From NCBI RefSeq assembly GCF_000003815.2, contig NC_049984.1, forward strand, positions 2,314,936-2,378,935: DNA of 64,000 nt, written 5' to 3'. Positions within the stretch are counted from its first letter, which is position 1; the number at the start of each line of letters is the position of its first letter. This DNA comes from Branchiostoma floridae. Its lineage: Eukaryota; Chordata; Leptocardii; Amphioxiformes; Branchiostomatidae. The position numbers and the translations under genes were made by a program. Positions 1-64,000 of this stretch are shown here, in pieces. Below the pieces are notes generated by a model that worked only from the letters and a program-made list of their open reading frames with translations, made no database searches and was not told where the DNA came from.

Positions 1-698
1 CGATCTAACTTCCATTTGTGGAACCGTTGACATTATAATTGGACTATCATGTAAAATATAAGTATAATTGGAAAGACAACAAGATCTTTTTGTCTATGAA
101 ATTCGTTGATCGCTCTATCAAATTTTCGATCGCAGTTCGGTCACATGGCGGTTGCTACGAGGTCGCCGTCCAAGTGGATTGTGGTTCTTAAAGGTAACAT
201 ACCAACAAGTTAGCTGGCCGATGAGTATGGTTTGTGACCCAGCTAAGTCATTTTGCATGTTATGTGTCTATCACTGTACTATTTTTTTCTTTTCTTCCAG
301 CTACCTGTGGAGCCTTATAGTTGTAGAGGCTAATATTTCCACACGGACCTCATACGTACTAGAATACATACGCACGTGTGAACCCACCTTGACAATGATT
401 GTTATGTCAAAAAATGCCATGTGAAATGTGGCCGCATTATCTGTGCATAGATTGTAGGGAACATGCCATTCTGCAAACCTGGTGTCAGAGGTGGGATAAC
501 GGCAATTAGTGCATTCGATTGTATGCAGCAATATGCTGTTTAAACTATATAGCCACATTAGGTTTTGATATTGTGCGGGATGATGACTGGATGAGAGGGA
601 TGTATAATAAACACCATAGTACTCTCGATGTGGATGTGCATGTCTGAAATGTTGCGTGGGCATCTAACCTATAATTGTTGATTTTGTGGCACTAACAG
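1..698. other. Intronic or upstream sequence, no exon recognised
   Basis: I see no convincing coding exon here. The first recognisable exon begins at 699 in phase 0, already inside a YWTD repeat, so earlier exons of that gene should lie left of the window. A pyrimidine tract followed by AG near 300 is followed by sequence with no recognisable domain. Confidence 0.4.
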
Positions 699-3600
699 CC
701 GTGGGCAAACGACTTCGATCCCGCCGAGAATCAGGTGTACTGGACCAACATCTTCCAAAACCCTGTAGCAGGCAGCGTGGAGGCGGAACACAGGAACGGG
801 TCCGGAACCATAGAGCTCATCACTAACGCTGGGCTGCAAGGTAGGGATAGGGAAGGATACATAGAGGAAGGTAAAGAGAAAGAGATGAATGATTGACTGA
901 ATGAATGGATGGATAGATGAATGAACGAATGAATGAAAAAGATGAGAAAGAGAGCTGCAAAAAATGAGTGCGTATCCTATCTCAGGCTGTGTGAAAAGCC
1001 TATTCAATCAATTTGAGTGAAGAAGAAGAAATAAAGAAAGAAAGAAAGAAAGAAAATTATCATTTGAAATTGCTATGTTATCGTTGCCATTCATTCGTGT
1101 ACATTCGCCGAAAAAAAGCTCATTTTAGTAATTTCATATTCAGATTGATTATCTAGAACTGTTAATGTTATATACAAGATGTATTTCAACTGTCATTTAT
1201 ATACTTTCTAAAATGTCATAAATGTACCTGTTATTAATATTTTCTCGTATTTAAGTTCTTCTTCTTAATTTATTCAATCATTTATCCTCCAAATATGTGC
1301 AGAGCCTTACGGCATCGCCATCGACCACGTCAGCAGCCAGCTCTTCGTGACCGACGCTAGCGGGAACAAGATCGAGTCGTCTGACTTGTTCGGCGGGAGC
1401 CGCACTACCGTCGTCCCGGGGACCGCTCAGTCCCGCCCGTGCGCCATCGCAACCGACTCGCTGCGCGGGTAGGTCCCACTCATTCTTTGTACCCCTGTCA
1501 CATTATCCACGATTTTCGGGCGTATCGATGGAAGATCGGCCATATGTAAGATCGACAGAGGGTTGTGCGTATTTTTCACCTGAAAACCGTCCCTGTCACA
1601 TATAAGCCATACTTTGTACCTTGTACAATTGTTGTGCAATAAAGTTATTATTACAGTTAAGCGAAGCTTGGCCGATTCCCGCAGAATCGTCGTCCGATGG
1701 ATTTTCGCCAAATGTGACAGGGGTACTACCAAACTGGCTAGGTTGTTCTCTATGTATTTTTGTCTGGCCCTTTACCTTGTTAGGTTTTCTTTATATCGCC
1801 AAGTTTGGCTGGCGAACAAAAAAGAAGCCCGATAAAACGCCTTACCAAGACACGAAAACAGAAGCCTAACCTCTGCTTGGAGAGTACACTGTTTTCCCGC
1901 CATTTTGTCATTGCCAAACCGGTTCGACCGCCAATCTGTAACCGAAGAGTTACGCATGCGCAGTGGCATCCCTACCGTATTTGGAAGAAAGGGGAGATTC
2001 TAAACGGCCCATAATTGACCTCACGTTCGTATGGACATGGTTATAGTGAAAGACAGTTGAAAAGTGCACAGCTGACATTGTTCAAGTATCGGTGCATGCA
2101 AACTGTAGAACTGAACAACGCAGGAAAACTCCGAATTAATTGAGAACCACCAATTATAGACGTCTGACACATCTAAATATATTGGGAAGGAAGAGGGGAA
2201 CTCCGAAGGGCCACTTTTTCTTGGTAACCCCGTGACGTAGTTCAACCTATTGTTTAGCTCTCATCCAATCACAGCACACATACGTGTTGTCACGCCCCTC
2301 TCTTCGAGATGATGTCATACCGCTTCAGGCAACTCAGTTGCCCAGAAGGCAAATCAGACGTTAGAAGCTCCGCCCAACCACGCGACCACACATCACATTA
2401 CGGCAACCTGGGTTCGTAGTCAGAAAACCGGTTCCTGGCGTGGACAATAGATCTAGCCTGATTGAAGTCACGCCCCTAGCGGCCCTGAAATGAATGCTCC
2501 TCTAGAACCAGCACATGCAGTAAGATCTTGTGTTACACGGACTAACAAGCGGTCATTTGATGAAGGTTAGACATCCAGGTAGTAAGATACGCCAAATACC
2601 AGTTGCCCCAGAAGACTGCTTATGGTTTTGGAAACGTTTAGATGTTTTGGATAGCATCAACCACCTGTCTTTACCTCCTTTACGTATCAATTAATAGATA
2701 GGGTATAAAACCCGCTTTTAAATTTCTGCATCACACTAGTTACTCCCCTCCCCAATATGCGCACACAATAACAACACATGACACTTGTATGGGGTGAGAG
2801 CGCCGCCTGGTTCAGGTACGCAGAGAAAGTTTAATGAGAACTTCAAGTGCCGAAAGAGCAGACCAAAATCAATGAAAAACTCTTCTGTCCAAATACTTCG
2901 TGCATATTTTGCACTTCACCAAACTGTAAGCTGTAAGCAGTGGCGACCTCGAATGACTATCTCAGCTTGTCACTTCCTCTTATCCATTGTCTGCACTCGC
3001 ACACCTGGATGCCACTCCCTCATTAGTCTTCACCTGTGTACAACACTTCACCTGTATACCACTCAAACATAACCGTGTTACTGCAGAAACGCAATTTCAC
3101 GCTAATGACTACATCAACCGCTAGAAATTGTGATCTTCAACAGATCTGCTCAGTGTCACTGGCGAAAGGTGGTGGTGGATGCTACCTGAAACGTCTGACC
3201 GTTCCCAAAATTATATCCAGTTGCATGAGCAACTTTTATCTGGCATATCATTGAACTGGAAAGTTTTAAACCGGCTGCACAGGTAACTTGCATTAATCAC
3301 TTGAACAGTCACTACAACAGGCACATTTACACACAGAGAGAAGCTTAAAGACGTCATATGTAATGTACATTGTATTTAACAAGGTAACAGTTACTCAACT
3401 AGAAAAAATGGAAACGGTCAGACGCTGCAAGTAGCATCGACTACCTTTCTTCAGTGACTACACGAAACGTTATCTCTTGTACTCAAACAACAGGAGCTGA
3501 TTGAGTTACTGGCAGTGGCATACAATCTTGTTTTCTTCTATTGAAACATCTTAAAGTTACCAGGGCTCATCAATCCAGAGTGTTGATTTCTCTCTGATTG

Positions 3601-6253
3601 ATTTAAACGTAGTAAATCTAGATTTTTATTTGTCACTAAAGAAAGCTGTTTGAAACGTCTGACAGCTTCCAATTTTTTCCGGTTGCTCGAGTAAGTGTTG
3701 CCTTGCGTATCTTATTACCTGGATGTCTAACTTCAATCTAATGAAAAATGCAAAAACAAAAAAACAATACAACAGATTTTAGACTTCTAGTTTTGAAAAC
3801 GCAAACATACAAAAACTTTTCTGATTTGTCCCACAGGTTCATCTTCTGGACGGACTGCGGCTCGAGCCCGCGGGTAGTCCGTGCGAACCGGGACGGGAGC
3901 GGCCTGGCTGTCATCGCGAGCACCAACCTCGTCAAGCCCTACGCTATCGCCGTGGACTCCGCAGGTATATAGTACATGCTTCTTTCCTTCATGTAACCCA
4001 TGTAATTCTTCTAGAGACACCAATATATCTTATCCCTCTATGTGCAATAGTAGTAGGCTATTAAAACACTACTCTTAGTTTCTTAGTATCTGTTTTTGAC
4101 AAATGTAATATTCTGTCACAACCTGCTTGAAAATACTATTAAATCAATGTAGTGCGACGACACACGACAAAAGTAACCTCACCTTTCTCTTTTTTTTCTT
4201 CTCACAGAGGCTAAGGTGTACTGGGGCGATGGGTCCCGCGGTGTCATCGAGAGGGCGGATATGGACGGCAGCAACAGGGAGTCATTCCTGACCATCCAGG
4301 GAGGCAGCGCCAATATGTACGGTCTAGGTAGGTCCCAGAAAGGGTCCTTGTGGTACAATAACCATCCAGAGAGACAGAGCCAGCATGTACGGCCTAGGTA
4401 GGTCCCAGAAGATATCCTTGTGGAACACTCACCATCTTTCCTGACCGTACAGAGGGCAGGGCTAACATTTGCGGCCTAAGTAGGTCCCATAACGCATCCC
4501 TGTGGTACTCTCAACACCATTCCTGGCCGTTCAGAAGGTCTCATAACACACCGAGCAACAAATGATCCAAAGCTACATGAATGTTGGCGTATTACGACCA
4601 TTCAACAGTATGCAATGTCATACTTTGATGTTGATCCTTTCTCGTCGTGATACTTTGTACATGTCAAGAATTTTTTTTCAAAAGCAGATGCATCGCCAGG
4701 GTTTTGGACATGTTTCTTGCCTTTTCCCCAGACGTGGATGAGTCTCACGTGTATTTCACTGACTGGGCCACCCCCAGCTGCCTGCACGTGGTGAGTAAGG
4801 CCGCCCCGGCCGCCGACTACACCGTGGTGGGAGGAGTGCCCCTGCTGCAGTACCTCACCGACGTCAGGGTCTACGGTCACTGTGAGTTAGCTTCTTTTTA
4901 CAGGTCGGCGATAGCGAAACCTGTATTTATAATAGTTTCGTTGGCGTCATTGGGTGCCGCCATATTGTCTCAAGGGAGGTTTGTAATGGAGTGTTGCATG
5001 ATGGGAAGGGTGTCGCGATTTTGAGGTGTTAACGATGACGTGGAATGTTATGAGCTTGTTATTGCGGGCTTGTTTTTTTTTTCATTTTTTAAAATTCTTT
5101 ATAAGAGAAAAGGACGTTCTGTTCCTGAATGTGGTAAATTTAGGATCGTGGCGAATCACGCTTGTGAACAATGTCTTAAACCCTTGTCCTACTGAGCCTG
5201 TACATATATATATACGGGTTGCACATACATACTGCCTGTATGTGGGTCCAGTATCTTTACGGGTTCTCGCTTAACAGCTGCATACAGCAGCAAACAGCAT
5301 TGAACGTGGAGGTAAATCTGCAACCGAATATGCTGCCACTGCGCCACGCGGTTCCACCGGCTCGAGACCGAGAGGTTGCGGGTTCGAATCCGCCTGCCGT
5401 GTCACCGATCTTGTGCCCTTGGGAAAGGCACTTTAAACGACTTTCCTCACCTAACTCAGGTGTAAATGAGTACTTAGCTGCGGCTAGTGGCCTTGGTGGG
5501 GCTTTGTGGCCGAGACAGGCTTAGGAGCATGTTCGGGCATGACGCACTCGCCATGACACACGAGTCGCGCGATCAGGGGTAGGAGGAACTCCTTACATCC
5601 TTGGTCGGAAGTCCTCCTAGGAGACGGATACTCCGAATAACAAAGCTGCATCTGCTGAAGCCGTCTCACACGTGTCATACAGTTGTGTCCCTGTGAGACT
5701 TAGTGCTCCAGTAGACGAGAGGGTGGAGAAGAAATAGCACACCCCTCCTTTACCATAAAAAGTCATGTGCATGTCAGGCAAAACAGGTAAAAATGTCTGT
5801 CTGCCTGCTCATCTGTCGAAACGACAGGAGAACCATGAAAAAATCTGCAACAGCAGCACAGAAAAAGTTTTATTGATATGATTGATAAACCGCCTGGGGG
5901 GGGAAGGTTGTGGGTAGTAAATTGTCAAAAGAATTCTCAGCAGGTCAAGGGTTAACATTATTTTTGTTCTATACCAACAGGCCCCGCCGACTACTCCGGG
6001 TGCGACCCCAACCCGTGCCTGAACGGAGGCGCCTGCCAGCCGACTAACGGTGGGTACACCTGCGACTGTGCCGGCACAGGGTGCACAGGAAGGATGTGCG
6101 AGTCACTGGATGTGCCCACTACTACGCCGCCGTACGGAAGTAAGGAGGGGATCTTTAAGTTTACGTTGGTGTCAGAGGAAGAGAGAGAAAGAGGGGGTGA
6201 GAGAGAGAGAGAGAGAGAGAAGGAAAGAGAAGGAAAAGAGGAAAAAAAAGAGA

Positions 6254-6297
<44 letters not shown>

Positions 6298-9200
6298 AGT
6301 GAATGCTGATTTAAAAGAGAAGGAAGGAAACAAAGAAAATGAACGATAGGAAAGAGACTACTCAGTCGTATGGAAGTAATGAAGAAATCAGAGAGAGAGA
6401 GAGAGGGAGAGAGAAGGAAAAGAGGAAAAGAAAGAGAGAGGGCGAGAGAGAGAGGGAGAGAGAGAAAGAAGTGAATGCTGATTTAAAAGAGAAGGAAGGA
6501 AACAAAGAAAATGAACGATAGGAAAGAGACTACTCAGTCGTATGGAAGTAATGAAGAAATCAGAGAGAGAGAGAGGGGGAGAGAGAAGGAAAAGAGGAAA
6601 AGAAAGAGAGAGAGGGCGAGAGAGAGAGAGAGAAAGAAGTGAATGCTGATTTAAAAGAGAAGGAAGGGAACAAAGAAAATGAACGATAGGAAAGAGACTA
6701 CTCAGTCGTATGGAAGTAATGAAGAAATCAGAGAGAGAGAGAGGGAGTGAGAAGGAAAAGAGGAAAAGAAAGAGAGAGGGCGAGAGAGAGAGGGAGAGAG
6801 AGAGATAGTGAATGCTGATTTAAAAGAGAAGGAAGGAAACAAAGAAAAGGAACGATAGGAAAGAGACTACTCCGCCCTACGGTAAGTAAGTAAGGGGCCG
6901 TCGTCTTCTTTCCTACTGCCTAGCCTGTTCAAGCCTGCGTCACAATTCAAGCGAACGTCGGTCTAATTACTCTCCAAGCAGAGGTTGAATCGCGCAGATA
7001 CAGTAGTAGTCGGAAAAATTACACGGGCGCTCTTGTGATTTTCCGACTTCTACTGTATCTGCATGCGCGATTTAACCTCTGCTTGGAGAGAAGGTCGAAT
7101 TTGAAGATCGGCTGGAGCTCGCCGAATTTTTCGCTGAAAATCTGCCCCTTCACAAATCGGACGGGGCTTGGGCGACGTCTATCCAACACTAGTGATTATA
7201 TATCCCCCATGAGATGGTAGCATCTCTTAGACAGGGACGAAGTGAGAATCGACTAACTAGGTAAAAAGCTAATATTTTGAATATTGGATCAACTTTAACT
7301 TAGCCGGTGCAATGGCCCAGTGGGTAGAGTGTTCGCCTTGCATTCGGAAGGTCGTGAGTTCGATCCCGGCCGAGTCATACCAAAGACTATAAAATGGTAC
7401 ATGCTGCTTTCTCTGCTTAGCACTCAGCATTCGGGAAAGAGTATGGAAGTTGAACACACACCACTACCAGTGGACTAGCCCCCTGCTGTAGTGATTGCGT
7501 TGTGTGTGGCCCAGGGCTATTAAGGAAACAGAGATGGGCACCGCCCTATGCGCCAGAAATGGGCACTGCCCTTGGCGCGGGACGAGTTTAACTTTTTTAA
7601 CTTCCGAGTTTTGAAAAATACGTAAAGTATGAGAGGGGAGGACGGTCACGCCAAAAATGGCAGTATGAAAAAGAATTTTGCGATAGACCAATCCAACATC
7701 TCATAAAAAGAGAGGAAAGACGGACTGAAAGGTGATTTGAGTGGCACACTTCTATCTAAGCATCTGCACAGAGATTACTTGAAAGTCAGCTCCGTACCCA
7801 ACTGATGTTGACAAAAACCTACGTTTTCGTTGCCGCGTTTGAGAAAAAAACAAACAAATATTGATTCATTTACAGACTGTGAGGATGGCTGGCATCAACT
7901 CGGATCAACTGTTTTCAAGGTTTTCGAGACCCTCAGTACGCACGACGCTGCCCAGAGTACGTGCGAAGATGCGGGGATGTACGGGCGACTCGCCATCGAC
8001 AAGAACCCGGCCACACACGACTTCCTGTCCCGTCTGGTCTCGGCCCGGGACAGGTGCGACATCATCGGACTGGACGACATCAGAGAGGAGGGGGTGTGGA
8101 GGTGGGTACAGTTGTTTAATCCGCGCAGTAACCTATATCCGTTGGTTTGAAAAAAATGGGTATTCAGGTATATCAAGTCAGCGGATTTTGTTTTTAAATT
8201 GCAATACTGTAAATGCATTTAAGTTCGCGGGGATTTAATTTCGCGGTAGAGGGAAAAAGGACTTTTCGCGGTGGTTTTGATTTCGCGGTAACACCATAGA
8301 CTGCAGTTTAATACCATAATAGAAAAATGTTCGCGGTGGTTTTAAGTTCGAGGTAAGGTGGTCACCGCGAAAACCGCGAACATTAATCCACTGCGAACAT
8401 TTCTGCATTTACAGTATCTTAAAACCATTGCAGTTTGAAACAACCGTCCGTCGATTTGATGTCCCTAAACACCCCATTTTTGTAAAACAACGGATTTTGG
8501 TTACCCCGCGGATAAAGGTGAACTAGCGTTACAATTCGTTTGGATAATTCTATTAAAGAAGTCAAACCCGACAAGTTACAGCTTAGAGTCAGCTTTTAAA
8601 CTAGAGTAGACATATTCTATACTGTTCTACGCTATTTTGTATATTCCTTATTACCCAGAGTTCCTTTCACCCGCGCATGCGTGGTAACTAGTGTGGTAGT
8701 AGCAAATTATTATTGATAAAAACATCGGCTTTGCAGTAAAAAAAATGAATTACGCCGACTCATACAGTAAAACTAGCGCAACGTTATCAATATTACATGA
8801 AACTGTTCAAAGGATCACAATATTTAAAAAAAACATCTGCTCATTAACAATTACAATCAATATGAATTACAATTCATGTAGAGTCAATTCAATATTACCG
8901 AGAGGGTGTTTCTTGCCTTTTGTTCTAACATTCTGGAAATCTTTGTGACAATCTAACTGTGATAAGTAACTGTTTAGAACTATTTATAACATCTATGTGA
9001 CATTCTAAATATTTCTATAGTATTCAAACATGTTAGAAAGAATTCTAACATCAAATACATTATTTCCGTTAGTTTCTAAACTGTTCCAACATAGATGCAT
9101 CATTTGTGATCACATGTTCGAACATAGAAACAATATGATGAAACTGGGTCAGTGGGCTGGGAAGAGGGCAATTCACACATCCCTGCCAAGTGCAGGAAAT

Positions 9201-11070
9201 TATGTCTGTCTGCCACCTTCTCACAAAAGACTCACCAGTGAAAATCTAAAAATACAAGAGCCAAACAAAGGACCAAGCTTAGCAGCTTTATTTATGGGGG
9301 CAATAAAAGTTTTTATGGAGGGAAAAAATGACACAAAATGTTGGAACATGTTGGAACAATAACAAAAACACATAGATGTTTGAAAATTGTTCTAAATAAA
9401 GAGATAATTATATCATTACTTTCCCAAATGTTCCAACAAATATAAAAAGGTTCAAACATGTTTAAAGTTTCATTTTGAAATGTTTGAACTATTTCGAACT
9501 TTAGTGACTGAAATGTTCTTTTACTCAAAATAGTTCAAACTTATTACAAATATTATTTCAAAACCATCTCGGTGACTTGGAATTGACTCTACAAGTGGGT
9601 CTCTGTTCGAATTTGTCAAGATCAAGTTTACTGTCCAGATCAGTTCTGTAGGTCATCACTGAGGAGTTTAGCCAGTGTAGGCTTAGCGCTCGTCGTGTAT
9701 CGCCTAGTGCCCCTGGGTTGGGGATACAGACATGAGTTTGTGTAAAAAGGCTTATTCCCGGTTCGTGTCCTCCAGGCACGGTGACGGAACCCTGGCCAGC
9801 CCCCCGTTCGATCCGTGGAAACCCGGGACGTGGAACAGCAACAAGAAGGACTGCGTGGGCATCGACAACGGAGAATGGGTTCCCGTGGATTGTAACGAAG
9901 AGAACTACTTCATCTGCGAACTACGTAAGTCTTAGCATAGGAACTATCTAGACATGATGTAAACTAAGGGCACAGCCCGCCGTACCTGCAACGTACGTGA
10001 AAGTTCGTGGGCAATCTTTTGGGATCCGAAAGGGGTAAGTACCGTACGGAAATCGTACGGAATCCGACGGAATTGGGAGCACGCAGCACTTCTTCATCTG
10101 CGAACTACGTAAGTCTTAGCATAGGGACTATCTAGACATGGTCTACATATAAGTAAAATTTGCATACGATCGATTGGTTATTGACTTTGATATGTTCAAC
10201 CAGTTAGACGTACTNNNNNNNNNNNNNNNNNNNNNNNNNNNNNNNNNNNNNNNNNNNNNNNNNNNNNNNNNNNNNNNNNNNNNNNNNNNNNNNNNNNNNN
10301 NNNNNNNNNNNNNNAGGTCTGAGGACTATGTCTGATTGGCATTGGAACATCAGCAGGAAATATGAACTATTTATCTACTTATTTATTTATTGAGAATGAA
10401 ATCTGATAGGTGTGGGCAACAGGATTGATAAACCATTTACAAGGCCGACGCCTCCAGAGTTAAAAACAAAATTATAAGAAAATTATAAGCGCAAATAACT
10501 AATAGCTTAATGAATGAATGAAGACCTTTATTGTACATTCATACCCATTGGGTTCAGTACAGGTCACAATAAATGATACAACATGATATAATGATATAAC
10601 TCGGAATCTACACTACTCAAGGATTGATTCTACTGCGTACATTCGGCTTCTTCTCGTTTCTTTGTGATATTGAAAATGTAAGAACAGATATGCTTTATAA
10701 GTAATGGTTTGTTTAGATTCATAAGGAATATAAATTTGTCTATATTACTTAGTTGTATGGAGTGGGGGAACATGGGTTCTATTAGTCTGTAGAGTTCAGC
10801 TCTCTCTTTCTTGTACAAACTACATTACACTCTGTCTTTCTTCAAACAACAGGCATTATTGGATCGGTCTGAATGACCGCCAAACGGAGGGAAACTTTGT
10901 CTACAGCGACGGGGAAGAGCTCGGACGGGATAGCGGAACTTTCAGGCCGTTCTTCAATGGCCATGGGTGGAACAACCAAGGAAATGACTGTGTGTACATG
11001 AACCGCGGAAGGGGTCACTCGTGGGTTGTCTGGCAATGCTCCAGGCGGATGAGGTACATCTGTCAAATAA
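699..11070 (+). CDS. YWTD propeller, EGF and C-type lectin domain protein (partial, 3' part)
   Basis: Exons seen: 699-840, 1303-1468, 3837-3964, 4208-4327, 4732-4881, 5981-6139, 7876-8101, 9776-9924 and 10853-11070. The first eight join in frame at GT-AG junctions. The first five carry YWTD-like cores (YWTN, LFVTD, IFWTD, VYWGD, VYFTD), as in LDLR class B beta-propellers; six blades are usual, so at least one lies upstream. Exon 6 is an EGF module with six cysteines (CDPNPCLNGGAC start), followed by a Thr/Pro linker. Exons 7-8 form one C-type lectin domain, with a GLDD core, an NGEWVPVDC segment and an ICEL end. The last exon is the second half of another lectin domain (YWIGLND to YICQI). Its entry phase (2) does not match the previous exit phase (1), so an exon is missing; the gap at 10215-10314 lies between them. 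The last exon leaves in phase 1 and no later exon was found. The product is probably a secreted or membrane-anchored endocytic or recognition protein; signal peptide and membrane anchor are not visible. Confidence 0.8.
1489..1726. mobile_element. Short terminal-inverted-repeat element (MITE)
   Basis: A 16-bp perfect inverted pair, GTACCCCTGTCACATT at 1489-1504 and its reverse complement at 1711-1726, bounds about 240 bp of non-coding DNA inside an intron of the lectin gene. The inner arms (a GATTTTCG-type core) are also roughly inverted. No transposase is present. Confidence 0.6.
4314..4520 (+). repeat. Tandem copies of an exon 3' edge (propeller exon 4)
   Basis: The end of exon 4208-4327 with its donor is repeated about every 70-82 bp, at about 4386 and 4468. 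The second copy keeps the GTAGGT donor; the third has lost it (AAGTAGGT). Each copy carries the same downstream TCCCA segment. Confidence 0.7.
5330..5560 (+). mobile_element. tRNA-derived SINE
   Basis: The segment contains a Pol III B-box (GGTTCGAATCC at 5381-5391) followed by a tail with CCCTTGGGAAAGGCACTTT. The same tail, inverted, occurs near 26920-26945. A complete tRNA fold is not evident. It lies in the intron before the EGF exon. Confidence 0.55.
6140..6895 (+). repeat. GA-rich tandem array (about 170-bp unit) downstream of the EGF exon
   Basis: About four units of roughly 170 bp combine (GA)n runs with a conserved segment containing ACTACTCAGTCGTATGGAAG. That segment resembles the end of the EGF exon (ACTACGCCGCCGTACGGAAG). 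The last unit, at about 6866-6890, ends in CCGCCCTACGGTAAGT and keeps a consensus donor. Long + frame ORFs here are repeat artefacts rich in Glu, Arg and Lys. Confidence 0.8.
6971..7090. mobile_element. Fold-back MITE (CTCCAAGCAGAGGTTGA family)
   Basis: Long imperfect inverted arms begin with TCTCCAAGCAGAGGTTGAAT and end with its complement. Other copies lie at 16328-16466, 16500-16672 and 27012-27090, and a single arm at about 1873. There is no coding capacity. Confidence 0.7.
7303..7460 (+). mobile_element. tRNA-like SINE
   Basis: A-box-like (TGGCCCAGTGGG) and B-box (GAGTTCGATCC, 7356-7366) motifs have tRNA spacing, with a TTGCATT loop resembling tRNA-Ala(UGC). The acceptor arms do not pair, so it is a tRNA-derived SINE head rather than a functional tRNA. 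Confidence 0.5.
8205..8416. mobile_element. MITE with TACTGTAAATGCA termini
   Basis: The terminal inverted repeats read TACTGTAAATGCA and TGCATTTACAGTA. The interior has several TTCGCGGT/ACCGCGAA segments that pair with one another. Related copies lie at about 18050-18466, 43247-43408 and 49455-49665. Confidence 0.7.
8879..9591. mobile_element. About 0.7-kb non-autonomous TIR element, copy 1
   Basis: The ends are TAGAGTCAATTC and GAATTGACTCTA. The AT-rich interior contains many TTCTAACA and TGTTCGAAC-type repeats and no transposase. A diverged sibling with the same kind of ends lies at 17328-18009. It sits in the intron between the two exons of the first lectin domain. Confidence 0.6.
10088..10140 (+). 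repeat. Duplicate of the lectin exon 3' edge and donor
   Basis: A second copy of the TTCATCTGCGAACTAC|GTAAGT junction of exon 9776-9924 and about 25 bp of following intron, nearly identical, lies about 180 bp downstream. It holds only the last few codons, so it is not a separate exon. Confidence 0.75.
10215..10314. other. Assembly gap (100 N)
   Basis: A run of exactly 100 N, conventionally a gap of unknown size. The missing first-half exon of the second lectin domain should lie between 9925 and 10852, so this gap is the likely site. Confidence 0.95.
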
Positions 11071-11126
11071 GTAAGTACTGCACCAGGTTTTTTTATAAAC
11101 CCCTCTCACACCCTTTCCAATCCAGC

Positions 11127-11300
11127 AGGATGTGTGGTCATGGTGGCCGAAAGGTTAGCGTGTTTGGCCCACACCCCAGAGGTCCTGTGTTCGAACCCTC
11201 TAATATTCCCCGTTGGCTCTTAGTAAAGGGACTACTTAACATGACTTTCTTCACTTCGCTCAGGGAAATTGAGTACCTTACTGTGGCTAGAGACGTCTGT
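11127..11300 (+). mobile_element. tRNA-derived SINE
   Basis: There is an A-box-like GGCCGAAAGGTTAGCG segment and a B-box-like GTGTTCGAACCC at about 11187, followed by a tail with GACTTTCTTCACTTCGCTCA. Related tail sequence occurs in the SINEs near 5420 and 26900. Confidence 0.5.
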
Positions 11301-11798
11301 CGGATAAGACGTTAAACATTTTTTCAGCTTCCTACAGTAATTGGTAATTGGATCAAACCTAAAGGGAACGGATCGTCTGTAGGATTTCCAAGGGCACGGT
11401 CACCTTGAAATCATCTGCTCAGTCGCTCATAAAGATCCAACAAACAAATTGAGATATATTAGTCTCAAGAAAATAATGCCTATACCTTTGTGTCAAATTT
11501 CAACTCATTCGATGAAAAAAGAGATTGTCATAAAATCACTTGCATTACTTTTTGACTCGTAGTAATGTAGCCTTTAGATGAAACGTAACCACGGACTAAA
11601 ATATTTCTTCTTTTTTTTTCAAAGCTTTATTTCAATATGTACAACAAGAGGTACATACATCAAAGCATAAAAACAACCAACATGCGGATATAAGAAAGGT
11701 TACACAATTGGTATCGAGAGATACGTCCAGATTTTGTTGTGGGTAAAGTCCCTGAGAAGCACCATGCATAAAAAATAACTTCTATCTGGAAGCCTCTG

Positions 11799-13332
11799 AA
11801 TTAGAGTTGGGTATCGTTACAGCGTACCGGTGTGACAGCGTTCTCGCCCCCCCGTGATCTCGCCCCCCCGGGGGCGAAATCACTAGCGATCTCGCCCCCC
11901 CGGGGCGAAATCACTAGCGATCTCGCCCTCCCCGGCTAGTGATCTCGCCCCCCTACCTGGCCCCCCTTTAGCGATTTCGCCCCCCCCAAAAAAACGGGTT
12001 TACATGACATTTTAGAAGTTGATTGGTATAAATCACAAAATGTAGTTTCAGAATGATATAAGTACACGAGTTTGATACATAACTCCATTCATAGTATCAA
12101 TATTAACGTAATTACATGGTAATAAGATAGTTGAACTTGTTTCAGACAAGGAGGGTTTGGTCCCTTGTATTCCCATTATTGCATATACCTGAGTCTTGAC
12201 ATAAGATATATTTCATTGTATTCACCTGTCCTCAAGCAACCTATATATCTCCAATATGAAGTCTCTACAATGAAGTGACCACAAAAGAACTATGTAATGT
12301 CTTATTAATTATGCAAATATTAGGTATTAATTAGAATAACGCACATTTTGGTATATGCACCTGGCCAAGGGATATCTTCACCTCCAACATGACTGTCTTT
12401 TCTAGTATTTAGGAACTGATGCATTTACCCGTGTTTCTTAAGACAGGTACTTTACCAGTGTTTGTGTAGCATTTAGCAACAGCTATATCAACTTGCGCGT
12501 AGATAGTGTTTATAATGAGAAACTATTATTCACATGTGTTTTTGTTAGTGCTTTGGAAATGTTTCCAGCACAAGAAAGAAAACACTGTGACAAATTGAAA
12601 ACATACAGCTGAGGTATTCCGTACCATAGACGGTGTTGATTTATACGTTCGCAGTAGCACTGTTTTATGCCACCTCAGCTGCAAAATTTGTCTTTTTTCA
12701 TTTCAATGTCATGTTTGCACCGAACAATATAATATCGACTTTCGAGGTATGACATCTTACGGTACGGTAAGAAGGTGCCATATAGGTACCAGGTAACCCC
12801 CCATATATGTTACTCCCCGGGTGCAGTATAGTACCAGGTAGCGCACCTGTAATATGTAGTACCCAGCTGCTCTGGGGGGGGGGGGGGCGAAAACGCTAAA
12901 GGGGGGCGAAAACGCTAGTGATCTCCGGTGGGGGGCGAGATCGCTGTCACACCGGTACAAAACCGGTTTTTCTTATTGGACCGGTCCAGAAAAACCGGAC
13001 CTGAAAAAATTGGGTGGACCGGATGTTGGACCGATTAGAAAATTAACAGACTATTTGATCAGGCATTCACACGTTTTGGCGCTTGTAGGTGGAAGAAAAT
13101 AACAAGAGTAAAGTAGTGAAGTTTTACAGCCAATCGTACAGGTGCAGTTAGTGTTGTGGGATTTTAAAACGCCAGTCTAATACTCCACCAAACAGATTTC
13201 TTTGTAGTGAAATGGACTATTGGTATGAGTGATAGTGAATCAGGTCCAGGTTCAGGTCCGGACCTGGACCTGATCATCTGGACCTGAACCGGACCTGAAT
13301 TTTCTGTACCGGTACCCACCCCTACTCTGAAT
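11799..13332. mobile_element. Outer repeat element interrupted by a second TIR element
   Basis: The left end (TTAGAGTTGGGTATCG) and the right end (GGTACCCACCCCTACTCTGA) are roughly inverted. The right interior carries repeated ACCGGT/GGTCC palindromic segments. A solitary piece of the same family (GTAGGGATGGGTACCGG) lies at about 21324. No coding sequence recognised. Confidence 0.4.
11824..12957. mobile_element. 1.13-kb TIR element with repeated GGGGGGCGAAA blocks
   Basis: GTACCGGTGTGACAGCG at 11824 is matched in inverse by CGCTGTCACACCGGTAC ending at 12957. Both subterminal regions carry several copies of a C-rich TCTCGCCCCCCC block alternating with ACTAGCGAT, in opposite orientation at the two ends. 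The interior, about 12000-12870, is AT-rich without a recognisable ORF. It looks like a non-autonomous DNA transposon. Confidence 0.6.
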
Positions 13333-13550
13333 ACTAGTAGTGTTTCCCTACTACTGACGACCAATCAGGAGGCGAAAATGACATATTTAGCTAAGAAGAC
13401 CAATAGATTGCTTACATTTGGAAGACTGGATAACGTGTCTTGTTTGCTTCCTCAGCAGCGCCGCGGTAAGCCGACATGGATGCAGAAAGGAACAATGGAC
13501 GAACGCAAGAACAATGGGCCGGACAAGAAAACACGTTTCTATAAGCCTAC

Positions 13551-13650
13551 NNNNNNNNNNNNNNNNNNNNNNNNNNNNNNNNNNNNNNNNNNNNNNNNNN
13601 NNNNNNNNNNNNNNNNNNNNNNNNNNNNNNNNNNNNNNNNNNNNNNNNNN
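13551..13650. other. Assembly gap (100 N)
   Basis: Exactly 100 N, abutting the left end of a mariner-type element. The element's left target duplication is lost in the gap. Confidence 0.95.
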
Positions 13651-14225
13651 GAGGGCGTTCAATAAGTAATGCCTCTGACCCATTTCACATAGCAGGAGAT
13701 TAATGAAACTTGGCTCAGTTATTAGTCTTTCTCTTCATAGGAACCACCCAGAGTTATGCATTTCTTCCATCGTTCGATGCAGCTCTGGACACCGTTTTTG
13801 TAGGACACCCCAGGTTGGTCCTGCAACAGATGCCTCATCAATGGCAGAAGAGGGAAGATAAGGTCTGGGAGCTGTTTCCACAGACTTCCGGCCATGTTTG
13901 AATTCAAGATGCCAGCGTTTTACAAGGTCATATGATGGGGCATCATCACTATAAGTTTCTTTCATTTCATCAAAAGTCTCCTTTGGTGTGCGTCCTTTCA
14001 AATACAAAACCCGGATCACTGCGCGACACTCACCTGGCTCCATTTCACACCTGGTCCATTTCACACCTGACTCAGTTCAAACACCAGTAAATCAGAAACC
14101 ACAATTAGATCAGAGCTCTTTTTTTCAACATAACCCATAGAGATATGAATCATTACACATGCAAAATTTCATTTAGATCAGATAACTGGAAGTGGGTCAG
14201 GGGCATTACTTATTGAACGCCCCTC
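13651..14225 (-). mobile_element. Internally deleted mariner-type element
   Basis: About 32-bp inverted termini (GAGGGCGTTCAATAAG on the left, its near-complement ending at 14225) bound 575 bp. On the minus strand, from about 14043, an N-terminal transposase segment is readable (MEPGECRAVIR start, then a helix-turn-helix region with LKGRTPKE). The catalytic core is absent. A short C-terminal piece (KCITLGGSYEEKD) follows in another frame near 13722-13830. A TA lies one base beyond the right end. This is a non-autonomous deletion derivative. Confidence 0.8.
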
Positions 14226-14609
14226 GTACAACTATTAATTTCTTTATTGAAATAGTCAATGAGCAACCTTCTTGTAAATGGCTCTTGCCGGAAATACCAG
14301 ACCAGTTAAGATAATAAGGCATCGATCATAAGTATGAAGCTATTAACTTTATTAAGTATACGATTATGTATACCACCGCTTTACTTTGTTTGCAATTAAA
14401 CCATGGGCATGAACTTGCAATGGAGATTACTATTATCATTAGTATCATTTACAGAAATACACGGTTTGATAGCAATTATTTCTTTCATCATAATCGGATT
14501 TCCGCTACCTTATGTTAATCAAGAGTGTGTCCGAAATGTAACTCTTAGCTGTCATATGTAAAGAAACTTCAGTCTCTGCGACTGGATAAAATTCGGAGAT
14601 TTACTTCAA

Positions 14610-14644
14610 GACGTTCTAAGTGACATCCATCACTCTTCTTCAGC
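14610..14644 (-). ncRNA. Degenerate hammerhead-like motif in an interspersed repeat
   Basis: On the minus strand, CTGAAGA is followed by a GAGTG...CACTT hairpin, but the GAAA core is mutated (AGAA). It is a decayed relative of the motif at 20522-20556. Confidence 0.3.
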
Positions 14645-14779
14645 GTTACCTGAATAAACTTGTAATAACAAATCAATGCTAGTAAATCTATCAAACTGCT
14701 GAACGTATCAAAGTCTCTAACTCGTTAGGACCATATGCAAATGTCACTCATATATAAATCATGTTTATATAGTCCGTAA

Positions 14780-14957
14780 TACAGTGGAAGCCGCTTAATT
14801 GCACACCCAATTTGCCAGCGAATTCCGTGCAATTATCCGGCGTGTGCGATAATGCGAAGTCACCCAGTTGGACCGCACCGCCACGGGATTCGGGGATTCC
14901 GTGCAATTGACCGAAGTGTGCGTTTATCCGACGTGCAATTAACTGGCTTCCACTGTA
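14780..14957. mobile_element. 178-bp MITE with TACAGTGGAAGCC ends
   Basis: The inverted ends TACAGTGGAAGCC and GGCTTCCACTGTA are flanked by TA. The interior contains repeated GTGCAATT segments. Non-coding. Confidence 0.75.
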
Positions 14958-16327
14958 TAAGAAACACCATATGAAGTGTTATTGTCTATCATAAACTTAT
15001 CATAGCTTTCATAGAGCTTCTTAATTGGGTGGACACATACGGAAATTAGATTGCATTGACAATGACACGGAGTCTTTATATTAAGGTACACAAATCATAC
15101 ATCTATTTAGGTAAGAAATGACTTCTTATATATTTAGTCCTATGTAAAGCTCATTTATCATTAGATTATCCATTAGCCACCGCCTCCAAACGTAAACATA
15201 AGATAGATCTATAGACTGGACATTTTTACGTCATAGCATCTACATGTATATGAACTCTTACAACTAGCTGCCAGGAATGCATTTGCAACTAAAAATGATA
15301 CTATATTAACCCATATTTATCACAAGCTGATTCGATATACTACTGGTACGTTTCTAAGGTATAGCACTGTTATGTGACCTCTTTTTCCGCTACTTTGTTT
15401 AGAATACGATACTTTATTTCAATAATATCTACTACAGTATGTATTGTGTAATGGACTGTTATGTGTCGTTTTCTCGCTACAGCGGGTTGCATTTCTTCAG
15501 ATTGTTAGGCATTTCTACAATTTTCTGCACTATCGTTCACAATAAAGGTGAAACAAAGTGGTAAACACTCTTCTTGGTCGCATTGTTGACTTTTGAATGA
15601 CTTTCTTGAATAAGATTAGTTAAAGTATTATGTGACACCCGGAGGTTCAATGTGTGTGCGTGTGTCTCTCTGTTTAATTGCGTGTGTGTGTATTGTTCAA
15701 CAATCTTCTGCGATACCGTTTACAATAAAGGCAAAAGAGTGGTAAACACTCTTCTAGGTCGCATTGTTTTTTTAATTACAGTGAATGATTAGTTTTATGT
15801 AACACCCGGAGATACAATGTATGTGTGCATGTGCCACTCTCTCTCTCTTTCTCTGCATGTATGTGTTTCATTGTGTCACGGTGTGATGATGTGTGTGTGT
15901 ATGTAATTCGTCGTCCAGTTCTTCATGTGGACAGGACTTGTACAATAGTGACATTCTGTCTTCTGGTGTAGTTCTGGTATCACGGACTTCTATAAAATCA
16001 CACTACTGCAATGCTTGCACAGCTCTGTGGCCAACGGAAATCTATAAGGGCATCGCCCTATTTATTTGCAAAATCATGCCAGAAGGCTAATTTCATGTAC
16101 AGTCTCGAAAGATAACAGTAGAGAACCTTGGAGTAGAAAAGACATAAGAGTGATACCTTGGATGACCAAGTGATGTTCAGAACTCTACGCTTTGATATGA
16201 ACATGTAATCAAACCACAAAAACAACAAGTTAGAGAAAAGGTGGGACTAACACTGCCATCGATGTAAACACACAAGCTTCGAAATCTGCATACCGAAGCA
16301 TTGTTCCTTCAATAGCAATGGAAATAT

Positions 16328-16672
16328 TCTCCAAGCAGAGGTTGAGTCGCGGAGATAAAACGTTAGTAGTAGTCGGGAAAGCGCGCCAGAGGAGCGCGCC
16401 GGTAAATTTCCTGACTACTACGATCGACTACTACGATATTTCCACGACTTAACCTCTGCTTGGAGAATACAATGAGAAAACTTCGTTGTGAAAGTGGCCT
16501 ACTCTCCATGCAGAGGTTCCTTGCGTAGACATAATAAAAGTCGGAAAAAGTACACGGGCGCACCTCTTACTCTCCAAGCAGAAGTTGAGTTGCGCTACAG
16601 AGGAGCGCCAGTGTAATTTTTCTGATTACATATACTGCTATATCTACGCTACTCAACCTCTGCTCGGGAAGT
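16328..16672. mobile_element. Cluster of fold-back MITEs
   Basis: At least two adjacent copies of the CTCCAAGCAGAGGTTGA family lie here: 16328-16466 with both arms, and 16500-16672 with three arm sequences, suggesting one copy inserted beside or into another. Central segments include GCGCGCCAGAGGAGCGCGCC. Confidence 0.65.
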
Positions 16673-17027
16673 AAAAGTGGCCGGTCGGCCCGCCTTACGC
16701 AAGCTACAATATTAAACCTTATGCAAGCACAGCCTTGCGGTTCTCAGTCGTAGTGCAGAGCGCCTATTGCGATAAAGTTAAAGTTATGCAATGTAGAGTG
16801 GGTTCGACAGGACGTGAACTGGGTGACTTTATATTGATGCTTCATGGAAATAAAATGTTGCAATCAGGCTTCCTTCTTTTCATCTATTTGGGCGCTGAGT
16901 TCCCGGGGAAATACCGAATGTAGTTATAATCGCTCCTGAAGAAGTTGACATAGCAACAGGCATCCAAAAGATGGCTTAGCCTAAGTTGGCTACAAAACTG
17001 GTTATGCAAACGGCTTCAGTATGGATC

Positions 17028-17099
17028 TCCCATGTGGTCTAGTGGTTAGGATTTGTGGCTTTCACCCACAAGGCCCGGGTTCGATTCCCGGCATGGGAA
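17028..17099 (+). tRNA. tRNA-Glu (UUC)
   Basis: A 72-nt cloverleaf: the acceptor stem TCCCATG pairs with CATGGGA, with discriminator A at 17099. The A-box is TGGTCTAGTGGTTAGG and the B-box GGTTCGATTCC. The anticodon loop CTTTCAC gives anticodon TTC. No intron is seen, and the CCA end is not encoded, as expected in eukaryotes. Unlike the SINE heads nearby, all arms pair, so it looks functional. Confidence 0.9.
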
Positions 17100-17327
17100 G
17101 AGAAACGTTTTTATTTTCCAATGGGCGGGACTCAAGACTTTCAGGGCTAACAGCAAGATATAACATTAAATTTATTTTGCAACAGGTCCAGTTAATCTGA
17201 CATAATCGTAAAAGATGAAAGCTGGACGAACTTTCTCAAATATTTACATATAATCTTTTTTATCTACATTTTCAAATTTAGATGTCCATAATGGTTATAT
17301 GCATAATTGATACAATTGCAGATGATC

Positions 17328-18009
17328 TAGAGTCCATTCCAAGACACCATGGAGGTTCATAGACAATAATTGTCATAAGTTTGAATTATCTTGAATAAAA
17401 GAATATCTAAGCCCCAGCAGCTATAATTAAAAGAAAATTAATATGGAAATTTGAATCTTTTTGAATTCCTTTGAATATTTTGGAAACATTTTGAAAAAAA
17501 AAAACACAAAAAATCTCTCTATTTACAATATTTTTCAAACATCTGCAGGATTCTTTCACTTTTAGAAATATTTACAAAAAATGGTAAACCTTGCCAAATG
17601 GTAGAATTAGTTTATTGCTCCAATAAAAGTTTTGTCAGCCTCGGTACATTTTTAGATTTCACTGCTGGGCACTGGTGGATCCTTTGTGGTGAGCCATTGC
17701 TGTATGATACCTAACCATACTTTGCAAGGATGTGTGAAATGCTTTCTTCCCAGTCCACTGTTACAAAAAATGGTAGAAAATGGTAAATAATGGCAAAATG
17801 CTGAACATTACAATTATTTACAATCTGTTAATCTATTCCACATCGTGAATATTTCAAAGGTTTTACACAACCAGGAAACATTTTAGAAAGTTGAAATATT
17901 CAAAATATTTCTAAAGTATCATATATTCTACACAAATAATTGAAAATAATTGAAAACATTTGTAAATGATGACAATGGCAACCCTCACAGTGACTTGGAA
18001 TGGACTCTA
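17328..18009. mobile_element. About 0.7-kb non-autonomous TIR element, copy 2
   Basis: The ends TAGAGTCCATTCCAAG and CTTGGAATGGACTCTA form an inverted pair. The interior is AT-rich and diverged from the copy at 8879-9591, with repeated GAAATATT-type palindromic segments. Confidence 0.6.
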
Positions 18010-18049
18010 TGTTACATTTTGGAAATCAAAGCAAAACAAAAATAGCTTA

Positions 18050-18466
18050 CATGACTACCATTTCGCGGTAGCGGGAAAATGGACTTTTTCGCTGTGGGGT
18101 TAAAAGTCCGCGGAAGCACCATGCACTGTAGTCTCTTCGGGCACACCAATTTAATTCCTTGGTTCCCGGGAATTCTTCATAAAAAATATGGANNNNNNNN
18201 NNNNNNNNNNNNNNNNNNNNNNNNNNNNNNNNNNNNNNNNNNNNNNNNNNNNNNNNNNNNNNNNNNNNNNNNNNNNNNNNNNNNNNNNNNNNCGCGATTT
18301 TTGCTGCGGCCACTTCATCGTGAATTTAAAATCACCACGAACATTTTTCCATGGCAGTAAGAGACTACAGTGCATGGTGCTACTGCGAACTTAAAACCAC
18401 CGCGAAAAGTCCATTTTACTGCTACTGCGAAATTAGATCTCTGCAAATTTAAATGCATTTACAGTA
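18050..18466. mobile_element. MITE of the TACTGTAAATGCA family, interrupted by a gap
   Basis: TTCGCGGTAG-type segments on the left, ACCGCGAA segments on the right and a terminal TGCATTTACAGTA ending at 18466 match the element at 8205-8416. The middle is lost in the N run. Confidence 0.55.
18193..18292. other. Assembly gap (100 N)
   Basis: Exactly 100 N, inside a palindromic MITE. Confidence 0.95.
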
Positions 18467-19408
18467 TTTCCTTTTATCCAACTTTATGGAGTCAAAGCAC
18501 ACATTGGTCTGGCACTCATCTCCTAGAGTCAGACTGAAAGCAGGGATACATCTTAGTACTCCCTTTGTGACTTTTGACAGAAATGTTGTCTTTCCTGCCC
18601 CAAATACACCTCAGTGCTGTGACAACTGGGTCCTGCAAGTCATCTAAGGAATTCAGCCTCTCTTGTTGTCCTTCTGACTATGTATATATAGTATCTTTTG
18701 GGGGGATTTCTGGTCTCCTGGAACAGCACTTACTGTCCGCATGATCACAGCTTCATTTTGAGACACTCTTTTCCATATAGCAGTTTTGGAATGGTGTGTT
18801 TTGCTGGAGGAAGAGCGCACATGATTCTGATCGGATGAGATAGTACACATGTATACGTGTGCAACATCAACACCTTCAGTTGTTTTACCATCTTACTTTT
18901 CCAGCATCTGCTCCTCTTTGATCTCACCCCTCTCTCAACTCTAGGAGTCGGATCAACAGGACAATGTCGTGCCACTTTTCTGTGTAAGTCCATTCTGAAG
19001 TGTTGTCTTTCCCATTCTGGCTTCAACCTCAATCAGAGTACACACCTGGTTTTGTTTGTTTGTTGAACAAGTTTTCCAAAGAGCTTGATGCCATTCTTCC
19101 CAGGGAGCCCTTGGAGCCTCCAGAATCCTTTAGCACTCAAAATGATGCTTGGAGAGGATGCAGATGGACTTCGACACAAAATGATGCTCCGAGAGGATGC
19201 AGAGAAACTTCGAGCTGGAGAGGGAACCCAAGCCTTAGGCATCTTTAAGCAGTTCACAGCTGTCCTGTCTGCAGAGGGTGTGCTATTAGTGATAGTCACT
19301 TGAAATTTCCTGTGAGATACAGCATTCCAGGGATTAGAGCTTCCAGACAGAGCTTTGGCCTTAAGCATCTCTGTACAGTTTAGAGCCCTCTGTTCTGCAG
19401 TGATGGTG

Positions 19409-22400
19409 TCAGTGACAGTTCCTACACTCAGGATGGCACTTCTGCCCCCCCACCCTGCACCGGCACCCGCCACTGATGTCTCCTGGGCCCTGCAGGGAGA
19501 GGCACAACTTCATCATCATCATCATCATCATCATCATCTGTAATAACTACGGTCCACTCAGACCATTTGCCTGTATGTTTACAAAATTCACTTCAACAAA
19601 AACACTGCAAAATCACTCAATATTAACAATAGTACTAAATGTTAAACATGTAAAAGTAAGAAAGAAACTGTTTGATCAGACAAGTACAATACTCTTTGCT
19701 ACATCTCAATGCAATTGCAAGAAATTTGTTTGTTGGTGAAAGGTTATGGATGCTTTTTTATACTTCATTTCTTTTATTTCCTTTATTTATCTAATTTACC
19801 AGGAATAAAATCACACTCAGGCTACAGCATGTTTCAGGCAAAATCTTGGTACAACGGAGGAATCTATATCTTTTTTCTTGCTTCATTTCTTCACTCATTC
19901 TATCATTCCTTCCTTCCTTCCTTCCCAAAACCTAACCCACCCCTGGCCCCCATCTTCTGGCCTTGGTGACCCAGCAGATCTCAGTCCGGCACATCGAGCA
20001 GCGTATCCAATCACAGCCCTCCTTCTTCTGAACGATGATGTCACACTGCGGACAGTGGATCGCCTCACCCTGCCGCACCATGTTCTGTAAAAAAGGAGCA
20101 AAAATTAGAAACAATTCATACGCAACTAGATACAAATGTACTAAGTGTAGCATTGAATATGTTATGTCAATGAAGGATTGATACGCAAGGTAATAGTTAC
20201 TCAAGCAACTGGATAGGTTCTGGAAACAGGTGCCATTGAATGCCTTTCTCAGTTTGTTAGTTCAGTCACTGATGAAAAGAAGTGGATGCTACATGTACCT
20301 AAATAGTGACCATAATCTTGCATATACACGTATATATATATATGTTAACAAAATACAGCATATCCTCAACAGTTAACCACCAGAAAAAATGTTCTGTGCA
20401 AAAAAGAGCAAAAATTACAAACACTGGTGCACCTACGTTTATGAAGGTTAGACATCCAGGTAAGCAATATTCAAATACAATTCAATCTCTACAACTGGAT
20501 AAAAACGGATATTTACTTCCGGACGTTTCGAGTGACATCCATCACTCTTCTTCAGCAAAAGCTGGTGCACCTAGATACTACTGTAGGTTATATCCTTTAC
20601 ATGTTAAGGTATATGGAATACAACATGGGGTATTAAGTATCGCTCGAGGTACAGCCTGACCCACAGGAGGGCTGAGACCGAGGACGATATGGAATACTCC
20701 GCGTTTATTCTATACATATCATGCCAACCCAAAGCAAGCTTATAAAAAAAAGAAAATGTGATATTAACGGACATAAAGTCAATTTGAACGAAAGAACGAA
20801 CACCGTAAAAGTCTGGTTTCAGAGCCGTTGTTCGAATTTACAACAGCACTGCACATGAGTTCAAATCTAACTATGGAGCCCCGGGCCGTACGGTATAATA
20901 CAGACCACCGATATCGAACGCAAATATGGCACAGGTTCCGGTACTGTAGGTACTAACCTCCAGCATGGCCATGGTCTGCTGGGCTGCTTCGTCGTTGTTC
21001 GCCCGTCTCCGCAGGTCATCCTGGTACTCTCGGCACGACATGTTCTCGTGGATCGCCTTACACGTCAGGCAGTTCCTCTTGCCGCAGATTGGGCAGAAGA
21101 AGTCGTTACTCAGGTCCTCGTAGAAGCAGAACCCCCGACAGTCGGCGGTCTTGCAGTGGAAGGCGTCGCGCGCCTGCCCCTCCGCGATGGCCAGGCCGCG
21201 CTCCTGGTAGCGCTGGTACTCGTCTGGGCTCAGCAGCTGGAGGAGATGTTCAAATAAAGGTTTATTCAGTTTCAAGTTTTTGTGTACAGTAGTCAGGGAG
21301 CCAGTTCAAGATCAGCTGTGAGTAGGGATGGGTACCGGTACAGAAATTTAGGTAGTCTCCACTACTCATCTGGACTCAGCAGCTGGAGGAGATGTTCAAA
21401 TAAAGGTTTATTCTAAAAAGCTAAAGTTGCATAATACATCAGAACATGGGGGCCAACCTCCCTAATTAGAAGATGCATCGGGCCTGGCACTCATCTCCGC
21501 TTCAAAGCCCTGGGCCACACATAGGTGCAAGCTCTAGAGCAGGAGGTTAGTCCACTGTTAGCTTCCATACTCTTCCTTTTAGCAGAGACAGAAGTAATTG
21601 TATCACGCTCCTGATAGCGCTGGTACTTGTCTGGACTCAGCAGCTGGAGATAAGTTTGACTAATGGTCAGGGTTCTCACCAGGATTTTGTTTTCACAGCA
21701 AAGGGGTATAGAAGGCCAACTTTGTACAGCAACAGAGTGTTGACGATGTAACTCAAGAGTAGGGGGTCTGTCATCCTTTTCTCAGAAAATCTTAAAATTC
21801 ATGACCCTCTGTGACACTCACATAGCTATAGCTTCTTGCATTTTGAGGTAAAAATTTTGTGAAGTAAAGTTTTCTCTCTGTTACAGACTTATTCTAAAGC
21901 CAAACATTCTAAAGATTGATGAAGGGTCATATAGGGTTCTCCCCAGAAAGAAAAAAACGTACTGCATTGTACTAGTCATTTCTTTTCTTAAAATCAGCTC
22001 AGCTTGGACATTTTTCAATAGTTTTTCTTCTGAAACTGTGAGTTTATCATAAACATCTAAAACTCACCGCCCTGATCTCTCTGTCCTGCAGCATAGCAGG
22101 GCAGGAGTAGTCATCATCTACGAAGGGGCACTTCACATCGGCCTCCTCACACTGGACTATGTGCTGACGCAGACACTCCCTGTGGACGAAACAACATTAT
22201 ATAAAACACAGACACACAACCCTAATCATGTACCTTACTCCAAAACCAACCCTCATCTCACTGGATTATGTGCTCCCGAGGTACTCTCTGTAAAACATAA
22301 TATAAAGCAACATATAAAGGACAAGCAATCACACACTCGCACATGTACACTAAACACTAACCCAAACACAAGACTATGTGCTGTCTCAAAGCAAAAATAT

Positions 22401-25400
22401 GTAAAACTTCCTCTTCTTATAAGAAGGCAGGTTGTTCTGTAGCACTGTATTGCCATATGTCATTGTTTATGTTTCAGATTCACATCATCCATACTTTAGC
22501 CATTTGGAGCTTGCCGACACATCGGGGAAGCTTAGTTATTGATTTGTGATGGAAGGCTGGGAGCTTTAAAAAAAACAACCTGCAGAAGGAGTGCAGACAA
22601 TCCCTGAGCACCACCCCGTCCCCAGGTTCCACATCCATGAAGCAGATGGCGCACTCTCACACACAGACACACACACAGACACACAAACACACACTCACAC
22701 ACAGACACACTCACACACACAGACACACTCACACACACACACACACACCACACACACACACCTGCAGAATGAGTGTAGACAGTCCCTAAGCACCACACCG
22801 TCCCCCGGCTCCACATCCATGAAGCAGATGGCGCACTCTCACACACACTCACACATGCACACACACACACACACACACTCACACACAGACGCACACTCAG
22901 ACACACACACACACACACACACTCACACACAGACGCACACTCAGACACACTCACACACACAGACACACACTCAGACACACACCACACACACACCTGCAGA
23001 ATGAGTGTAGACAGTCCCTCAGCACCACACCGTCCCCCGGCTCCACATCCATGAAGCAAATGGCACACTCAACTCCAGCATGTTGGGCACACACAGACAC
23101 ACAGACACACTTACACACACGTACACACACACAAACACACACACACACACACACACACTCACACACAGACACACACACACACACACAGACGCACACTCAG
23201 ACACACACACACACACACACACACTCACACACAGACACACTCACACACACACACACACACCACACACACACCTGCAGAAGGAGTGTAGACAGTCCCTGAG
23301 CACCACCCCGTCCCCAGGCTCCACATCCATGAAGCAGATGGCACACTCAAACTCCAGCGTGTTGGGCACCAGGAACTGCTGCTCTGCCATCATCAACTCC
23401 TGCAGGTTCGCTTCCCTCCGCCGCAGCTCGGCCTGGGGAGGAACGACAATTTCGGTTTGTTCTACATACAGTCAAACCTGTATTAGTGGCCTCCTTTACA
23501 TACTGGCCACTTGGATTTTTTCCCATTGACCTAAGCAAGGAGGTTGAAAAAAGGAAAGAAGGGAAGGCCTTTCCTTTTTTCAACCCTCTTTCAACCTCCT
23601 TGACCTAAGCATTAAGAAATAGTCTATAGCGACCACCTGCCCAATGCGGCCACGGCCACACAATTTTCGGTCCCATGGATTCAGAAACACTGCCGAAGGC
23701 ACAGTGGTCAGCCATACAGCAGCAGTGTCATCACCCTGGGCTAGCTGGGTTTAATTGTTTTCTATTTTCGAAAAAATGTCCTAGTCCGGTCGAGCTTTTA
23801 TCAAGGTCTGGTCAATCAGGATTTAGCTAAATTTTTGAGGTCATGAACGGGCGATATCAATCATTTTTGCAGTAGTGGAAGAAAAGAAGGTTATTTTTTC
23901 AGTGTGTTTGTCTGTGTGTATCTCTGTAAACAGCATAATTCAAGAAGCCTTGGATGGGTCCTGATGATGTTCGGTATGTGGGTTGATAGGTGCCAGGAAA
24001 ACGAGGGTAGATACTGAAGTAAAACTTCCGGTTTTGATATCTTGAGTACTAGTTTATTTTTAACGTGATGGTAAGCAAGGGGTAATTGCTGCCTTGTCAC
24101 ACTGAGCCTTTGTAGGATCAACCAAGAACAGCCATTCATGGTCACTATTTTTATGGGTTAAGCTGCTACCTCTGATTGACGGATTGGACTATCGAACAAC
24201 TGGGTTGACAATTCAAACTGCAAAGGTTGATCCAATGGAACAGAAACAGGCAGAGTTACATGTACCATCCAACCTGTGAAATAGTATTACTTGTAGCATT
24301 ACTGACATCTTGTACAGTATTACCTACATCACATATACATACAAATGTAAGTATTGCAAAAGCAGTAACTTTTGCTTTTTCCCAGAAGATATGGCAAGGA
24401 ATGAAGTGTATTCCTTCAACATGTTTTCTTACCTACATGCATTGGTCACAATTGAACAAAAACAAGACCATCACCTACAATGTGCTGAAGCTTGGCTTTG
24501 AAAGTTTAAATTTATTTATTCAAATTAAAAGTCTATTAGATGCAGTAACTTAATCTATTTGCAACAGTGCATCAAAAAGTAAAATTTCATTTAATTCAGA
24601 TATAGATAGCTAAATGAGGGTGATGCGGAAAACACTGTGTTGTATTCTTTTCGTAGCATACCCATTCGAGAAAACAAACATTTTAATGCAAAATGTGCCA
24701 GAGCAGAAGTTGAGAGCATTTAGTGTTTTCAAACAGAAAATTTTACCAACAGTAATTCCAATATCTGAATCAAGTATTTGAATTTTCAACAGCCATGCTC
24801 ACAAAGTGTGTTTGAATTATTCTGTGTGAGTCTGTGATACAAGTAGTCCCCCATGTGATAACCCAAGTTATCACCCATTCCGGAACATTCATTTCAGATG
24901 TTATCATGGCCCACATGACATAATAGCATGTACCTTATAACAATGTCCTCTATGTAAATGTATCTTACTCTTCTTTTAAACTAATGAACATGACATACAG
25001 ATCATTTATCACTGACGGAAATGCATTGACTGAGAAATTAGATTTTAATGTAATGCTGTATAACCTTTCAATTATCGTTCTTCGATAGCACATGCTAGAG
25101 GCCATTGTTTAAACACTGTGCCTTATCCTGACTATAGGGTTGCAGTGGTAAATATTTCCAGTGGCTGTATGCATGTATACTGGACATATACGCTTCAGGC
25201 TGGAATAAGTTTGCAATCAAGCGTCAAGGTCTGTCCATTTTGAAGCAGTGTTTCCAGAATTCAATTCTACTTGCACCAGACGAATACTGTAATTCAATTC
25301 TGCTTATAACAAGTTCTTCAATCTTGTTGTCATTACAAGCTCTCTTCTTCATCTGTTTCATCATATGCAACTTCTACTACAGGTTCTGCCTGTTTCTGTG

Positions 25401-28400
25401 TACTGTCACTGGCTGAGTGAATTATCATCACATTTTAACCCTGCTTATAACAAATTCTTCAATCTTGTTGTCATTACAAGCTCTCTTCTTTGGTTGGTTA
25501 ATCATACAACTTAGAGCAACTTAGACAGCTTCTGCCTGTTTCTGTGTATAGTCACTGCCTGATCACATTTTAACCCTGCCTATTATGAATTCTTCAATCT
25601 TGTTGCCATAATTTACAAACTCTCCTCTTCGTCTGGTTCATCATATGCAACTTCTACAGGGCTGTGAGTCTGCCTGCTGGTTGTTTGCAGTCTAGCAGCA
25701 GGCCCCTGAGGCTGCCTACTGGCAGTTTGTAGTCTGGCTGCAGGCTCCTGCTCCTCCTGTCCCCACTGTAAACTGTCCTCTCCACCCAATGCTTCCTGTA
25801 TGGGGGGAGACAACAGGTTACTGTGGGGGCAGGGGCCTCAGGAGCCTGATCTGCAGACTATTTACAACAGACAACAGGTTACTGGGGGGCTGGAGCCTCG
25901 GGAGCCTGGTCTCCAGGCTATTTACATCTACAACAGGTTACTGTGGGTACGGGAGCCTCAGCAGCCTGGTCTCCAGGCTACATACATCTACAACAGGTTA
26001 CTGTGGGGGCTGGCGCCTCAGGACCCTGGTCTCCAGGCTAAATACCGGTACATTTACAATAGGTTAATGTGGGGGCAGGAGCCTCAGAAGCCTGCTGCTA
26101 GACTACCGCCAATAGATAGCCTCACAACCCTGTAGAAGTTGCATACGATGAACCTGACGAAGAGTATAGCTGAAACCTTTACTTGAGTCGTGAAGTTTAC
26201 GTGGTCTGAAGTACACAGTCAATTAGATTGGTCATCCTTTACAATGCTGAGCCTGAACCACTACAATATTATCTAAAAGTTACAAAAGTTTGCACATCAC
26301 TCACCTCCCGGTACATCTCCTCAGCTTGCTGTTCCTTCCGGAGTCGCTCCCTCTCCTCCTCGTCAGGGATGTAGTTCTCTGGTACTCGGTAATCCTCCGG
26401 CCGCGGGGCGCCACACATCTCGCACCCAGGGCGCGTGGGCTGGTTAACGAACGTACACACAGGGCACGACCATCCCAGGGCCTGCAATAGGGGTTGCAGC
26501 ATGGTTATTATGATCTAAACGTGTATTATGGTGATATTGGTTCTGTACTTGTCAAAGAGTGCAAGGAAGAATTCCACACTGGAGCATAGTACACCATAAG
26601 AGTCTATTCTTTTGGTACTGCTGTTCCCCCCTTTCCAAGCTGTAGGATGGTCCTGGCTAACATACATACACACTGAACAGGACCATCCTACTGCCTGTAA
26701 TAGGGAGGAGAGCATGGCATAGCACAACCAGAATTTGTATGACATAGCTAATCATAAAGTAAAACATTGGTTCTGCACACCGCAAAGGACCCCTACTCTT
26801 TTCGATAGGTGCTTGGTGTGAATCTCCTAAAACACGGACACTACACTTGACGTCCTATTTGAGGGAAGGCCCTTACTGAAGCTAGGTCTTCAATTCCACC
26901 TGAGTGAAGTGAGCAAATCTGTGTAAAGTGCCTTTCCTAAGGGCACGTCAGAGCTTATCATGGGACTCGAACCCAGGACCTCTGGGCTTTGAGCCAAACA
27001 CCCTACCGCTATTCTCCAACCAGGAGAGGAGCGAGCCGGTAAAAATCCCGACTACTACTCTATCTCTGGGACTCAACCTCTGCTTGGAGAATACCTGCTG
27101 CCAAATGACGAGTAGTTTGTTTCCTTCTGAAAATAGTTTCATCAGGTTGGTAGAACATAGAATATATGAGAAACAGAACTCCAGTTAGAAGCTCTGACGA
27201 AGTTGTCTGAGAGACATTGAAACATAAGCAATGTAAGTACCTGCTGGTTGTGTAAACAGAATTCTCCTATATTTGAGTAGTTTGTGTTTGTTACCTGTGC
27301 AGGAGAAGGTGCCTGAGCTGCAGCTCCCTGCTGCTGTAACTGTTGTTGTTGCTGTGGTCTGGCTGCAGCACCTTGCAGCAGAACGTGCTGCGGCTGTGCT
27401 GGCCTCGGTGGTTCCAACACTGCGTTCACGACTGCTTCTGCCTCTGCTATGCCCAACCTGGGCGGGGCTGGTGTCGCCGGGGCAACCGTTACCGGGGTAG
27501 CTGGTGACCGAGGGGGGATGCTGGATGGGCCACCTGATGAGGGAACATACATGAAGTTGATTGTATTGTATTTCAGATTTGAAAACATCCTCACTTACTT
27601 TGAACATAGTCATCAAGTTTCTTTGCCATTTCGTTCAGACTCTTGTGGTACCTAGTGGCACATACAATGTAGGGCAGCAAGTTGCCTTGCTGTTTGTAAG
27701 TGTTTCATTAATTGTTCAGACCACTTAAGTGCCTAGTGGCATGTACAATCTAAGGAAGCAAACTCCCTTGCCGTTTCGTCCGTTATGACCTCTTTAAGTA
27801 CCTAGGGGCACATACAATCTATTGCAGCAAGTTTCCATGCAGTTTTGTTCGTTCAGACCCCTGTATAGTGCCTAGTAGCACATAGGTCAGCAAGTTTCCT
27901 TCTTATTTCTCACAAAGATCCAAGATTACAGGCAGGTTGTACCTAGGGATGGTTGAAGAGCTGCCCCTCCCACTGCACCCTGGGCCACTTCCCCTCCAAC
28001 CGCCCCCTCGAGCGGCTCTAGTTCGTTACGGTCGGCACCAGCAGACACGGCGGTGAGCAGGTAAAGGTACGCAGTGTGTCCCGGCCCCTTCACACCGCAC
28101 TTTGTCAGCGTCCATTCATCCTGGCACAGCCGCTTCTGTATCACCCACCTCTGCACACTGATCGGGAACTTCAGCTTTGCCATCATCTGGGGAAACAGGC
28201 AGTTAGTGACAGGGGGTGACACAGGTTTCCTGTCACCTATGAGTCTATGACCCACCTCTGCACAGAGATTGGAAACTTTAACTCTCCAGACCTTGGAAAC
28301 AAGCAAACAGGCAGTTAGATTGCATTGCTAGAGTACATCCAAGAAAACTGCCCCAACGATGAACAGAGACGGGTACGACACAGTTTATCTGGCACCTATG

Positions 28401-28849
28401 ACCTACTCCAGACCCTAGGAACAAGATATCAGATTCGTTCATGAAGGTTAGACATTAAGGAAACAAAATCTAATGTCAATCAATTCTCTACAACTGGATA
28501 AAATTAAAGATTACTCCCGGGAAGTTCCTATGGGATGTGGAGTTACCAAACATGAATTACATATGAGTGACATTTGCCCCTGTTTCTGAGTTGATTCAAA
28601 CAAGGAAATAAACCTTCTTAAATAGAAAGTTATGCCTGCTCGTGGCAAGACTCACCATCCTTTTTAGTGTGTATATCGTAGTGGATGGGTGGACGTCCAT
28701 CATGTATTGTCCCCCACACATGTCCTTGTCTTCTATGGACACTCTTAACCTGGGGATGAAAGAAATAAGTAAGAAATGGAAGACAACCTGAAGAGATGGT
28801 TAACCATTGGACTAATTGCTAGATATGTAGTGATTTTCTCATAGTCTTA

Positions 28850-28883
<34 letters not shown>

Positions 28884-31800
28884 TGTTTGTGTGTGCGCGT
28901 ATGTCTTCTTGTGACTTTGACTAAACAGTATGAGAACCAAGAGAATAAATTGCTGTGGCCTAACAGATTAGAACCACTTGCTGGATAGAGAAATCGACAG
29001 TTGTGGTGCTTATTCAAAACTTAACTTGTATGTCGAGGAATTTAGTTTTCCAGTTAAGAAGAGACTGACCTAAACTTAGGCCCAGTTTTGTTCCTAACTG
29101 CTACGTCCAGATCCGGTTTGAGGCTGGCGAGCTGGGAAGCAAGCTCCATGGCGAAGGACTTGTCTCCTACTTCTACAGCCTTCATCAGGGATACAGCCAG
29201 CGCCTCTGGGGACGGAAACAGACAAGACAGATTTCATGATACAGGGCTCAAAATACCATCAGCATATGCAGGTTAGTGCAGGTATAATTGGAGCTGTGCA
29301 GATATTTCTGGTGTCTACCTGCACCTAACCTGCACTGGTCCATATGTGCTGGGATTTATACATCAATGTCATATGATGTAGGTTCATGTTGACTATTATC
29401 AGCTGCATTGACTGTTACCACCTATAAAGTATAAAAGAAAAAATTGCAATGGTCCCTGATTGACCCTAAACAATTTTTGTATGATCCTAAATTCAGAGTG
29501 GTGCAGGTAATGTTTGTCTGGTGCAGTAATTTTCAATGCTACCCAATAAAAAAGTACTTCGAGCCCTGTGACAGGATAACAAAGTTTGTTTGCGAACAGG
29601 TACAAAATCACCTGCCTACATTTTGGCTACCTTCCTTGGGGCAATACTGACTAGTCCTACTTCACACTGTATCTAGGCATCACTGGTTGTGTGTAACAAC
29701 AAGCTTCGTTATTTAGTTATTCACCAACTTTAGGACACTTTTCATAGAGTAAAACAACAAATCTACAGTTGGAATGATCTGTGCTCACAGATTCTTAAAT
29801 GGCGTGTCATCTGTAAGTTTTTCGGGCCTGGAATAGAAACACATAACTCACCTGCATCTTCTACTTCAGGTGATCTACCTGGTGTGGGCAGGGTTAAGGA
29901 CTTTCCCTTTTCTGTTAGGATGCACAAAAAAGAACAGAAATTAGTAATTTGGGGGCAAAAACTACAATACAGAATAATGATAGAATAAAATATATTTTGA
30001 CACTACCTGTTAATGTTAATAGTTATTGCTATCTGTTTGCTAATTTTTCATAATAAGCAAACTTTTTCAGTTCCACATGTAATATGTAATTCCAGTTGAA
30101 AAGGCATGATTATCATCAATCCCTTAATTCAAAAACTCTATGTGCTGTGACTAATAAGATACACTATTCCCCATCCCCGAGGCATTGTCAAAACAGTGTG
30201 GTCTAAATAACTACATGGCACTTAATACTTATAGTATCGTAGAACATATACTAGTACTAGTAGCCTTGCCTTTTGTACAGAGATAATTATAGGATTAGTG
30301 ACAGAGACCAAAGTCATCATTTATTCAGAGCTCTTAGCTCTGAGTAACCGAATATATTAAACATATCAATTTCTATAATGATAGATTAATGGTAGCATAG
30401 CTCTATCATTTTTGTTCATCCCACTGTTCACAATCAATACTACAAAGAAATGACAGTCTTCGCTTTAAGTTTTTCGTGTAATACATGTAGTATAACTACT
30501 TCTGAAAAGTAGTGGTATAACTACTGTATTTAGGCCATGCTGGAAAGAACTCTCACATAAAGATGATCATTAAAATAATCAACAATATACACAAAGAATA
30601 GCATTTCTAACCACCACAAGTTAACTGTCTGAAATTATCCAACGATTCTACACTTTTTCTGCTTTCAGGTACACCTGACAATGTGGCAGCAAAAACTTTG
30701 TAAGCACATAATGTTAGCTATACTTTGGCTCTTTTGCTTATGCTGATGTTGCCATTGTAAAGATATTCTAGAAACACAAATTGTACGGACTGTAAACTAT
30801 ATTTACCAGTAGTATCTAGATCCTTCATATAAGAAAATTACTATCATCTGTCTCGCAGGACATGAATTCTTAGTCAAAAAGTTGAGTGATTTATTCACAA
30901 AATGCACAACTTTACCATTACATATGTTAATACATGTATCGTACCTGTTTTATACTTAAGGTAACAAATATATCATATGTGTTTATCCACCCACCTGCCC
31001 ATGCTGGCTTGGTGCCTATCCTGCCCTTCTGTTGTGAAGCTGCTGCACTGCCGCCACCTGTGAAATTCAAAGCCCCCATTGGTGTTACAGGCCAGAAAAA
31101 CTGCAAACTTCTATAGTAGTAAACACACCACTTGTGCAGATGCCGTTACAGAACAAAGTGTAACATGATAGCCGTGGGATGAATAGGGGTCAAAGTTGAC
31201 ATGCCTACAGTTAGACTTGAACAAAGGTCAAAATGCAAAGTTTAAAAAAAAGCATAAGGGATAACATATAGTTTTGTACTAAGTTGAGAAAAAACAATGT
31301 ACAAGACTAGCAAGAAAATGGAATTATTTTTTCTTTGGGTGATTCCAATTTGTATTAAACACAGGGAATGAAAGCATGGGATTGTTCCATTTTTAAAACA
31401 TAGGGAAAACCTGTGGGGAATAGAAACCTGTAATGATAAACCTTATAATCATGCCAGACCCTTTACCAAATGGTTGTGAAACTGAAATGTTGGTAGCCAA
31501 CATGAATTTCAGCAGTTGCTTCCTTGAGTGTTATGACCTTCACAATGACTGTGGTGGATTCTACTAGAGGCTCTAGACTTTAATCTTAAAACTAGCAAAA
31601 GTGGGAGTGATAGCCTCTATATACACCGTCCCAGCTAATGAAAATATACACAGTCAAACCTGTACAATTTTGCAAGTGACCACCTCATATATTAAAAGGA
31701 CCATGTAGCCAATGTGACCACTTTTTGTGATAACTGTTCCCATTAACACAATCATTACGAATCCTGTCTATGGTCTAGAGCAACCACCTGTCTACTAGTA

Positions 31801-32900
31801 CATAGACCAGACTTTCTCAGTCCCCTGAGTGGCCTTAGCTTCTTGGGAAGGTTATACCATGTACATGTCCCTACCTGCTCTCTTGATCTCGTGTAGTAAG
31901 TTAGAGATAACAGTGTGCATGATGTTGGCATCCTTGTTGGACAGGAACTTAGCAGTGTACATGGTGCCATCGTGGTAGGTGAGTTCTATCAGTGTGGGGT
32001 CCTTCTTGTTGTAGGAGAGCCCGTGCAGAGGCAGGCTGAATATCATCTGTAACATGGGGAGATGGGGAAGAATTTAAGGCTAAAGTCTAGCTGTTAACTA
32101 ACTAGTGCCAAAAGACAGTAAAAGCAACATTGGCTGCTTAAACTAAGTTTCAGCCACATTCCTGAAAAATGCAACAAATAGTAACAGCAATTAACTTCAA
32201 AATGTATATTCTTAATTTCTGAGTTAAATTTACAAACTGTGGATCCATCCAAGTCATCTGTGTGAAACCGTCAAATGTTATCACATATAGTATCAGTGCT
32301 CGAAATACTTTTTTCAGCCAGCCAGTCAAAAGCCAGGTTGCGACATCAACATTTCAGGTCGCCTCGCTCACACATTATTACTTTCTTCTTTAATTTAGCT
32401 ACATATCCATGATCTTCTCTTCCAGCAAGGAGCTTTTAGCAACGTTGAAAAGCTCCTTGCTTTCAGTTACATGTAACTACTTATGTTTTATATTATCTTT
32501 AAGAAATAAATACTAAAGCTTATGCACATGGGTGGAGTGTTCCAACTGCAAAATTTTAGGTTGTGCAGTGTGCAACCTGAGTTTGAGTAGAGTCGCTTCA
32601 GCCGGGTAGGAGTTGAGCCCACCAAAATGTGGTTGCATTTACAAGTGTGTATTTTGAGCACTGACTTAAGGTATCTAACAGCTCTGCAGCGGCCTGGCAC
32701 CTTACCTGTCCGCGCCCACCTGGCCTGTCTTCACGAATGACCAGGTTAAACTGTCCGCTGTGTTCTCGGTAGATGCACAGCTGACTCGTCGCAGCTTGAT
32801 CCTTGCCTGCGCCGAGAACATTCGTCCATTGCGATTCAGGTGAAGCATCTTTTTGGTACACCTGGGCACTGGCAAAAGCCAGTAAGGTTCCTTGTGCCAT
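19409..32900 (-). CDS. RBCK1: Composite SHARPIN/HOIL-1 protein (LUBAC component, RING-IBR-RING E3)
   Basis: Exons: 32706-32900, 31875-32046, 30995-31057, 29852-29911, 29070-29205, 28656-28749, 27943-28186, 27295-27533, 26305-26481, 23272-23432, 22068-22179, 20958-21236, 19941-20084, 19409-19489. Phases agree throughout: 2157 nt, 718 residues. Residues 1-122 match the SHARPIN PH-like dimerisation domain (GTLLAF start, FNLVI, LHGLSYN). About 164-208 match the LUBAC-tethering motif and about 209-285 the UBL (VQRWVI, AYLYLL). A Pro/Gln/Ala linker (322-401) precedes the NZF (402-424; GWSCPVCTF...GCEMC). RING1 begins at Cys490 and the IBR covers 552-644. RING2 has the TEIC catalytic cysteine (Cys681), and the protein ends in NCH, like HOIL-1. 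Human HOIL-1 (510 aa) has no PH-like domain; human SHARPIN (387 aa) has no RBR. In vertebrates these proteins partner HOIP to build linear ubiquitin chains in NF-kB signalling, and HOIL-1 also makes ester-linked ubiquitin. Several exons have partial tandem copies nearby. Confidence 0.93.
20522..20556 (-). ncRNA. Hammerhead-ribozyme-like motif in an interspersed repeat
   Basis: On the minus strand CTGAAGA is followed by a GAGTG/CACTC hairpin and then GAAACGTC, the order of a hammerhead core (CUGANGA, stem II, GAAA). One A is unpaired at the base of stem II, and stems I and III are not established. It lies in a repeat, about 20440-20560, containing GAAGGTTAGACATCCAGGTA. Related copies lie near 2563, 14610, 28441 and 54128. 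Confidence 0.35.
21360..21660 (-). repeat. Two partial copies of the IBR exon 5' edge
   Basis: Segments at about 21367-21400 and 21602-21655 repeat the acceptor and first codons of exon 20958-21236 ([13 protein letters not shown] in the real exon; [13 protein letters not shown] in the second copy). Both are truncated, so they are exon-edge duplicates rather than usable exons. Confidence 0.75.
22580..23250 (-). repeat. Three extra copies of the RING1 exon 3' part, joined by (CA)n tracts
   Basis: Copies at about 22580-22654, 22762-22838 and 22994-23089 repeat the coding segment of exon 23272-23432 ([20 protein letters not shown]) with its GT donor. Long CA repeats separate them. Most differences from the real exon are synonymous. 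Only 23272-23432 has the upstream codons and an acceptor that keeps phase. Long His/Thr or Cys/Val ORFs in both directions come from the CA tract. Confidence 0.85.
23465..23735. mobile_element. MITE-like repeat with a strong internal hairpin
   Basis: An ACAGTCAAACCTGTATTAG-type end is shared with about 31650-31790. An inverted pair at 23535-23603 (AAGGAGGTTGAAAAAAGG against CCTTTTTTCAACC and a second TTTCAACCTCCTT) would form a long hairpin. Non-coding, in an intron of the RBCK1/SHARPIN-like gene. Confidence 0.5.
23750..25320. other. Large intron segment, no gene seen
   Basis: This AT-rich intron sequence between the NZF and RING1 exons of the RBCK1/SHARPIN-like gene shows no exon with supported splice sites and no recognisable domain on either strand. 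Confidence 0.5.
25335..25560 (-). repeat. Two tandem copies of the tail of candidate exon 25613-25795
   Basis: Blocks at about 25335-25400 and 25478-25550 repeat the exon tail and following intron. The first keeps an open tail ([13 protein letters not shown] then TAA) in the same frame; most differences from the 25613 copy are synonymous. The second is decayed. Confidence 0.6.
25613..25795 (-). CDS. Candidate alternative last exon of the RBCK1/SHARPIN-like gene (no RBR)
   Basis: An acceptor (CCATACAG) at 25796-25798 opens a 60-codon frame ending in TAA. It enters in phase 0, exactly the exit phase of the NZF exon 26305-26481. Splicing NZF to this exon would give about 520 residues (PH-like, LTM, UBL, NZF, acidic tail) with no RING-IBR-RING, the architecture of vertebrate SHARPIN. 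The peptide has two internal repeats ([22 protein letters not shown]) and an acidic end ([13 protein letters not shown]). The tail is duplicated nearby, including an inverted copy, so it may instead belong to a local repeat. I saw no close poly(A) signal. Confidence 0.4.
   Translation of the reverse strand, partial: EALGGEDSLQWGQEEQEPAARLQTASRQPQGPAARLQTTSRQTHSPVEVAYDEPDEEESL
25800..26170 (+). repeat. About 61-bp minisatellite ending in an inverted copy of the candidate exon
   Basis: Five units of about 61 bp share AACAGGTTACTGTGGGGGC and end near 26100. They resemble the candidate exon at 25613-25795 but in the opposite orientation. At about 26123-26165 an inverted copy of its tail follows ([12 protein letters not shown] then TGA, + strand). 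The + ORF here has a roughly 20-residue periodicity and is probably not a gene. Confidence 0.65.
26650..26715 (-). repeat. Partial copy of the NZF exon 5' edge
   Basis: A truncated duplicate of the acceptor side of exon 26305-26481 reads [13 protein letters not shown] on the minus strand, then diverges. It lacks the second zinc-binding cysteine pair, so it cannot be a functional NZF. Confidence 0.7.
26780..27010 (-). mobile_element. tRNA-derived SINE (reverse orientation)
   Basis: On the minus strand there is a B-box-like GGTTCGAGTCCC followed by a tail with AGGAAAGGCACTTTACACAG, shared with the SINE at 5330-5560. It abuts a fold-back MITE at 27012-27090. Confidence 0.55.
28245..28310 (-). 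repeat. Degenerate copy of the UBL exon 5' edge
   Basis: The segment repeats the acceptor and first codons of exon 27943-28186 (CACCTCTGCACA on the + strand) with several changes. It lies about 100 bp upstream of the real exon in gene orientation and is truncated. Confidence 0.55.
28853..28890. repeat. (GT)n microsatellite
   Basis: A simple GT dinucleotide tract in the intron between the LTM and first UBL exons. Confidence 0.9.
31640..31795. mobile_element. MITE-like repeat (ACAGTCAAACCTGT family)
   Basis: The segment shares ACAGTCAAACCTGTA and a GACCACCT segment with 23465-23735 and ends near GAGCAACCACCTGTCTAC. Non-coding, in an intron. Confidence 0.45.
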
Positions 32901-33115
32901 GGTTTACAAACCAGCTGCAGCATGCAGGTGACTCCTCATCCAACTTGGGGAGGGGGGTGATGCTTCAATACAAAGTCTCTTGACACAATATCTACTGCAC
33001 CTCAAGTTCCAGTACACCACCAGGAAGAGTACACTGTCCTTCCTGAATTTGTGATAGTCATAGTTTCCATTTCCTCATCTGTAGGAGAGCTTTGGTGTTT
33101 TCCAGACTGTTCTCT

Positions 33116-33125
33116 GGGACTTTCC
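33116..33125 (+). promoter_or_regulatory. NF-kB site, Ig-kappa type (GGGACTTTCC)
   Basis: An exact match to the classic Ig-kappa enhancer kB decamer, about 215 bp upstream of the RBCK1/SHARPIN-like start codon and 15 bp from a second kB palindrome. Function is inferred from sequence only. Confidence 0.6.
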
Positions 33126-33139
33126 GGTGCTATTACAAA

Positions 33140-33150
33140 GGGGATTCCCC
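33140..33150. promoter_or_regulatory. NF-kB site, palindromic H-2K type (GGGGATTCCCC)
   Basis: A perfect 11-bp kB palindrome about 240 bp upstream of the RBCK1/SHARPIN-like start codon. The same core with identical flanks (AGGGGATTCCCCTT) lies upstream of CYLD at 56818-56831. Confidence 0.65.
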
Positions 33151-34167
33151 TTCAGCAGCCACTTGCCTGGTTTTCCCCTTTCAGAAATAAAGGTATTGTA
33201 AACATCAGCAGGCGCAGCAATACCAAAAATTATTTATCCCTTATTCAGAGCCTCACACATATAGATTATTATTTTCATTTCAAAACGAGGGAATGTAGAA
33301 TACTTAACAAGAACAACATAAAGTAGTTAGCTTGCAAGTCAAAGGTCAGAGTTTGCTCACCCCACCTTAGGAAATGACATCATTAACTCGTGACGTAAAT
33401 GGAAAATGTAGGCGTACACAACTTTTTCTTACTTTCAAGGATTTCAGTGATATCCTTACAAACTTGTATCAGTTTCACGTCGATAGAACTTTCGTAAAAC
33501 CTTGTCAAAGTCGCACTGTCCACAGAAAGCGAAAGTCACGCTGCGATCTTTTCAAACTTGTTTGTTTGTTTCCCATGATTCTCTGCGCACACCGAACGCA
33601 AAGCATCCTGGGATTTCTCAAATTCTCTCCTGCGTTGTTTGACCGAAGGATAGAGCTTTTTTCTCCTCTGAGTTTTGTGTCTTTTTCGCGATTTAAGGCG
33701 AAACAGGGCCAACATTTCCCACCCGACAGTTTCCCGAGGACCTTGTGCGGCCATTCCGACTGTCTGGACCCGTCTGGGCGGTCACTAGGTGCAATTTTGG
33801 GCAGTTTTTTTCCGCAGAGAGCGGGCGGGCGCTATGTTGATGGCGGCAGCTGATCTTACTGACAGCTCGCAGGACAGTTCTTCAATGTTTTCCTCCTCCG
33901 TCTGCAGAATAGCCTCGCGAATAAGTCTGAAGGAAACACGACATAAAGGACAGAGAGCCCTTCCGAGCAGTTTTAGCGGGAAGAACTTCAGCAGTTGCGA
34001 GCCGTGTTCGAGTAGCTCCTGCTAAACTGTAAACCAAACACAGGAACTCAAGTTTGACTTTGACTGTCTGAAGCAGAAAAGGGCGGTCCGGATTTCAAGA
34101 CTACTGCTCCGTCTTACAGGAACTCTTATTTTGCGTGTCTGCTGGTTGAATCGGACGCCAAGACGTC

Positions 34168-37100
34168 ATGAAGCTTCTGGAGAACTCTTTCTTTGAGGGG
34201 TTGAAATGGGTTTTGTGTGTGGAGATGGGGGATAGGGGGATTTTTGGAAGGGGGGGGAAAATTTGTGAGAGGGGGTTTTTTTTTTTTCTTGCGTTAGAGC
34301 TAGGGGGGGGGGGGGGGGGGGGGAAACAAACGACCTGGCAAATAAATGTGGCCCAGAAAGCACCTTTGTGGTGAAAAATGTGTAGACAGACACTATGATA
34401 TGTATAGGAGCATAATGTCGGTGAAAATACTGTTTATTGTAAGAAACTACAGAAATATAGTCCAATTTTGTTTGTATACTTGTTCTAGTCAACGGTTAAT
34501 GGTTAGGGAAACTTGGGCTTGGTTTTGATGCTAGTTGTCTAACCAGTTTCCAGTGGGTTGCACAGGGGGAATCTGCTAAGGGTAATCTTCTGTGAAATCT
34601 TACTTTACATGTTTCCTGACGCTGTGAGGGTGTTTTGTTGCTGTGTGACGTGAGCTCACTTGTATGGGATCGGATGACAGAGCGTTATTTATAGCACAGC
34701 AAAATAAGTCATATATTTTCCCCACCACTTTGTTAAACTGCTGTAAAACATGTATTTTTGATCACACACCAAACATACATAGGGAATTTCTGGACGTAAA
34801 AAGAGAAGAAAGGCTTTAAGTTAGCTGACAAATGGTGATGTCATTGTTCCCCTGTAAAGCCCAGACAATGCAGGGGTTTCAGGTTACCCGTTTGCATTAA
34901 CTGCGTACCTGGTCAGGTGGGCTGACCATAGATTAACACTTAATCAGGAGCACTAAGTAGTGCAGACTATGATGTAGACGGTCCAAAGGTTGTGATCATT
35001 CAGATCTTTTGGTCACGTTTACTGTTATGTAGATCAGCTAATATTGGTGTAGACTTGACTTGTCTTGAGGGAAAGGACAGACACTTCTTTTTGCTCTAGT
35101 TACACTGTAGAATGTTGGCCCTGCCATGATAGGATTAGGTGCATAGTTTCTGAGTTAAAGTAACTTAAACCTCTGTAGTGGTACAGGCTATGAGTATGAC
35201 ATGAGTGTAACTGATCAAAAAGCAAGAATCATGCCTTTTTAGCATTATACTAACTTATACTTTATACATTGTATGATCACAAAGTGATTCCCAGCATAGC
35301 CATTACAAAGACTGCTGTGCCTTTTGATTTTATGAGCTGGGTCCATGTCAAGGGAGCACCATATACTCAAAAGTTTTCTTAAAACTAATTTTTTTAATTT
35401 GTAGCCTTCAGAAGTGCTGTTTCTAGCCTTTTGAAGACCAAATTTTATTAAACAAAGCCACTTTTTTTACCTTGAATACAAGAACAGCAGAAAAATCCCC
35501 TAAGCTGGTCGAGAGCAAAGTCCCTAAGTCACATTGTCTGGGATACAAACACTGCAAGGGGCTCCATACACTCAGCTGTTCTGTCAAGAACCCCATATTT
35601 GCATGAATCCTTTCCTTACGTCGTCCTATGTTTCACCCAGACTGGAGAGTTACTCCTGCAAGATAGCTGTGGAGCTTGTGGTCCTTAAAAAGCTCCATAA
35701 AAAACATGTTAAGTAGTGCACAACTGCTATGTGAACTTGACTGGTATCAACCCTTCCTCACATAATGCCCTTTTCCCCCAGACTGGAGAGTTACTCCTGC
35801 AAGATGGCGGGGAACGACAAGCGGCTGTTCAAGCTGCTAAGTCAGGAGGGTGGGGGAGGACCCAACGAGCTTCAGGCGCTCTCCCCGCCCCAGACCATGT
35901 CCGTCAGCCCCAGCCGCGCCTACAGTCGCAGTACCAGCGACGAGGGGGAGGGGCCGCTCTGCGACACATGCAGCAGGAAAACCATCTTCTACCTGATCGG
36001 CACTCTCAACACGTCATTCGCACCTGACTATGACTTCAGGTAGAGTAGATTTTTCCTTTGAGTAAAGACTACAGTAGAGTAGAGTATAGTAAAGTAGAGT
36101 ATAGACTACAGTCGCAGTACCAGCGACGAGGGGGAGGGGCCGCTCTGCGACACATGCAGCAGGAAAACCATCTTCTATCTGATCGGCACTCTCAACACGT
36201 CCTTCGCACCTGACTATGACTTCAGGTAGAGTTGTCTTTTCCTTCAAGTAGAGTACAGACTACAGTAGAATAGAGTATAGACCACAGTAAAGTATAGACC
36301 TGTAGATCTGGTACAGGCCAGGTAGGAAAATCATCTTCTGCCTGATCGGCATGCTCAACACATCCTTCACAGCTGACTATGATTTCAGGTGGGCAAGAGA
36401 GAAGTTTACATATTGTTTTTTCCTTCAAGTAAAGTAAAGTACAGTAGAGTAGGGTAGATCAGGTATAGGCCAGGCAGAAAAATCATCTTTTACCTGATCT
36501 GCACACGCAACATGCACCTGACTACCACTGGAAAGAATTTCCCTGATACAATGAACTTATAAACAATGTGCATAGCATCTGTCATCTCTGTCACAACCAG
36601 TGGATAATAGTTTAAGAGCTAAACTGGATTGATAGTACTTTCACCTTTCTTTGCAGATGGGGCACAGGTACCTGTAAAAATGCCTGTCCAATTCTGCTTT
36701 TAATATGTATATGTAGATGGTATTTAGAGCCCTGTATCTTCCAATCTAACTAACAATATTACCATTTCCCCCTGTAGTGATGCGAAGAGCCATGAGTTCA
36801 GCCGTGAGCCCAGCCTGCAGTGGGTGACCAACACCATCGACACCCAGCTGTCCATGGGTCTGGGGGACAAGTACACAGTGCTGCGGCCCCAGCTCTGGGC
36901 TACCATAGACAAGGAGATCACACTCGCAGACTGTGACATATACAGGTAAGCATTAACACTATAGGAGATCACACTCGCAGACTGTGACATATACAGGTAA
37001 GTCCACACCAATTTGATTTTGGGTTCTCAATTGGAACAAGTCATGATTCAAGTCCAGTTTGTCAAGGTCTGACCTTCGGTTTTAGAAATACTTCCTGTAC

Positions 37101-39286
37101 ATAAATCAGTTATCATTACATATAATAAAATTGCATATTGGCATAAATTTTACATGTAATTGAAAAAGATATATACATGCAAAATTATGTATGGTCAGCA
37201 CTGCAGTTAAATTTTGCAAGCTACTCTATTTCCCTCCCAACGGCCAAAAATTACTGATTGCAATATTAAAAGGATTCGCAGCAGATACGAGCCAAGAACA
37301 AAAACAAACAAACAATTTTTGATCAAACAGTAGCTGATCCCCAACTGTACTGACATGAGGTGGTCCCACTGTCCCCTCCACCATCCCTGGTATGTGGGAC
37401 ATGTTGTGTCCCTCCTGACTGCACTATTTCTAACCTGCCACTGATGGGTTTAGCGGTCATGTCCGTGCTGCGTCTCATGTTACACATGGTTGTCATGGTG
37501 TTGCTAGGGCAGAGACAGGGAGGCTGATCAGCAGGTTTGTCTTCCGGATCCGTCCTTCCGTCCTAGGGTGGAAATTGCTTGTTGGGACGGAAGAAAATTT
37601 CACTCAGTCAGTCCAAAAACCTGAACTTCTTGACATAACATTAATGATAATGTATTTTCCTAGGCATAAAATGATACACATAGCTTTGCAAATTAACAAG
37701 ATGAGCTCCTAAACAATGAGAGGGACAGAAAAAATTTTAAGCTGGAAACAGCCCTGGTGTTCAGTTCAATCTTATATTATGAGGAGGTACTACTGAACCT
37801 CTAAATCTTTACCCCCATTGCAAAGCTGGATTGGTTGGATTTGTTTTGGTCAAAAAGGCTGGAGGTTTGCCATAGCGGACAGCCCCGAGTGCATGCATGT
37901 AAAACACTAGTATGTTAAAGCGCTATTTATGTGTTGATTTCTACCATGTACTGACTGTTGTGTTGCCCCCCTCCCCCAGCTACAACCCTGACCTGACCTC
38001 TGACCCGTACGGAGAGGAGGGGTGCGTGTGGTCCTTCAACTTCTTCTTCTACAACAAGAAGCTGAAGAGGATCGTCTTCTTCACCTGCAGGGCCGCCAGG
38101 TGAGACGGAGACAATTTTTTAATAGTTTTTTAATGGGTTTGTTCATAGCAAGGCCATTTGACCACTTTAACTTATAGCCATTGAAGTTAGGTACCTTTCA
38201 CTTCTACTTTATTTGTTTTACTGGGGTTATACACTCAGATCAAAGCTTGACCTGTTTTATTAGTGATATATTATTCAAAGAGATAGCGGTGAACATTGCT
38301 TTTGAACTTGAAGGCATGAAGATTGCATGCAGGAGGTAAACAGTTGTAGTCTAGAGGGTTCTATAGTTTGGCAGTCTGAGGAAAGAAATTTGCTGCAGAA
38401 AAACTTTGAGACTAGTAATTGAACTGTAGAAAACAGACTTTAAACCACTACAAGACAAGTCAGTCTTGCAAAATGAAGGAATGTGGGTGTCTCAGCAATA
38501 CTAAGCAATGCATGTTGTTCCCTTTAGTCTGTCTGCCCAGCCAAGTGTTACGGACTCAGGCCTGGGCCATGACCTGAGTTTGTTTGTTTGTTTGTTTGTC
38601 ATAACTGTGTGTGTTTCCCCCCAGCTTGTCAGCCCAGCCCAGCGTGACAGACTCCGGCCTGGGCCATGACCTGAGTTTTGATGAGGGGGATGAAGAGGAC
38701 ATGATGGAGTGTCGTGGGGGCAGCCAGGAGGTCGAAAGGTCAGTACAGGATTGAGAATCGTTCCCCTGAAATGTATAGACGTGGGAGGATTTTCCTCCTG
38801 TTAAAATGTGTAAAAATGTTACCATGAAAAAGTTGTTGAAGTTCTGGACAAAGCTTTAGATCTTGAGTTGAGTTTGAGTACGTTTATTGTGCTATTAGCT
38901 TATTGAGCTAATCTTCCAGGGCTCATAAAAACACACAGTATATACAAGTAGATAGACAGATACCATAAGATACACTTAACTGATCAGATGTACATACAAA
39001 TACATACATTAAGTCTAAAAGTCATGAGGTCAGAGGGTTATATACACTGAAAACATTATGAGCCTTAGAAATGGTCTTCTTAAACAAGTGTTTATCAGAG
39101 ACAATCTTTAAATTTCTGGGTAGCAGATTCCACAGTTTAATTGATCTGTAATTCTTAACTTAGACTTAAAATATTTTGATTCAATAAAGACTTTAGCAAC
39201 TTGTGCTCTATGATTACTATTTAGGTTATTTACGTTTATGTGTTGTTTATGTTGGCAGGTGGTCCCCTGAAAATGACATGGACTGA
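34168..39286 (+). CDS. MAF1: MAF1, repressor of RNA polymerase III transcription
   Basis: Exons: 34168-34250, 35782-36039, 36778-36945, 37980-38099, 38625-38738, 39259-39286. The total is 771 nt, or 256 residues, the length of human MAF1. Recognisable segments are MKLLENS at the start, [64 protein letters not shown] and [15 protein letters not shown], followed by an acidic tail ending in ENDMD. MAF1 binds and inhibits Pol III downstream of TORC1. All junctions are GT-AG except exon 1, where AG at 34249-34250 is followed by a G run instead of GT; the split Arg codon still fits. Exon 1 is less conserved and lies in a stretch without C, so sequence error is likely. Exons 2, 3 and 5 have partial tandem copies. 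It is head-to-head with the RBCK1/SHARPIN-like gene and convergent with CYLD. Confidence 0.93.
35625..35680 (+). repeat. Partial upstream copy of MAF1 exon 2
   Basis: The acceptor and first codons of exon 2 (ACTGGAGAGTTACTCCTGCA) appear about 140 bp before the real exon, then diverge. No matching donor follows. Confidence 0.7.
36100..36535 (+). repeat. Decaying tandem copies of the MAF1 exon 2 3' end
   Basis: Three copies of the exon 2 end follow the real exon. The one at about 36105-36226 is nearly exact, with its GTAGAG donor. The one at about 36324-36391 is diverged but still reads through to a GT donor. The one at about 36470-36527 is degraded. Short AGTAGAGTATAG-type runs link them. Confidence 0.8.
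36963..37001 (+). repeat. Exact copy of the MAF1 exon 3 3' edge and donor
   Basis: The last codons of exon 3 and the GTAAG donor (the block ending TGTGACATATACAG|GTAAG) are repeated without change about 51 bp downstream. Confidence 0.85.
38525..38600 (+). repeat. Copy of the MAF1 exon 5 5' edge
   Basis: An acceptor-like TTTAG followed by a diverged copy of the first exon 5 codons lies about 100 bp upstream of the real exon and runs into a (TTTG)n tract. Several changes are synonymous (for example ACA to ACG, TCC to TCA). Confidence 0.75.
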
Positions 39287-41300
39287 GCCAGAAAGCTACC
39301 ATGTGTTAGGAGTTATGCCAGGTGCAGGTCACACGGTGGACACTAGGGGGGCTTCTGAACACTGGCACGGATGGTTCTCTGCAGCTTGTGTCAGTGAAAG
39401 CTGTGGAGTGCAGGAGTACCTTAATGATAGATACGTTTGTACATGTACTTTGCTTGAGTGCAGCTTCCTGGAAGTTTGACATATCATATCGTTTCGCACT
39501 TTTGAAGTTATTTTAGACGAAAGCTCACGTAAAATGTGTTGCCTCTTGAGATGGTGATGACAAAGAGTTTTCTGAAGATTTTGTTTAATTTTTACCGCAC
39601 CAGTAGTTTCATGTTTTCATTCTATTTCAAAGACTCTTAAAGGCTAATAAGGAGCCCAGAAGCAGAAGTGATAGGGAAACTGTACAGGTAAAGAGGCAGT
39701 TTTGGTTAAAGCTGGTAGAAACAACATAAAAGTGATGTACATGTATGTAGATCAACAGTAAGCAGCCCTATAGTTCAGGGTCTTGATGGTGTGTTGTCTA
39801 TGCCACACATTTGCATTCATCGTTTTCTTTGTCAAGTTTTATTTTTTCGTTTTGTGTTTTATATGTTTAGAGGTAAGGAAAGATTTAGTGAAACATTTAG
39901 GATGTCCTGTTGCTTGCTATTGAAAAGTAAGCTTGGTTGTACACTACAATAGGTTTTGTAGACTTTGTATAAAAAGTTAGCCCAGTCACTGTCAACCCAA
40001 GTCAGTATTGTTCTGTTTGCTACATGTCTGTCTTCACTGTCTGCACCTTTTTCCATGTCTGTCCTCACTAAAGCAAACAAAACTCTTCTGTAGCTTTTCT
40101 AGGTCTTAGATTCTACATTTTTAACACAAATCCTCAAAATCAGTTTTCATTTTGAACAAAAATCAGAAAAAGGCTTCATAACTTGATTCAATCCATAAAA
40201 ATTTTCAGTCTCTATTGCTTTACTAGAGATGTATATGGGTACAAAACAAACAGGCTGATTGAAGGTGTATATATTATATATAGTGTCAGTGTCTTCTGTC
40301 CTGTACTTAAACTTGAAAGCGAGAAGGAATGCAGTACTCCGTATGTGTACATAACTCTGGACAGGGCTGGACTAAGGGAAAGAAGCTGCTTTTGTTTGCT
40401 GTATGGAAATAAAACCTTTTTTTATACAAAAGAATGGTTATGTGTTGTGATGACTGTCCTTTGCATTGGAGAGATATTCAGCCTTGTCAAAACAAGGCGG
40501 CAGGCGGCGATTTTAGCCGCCTACTTACATTTTTCCAGCCGGCTACTTTGGGGTAGAATGTCAGGAAATAAAAGTTTAAGTCCAGTGCTCCCCGTTACAC
40601 AATCCTCCAGCAATTTGTTTTGATAAATCTCTGGCAGTTTTCTGATAGTTGGCCCCCGGTTAGGGGTCATAGCGGGGAACCTATGCCGAATTTTTTGAAA
40701 TTCAGGATTTTTTTGTCAGTTCAAAGTTTAAAGAGAACAATAAAAGTTACCCAAAATACACCCCCAAACCATATTTAGGGGTCTAAATTAAAAAATATTC
40801 CGCTACGCGCCTTGCCTGCTACTTTCATATATTAGCCCCCTACTCTAAAAGTTTGTGACAAGGCTGGATATACTAGCAAACATGTACAAGTCACCACCTC
40901 TACATGTGCATATGAAGCACAGAACAGAATGAACTATAATTCAATCTAGAACGGCAACATTTTTGGGAAATACAGAATGACTGTTCTCCCTGTAACACTC
41001 ACATGGTATTATGCCCCACAAAAAAAAAGGGCCATTCTACACCGGCTTGCTTTTTACTGGGACAGACAAATTTAATTTATGCAATTCAAATTGTGATAGT
41101 AAATGTTTTCTGAAGCTATTTGGCATACAATGATATTGTTCTTGACAAAATCAGTTTCTTTATCTGAAATAAAACTTATAAGGACTTTAAACGATGTAAA
41201 TTGTATCTCTGTAATATACTTTGCCTCTTCCCTCATGACCTCAATGAAAAGCGGCCTGCAGGCCAATTTGAGCTTTCATGAATAAACAAAGGTTCAAACA
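39287..41300 (+). other. Probable MAF1 3' untranslated and intergenic region
   Basis: No second gene is supported here. AATAAA motifs in + orientation occur near 40410, 40572 and 41281, and any could end a MAF1 transcript. The 146-codon + frame at 40183-40623 has no recognisable domain. Confidence 0.35.
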
Positions 41301-41439
41301 AACAAAATAGATTTGACATGGTAATTTTTAATGAAGTGGTCTTGGGCAGCTTTGACTATTTTAGTCACTGAAACCCTATAATAAAATATGAAGTACATGT
41401 ACAAAATGTAATTGAAGTCATACTGAAATGGGATTCAAG

Positions 41440-41850
41440 TAGTTAGCAGCATCCTCCTACACACGGCCCCAACGGCTAGCTAACTGCCTATTGGGGCCCT
41501 GCTGTCTGGTGGCCCACCAGCAGTTACTGTGATTGTCGCCACAAACCAGCTGTCAGCCAATCAGAGAATAGGCCTTTCTTGGGCTTTCTGTTTACGAAAG
41601 CCATCTCGCAAAGGCCGCTGGGAAGCTATCAGCCAATCATGTTACGTCTTACATAGCTCCATCCTCCTACGCCCGATCCCCAATGGCTGACTGCCCATAT
41701 AAGGGTAAGCTCATTAATATTTATAAGCAGGGCATTCAGTAACTGATCTGAGTGCACCAGACAGCAGAGGTGACCACAAGGAGTTTCGACACGACTGTGG
41801 TCCCTCTGCATAGGAGAATGAGTTAGCAGTTGCATGCTAAAGAACTGCAA
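41440..41850 (+). promoter_or_regulatory. Promoter-like segment without an attached gene
   Basis: Two CCAAT boxes (AGCCAATCA at about 41554 and 41631) precede two TATA-like sequences (CCATATAAGG about 41695, TTTATAAG about 41720) on the + strand. A direct repeat around CATCCTCCTAC (about 41452 and 41660) frames the region. No ORF follows. It could be a solo LTR or the promoter of a non-coding RNA. Confidence 0.3.
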
Positions 41851-43246
41851 CTGGTATAAAATCAGACTGCAGCTGTCTTAATGTACACATGTATAATACA
41901 AGATTCTGAGAAATGGAACAGCAGTGGGTTGATCTTGTAACAGGTGTCTGTTTTTAATAATTTACACGTAATAAAACAATAACACATGTATTTCAGTTTC
42001 ATATTGCAAATCAAAAGCATGCCTGCTATGTACAGCAAAATATACACATTTGTACATAGCATTAAGCATTTAAAACACAAACGTGTAACGTTACTATTTT
42101 ACTAGCGATTCTTGAGTATCTAGATATACATACATTGTCTTTACAAAGCAGCGTAAAAGCTTTGTTAGGATTTTCAAATGAATACAAAATAACGTATCTT
42201 TGCATTGTACTTAACAACTAAGGTCAAAATATGGGGAAAATGGTTCATCATATATGGTACATTGTACATACAAAAATTATGTAAAATGGATAGTAGAATA
42301 GTGTTACTACTGTTGAATCTTGTAAGTTGTAACCTCAAGAATGAAAACCTTCTATAACACATTCTATAACCCTTTCCGTTTTTTAAACTCTTGACATTTC
42401 AAAATTTCCGCAACATTAAAGTTATACAAAAAATTGAGTCCTTTTTGTAACTTTTTACAAAAGAAAATGAAGGAACGGAAGAACCATCTTCTATTTACAC
42501 AATTGTGGGCACCTATATGTATGTTGCACACATTTGCAGAGATTGGATTACATACAATAATAATTATTTCAATACCAGCAGAATTTGTCATTTCTAATGC
42601 TGCTGTAACATTTAGGACTATGCACATTACTGTGAAATAATAGGCCATTAAATCTTTTTCAAGGTAGCTTCTCTTTTCCAGTATTAGGAGAACATTTAAC
42701 ATATTATGGGAATCAACGTATCCATGTGGACACTGCTCACCAAAAAAACTATCACAAAAAACTATCAAGACATTTATCATTCTCTTTACAATGATACCTT
42801 GCACCCAACAGATATAATCTCTTCCCAGACCTGACTCACCTCACCATAGAAAAGTACTGTACAGCTTGCACATACAGAGGTTCACTAACGAGTAACACCT
42901 TGAATGTTTACGAATCTGGCTTCCAGTCTTCCCCGTGGACGTAGGCTGGGTTTGCTTGTGAGATGCTATGGTCGCAATTGGAAAAAAGGGGCCACGTTGG
43001 GTAGTTCACGGGCTGTTCTATTGCATTTTTGGGTGTGACCCCTGTACATGGCTCTGTAGGACACCTTGCTGGTACCAGGCTATATTCGGGCACGGTTTAT
43101 TTTCGGATGTGGCACAATCATGAAAATACCAATAGGTGCCCCTGCGGTAGTCTGATTAAATCTCGCTTATAGCAGCCTGACCAACATCCAGCCAGTCTCC
43201 TCTGCGGGGAGGGGCCAGTTACAGCCATTGACAGCAGAGTTTGTGT

Positions 43247-43408
43247 TACTGTAAATGCAGAAACTTTTGCGGTGGCTCAATGTTTGCAGTTTTCGCGGTG
43301 GCTGCTTCACCGCGAACTTAAGACCACCGCGAACATTTTTCCATGGAAAAGTTCTTTTTCTCACTACCGCAAAATTAAATCCCTGCAAACTTTAATACAT
43401 TTACAGTA
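43247..43408. mobile_element. MITE with TACTGTAAATGCA end
   Basis: It opens with TACTGTAAATGCA and closes with ACATTTACAGTA, with GCGGTGG and CCACCGCGAAC inverted blocks inside. Same family as 8205-8416. It lies just past the CYLD 3' end. Confidence 0.65.
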
Positions 43409-43687
43409 GTTACACAGACTACCCCTGCAGCATCTGGCAGTCTACTGGCTTCAGACCCGGGCAGGGGCTACATCCCCTGACAGGCCACCGGCGTAGTTGT
43501 GACAGTAGCATAAACAGGCTAATAGGGAGAACAGAATTACCAGACACGTTTATTCGGCGATTTGTTCCTTTGCTTCAACGTACCAGTCTGCGACTGTTGG
43601 TTGCGGGAGCTGTAAGCGGGAGCAAAAAGCCAACAGTCAAACTGCAGCTACCTGCTGCAGTGTAGCGTATGTCTGGTGTGCCGCACA

Positions 43688-46600
43688 TCACTTATACATG
43701 GCCACATCTCTGTTCTGGTACATGCAGATGTAGGAGTCGCACAGCAGTCTGCGCACGTGCTCGGGAAGCTCCTTGTCCGTCTGCTTGGTGATGGCCTCCT
43801 CGTCCTCCAGCCACTGCTTCAGGTCGGGGATCTCGCTCACCTCAGGGATGTTGTACCCGTTCTGCTCACCTGAAAAATGATAATATTTTCTGTTTAGAAT
43901 GTCCTGCGAGAGTAACAAAGTTTCAGGATCCTACCTAGTGAATTTTTGCCTAATAGGCCACCATACTATACTCCAAATACGCATAATTGAATACCATAAT
44001 TGAATCTGTGCAGTAATTTTTGACTGTGCGTGCACCAATGCACCAAGATATTTTTGTATGCTATAGGGTCGAGGTACACCAGCATACAGAATGATCTTGA
44101 AATTAAAGCATCAGTAAAATTGTTCCCCAAAAGGAATTTCCAGCCTTGCATGTATGTAATTTCAGCCTTTTCACTCACCTATTCTGTCTGCCATGCTGTC
44201 GAAGAAGACCCAGGGCGCGTCGGGCTCGTTCCCGCACTTGACGAAGGCCACGTAGTGGCTGGTCTGGATGCACACCACGGCGAACAGGTCCATGGTCATG
44301 CGCGGCACCGGGAAACCATTCTGGTCGTGCCTCCTTCGGAAGGACTCCGGGACCTGGATGGGCGTCGGCTTGTGCCCCCGCCTCTTCTTATGGCTCTGGA
44401 ATAAGTAGCAGGGTTCAAGCGAGTGCATTTTAGTGTATGGGCCACTATGCTATAATTTGCAACCACCAAGCTAAAATGAGGACCACTATGCTACTTTTCA
44501 ACTAGTGCAGTGGTACTTTGCTGTCATTTACTTGGAACAGTCTAATCAAATATGAAAAATAATGATATGCTACTCTAAACTGACCAAAAAAGTCCTTCAA
44601 ATTGCTTGTTAACAGAATTACAGTAAGTCCCCTCACAGGTGCCCTTATCATGCCAAAATTTTACTCTACAGCCCACAGACCCCCCTAAAAGCCTCAAACC
44701 TGCACTTCTTGCCAAGCGTTTTGCGGTGCTAAGACGACCCCTACGCTGTGAAAAAAATCGTAGTGAGAACCCTGTCTCCACTGAAGACCATCAGCAGTAA
44801 CTAGGCACCTTACCTGCAGGTTACAAATGTTGCAGTAGGTGACGATGTGGCTGGTGTTGTTCTGGAAGAACACCTTCTCCATGTAGCAGTCTCTACACTC
44901 CACCTCGCCACAGCTGCCACACATGGTGCACTCTCGAGGAACTGTGGGGACAGGAACAAACATTCAACACTCACGCATGAACAAAAACACTCTGAGTTTT
45001 GTTCTCTTGGTGAGTAGCCACTTAACAATTCACTATTGACAGCAATATACTCCAGGCTACTGTCAACGCAAAAATGGCCCCAAACTAGGGCTGTCTCCGG
45101 GACCCAGGACGGAAATCTGCCTGTTGGGCCAAAAAAAAATTTCACTGTCCATCCCAAAAAATCGGAGCTTCATAAAACGAGACTGGTAAAAATGTATGCT
45201 TAAAAGGACAGAAGTAGATTAACAATGTGGGCCCCCAAACAATGGGTGGGACGGAAAAAGATTAAAAGCTGAAGACAGCCCTGCCCCAAACCATGCCCAA
45301 ACCATTCCCAACATGACACGATAAGTTAAGTCTGTCCCCCTCACCATTCTCCAGTAAGTCCGTGATGTCCAGAGTCAGGCTGGGGATGACCCGGTCGTAG
45401 ATCTTAAAGTCTCTGCCGAACCGCGGCATCTGGACTAGCAAACAGCTGGGCATCTGAGGGAATAGATAGTTATATATTGTAATTAAATATTTTCTATAGT
45501 TGTATTTGATGGTCTCTTAAATAACACTCCTTCAAAAGCTTCAAATTGTCTTAAAGGCAATCAGATTCAGCATATAATTTTTTTCCAAAGGAATTTTACC
45601 TTCAAGATGACAGGACCGACTGTGTCAAGGATCTACAAAATTTTCCACCACAAGACTACTTAATTCTGCCTGACATATCTGCAAATGTCCTCTAGTCCCT
45701 AGAATACCTTCTAATTGGTATGCAACTTTGTTTGGCCTCAAGAAGTTCTAATCGGACACTAAGGGAAACTTTTTGAGGAGTTGACCTAACCTCTGTGATT
45801 TTGATGTTGGAACTATCATAGCGTTTTCCTCTGTGATGTTGATGTTGGTGCTAACTTAGGGCTTACCTCTGTGATTTTGATGTCTGTTGCTAGACAGGAC
45901 TGCTCCAGTAGCTGCTGCACTGTTGGCACTAACACCTTTTCATCCTTCTCCACAAACAGCTGGTAGAAGTAGCAGTCTTCCTGCTTGTTGGTCCCAGACC
46001 TGTAGGGGAACAGCAGGATACCAGTGCCATTATTTTCATTTTCATTATACTAGGTACTACTGAACGACACAGTTTGGTTGGGTATCATGTTTAGGTGGGT
46101 ACAGATGCACAGCTAACTGCAAACAGTATTTTTGGTGCTGATGAAATGGAAAAGTTAGAAAACAGAGCAAAAATTTCTGTATTACGTATACTTTGGGAAT
46201 TTACTTTGCCAGTTTTATATAAACATTTATCATTACAGTAAAATCTGAGAACCAAGAAATTACGTTTTTCTTTTGATGGCATATCAGTTCTAATTGAACA
46301 AGGACAGAACAAGACACTGACTACCATTAGACCTGATATGCCATTAGAAAAAAGGACATTCTAAGCAAAAAAAGACTGACTCGTAGAGCCTGCTCGGGAG
46401 GAAATAATTAGATCATGCTTCTTTTCAGAACTGCGGCTGCTTACCTGATCTTAAGGAACGGGTCTGCCTTGAAGACGTCTTTAAGCATGGTTGTTAGAAA
46501 TTCTTCAGGATCTGTGAAAACAAAAGAACACTCTAACCACTGGACTAAAGCTCGAAATGTTTCAATACACTCAATCACTTTCTATAGTGGAAACAAAATG

Positions 46601-49600
46601 GGACTTAAGCTTTCAATGTTTCCATAGTTGAAACTAAATATAGGTGAACTTTGCTCATTATCACAGGAAGACTTGAAAACGTGATGATGTCACAGTGAAA
46701 TAGTAATGGGCAAAAAGCATGTGTTTGGCAAAAGATAAATGTACATATTTTCAGTAATTTGATCTTCTATATCAATTAATAATCCAATCTGCTGATGTCC
46801 TAGTTGGCATCAGTTATTGAATACCCCGGATGTAAACAACAACTATAATCATGGCAACGTACTTGGCAAATATGGGAAAGTGTTCAAGCGATGTTATTAT
46901 AACCAGTTTTGTCTTAAAGTGAGTGAAGTAAACTGTAAGAACACAAAACTGACCCTTCTCCTCGGAGAGAAGCCCGGGGATGGAGCCCAGCTGGTCCAGA
47001 AGCTGCCGTAGCTTCAGCGTCTGGTCTGCTCGCACAAACCCTTCACTGGGGAAGGTAACATCAGGGGTTATAAACCAACATCACGGGGTATAAAACAACA
47101 TCGTGGGTTACATATCAGGAAAATGAACGGGCCTGAGCTGTTCATCAGTATTGACTGTTTTTTGTTCCAAAAAAAATCCCATCCTCACCTCAGCACTCCG
47201 AGCCAAATCTGAGATGATACACTGTAACAGTCAGCTTAGTGTGTGTGTGTCTGTGTGGACAAGTGTTTGTGTGTGTGTGTGTGTGTCTGAGATGATAAAC
47301 TATAAGTTACACTCTGAGCGGGTTGACAATGTTCTCTTTTAGTAGTCTCTGCACATCCCCATACTGCGGCAGCTCGTCTCAGCTGGTGTGTGTGTCTGGA
47401 TGTGTGTGTGGATATGTCTGAGATGATACAGTACAACAGCAGACTTACACTCTGAGCGGGTTGACAATATTCTCCCTCAGAAGTCTCTGTACATCCCCGT
47501 ACTGTGGCAGGTCGTCTCGGCTGGTTGGCCGGTGTAGCAACACGTCGAACACACTGGAGAAAGCGAACATGCTGTACAGCGTGGCGTCCAGGTAGCAGGA
47601 GTTGTGGTGACCTTGGATGCCCTTTGCCTTCCCCACCAGGTCATGGGTCAGCGACTCGGGGGGCAGGGTGTCGTCCTGGATGGTGGGGGCGTTGTAGTTT
47701 CCAAAGGCTGGGGGGGGAGGGGGAAACAATATGGTTCATTTTCATTGTCCATTTTACATTGGTCACTTTCCATACGGAGGGTCACTCCCAAAATTTTCAA
47801 AACTTTTACTGGATATATACTACATATAAAGTCATAACATCAACATCTAACATCAATCATAATGGATGAAGAGGATAAACGTATACTACAATTCCATTTC
47901 TATCATGTTGTGTATTGTGTTAATAGATATATAATTTAAAAGTAGATTAAAAGATTGAAAGTTTCTAACATTTTTGTGATCTGTAGGCTGGATGGGAACA
48001 GTTATGGTTATCATATGTTTCCAATGTGCATTTTCAATTCAAAGAGGCACATTTCAAACGCATCAAATGTCACTTTTTACTGTATTTACATCAGATGTGA
48101 AGCCTTAAGATATCAATCATAGCAAATCCCTACTAAACCTGTATTGTGTTAATAGACATCATAATTGAAAGTCCTTCAATACATGAAAAGTACACTCGGC
48201 ACAAAAAGTTTGGAATATCAACTTTGGTATATCATATTTCTGTTATTTATGCATCAATTTCGATGTATTATATATCAATAGAAAGCTTGTGTGATTTTCT
48301 TTCCTATGGTATCAAACTTATTATGATTGTTAACACATGAAACGAGCACAAGGCCTGCTTCCGTGAGTGGGCCACGAAAAAAAAGTGCCCAAATTCCCCT
48401 ATTTCTGTTCAACGCTGCATCGTCCTGTTGATATTGGCGCGTGTGTCACTGGTTCAATCAATCCTCTTTTCACCTCACATTTTGTATACGGAACATACAA
48501 GGTTTTAGTACACTTGAGTAGAGTTCATCTGCCCTTTCGATAGTTGGATGGCAGAATCAAAGCGTGGATGCGGCAAGGAGAACCGCACGCTGACAAGGCA
48601 AGAGTAACTTTCGGCATTTGGTGGTGGAGGCAGCGTCATAGTGTGGGGTGGTATAACCACCATAGGGTAAATAAGACTCGTCATCATTCCAGGCAACATT
48701 CTACCTCTTCAATACTAAATGCCATTTTGCAAGATTACAACACCAGTCCACACAGAGCAAGGACCATTGGATGCTGGAGCACAGTCTTAGGGTGGAATAG
48801 CCTTCCTACGGCTTATGGCTAGCACTCGATCGATCACCTCTTGCCATGGTTCAGATTTTTTGCTTGAATAAAGATTAATAGTAGCTTTGATTGACATGTC
48901 CTGTTTATTCAATTTGCCTTCATTCACAATTCAATAAATACTGACGGAAGAAAATGAGCAGCATGGAGTGATTGACTTTAGTAGGGTGATTTTGGTACTT
49001 CATCTTTAGGACCCCCTGTACGTAAGCGGGCCTGGTGCTCGTTCCATGAATTTACACTCATAAAATACTCTACTCAGATATGCTAAAAAGAAACTGGGAT
49101 GTTCTGTATACCAAACGTTAGGTGATAAAAGGATTGATATTGAATCATTGTCACCCGCGGCCATAACAACGGTTGAACCGGACGATACAGTTTTGAACAG
49201 AAACGGGGGAATTTGGGCACTTTTTTTCGTGACCCACTCACGTTAGCAGGCCTATTGTATGTTCCATGAGTTAACAATGATAATGAGTTTGATACCATTG
49301 GAAAGAAAATCATGCAAGCTTTCTATAGATATATAATATATTGAAATTGATGCAGAAACAACATAAATATGATCAACCGAAGTTGATATTCCAAACTTTT
49401 TGTGCTGAGTGTATGTCATACTACCTGTTTTTTTGGGGGGAATTAAGGTGATTATACTGTAATTCACTTTATCTTCACGGTACCAAATTTTCACGGTCTG
49501 AGAAAATTGAACTTGTTCTCGGAACTAAATGTTCACTGTCGAGACAAGTGTGCATGAAAAAAGTCTGTGAGTTATTTTTTATCGGTAATGATAAGTTCAC

Positions 49601-52600
49601 GTTACAGTCTTCACTGTGAAAACCGTGAACATAACATTACAGTGAAAAAATCAGGAATTACAGTAATTCGATAGAAAATCTATTTCAGAGGTTAGCTACT
49701 TTGTCAACTTGCACCAGGATTTTATTTCAGTTGTAAGCAAAAACCAGAGTCCTGTGGAAATGTACGCACCTACAGACGGCGAGGGCGGCGGCTCGTCAGG
49801 TCTGGGTACCTCAAACCGCTGGTCTCGGGCACACTTATCCAGAAACACGAACAGGCCGCGCTTCGCAGGGCAGGTGAAGTATCGTTTCTCCTTAAACGTG
49901 CCGTCCGTGCAGGCCTCCAACTCCTCGTCCTGAAGAAATCAAAGGAGTTTGTTAGCTACTTATTAAGAATTTGTCTCAAGGAAGAATGACAGGAAGGAAG
50001 TGTGTATACAAGACAAAAAGGAAACAGAGGCGTGGTCAAAAGAAAAGAAAAAAACAACAATTTATTGTACTATTATAGCACAAAACATTTCCTTTCCTTG
50101 GACTGTCAAACTATGGAACCCTCTGGATAACTGTTTCCGTTCTGCATACAATCTTCAAGCTTTCACTGATATCTTCTAGCACAATATCTGTTGACAATGA
50201 TAGGGGTCCTCTCGACATTTTGCAATTATAGTGACTGTCCCTTTGTTCTCAGATCTTAGGACTAAGTTCGGTTTCAGTTCTGTTGTTACTCGTGTGTGTC
50301 TTCATTTTGTATGTTTGCCATGATTTTCGCTCTGTAAAATTATGTTTTTCATCATCAATAAAAAGAATAATTTAAAAACAAAACAGAGCCCCACCAGTTC
50401 TATCCCGGCCACGAGTCTCTCGTTCTTGATATCCGGCAGGTTGCCGACCCACTTGATGACCCCGTAGCGCGGCGGGGTGCCCAGCACCTCCACCATGTCT
50501 CCCACCTCCAGGGTGGGGTCAACGACCCCCGCTCTTCTCTCCAGGGTGTCGGGAGGGGAGGAGATCCCGCCGGCCGCTCCTGGGGAAGTGAAAGTTGTTA
50601 TTAGATCTGTGTGTCTTGGCAAACGAAGTGAAAGTTGTTATCGGAGGTATGAGTCTTGGCAAGACCTAGGAAAAATATGCTGTGTTTCCTGTTTCCCGAC
50701 TGACCCTAAAAAAACTTGCCAACCATAGACTTTTATTTTAGGTGGGCAGTGGAGTCACAGTTTCCAGTTATAATTTTTATTCAGCCTGCTTCCTATTCAA
50801 GTAAAAAAACTACTTGTCCTATCTATCTTTGATGAATATATCCACAGATTTTCAACTATCATGCACAAAATTTCCAGCCTGGGTACCATCCAGGTAGTAC
50901 ATGTAGTTCACTCTATATTTGCTTCTGCTACCCGTCTGGAGAACTGTACATTCAAACCTTTTGGTGATGGTTAATGAGCAAATTAAGGAATATAAAATAC
51001 AGAAAACACCATTTTTACATCAAATTTCAAATATTACCCTAAAAATGAGACTCTCCCCTCTTCTGTACTAGAAAAATCCATACCTGGTACGAGAGGTTCA
51101 TATTTCTGCCTGTCCCTACTGGGGCTCCTGTTGGGGGAGTCACGGGGGAAGAAACCGTCCATGGGGGGTATAACCGCCTCCGTCGGGTTGCCCCGGGAGA
51201 CCATGCCCGTTAATCCTGACTCACAGCCGTCGGTAGCAAGGAGCTCTGATCCACCTGGAAAGGTTAAAGGTTAAACATAAGATGGCCACTGGTTAGATTA
51301 TTTGAACATGTGTAAGTGTGAGATTCACATGTTCTTTAGCTGTAGTCACAGCCCTGGAACAACAAAAGCAATGTGACTAAGGATGTAAAAAGGGAAACAA
51401 TCTTTTTTAGAGGAAGTTGTAGCATAAGCATAGTGGAAAGTATATTCTGCACACTAAGTAGTTTCTAGCCAATTTACATCAAAATGAACAAGGTTTAGGA
51501 TTCTCAAATGTACAGTTGAGCATAGGGGCACCTATACTATGACTTGTATCCCTTAGCCTACACTGTGATTTGGGCCCATAGGCCATAATTTCAACTGGTC
51601 AGCATATGGGATTTTCTATTGTTTTGTAACAAAGGCAAAACATGTTGGCTCACCCTCATCAGATTGAAAAAGAACACAAGTAAACAAACAAACAAACAAG
51701 TACCTATGGGTGGATGTCTAATCCCTGGTTGGTGGAAGTTATTTTCTCGCGCCCGCAGACTCGGGCTGAGTCTCCCCGGCGCGCCCTTCCGCCGGATTCC
51801 ATCGGAAGCCTCGTGTTGTACGGACCTCTCGGCAGACTTGGAGTACCTGTTGAGGAGTTCCGCCTGCTCCTGGAGAAAGTTTCTCCCCAGGGATCCGGAG
51901 GGGATGGAGTCACTCCCACCTGTGGCACCTGGGGGCAGAGGGGAAAGGTGAGAGGTGAAAGTTTACTGTAAGTTCAGTTCTGCCTGCTCCTGGAGAACGT
52001 TTCACCTGGGGGGAGAGGGGAAAGGTGAAAGTTCACTGTAAGTTGAGTTCTGCCTGCTCCTGGAGAACGTTTCACCTGGGGGGAGAGGGGAAAGGTTAAA
52101 GTTCACTGTAAGTTGAGTTCTGCCTGCTCCTGGAGAACGTTTCACCTGGGGGGAGAGGGGAAAGGTGAAAGTTCACTGTAAGTTGAGTTCTGCCTCCTCC
52201 TGGAGAAAGTTTCACTTGGAGGCAGAGGGGAGAGGTGAAAGTTCAATGCAAGTTGAGGAGCTCTGCCTGCTCCTGGAGAAAGTTTCTCCCCAAGGAACCG
52301 GATAGGGTTGGAGTCACTCCCACCTGCTGCACCTGGGGGCAGAGGTCAGAGGTGAAAGGTGAAAGTTTACTGCAAGTTGAGGAGACTGATACCCAGGACA
52401 GAAGAAAAGTGTATGTCGGCTATGTTGTGAATCAATAAAGGAAAGGAAAGGATCCACACAAAGAACTCAGCAACAGACCTGAGTCAGCTTACAGATGTGC
52501 CTTTTGTGGCAGAGACTGGCATTCAGGACTGTTTAGCCACAGCCAATAATGTAAGGATTTTAGGATTTTATCATGGTCAATAATGACCAACATATTTCAC

Positions 52601-55600
52601 TGCAAGACCTTATCTAAGATCAAGTTAATATTTGTATATCAGAAACAATATTCATCTGCCTACGACATGCAGAAAAATTATTCCAAATTCAAAAATGAAG
52701 GAAGCAGTACTAAAGATAAAGTTATTTAATTCAATAGCTGTACCTTGTCTTCCACTGTTGTAATGTCCATCTGTGCCATTGTAGCTCCCATTTCTGTGGG
52801 TCTTCTTGTGTTTATCTTCTACTAAAGGAGTAAGTATCAATGTTAAGTCAAGTTAAGGCAAATTTAGTGTGTTTAGAATGTTAAAGTTTACATACAATAT
52901 TATTACATACATCTGTATTGCTAAAAAAAGAGCATGACTTTGGCAAATCTAGCACTTTTGTTCTTAATCTTAACCACATATAAATCCTCCATCAATTCCT
53001 CTCTTATTTACCCCTCATTTACTCTATCTCTCATTTACTCCCAACTCATTTATTTCCTCTCTCATTCACACCTTCCCATCTGCCCCGTACATCTATGAGC
53101 TGCCATACATTCAGCCGGTATGGCCCTTTCCAGAGGCAATAGCACAAGCTCATTCCTTCCTTTCTTCCTTCTCTCTCTTTCTCTCTCTCTCTCTCCTTCC
53201 CTCCCTCCTTCACTTCCTGTACCTTCATCACATGCCATACACTCAGCCGGTATGGCCCCTCTCAGTGGTACAAGTGTGCACACTCATACCTTCCATCTCT
53301 CTCTCACTCCCTCATTCACTCCCTCTCTCTTTCCCTCCCTCGCTCATTACCTCCCTCCCTCCCAACCATCTGCCCTGTACCTTCATCAGATGCCATACAC
53401 TCAGCCGGTATGGCCCCTCTCAGTGGCACAAGTGTGCACACTCATACCTTCCATCTCTCTCTCACTCCCTCATTCACTCCCTCTCTCTTTCCCTCCCTCG
53501 CTCATTACCTCCCTCCCTCCCAACCATCTGCCCTGTACCTTCATCAGATGCCATACACTCAGCCGGTATGGCCCCTCTCAGTGGCACAAGTGTGCACACT
53601 CATACCTTCCATCTCTCTCTCACTCCCTCATTCACTCCCTCTCTCTTTCCCTCCCTCGCTCATTACCTCCCTCCCTCCCAACCATCTGCCCTGTACCTTC
53701 ATCAGATGCCATACACTCGGCGGGTATGGCTCCTCCTAGCGGTACCAGCGCTGCATGGTCCTTCCTGGCATGGAACAACCTCTCCCCCTCGTACACACCC
53801 GAGCCGTTTCCTACTGGGTTATCCTGTCAGCACAACAACGTATCTGTTATATCTTATGTACTGGTATTGATTCACCATGCAAAAAGCCAAGTTTCCGGGT
53901 TAGAATCTCCAGGACATGCACCTAGCATTTCCGAAGATTTCAAGACAAGATTTAGATGTACAAGTATTGACTTGTTCTGCTAGTTCACTCTTGTGACAGT
54001 GAAGAGTAATGGGTGTCAATCAAAATGTCTGGAGCTCCTTACGCACAGTTGAAGAGATTGATTCATCTTTTTCCAGTTGCAGCTCATGTACTAGCATGGA
54101 ATTACCCTGCCAGTTCATTCTAGTGCACTGAAGAAAAGTGATGGATGTCACTCAAAATGTCTGAAAGTAATCTCCTGATCTCATCCAGTTGTATGGATTG
54201 ATCTACATCGATTTAATCTTATGATTCTCAGCTCTTTAAAAATCATGCTAATGATCTGTAGCCTGAATGCCAGACCCCAAACCCAATAACATCTATATAT
54301 TGTATCAGAGTCTAACTGAGGTGCAAATTTCCTTCGGGTATATTGGCCTTACAGCTAGAGCTGAGGAGCTGGCCTGTGTGTGTAGGTCCTGGAAACAGTC
54401 TGGCATCCAGGCAAGCTAATCTGTAAATAGAGTCTGACTATCTGAGAGAAAAAACTATTTCTTCCCCCAAAATAAAATCACTTCTCTCTTTGCCCAAGGC
54501 CTGCCTAGAATCATGAAAATTCTGAAATCATTTCTTCTGTTGATAGAGCAGACAACAAAAAAACGCTGTTTTTCTTTGTGATGTCTTTTTTTAACTAAAT
54601 GGTCAAGTAACAAGACCTGAAGGTCATTTCAGGGTGTGACGGTGTGACCAGAAGACCACTCCAAGGTTACGGGTTACATTGTAACTGCAACAGCATCTCT
54701 TCTCCCTAGGTCAGAAACATCATGATTGAGACAAGCCCAATTGATCACTACCGTATGGTAAGAGTGACTCAACTAACTGACCCAATAGGTGCAGCAGGGG
54801 TTACGAAGGCTGCCCGGAAAACTCCCTACCTCCCTACCTCCCTGTTCCATGTCCAACAGTTTGATAGACATGGTCTTAAATTTGCTTTCAATAAATACCT
54901 TTCTAAATCCAGAAGTGACAATATGTTTCTCATCCTTATAGTTATACTCACCAGTTCAATTCCGACATATATATCTCCTCCGTGCTTCAGCAGTTTCCCC
55001 ACATACTTCACCACGCCCCCTTCTTGGCTCTCCTTCCCGTTCACTTCTGTAAATATGAACACCCTCATGCCAACTTTCACCGGCAGCTCAGACAGTTCCT
55101 TCTCGCTAAGGGGAACGGCTTTTGAGACGTTCGTTTTCTTAGACGCGCTGTTCGGAAGGTCTCGTAGATGCTCATCCCGCCGTAGTCGTAATTTGTTTAG
55201 GGCTACAAAAACCCCGCAGTCTTCCGGGCAATTAAAGAATCGTTTTCTTCTAAACGTGCCGTCACTCGTGCCTTTTCCTTTGGAATCCTGTTGTGGAAAG
55301 GACATGCAGAAAAACAAAGGTGTGAATATAAATATACTAACAACATTACGGAATATTTACCCTTGAAAGTTGTTTTGAGAAAAACTGTAGAAAGATAAAC
55401 TGATTCTGGCAATGGTTCAAGAATGGCTGGACAGATGCCAAGAAGTTTAAATACCTGACCATCAGTTCTCTGGTTGTATTTCACTTTCAGTGTCATCGCA
55501 ATGTGGGGGCTCTGAAGTGGTACCTTTAAAACTAAAAGTTAGACATGGGAAATGGGAACTTCCTAGATTTTGATTCCCCAGTGTTTCAAATATCAAATAC

Positions 55601-56498
55601 AGTGTATGTTTCTTTGAATAAGTTATATATATAGGGTACAAACAAATGAATAGTTGGTATCAGTTCCTGTGTACCAGATGAGAACAGTTCCTGTTCACGT
55701 GAGATGGCGTCAGGGGAATCCCAAAACTGTTCAAGGGTCACCAACTCGCAAAACTGGTCCCAGCATGTCCACAACAATTCCTCATACATAACATTAACAA
55801 CTTGTCTGCAATTCCAGGCGTTACATTCCTAAAATAGCTTCACATCGCAATAAGGAAGGAGAAAACATTTTTTATCCCATTCTTTTAAAGGTCAAAGAAA
55901 AACGACAGTTGAATACGATAGTGCGTAACAACACAAAAAGTACAAAGGTAAACTAAAAAGAAATCGAACGCTGTGGGGAGGGGGGCAAAGTCCTTAGCGA
56001 TGAAAATTGGCGATTATTACAGGAACTCACCAATAATTCCACCCCGAATGTGATCCCGGAGAATCCCGGCACGTTGCCCCTGTATCTGACGATGCCGGGT
56101 ACGTCTGTGGGCACGCCTTGTATGGACACTTCCACCACTGAGTTCACGTTTATCTGCAGCCCCTCCTCCAAACGGTCCTTATCCTCGTACAGCACAAACC
56201 TGTCTTTACACGTAGGTATGGCGATAAGTAACTCCGCCTCCTGTGCTGAGATGGCGGCAACATCCTTAGTGGGACACTCTAGAATCAGGTTGTGGTTTTC
56301 TAAAGATCGTAGCGTGATTTTCTTCCCGTTCCTCGCTGTATCTGGGTCCTCGATAGCCTCGAACAGGGACCCCGGTAAGGACTGCGTCTGTTGGTCTCTG
56401 TGGTGATGCAAGGATAGCGAGCTCAAACGGCTGGACTTAGTCTTGACTGTGTGGTCCTTCAGAAGTATATACTTCTGTCCGCCGCTCCTGTTATCCAT
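43688..56498 (-). CDS. CYLD: CYLD, ubiquitin carboxyl-terminal hydrolase
   Basis: Exons: 56031-56498, 54952-55287, 53697-53823, 52744-52821, 51704-51928, 51084-51254, 50395-50579, 49770-49929, 47449-47707, 46954-47045, 46445-46511, 45867-45999, 45345-45453, 44814-44941, 44179-44395, 43688-43869. Phases agree throughout: 2937 nt, 978 residues (human 956). Three CAP-Gly domains are at about residues 120-195, 225-305 and 480-565. The USP domain starts near 600, with the Cys box GHHNSCYLDATL (Cys621), the DPEEFL segment, a zinc-binding B-box insert (about 804-846; CTMCGSC, CRDC, CNIC) and the His box QTSHYVAFVKCG (His893) followed by FFDSMADR. The C-terminus (RRLLCDSYICMYQ) matches vertebrate CYLD. 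CYLD removes K63- and Met1-linked ubiquitin and restrains NF-kB and JNK signalling. Catalytic residues look intact. Exons 3, 5, 9 and 12 carry exon-edge repeats. Confidence 0.96.
45780..45866 (-). repeat. Copies of the CYLD exon 12 3' edge
   Basis: The end of exon 45867-45999 (on the + strand, a block around ACCTCTGTGATTTTGATGT) recurs twice just past its donor, at about 45786 and 45828. Both copies are short and diverged. Confidence 0.6.
47235..47448 (-). repeat. Partial copy of the CYLD exon 9 3' end within GT-rich tracts
   Basis: A block at about 47308-47390 repeats the last codons of exon 47449-47707 (the NIVNPLRV coding segment) with its donor, embedded in (GT)n sequence. It is shorter than the real exon. 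Confidence 0.75.
48191..49413 (+). mobile_element. Tc1-like transposon relic with about 230-bp inverted termini
   Basis: TACACTCGGCACAAAAAGTT at 48191 is matched in inverse by the end at 49413, flanked by TA. The inverted arms extend about 230 bp with scattered differences. Between 48544 and 48830 the + strand holds decayed Tc1 transposase in shifted frames: a WWWRQRHSVGW stretch corresponding to the GGSVMVWGGI region, then LNAILQDYNTSPHRA. It is dead and lies in a CYLD intron. Confidence 0.8.
49455..49665. mobile_element. MITE with TACTGTAATTCA ends
   Basis: It opens with TACTGTAATTCAC and closes with GGAATTACAGTA, with TTCACGGT and ACCGTGAA inverted blocks. It is related in design to the 8205-8416 family. 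Confidence 0.6.
51929..52375 (-). repeat. 70-bp minisatellite copying the CYLD exon 5 5' edge
   Basis: Units of about 70 bp (TGCCTGCTCCTGGAGAACGT at 51981, 52051 and 52121, then diverged) carry the exon 5 acceptor region. The outermost copy, about 52255-52345, is longer and keeps more of the exon sequence. Only 51704-51928 joins in frame. Confidence 0.8.
53097..53696 (-). repeat. 158-bp minisatellite copying the CYLD exon 3 3' end and donor
   Basis: The exon 3 end (IPAECMASDEG in the real exon) and its GTACAG donor recur at 53549, 53391, 53233 and 53101; the inner periods are 158 bp. The units are linked by CTCTC/CCTCC tracts. The long + strand ORFs across 53120-53983 arise from this periodicity and are not genes. 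Confidence 0.85.
54128..54161 (+). ncRNA. Degenerate hammerhead-like motif
   Basis: CTGAAGA is followed by an AGTGA/TCACT hairpin and then CAAAATGTC, a decayed form of the 20522-20556 motif, inside a CYLD intron. A further decayed copy lies about 130 bp upstream. Confidence 0.25.
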
Positions 56499-56613
56499 GG
56501 TTTGTCGCTGAACCCTCTAAACTACAAACCTTGAACGTTTTCAGCAGCAAACTTTCGATCATCCCAATCCCACGAACCAAGATGGCGTCTGGAAATCACC
56601 GAACGACCTGTGA

Positions 56614-56621
56614 TGACGTCA
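56614..56621. promoter_or_regulatory. CRE palindrome (TGACGTCA)
   Basis: An exact CREB/ATF consensus about 116 bp upstream of the CYLD start codon and about 27 bp from a YY1-like AAGATGGCG. Confidence 0.45.
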
Positions 56622-56818
56622 TGGTGGGCTGAATGTGTGTGTCTCGACTACAAATCTCACAACTAAAAGCAAAGACAGGCAAGGACTCCTGTCAAACTTT
56701 GTTATGTTAGCGCCAGGTACGACTAGATCTTCTCTAAGTGTGACCCTGAGTCACCTGGAATTTTCGGGAGTGCTTCCTCGTCGGACCACGAAATACTTGT
56801 ACTTTGCTATGACGTGTA

Positions 56819-56829
56819 GGGGATTCCCC
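56819..56829. promoter_or_regulatory. NF-kB site, palindromic H-2K type (GGGGATTCCCC)
   Basis: A perfect 11-bp kB palindrome about 320 bp upstream of the CYLD start codon. It is identical in core and nearest flanks to the site at 33140-33150. Confidence 0.65.
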
Positions 56830-57099
56830 TTACTCAGTCATCGACGCACCGAAACTGGCCTGCACAAAGACTCAAGTTTTCCACATCTTTGAGTTGCTAA
56901 CTAGACTAGAGCACTTGTTCTTCATCAAGAAAGGACAAATACTGCAATAAACCCTTTATAATATCTGTTTGCTTCTGTTAAGTTTTAAAACAGGACTTGC
57001 AAACACATGCAAACACGATACATAACTTATACAACCATGCCAGATCAACCATTCTTTGGACGAACCGTTCAACGACATCCAGATATTGTCACTTTAATC

Positions 57100-60000
57100 A
57101 AGCTTTAATCAGACAAAAAAAGCTACTTTTCATTACATGTACATGTCGAAAGACAGATAAAGACCATCTGTTATGACGCGATTTTTCCTAAAGCTAAAAT
57201 CCAAAGTATGAAAAAGGGGGATTTCATGGCGTTGGGTCATATTACACAACAGAACAAAGGAAAGGAAAGGCGTCATGACGCTACAGGTTGTGACTTGCAC
57301 TTTTCATCAACATACAAATCAACTACACAAAGATGTAACAGTTTTTTTCCTGGGCGTATCAGCAATTGTCATGGGAGTGGAAATTTGCAAGGGGGAACGT
57401 TGGTTTCGGTGTGTCACCGAAACTTAAGTGGTGTGAAACTTGGATAGGACCATAACGGTTAGATTCGTTCATGCCCGGTCTAGTTTCGGTCCACTTATTT
57501 GTCCCTAAACATTTTCAGTCAACTTGGAGACGTAATTTGAGACACCATGATACTGCTGATAAGTTTCGTAATGCACGCATTTAGCACTGGGTACTTTCCC
57601 ACAGTTTCGGGTGAGTCAGGTGCATTTCTTCTGTGGTCCGCTGAAAGCGCCACCATGCGAACTATACAAAAACTACATCCTCGTGGAAAATATACCTTTC
57701 TGACATGCAACTTACTTTCAGTCCTCCCGCCCCTACGGCTTCCTGAGCTACGGGACTGATGGATGGATGGATGACATGCAGAATATCGTTATATTGTCTG
57801 ACTTTCAAACAAAGGGCCACTTCTGGAAAAAAAATGAAGAGACAAGAAAGACCACATACATTTAGTTCAATATATATAGAGAGATACTTTTTTTTTCACA
57901 AGAAAATACAAAATATGACATCATGATGAAACTTAACCACAGAACACTGCACAAAAGAGCACATAGACTCCCTTTTTCTATACACTGGGCAGCATGGCAT
58001 ATGTATAGCAATGGTCAGCCATAACGTTATCTGAAAGTTGCACAAAAAGTCAGTTGTTTGCTAAGTTAAAAGTTGTTTGCACAGACAAGTTTTTGTACTC
58101 TTCCTTGTTTATCTACAGTTTGTACCTAAGTACTTGTGGGTCATGCAACTCTGTACAGCCTTGTCTTGAATACTGATGTACACTTGGACTTGGAATGTGT
58201 CATATTCTGCACCACATGAACTTGAGTTTCTGATGTTTGATTGTAGCCCAACACTTCCGTTGTAGCGATAGTTCAGTTTGTTGTCAAATACTTTTAAACA
58301 GACATTTTAAGTGCACAAATCTTCATTTCTGGTCTTATATCATACCCAGGGATAATAATTACACTCCATCAAAATGTCTGGTTGCCTTTTCTAGATAAAT
58401 AACATGAAATATAGGGAACATTCCATTAGAAATAGCCCCAAATCACTAAGTCACTCATGCTAAGCCCTTACTGAAACCACTAAAATAGAGAGTGCCTGCC
58501 CTGTTGGTATGTAACAGCAATCTATAAGCCACAAAAGACAAAATGAAGAGTGCAACGTCAATGCTTTGTTCACAAAAGCTGCACAGACTTTCTATATAAA
58601 GTTGTTGCATACATTTGCTATGATATATTGTATTACATGTGTGGGTACATCATACTTAAGGTGCTATACAGGCCTCAGCTTCCCATTGTTTAATGTGTTC
58701 TATGATATCAAGGACAGTGCATTTTATAACCATATCATAAATATACTGTACAATCAATACCTATTGTCAACTACCACACAAGTCACATCACATTTCACAC
58801 AGGAGAAAAATGCTCATGCTAAACTCCATGTCTAATATACACTTTACACAATATATGTCTGTGGTCTGTTACACATCTCACCTAGTGTGTGCAATAATTT
58901 TTTTTCCTATTTCAATGATATACAACAAATTTTTCCATATTTTGATATTGTGCATGATTCCAATGTAAGGTAGAATCAGATACAAATTCTAACCATCTCT
59001 TAGCAACCATTTCAAATAAACATGAGGCACCCTTAATTCAGGTGTGGCTGTAAAGCTTGTGTTATAGCCTGGGCACCCGCCTTTTTAGTTCTTGTACGCT
59101 CTCTCATTCGCTTCCTGGGCAAAAACTCAACCAGCACACATACCCTTTTCTTCCATCATTTGCATATTTGAACAAGAGCACTGATTGGCCTATCAAAACG
59201 GTCCAATTCAAACTCACGCGCTGGATGAAGCCTCTGCTGATTTTTTTTTAGTTTGGCCAATCAGCGCGCCTGTTCAAGTTTTCAAATGACAGGCGAAAAG
59301 AATAAGTTCTCCGGCCAGGAACAACAGACAATAAACTGGCTGGTGAGTTAAGGAGTGAGTCCAGTCTTTTTGTAACAGAAAGCGACCAAGAGATACATAG
59401 GTGTCTCTAGCCAAATGGCAGTTACTCCAGCTGACTTACAATTTCAAACATGCAGATTTGTTGACTTCTTGTGTTTTTTCAAATTCACAAAGGAGAAGGT
59501 AACATATTATAAGAACAAAATTGATTTGGTCCTTTGACAGTCTTTGTTTGATGTATATAAAAAGTTTTAACCTACTGTGAAAATACACCCTTCCCAAACC
59601 CATATTTCTCACACACAACAACCACTATTTAAGGTACATGCACATACAAATCTTACTCCTTTTTAACACTTTTGTCTGTGGACCAATGAATGATGTTGGA
59701 GAGGCCTGGAGTACTAAACTATCACAGATGCTGATTGCCATATCATTGTCCTCACTACTACTAGTCTCTGATTCTTGTGTTTAGGAGAATCTTATATCAC
59801 ATTGATTTTGCTTTTCAACTAAACTATCACTAAGACCAATAAAAATTTTCCTGTACAGCGATTTTAAAAAAATCAATTGTAAAGTAACCAAATAAACATT
59901 ATCATAAAATCATACCTGACACTTTTTCCATGCACCATATGATCATAACAAATATCTGTAAAAACACTACTACCTAACGTCATTCCAATCTGTACAACAC

Positions 60001-61406
60001 CATGTAATAACAATACTGTACATAATTTACATCAGACATGTATGAACAACCTAATACATCAAACTTCACCTGCCCCTGGTGTTTGAAATGTACAGCACAA
60101 GAGGATGTTGAGATGGGGGATCGTCATGTTTTCTGGTTGCCAAGTTTTTGATGGTTGTTTGTCACAAATAAGTTTTCATCCCAACGTATGCTTGGAGATT
60201 GTGTTTTGTCAAGGAGGTTTTCTTGAAGCACTATCCTCTTCATATGAGCACTGGTCCCTGAAGGACCCATGACCATTGATGCACAAAAACATGGCCATTT
60301 CTATTACCATAAAACCAATAAGAAAACTAGGGGCATGGGAAGTTAAAGGTAGCTAGAGCTCCATACATATCTGTACTAAACTATACTTGTCATCTACATC
60401 ATATTCAACAATGTAAGTATATCTTTGATTTTTCTGATGAGCATAACCTAGTACACTAACAAATACATCATGTCAAAGTCTATCTCATATATATCATATA
60501 TTACACAATAGGAAAAAATACTTTGTTCTACTGCCACCAAAAGACCAAGCCATGAAACGAGAAAGGAAGTGAAATGTACATTATTTTTTGTAAACACAGC
60601 AAGATGCCAATGACTGATCCAGTAAAATCACTCTTACCCTCATGATGACAATAATCAGTGTGATAATCATCGCAATGAATCACCAAATTGTTTCGCTGTT
60701 TTGATTCCTTGTCATCCTATCAGTTTTGTGGCACAATTCTGACCATGTGTTAATTATCGAGAGGTCCTAAATCTTTGCTGTTCCTTCATTACAGAAAAAT
60801 CCCCACTTTTAAAAGTCCTTTTCGTACGAAAATTTCCACCATCATTTCAAACTTTTGCTTCCCTCTATTGAAGTTTGCTGAATTTAGAAAAACATTATTA
60901 AAATTTATAAAACTTGAGGACAATTCTTGTACTCAAGAGCTAAATAAATACATTTTGTAATTAAAAAAACATAACCCTTCAAATATAAGCTGTTCATCTG
61001 CAAAGTAACCAAGGTGTGAAAAAGATTAAAAGTGTGAAAAGTGACCTGAAGTAACAATTTTTAAGTCTCTCCGGTAGACTTACTAGTTCAATGATACAAT
61101 CTGAATTAGAGAAGTACCAACTCCTGTACTCTTGTTGGTACAAATATTGAGAACATACTGCATCAAAAAGATTACTAGTAATAATATTAATACATACATA
61201 CAAAAAATGCACACACCCGTTAACAAAACCTTCACAACAGATGGCTTTGTACATCATTGAATAAAAAATATGCTAACATATTCTAATAATATCACAATCT
61301 AGGTAAAATCTTTCCCACCCCTGAAAAGACAAAGTACTGTTCCATTTCTGCTGAGAGACCCACTTGAGTAGGATCATACCATTATGCAAACAGGGGGTGT
61401 GCATGC
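57100..61406. other. PCIF1 3' untranslated and intergenic region, no gene seen
   Basis: This AT-rich stretch between the PCIF1 stop codon and the CYLD promoter shows no exon with recognisable coding content on either strand. Near 59155-59290 a loose inverted repeat with ATTGGCC/GGCCAAT cores looks like a decayed MITE. A short (GGAT)n run lies at about 57762. Confidence 0.45.
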
Positions 61407-63690
61407 TCATCTCTTCTCCTCCTTGGAGTTACTTCTGGATTCCGTGGCGCTTTTCCCGTCCACGGACTCCCGTCGTCCCTCGCTGGCGGATGTGCTCGGC
61501 GAGGGGTTCCCCTGCGGCTTGTACGCGTCCAGCAGACCTTTCACGCGCTCGTCCGTCGGACCCCACTTGGCGAAGCCCGCCTCGTTCTGCAGGATCAGGA
61601 CCAGGGTGCCGTGCACAGACTTGTGGTACAGGTCAGACCTGCAGGGGGAGGAGAAATCAGACCAATGAGCTCATTTTAGCTGTTTACGTTCAAGGCAGTC
61701 CAAATCCAGAATTGGACGGTGCGAAGCTAAACCACAATGATGGCTGGGAGCTGCCCAAGTCCTACTTACCGCTACTCCGCAAGGAGGCAGAGGTGAGGGG
61801 CAGAAGATCCACTTTTACAACTCTCGCGAGAACTAGGTCACTACGTGATCATGATGGACTGATAGCCATTGACAGTTTGGAGGTTTGTGTGTTTAACTGT
61901 CGAAACTAGTCACTGATTGAAAAATTTTATTAACAAGGCTTTCTCCAACAGTCTTTCCTTTTCTCTTCATAGTAGCACAGCAGTAAAGTACAGTTGCAAC
62001 ACACTCACCCAGAACACACATGCTGAAGTCCGCTTCTGTACTCGTGCTCGAAGGCCGGTACCACCACTGTCTTTCTCTTGAATCTGAAGAAACCAACATT
62101 AAATCTTACATTTATAATTTTACAACTGTAATGCTATCTAGTGAGGATGGTCCTATGGTAATTGATGGAAACCAGTTACACTCTATGATAGTTCTAGGGA
62201 AATACAAATGTTTGAACACATAAAAATACAAATATATGTATAATTATACATCAATGACAACTTTGGTACCACATAATGAAGGCATGACTATTTCTTGTTA
62301 TTGTCTGAGCCGGTATTGGATACTTAGATATTTATTTTCTTTTATAAGGGTAAAATCACTAAGGCTACAGGCTGTTTTTCAGGAGTCCCTGGACAGATAC
62401 AACTACTAGTTAACCAGTCATTTTGTACATCATGCAAAATCTGGACATTTTTCCTCTGTCTTCATGTCTTTCATTAACAATGTTCTGGTCTGCTTGTTTG
62501 TTTATTTGTTTGTGTGCTTATACATGCTGTTCTCCATCCTGGTTTGTTTGTTTATTTATTTGTTTGTTTGTGTGCTAACATGCTGTTCTCCATCGTGTTT
62601 TGTTTATTTGTTTGTTTGTGTGCTTACATGCTGTTCTCCATCCTGGTTTGTTTATTTGTTTGTTTGTGTGCTTACATGCTGTTCTCCATCCTGGTTTGTT
62701 TATTTGTTTGTTTGTGTGCTTACATGCTGTTCTCCATCCTGGTTTGTTTATTTGTTTGTTTGTGTGCTTACATGCTGTTCTCCATCCTGGTTTGTTTATT
62801 TGTTTGTTTGTGTGCTAACATGCTGTTCTCCATCGTGTTTTGTTTATTTGTTTGTTTGTGTGCTTACATGCTGTTCTCCATCCTGGTTTGTTTGTTTGTT
62901 TGTTTGTTTGTTTGTTTGTTTGTGTGCTTACATGCTGTTCTCCATCCTGAGCAGGGCGGGGATGGGCGGGTCCCTCCACTCCGGGATGAACACCAGGAAC
63001 GACAGGGGTTCCGAGGAGGTTGCTAGGAGACGCTGGAAAACAAAGAAAGGTTGCCATGTCAACAAACTACAAACTGGCCAAGAAATAAGCATGCTCTATC
63101 ATTTTCACTCTATTTAGGCCATGTTGATTTAATTATACGAATAATATCCTCTGGGAACCTAAAAACTGACAGTGCAAAAACCGAGCATACAAAAAAAGTT
63201 TAGAACATTGGTCAGGAAGGTTGACAAATGAGTACAGTTTGGGGCACAAAACAAGAGAGTCTTCAGTCTTGTTCTGTTCTGTTCTTTCATATCATTCTCT
63301 TTGACTCTGGAACTGACTTTGGCATTCTACAACCCTTAGTATCTCCATCCCTGCATTTTTTTTAATTTATGGCATATATTTGCCCATCTTGCAGGTACTT
63401 TGTATTATATAAAGTATGGTTGAAAACCTTGTTTTTAATGAATGACCAAAATTGATGTGTATGCAGATGTCACCCATATAATCTAAACAACATGACCTTC
63501 CTCTTACAGATAAATCAATATCTACAACACTTTCCCACATGGATGAATGCCAGGACATACACACACACACATGTCATGTATTCCTTTTTCTCTCACCTCA
63601 AAGTGTTCTGCCATGGCATTGAGGAGTTCTTCACTGAATGGAGGGTTGGCCTCAAATGACCCTGACACAGGGTGGAAGTCAAGTACAGGC
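61407..63690 (-). CDS. PCIF1: PCIF1/CAPAM, cap-specific adenosine N6-methyltransferase (3' part)
   Basis: Exons: 63597-63690, 62932-63032, 62009-62083 and 61407-61638 (with stop). Phases agree. The first carries the methyltransferase motif NPPF within [12 protein letters not shown]. Later exons read [31 protein letters not shown] and [17 protein letters not shown], all close to vertebrate PCIF1, followed by a low-complexity Ser/Glu/Lys tail. PCIF1 binds the phosphorylated Pol II C-terminal domain through a WW domain (off-window) and converts the cap-adjacent Am to m6Am. The N-terminal and most methyltransferase exons lie beyond 64000. The donor of exon 62932-63032 abuts a 48-bp minisatellite. 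Confidence 0.92.
62490..62931 (-). repeat. 48-bp minisatellite copying a PCIF1 exon 3' edge and donor
   Basis: About eight units of 48 bp share TGCTGTTCTCCATC on the + strand, the complement of the end of exon 62932-63032, followed by the GTAAGC donor. Two units have a variant GTTAGC. The rest of each unit is (TTTG)n. Because 48 is a multiple of three, long ORFs run through in several frames and are artefacts. Confidence 0.85.
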
Positions 63691-64000
63691 CTGGAGCAGG
63701 ATACAAACATCACATTGTTAGAACAGTTAGCCAAGGCAATACTGGTGAAGTAATCATTACTAATACAGCTTGAGATAGACAGAAGTTCAATAGTCAAGTT
63801 AATTATTTCCTCTGCGCACACTGACAGCGTTCTGTCTACCGCCGACAGTCCAGCAGCTAATGCTAAACCAAACATTGAACTAAAAAAAAAATAGCACAAA
63901 AAAAGACTTTGAAGCCTCTCAAGTCCCCAGATATGTCTTTTATTGTCTTGGGCATGTTCTTTGAATGCTTCAAAAAGCAGATTTTCTGCTAGTAATTTTC
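63691..64000 (-). other. PCIF1 intron
   Basis: I see no further exon between the acceptor at 63691-63693 and the window edge. The open minus frame that continues upstream of the exon has no PCIF1 similarity that I recognise. Confidence 0.5.

Follow-up and report, generated by a model that had tools for sequence, protein, structure and literature searches.

LUBAC regulates both NF-kB signalling and cell death. Inflammatory and glycogen-storage disease results when SHARPIN or HOIL-1, which vertebrates make as separate immune-signalling proteins, is lost. SHARPIN ends shortly after its NZF. According to the available part of a structural study, the LUBAC-tethering motifs (LTMs) of vertebrate HOIL-1 and SHARPIN fold jointly as a single domain that has a pseudo-two-fold axis, and each of the two HOIP UBAs is occupied by one UBL (PMC6044281). 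For human HOIL-1, the accessible text of PMC9853177 describes H510 as needed for activity and stacked on W462, and mutation of H510 abolishes sugar ubiquitylation. According to the portion at hand of a 2022 paper, Aplysia has a single HOIL1 gene that also yields a Sharpin-like isoform without the TRIAD, and it lacks a separate Sharpin gene (PMC9334734). In the literature examined, no explanation was found for why LUBAC has two related accessory subunits.

The window analysed here is a stretch of 64,000 nucleotides of Branchiostoma floridae (C6:2314936-2378935), from an amphioxus genome of 513,431,437 bases in 431 contigs. The minus-strand gene rebuilt at 19409-32900 comprises 14 exons with a total of 2157 nt, encoding 718 residues and a stop (Table 1), with GT at 13 of 13 donors, AG at 13 of 13 acceptors and a frame open through every junction; the joining of exons 1-2 to exons 3-14 is a model from splice sites and reading frame. 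The start ATG at 32900 stands in an ACCATGG context and, by eye, follows an in-frame TAA that lies two codons before it, and the three N runs of the window (at 10215, 13551 and 18193) all fall outside the gene. Pfam families and PDB chains give the domain order Sharpin_PH, LTM, UBL (ubiquitin), NZF and RING-IBR-RING (RBR). An earlier note on this DNA had read a 14-exon model in frame for 718 residues and had placed all of these domains in it; the splice sites and open frame bear out the first point, and Pfam, chains of solved structures and the alignment to 4emo described below agree with the second. A GT-repeat intron contains, at 22576-23073 (-), two or more additional partial copies of the exon 10 3' half.

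Table 1. Positions of the SHARPIN-HOIL-1 gene, its neighbour and the HOIP exons (window positions unless a contig is named).
Feature	Position	Strand	Basis
Exon 1: start codon and first half of SHARPIN-type PH-like domain (residues 1-65), predicted	32706..32900	-	gene model, Pfam Sharpin_PH 33-121, genome search
Exon 2: second half of PH-like domain (residues 66-122), predicted	31875..32046	-	model, Pfam, genome search, alignment
Exon 3: linker	30995..31057	-	model; recovered by whole-protein genome search
Exon 4: linker	29852..29911	-	model; recovered by whole-protein genome search
Exon 5: LUBAC-tethering motif (Pfam residues 166-203 = 29087-29200)	29070..29205	-	Pfam, alignment
Exon 6: first part of UBL	28656..28749	-	model, PDB-chain comparison
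Exon 7: remaining UBL (UBL residues ~208-288)	27943..28186	-	model, PDB-chain comparison, mouse SHARPIN query
Exon 8: proline/glutamine-rich linker	27295..27533	-	model
Exon 9: NZF zinc finger (residues 402-432) and HOIL-1-type helix	26305..26481	-	model, Pfam, PDB-chain comparison
Exon 10: first part of RING1	23272..23432	-	model, Pfam, HOIL-1 RBR query
Exon 11: remaining RING1	22068..22179	-	model, PDB-chain comparison, HOIL-1 RBR query
Exon 12: IBR	20958..21236	-	model, PDB-chain comparison, HOIL-1 RBR query
Exon 13: RING2 with catalytic cysteine C668 (codon 20013-20015)	19941..20084	-	model, alignment, HOIL-1 RBR query
Exon 14: C-terminal zinc cluster, terminal histidine H718 (HOIL-1 H510), stop	19409..19489	-	model, alignment, HOIL-1 RBR query
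Interval between the two start codons, 1267 bases; candidate shared two-way promoter	32901..34167		CpG values
MAF1 gene, head-to-head with the SHARPIN-HOIL-1 gene	34168..38751	+	three inner exon stretches match Pfam Maf1
HOIP (RNF31) tandem-UBA exons, same contig as the SHARPIN-HOIL-1 gene	C6:12326342-12329614		profile and chain alignment

The PH-like domain is the weakest domain call, with Sharpin_PH matching residues 33-121 at E 2.9e-6 and 27.5 bits against a Pfam cut-off of 27. Exons 1-2 might therefore be read as an unrelated N-terminus on a plain invertebrate HOIL-1 gene; the score is half a bit above the cut-off, and phmmer with the 123-residue PH part against the PDB returned five sequences at E up to 10, with no SHARPIN chain among them. 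Against this reading, alignment of the PH part to SHARPIN PH chain 4emo scored 61, about 8 standard deviations over the shuffle mean (25.3 +/- 4.3), and none of 2000 shuffles reached 61. In addition, at an E limit of 1 residues 1-122 matched no Pfam family except Sharpin_PH, the PH-then-LTM order is that of SHARPIN, and the gene has MAF1 as its neighbour, as human SHARPIN is presumed to have. An unrelated N-terminus is thus very improbable, and the amphioxus protein is predicted to begin, as SHARPIN does, with a PH-like domain. In the genome, the PH peptide has only two matches at E up to 10, which are exons 1 and 2; the profile PF16764 gave no match in the genome and none in 14 controls, probably because an intron splits the domain.

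Downstream of the PH-like domain, the LTM, UBL and NZF of SHARPIN are all present. The NZF (residues 405-429) scored 31.7 bits against a Pfam cut-off of 27, while the LTM (residues 166-203; 26.1 bits, cut-off 27.5) and the ubiquitin match of the UBL (16.3 bits, cut-off 25.4) fell under theirs. The LTM and UBL calls were accepted because residues 160-288 significantly match the HOIL-1 LTM-UBL chain 5y3t_A (E 2.1e-18, 69.2 bits) and residues 163-287 the SHARPIN LTM-UBL chain 5y3t_C (E 4.9e-13, 51.5 bits). In the alignment, the HOIL-1 LTM positions L15, A18, V19 and A31 are all four kept, as L170, A173, V174 and A186; the accessible text of PMC6044281 reports L15, V19 and A31 as tested interface residues and A18 as a disease position.

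The catalytic end is that of HOIL-1. The IBR scored 26.1 bits against a Pfam cut-off of 24.3, and two RING models also pass their cut-offs. Residues 440-718 match the HOIL-1 RBR chain 8eaz_A at E 5.5e-112, with 158 of 279 positions identical (56.6%) in an ungapped alignment and all 25 cysteines of 8eaz_A kept. HOIL-1 C460 (alanine in 8eaz_A) corresponds to C668, W462 to W670 and H510 to H718, the last residue, and so the HOIL-1 arrangement of LTM, UBL, NZF and RBR, with these three residues and the C-terminal zinc cysteines, is present. Since the catalytic residues are kept, HOIL-1-type ester ligase is the likely activity of the amphioxus protein, judging from its sequence.

The PH and RBR exons might also be used mostly in different transcripts of one locus, with few or no full-length molecules. 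A TRIAD-less isoform is reported for Aplysia in the available part of PMC9334734, and an open stretch of 60 in-frame codons at 25613-25795 (-), which has both an AG acceptor and a stop, might serve after exon 9 as the end of a PH-LTM-UBL-NZF protein; the codon score of the stretch, 0.34, is above the maximum (0.24) of 749 overlapping intron windows. However, this stretch lies in inverted and tandem repeats, its other two frames score 0.27 and 0.27, so that composition may explain the score, and it has no Pfam match. Because of its position within repeats it was set aside as a SHARPIN-like alternative last exon, and a locus working mainly through separate short products is considered unlikely.

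To find related loci, the genome was searched exon by exon and the best candidates were scored, a procedure which a diverged copy can escape. At an E limit of 10 the whole protein gave 31 matches, with all 30 of the 30 first-look candidates scored; 16 of these matches lie at the 19409-32900 locus (14 of 14 exons and two partial exon 10 copies) and 15 elsewhere, the best of the latter at E 1.4e-4 with 30% identity over residues 552-684. With the HOIL-1 RBR, 18 matches were obtained at E up to 1, including five exons and an exon 10 copy at the locus, and the best match away from it had E 0.0036. Mouse SHARPIN LTM-UBL recovered exon 7 (E 5.9e-5) and then one place elsewhere (E 0.67), and missed exons 5 and 6 of the same gene; a diverged second SHARPIN could therefore go undetected. 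For all four queries (whole protein, PH part, SHARPIN LTM-UBL and HOIL-1 RBR) the best matches were at this locus, and none of the four brought up a further SHARPIN-like or HOIL-1-like locus in the genome. The earlier note had named a second amphioxus locus with a separate SHARPIN as one of two things that would overturn its view, and none emerged at this limited sensitivity. Judged by these sequence searches, SHARPIN and HOIL-1 share this gene as their single-copy counterpart.

The position of the gene points to SHARPIN. Its head-to-head neighbour is MAF1, whose inner exon stretches match Pfam Maf1 at 59-69 bits, one of them also matching MAF1 chain 3nr5; exon 1 and the last exon were both read by eye, and for exon 1 Pfam gave no match. 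Exon 1 (34168-34330, +) is odd by eye, entering long G/C homopolymers with no clear donor, which is possibly a sequence error, and a duplicated tail of MAF1 exon 2 lies at 36098-36226 (+), with more fragments, seen by eye, up to ~36.5 kb. A genome search with the Maf1 family gave four matches with E no higher than 0.01, all at this locus and one of them the duplicated exon tail, so that no MAF1 was detected anywhere else. In human, SHARPIN and MAF1 are taken to stand head-to-head as well. Given the MAF1 neighbour and the RBR, the gene at SHARPIN's position therefore carries HOIL-1's catalytic end.

CpG observed/expected in the interval between the two genes was 0.86-1.10 in four 300-base windows starting at 33301-33901 and 0.06-0.50 in the other three, compared with 0.56 for the whole window. 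These values being its sole basis, the claim of a shared promoter at 32901-34167 was set aside. Among the first 20 of 126 open-licence PubMed Central papers on head-to-head genes, no mention of SHARPIN or MAF1 was found.

Wider synteny was also compared. SLC52A3 presumably lies at 20p13, close to RBCK1, and PSMF1 is assumed to be at 20p13 as well. According to the available text of PMC9741223, human SHARPIN and MAF1 both fall within a 34-gene run at 8q24.3 to which GPAA1 and CYC1 also belong; in amphioxus, GPAA1 and CYC1 are ~7 kb apart near 14.18 Mb of C6, the contig of the SHARPIN-HOIL-1 gene. SLC52A2 is located at 8q24.3 in the accessible part of PMC7566486, and the SLC52 family has genome matches only on C6. 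Four of the five neighbour families tested (MAF1, GPAA1, CYC1 and SLC52) are thus on C6, and the PSMF1 family is on C17. The latter was set aside as a marker of the second paralogon as it falls on C17; the C17 match may not be PSMF1, because the Pfam family also covers FBXO7.

The next minus-strand gene in the window is CYLD (43688-56516, -; stop read by eye), in which three open stretches match CAP-Gly, one passing the Pfam cut-off and also matching CYLD chain 1whl, and a USP stretch matches CYLD chain 2vhf at E 5e-21. CYLD is a deubiquitinase for linear and K63 chains; thus a linear-ubiquitin writer subunit and an eraser flank MAF1. Elsewhere in the window, a C-type lectin domain gene (10734-11312, +), a putative Mariner-like transposase N-terminus (13738-14076, -; by eye) and, at the window edge, a PCIF1-like gene with a PCIF1_WW domain stretch (63525-63998, -) were observed.

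With the mouse 5y3t chains, LTM-UBL identity was 44.1% for HOIL-1 and SHARPIN, 39.7% for amphioxus and HOIL-1 and 35.2% for amphioxus and SHARPIN, an order that comes from three sequences with neither outgroup nor rate correction and proves nothing alone. These identities are compatible with a split of HOIL-1 and SHARPIN after the amphioxus lineage had left. Distances of this outgroup-less kind are also compatible with a lineage-specific fusion, in which a SHARPIN gene beside MAF1 gained the HOIL-1 catalytic half through recombination in amphioxus and a separate HOIL-1 was then lost; MAF1 marks SHARPIN's position, yet the LTM-UBL scores higher against HOIL-1 (69.2 bits) than against SHARPIN (51.5 bits). 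Such a history requires a fusion plus a loss, with the crossover within the shared domains. In LTM-UBL, the resemblance between HOIL-1 and SHARPIN exceeds that of either to the amphioxus protein, and Aplysia is also reported with one gene for both (PMC9334734, available part). A fusion in the amphioxus lineage is therefore regarded as quite unlikely.

Most likely, a full-length LUBAC accessory subunit is encoded at this locus by a single gene that keeps the state before SHARPIN and HOIL-1 were split; we give this reading a probability of about 0.7. The proposal of the earlier note, an undivided ancestor from which SHARPIN lost the RBR and HOIL-1 the PH-like domain, gains support from the lack of a detected second locus, the head-to-head MAF1 and the LTM-UBL identities. 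Its ancestry part is supported, at the level of sequence, by synteny, LTM-UBL distance and one paper. The whole-genome duplications of vertebrates would have produced two copies of the ancestral gene; the one next to MAF1 would have lost its RBR and become SHARPIN, and the other copy would have lost the PH-like domain and the MAF1 neighbour and become HOIL-1.

For the HOIP partner, the HOIP UBA family gave one genome place over its cut-off, on C6 (2 of 14 prokaryote controls rang, none over the cut-off). Two exon stretches there, manually joined, have 130 of 131 residues aligned to residues 18-147 of RNF31 chain 5y3t_B. The OTULIN family PF16218 gave no match in the genome and none in 14 controls, from which nothing follows. 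Two UBA sites and a single accessory gene are most simply reconciled by a homodimer, and we infer an amphioxus LUBAC of HOIP and a homodimer of the PH-LTM-UBL-NZF-RBR protein. In this complex, the UBL would dock on the HOIP UBAs, and the LTMs of two protein copies would join them in a true homodimer, placing one UBL on each UBA. The NZF would bind linear ubiquitin made by HOIP and help to switch on the RBR, the RBR would add ubiquitin by oxyester bonds and so cap or tune chains, and the PH-like domain may serve as a protein-binding or dimerising arm. Complementary loss would later have turned the homodimer into an obligate heterodimer. That the ancestral chordate LUBAC was encoded by two genes, for HOIP and a symmetric PH-LTM-UBL-NZF-RBR homodimer, and became the three-subunit vertebrate LUBAC by duplication and complementary loss, is held at slightly better than even odds.

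An undivided gene at SHARPIN's position offers an answer to the question of the two related accessory subunits, namely duplication and complementary loss of a homodimer. If this is true, the LTM would homodimerise, one protein would replace both vertebrate subunits, and PH and ester-ligase functions would be coupled in cis; the SHARPIN PH arm and the HOIL-1 oxyester ligase, which have been studied separately, would have begun in one molecule.

Among known systems, Drosophila has LUBEL, a HOIP orthologue, in an invertebrate linear-ubiquitin system, and unlike amphioxus it is reported, in the available text, to be without HOIL-1L and SHARPIN (PMC5090701). Aplysia californica LOC101863809 is, like the amphioxus gene, one gene for both HOIL1 and SHARPIN; its description differs in giving a TRIAD-less isoform and, in the part of the article at hand, neither states a PH-like domain and RBR in one protein nor proposes an ancestor (PMC9334734). 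The earlier note knew of no published description of the amphioxus architecture. This stands for the PH-to-RBR chain, in that neither this architecture nor an undivided-ancestor proposal was found in the sampled part of the open-licence PubMed Central literature, and not for the one-gene arrangement, which the Aplysia case has partly published (PMC9334734); the MAF1 synteny and the homodimer proposal were likewise not found in print within that sample.

SHARPIN (4emo, 5x0w, 5y3t chain C) shares with the amphioxus protein the order PH-like, LTM, UBL and NZF. A head-to-head MAF1 neighbour is also common to the amphioxus gene and, as taken here, human SHARPIN. SHARPIN has no RBR, whereas the amphioxus protein has a complete one. 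HOIL-1/RBCK1 (8eaz, 7yui, 8bvl, 5y3t chain A) shares the LTM, UBL, NZF and RBR, the last with the 56.6% identity given above. It differs in having no PH-like domain and an N-terminal LTM (residues 5-45 in mouse, according to the available text of PMC6044281), whereas in the amphioxus protein ~160 residues, including the predicted PH-like domain, precede the LTM.
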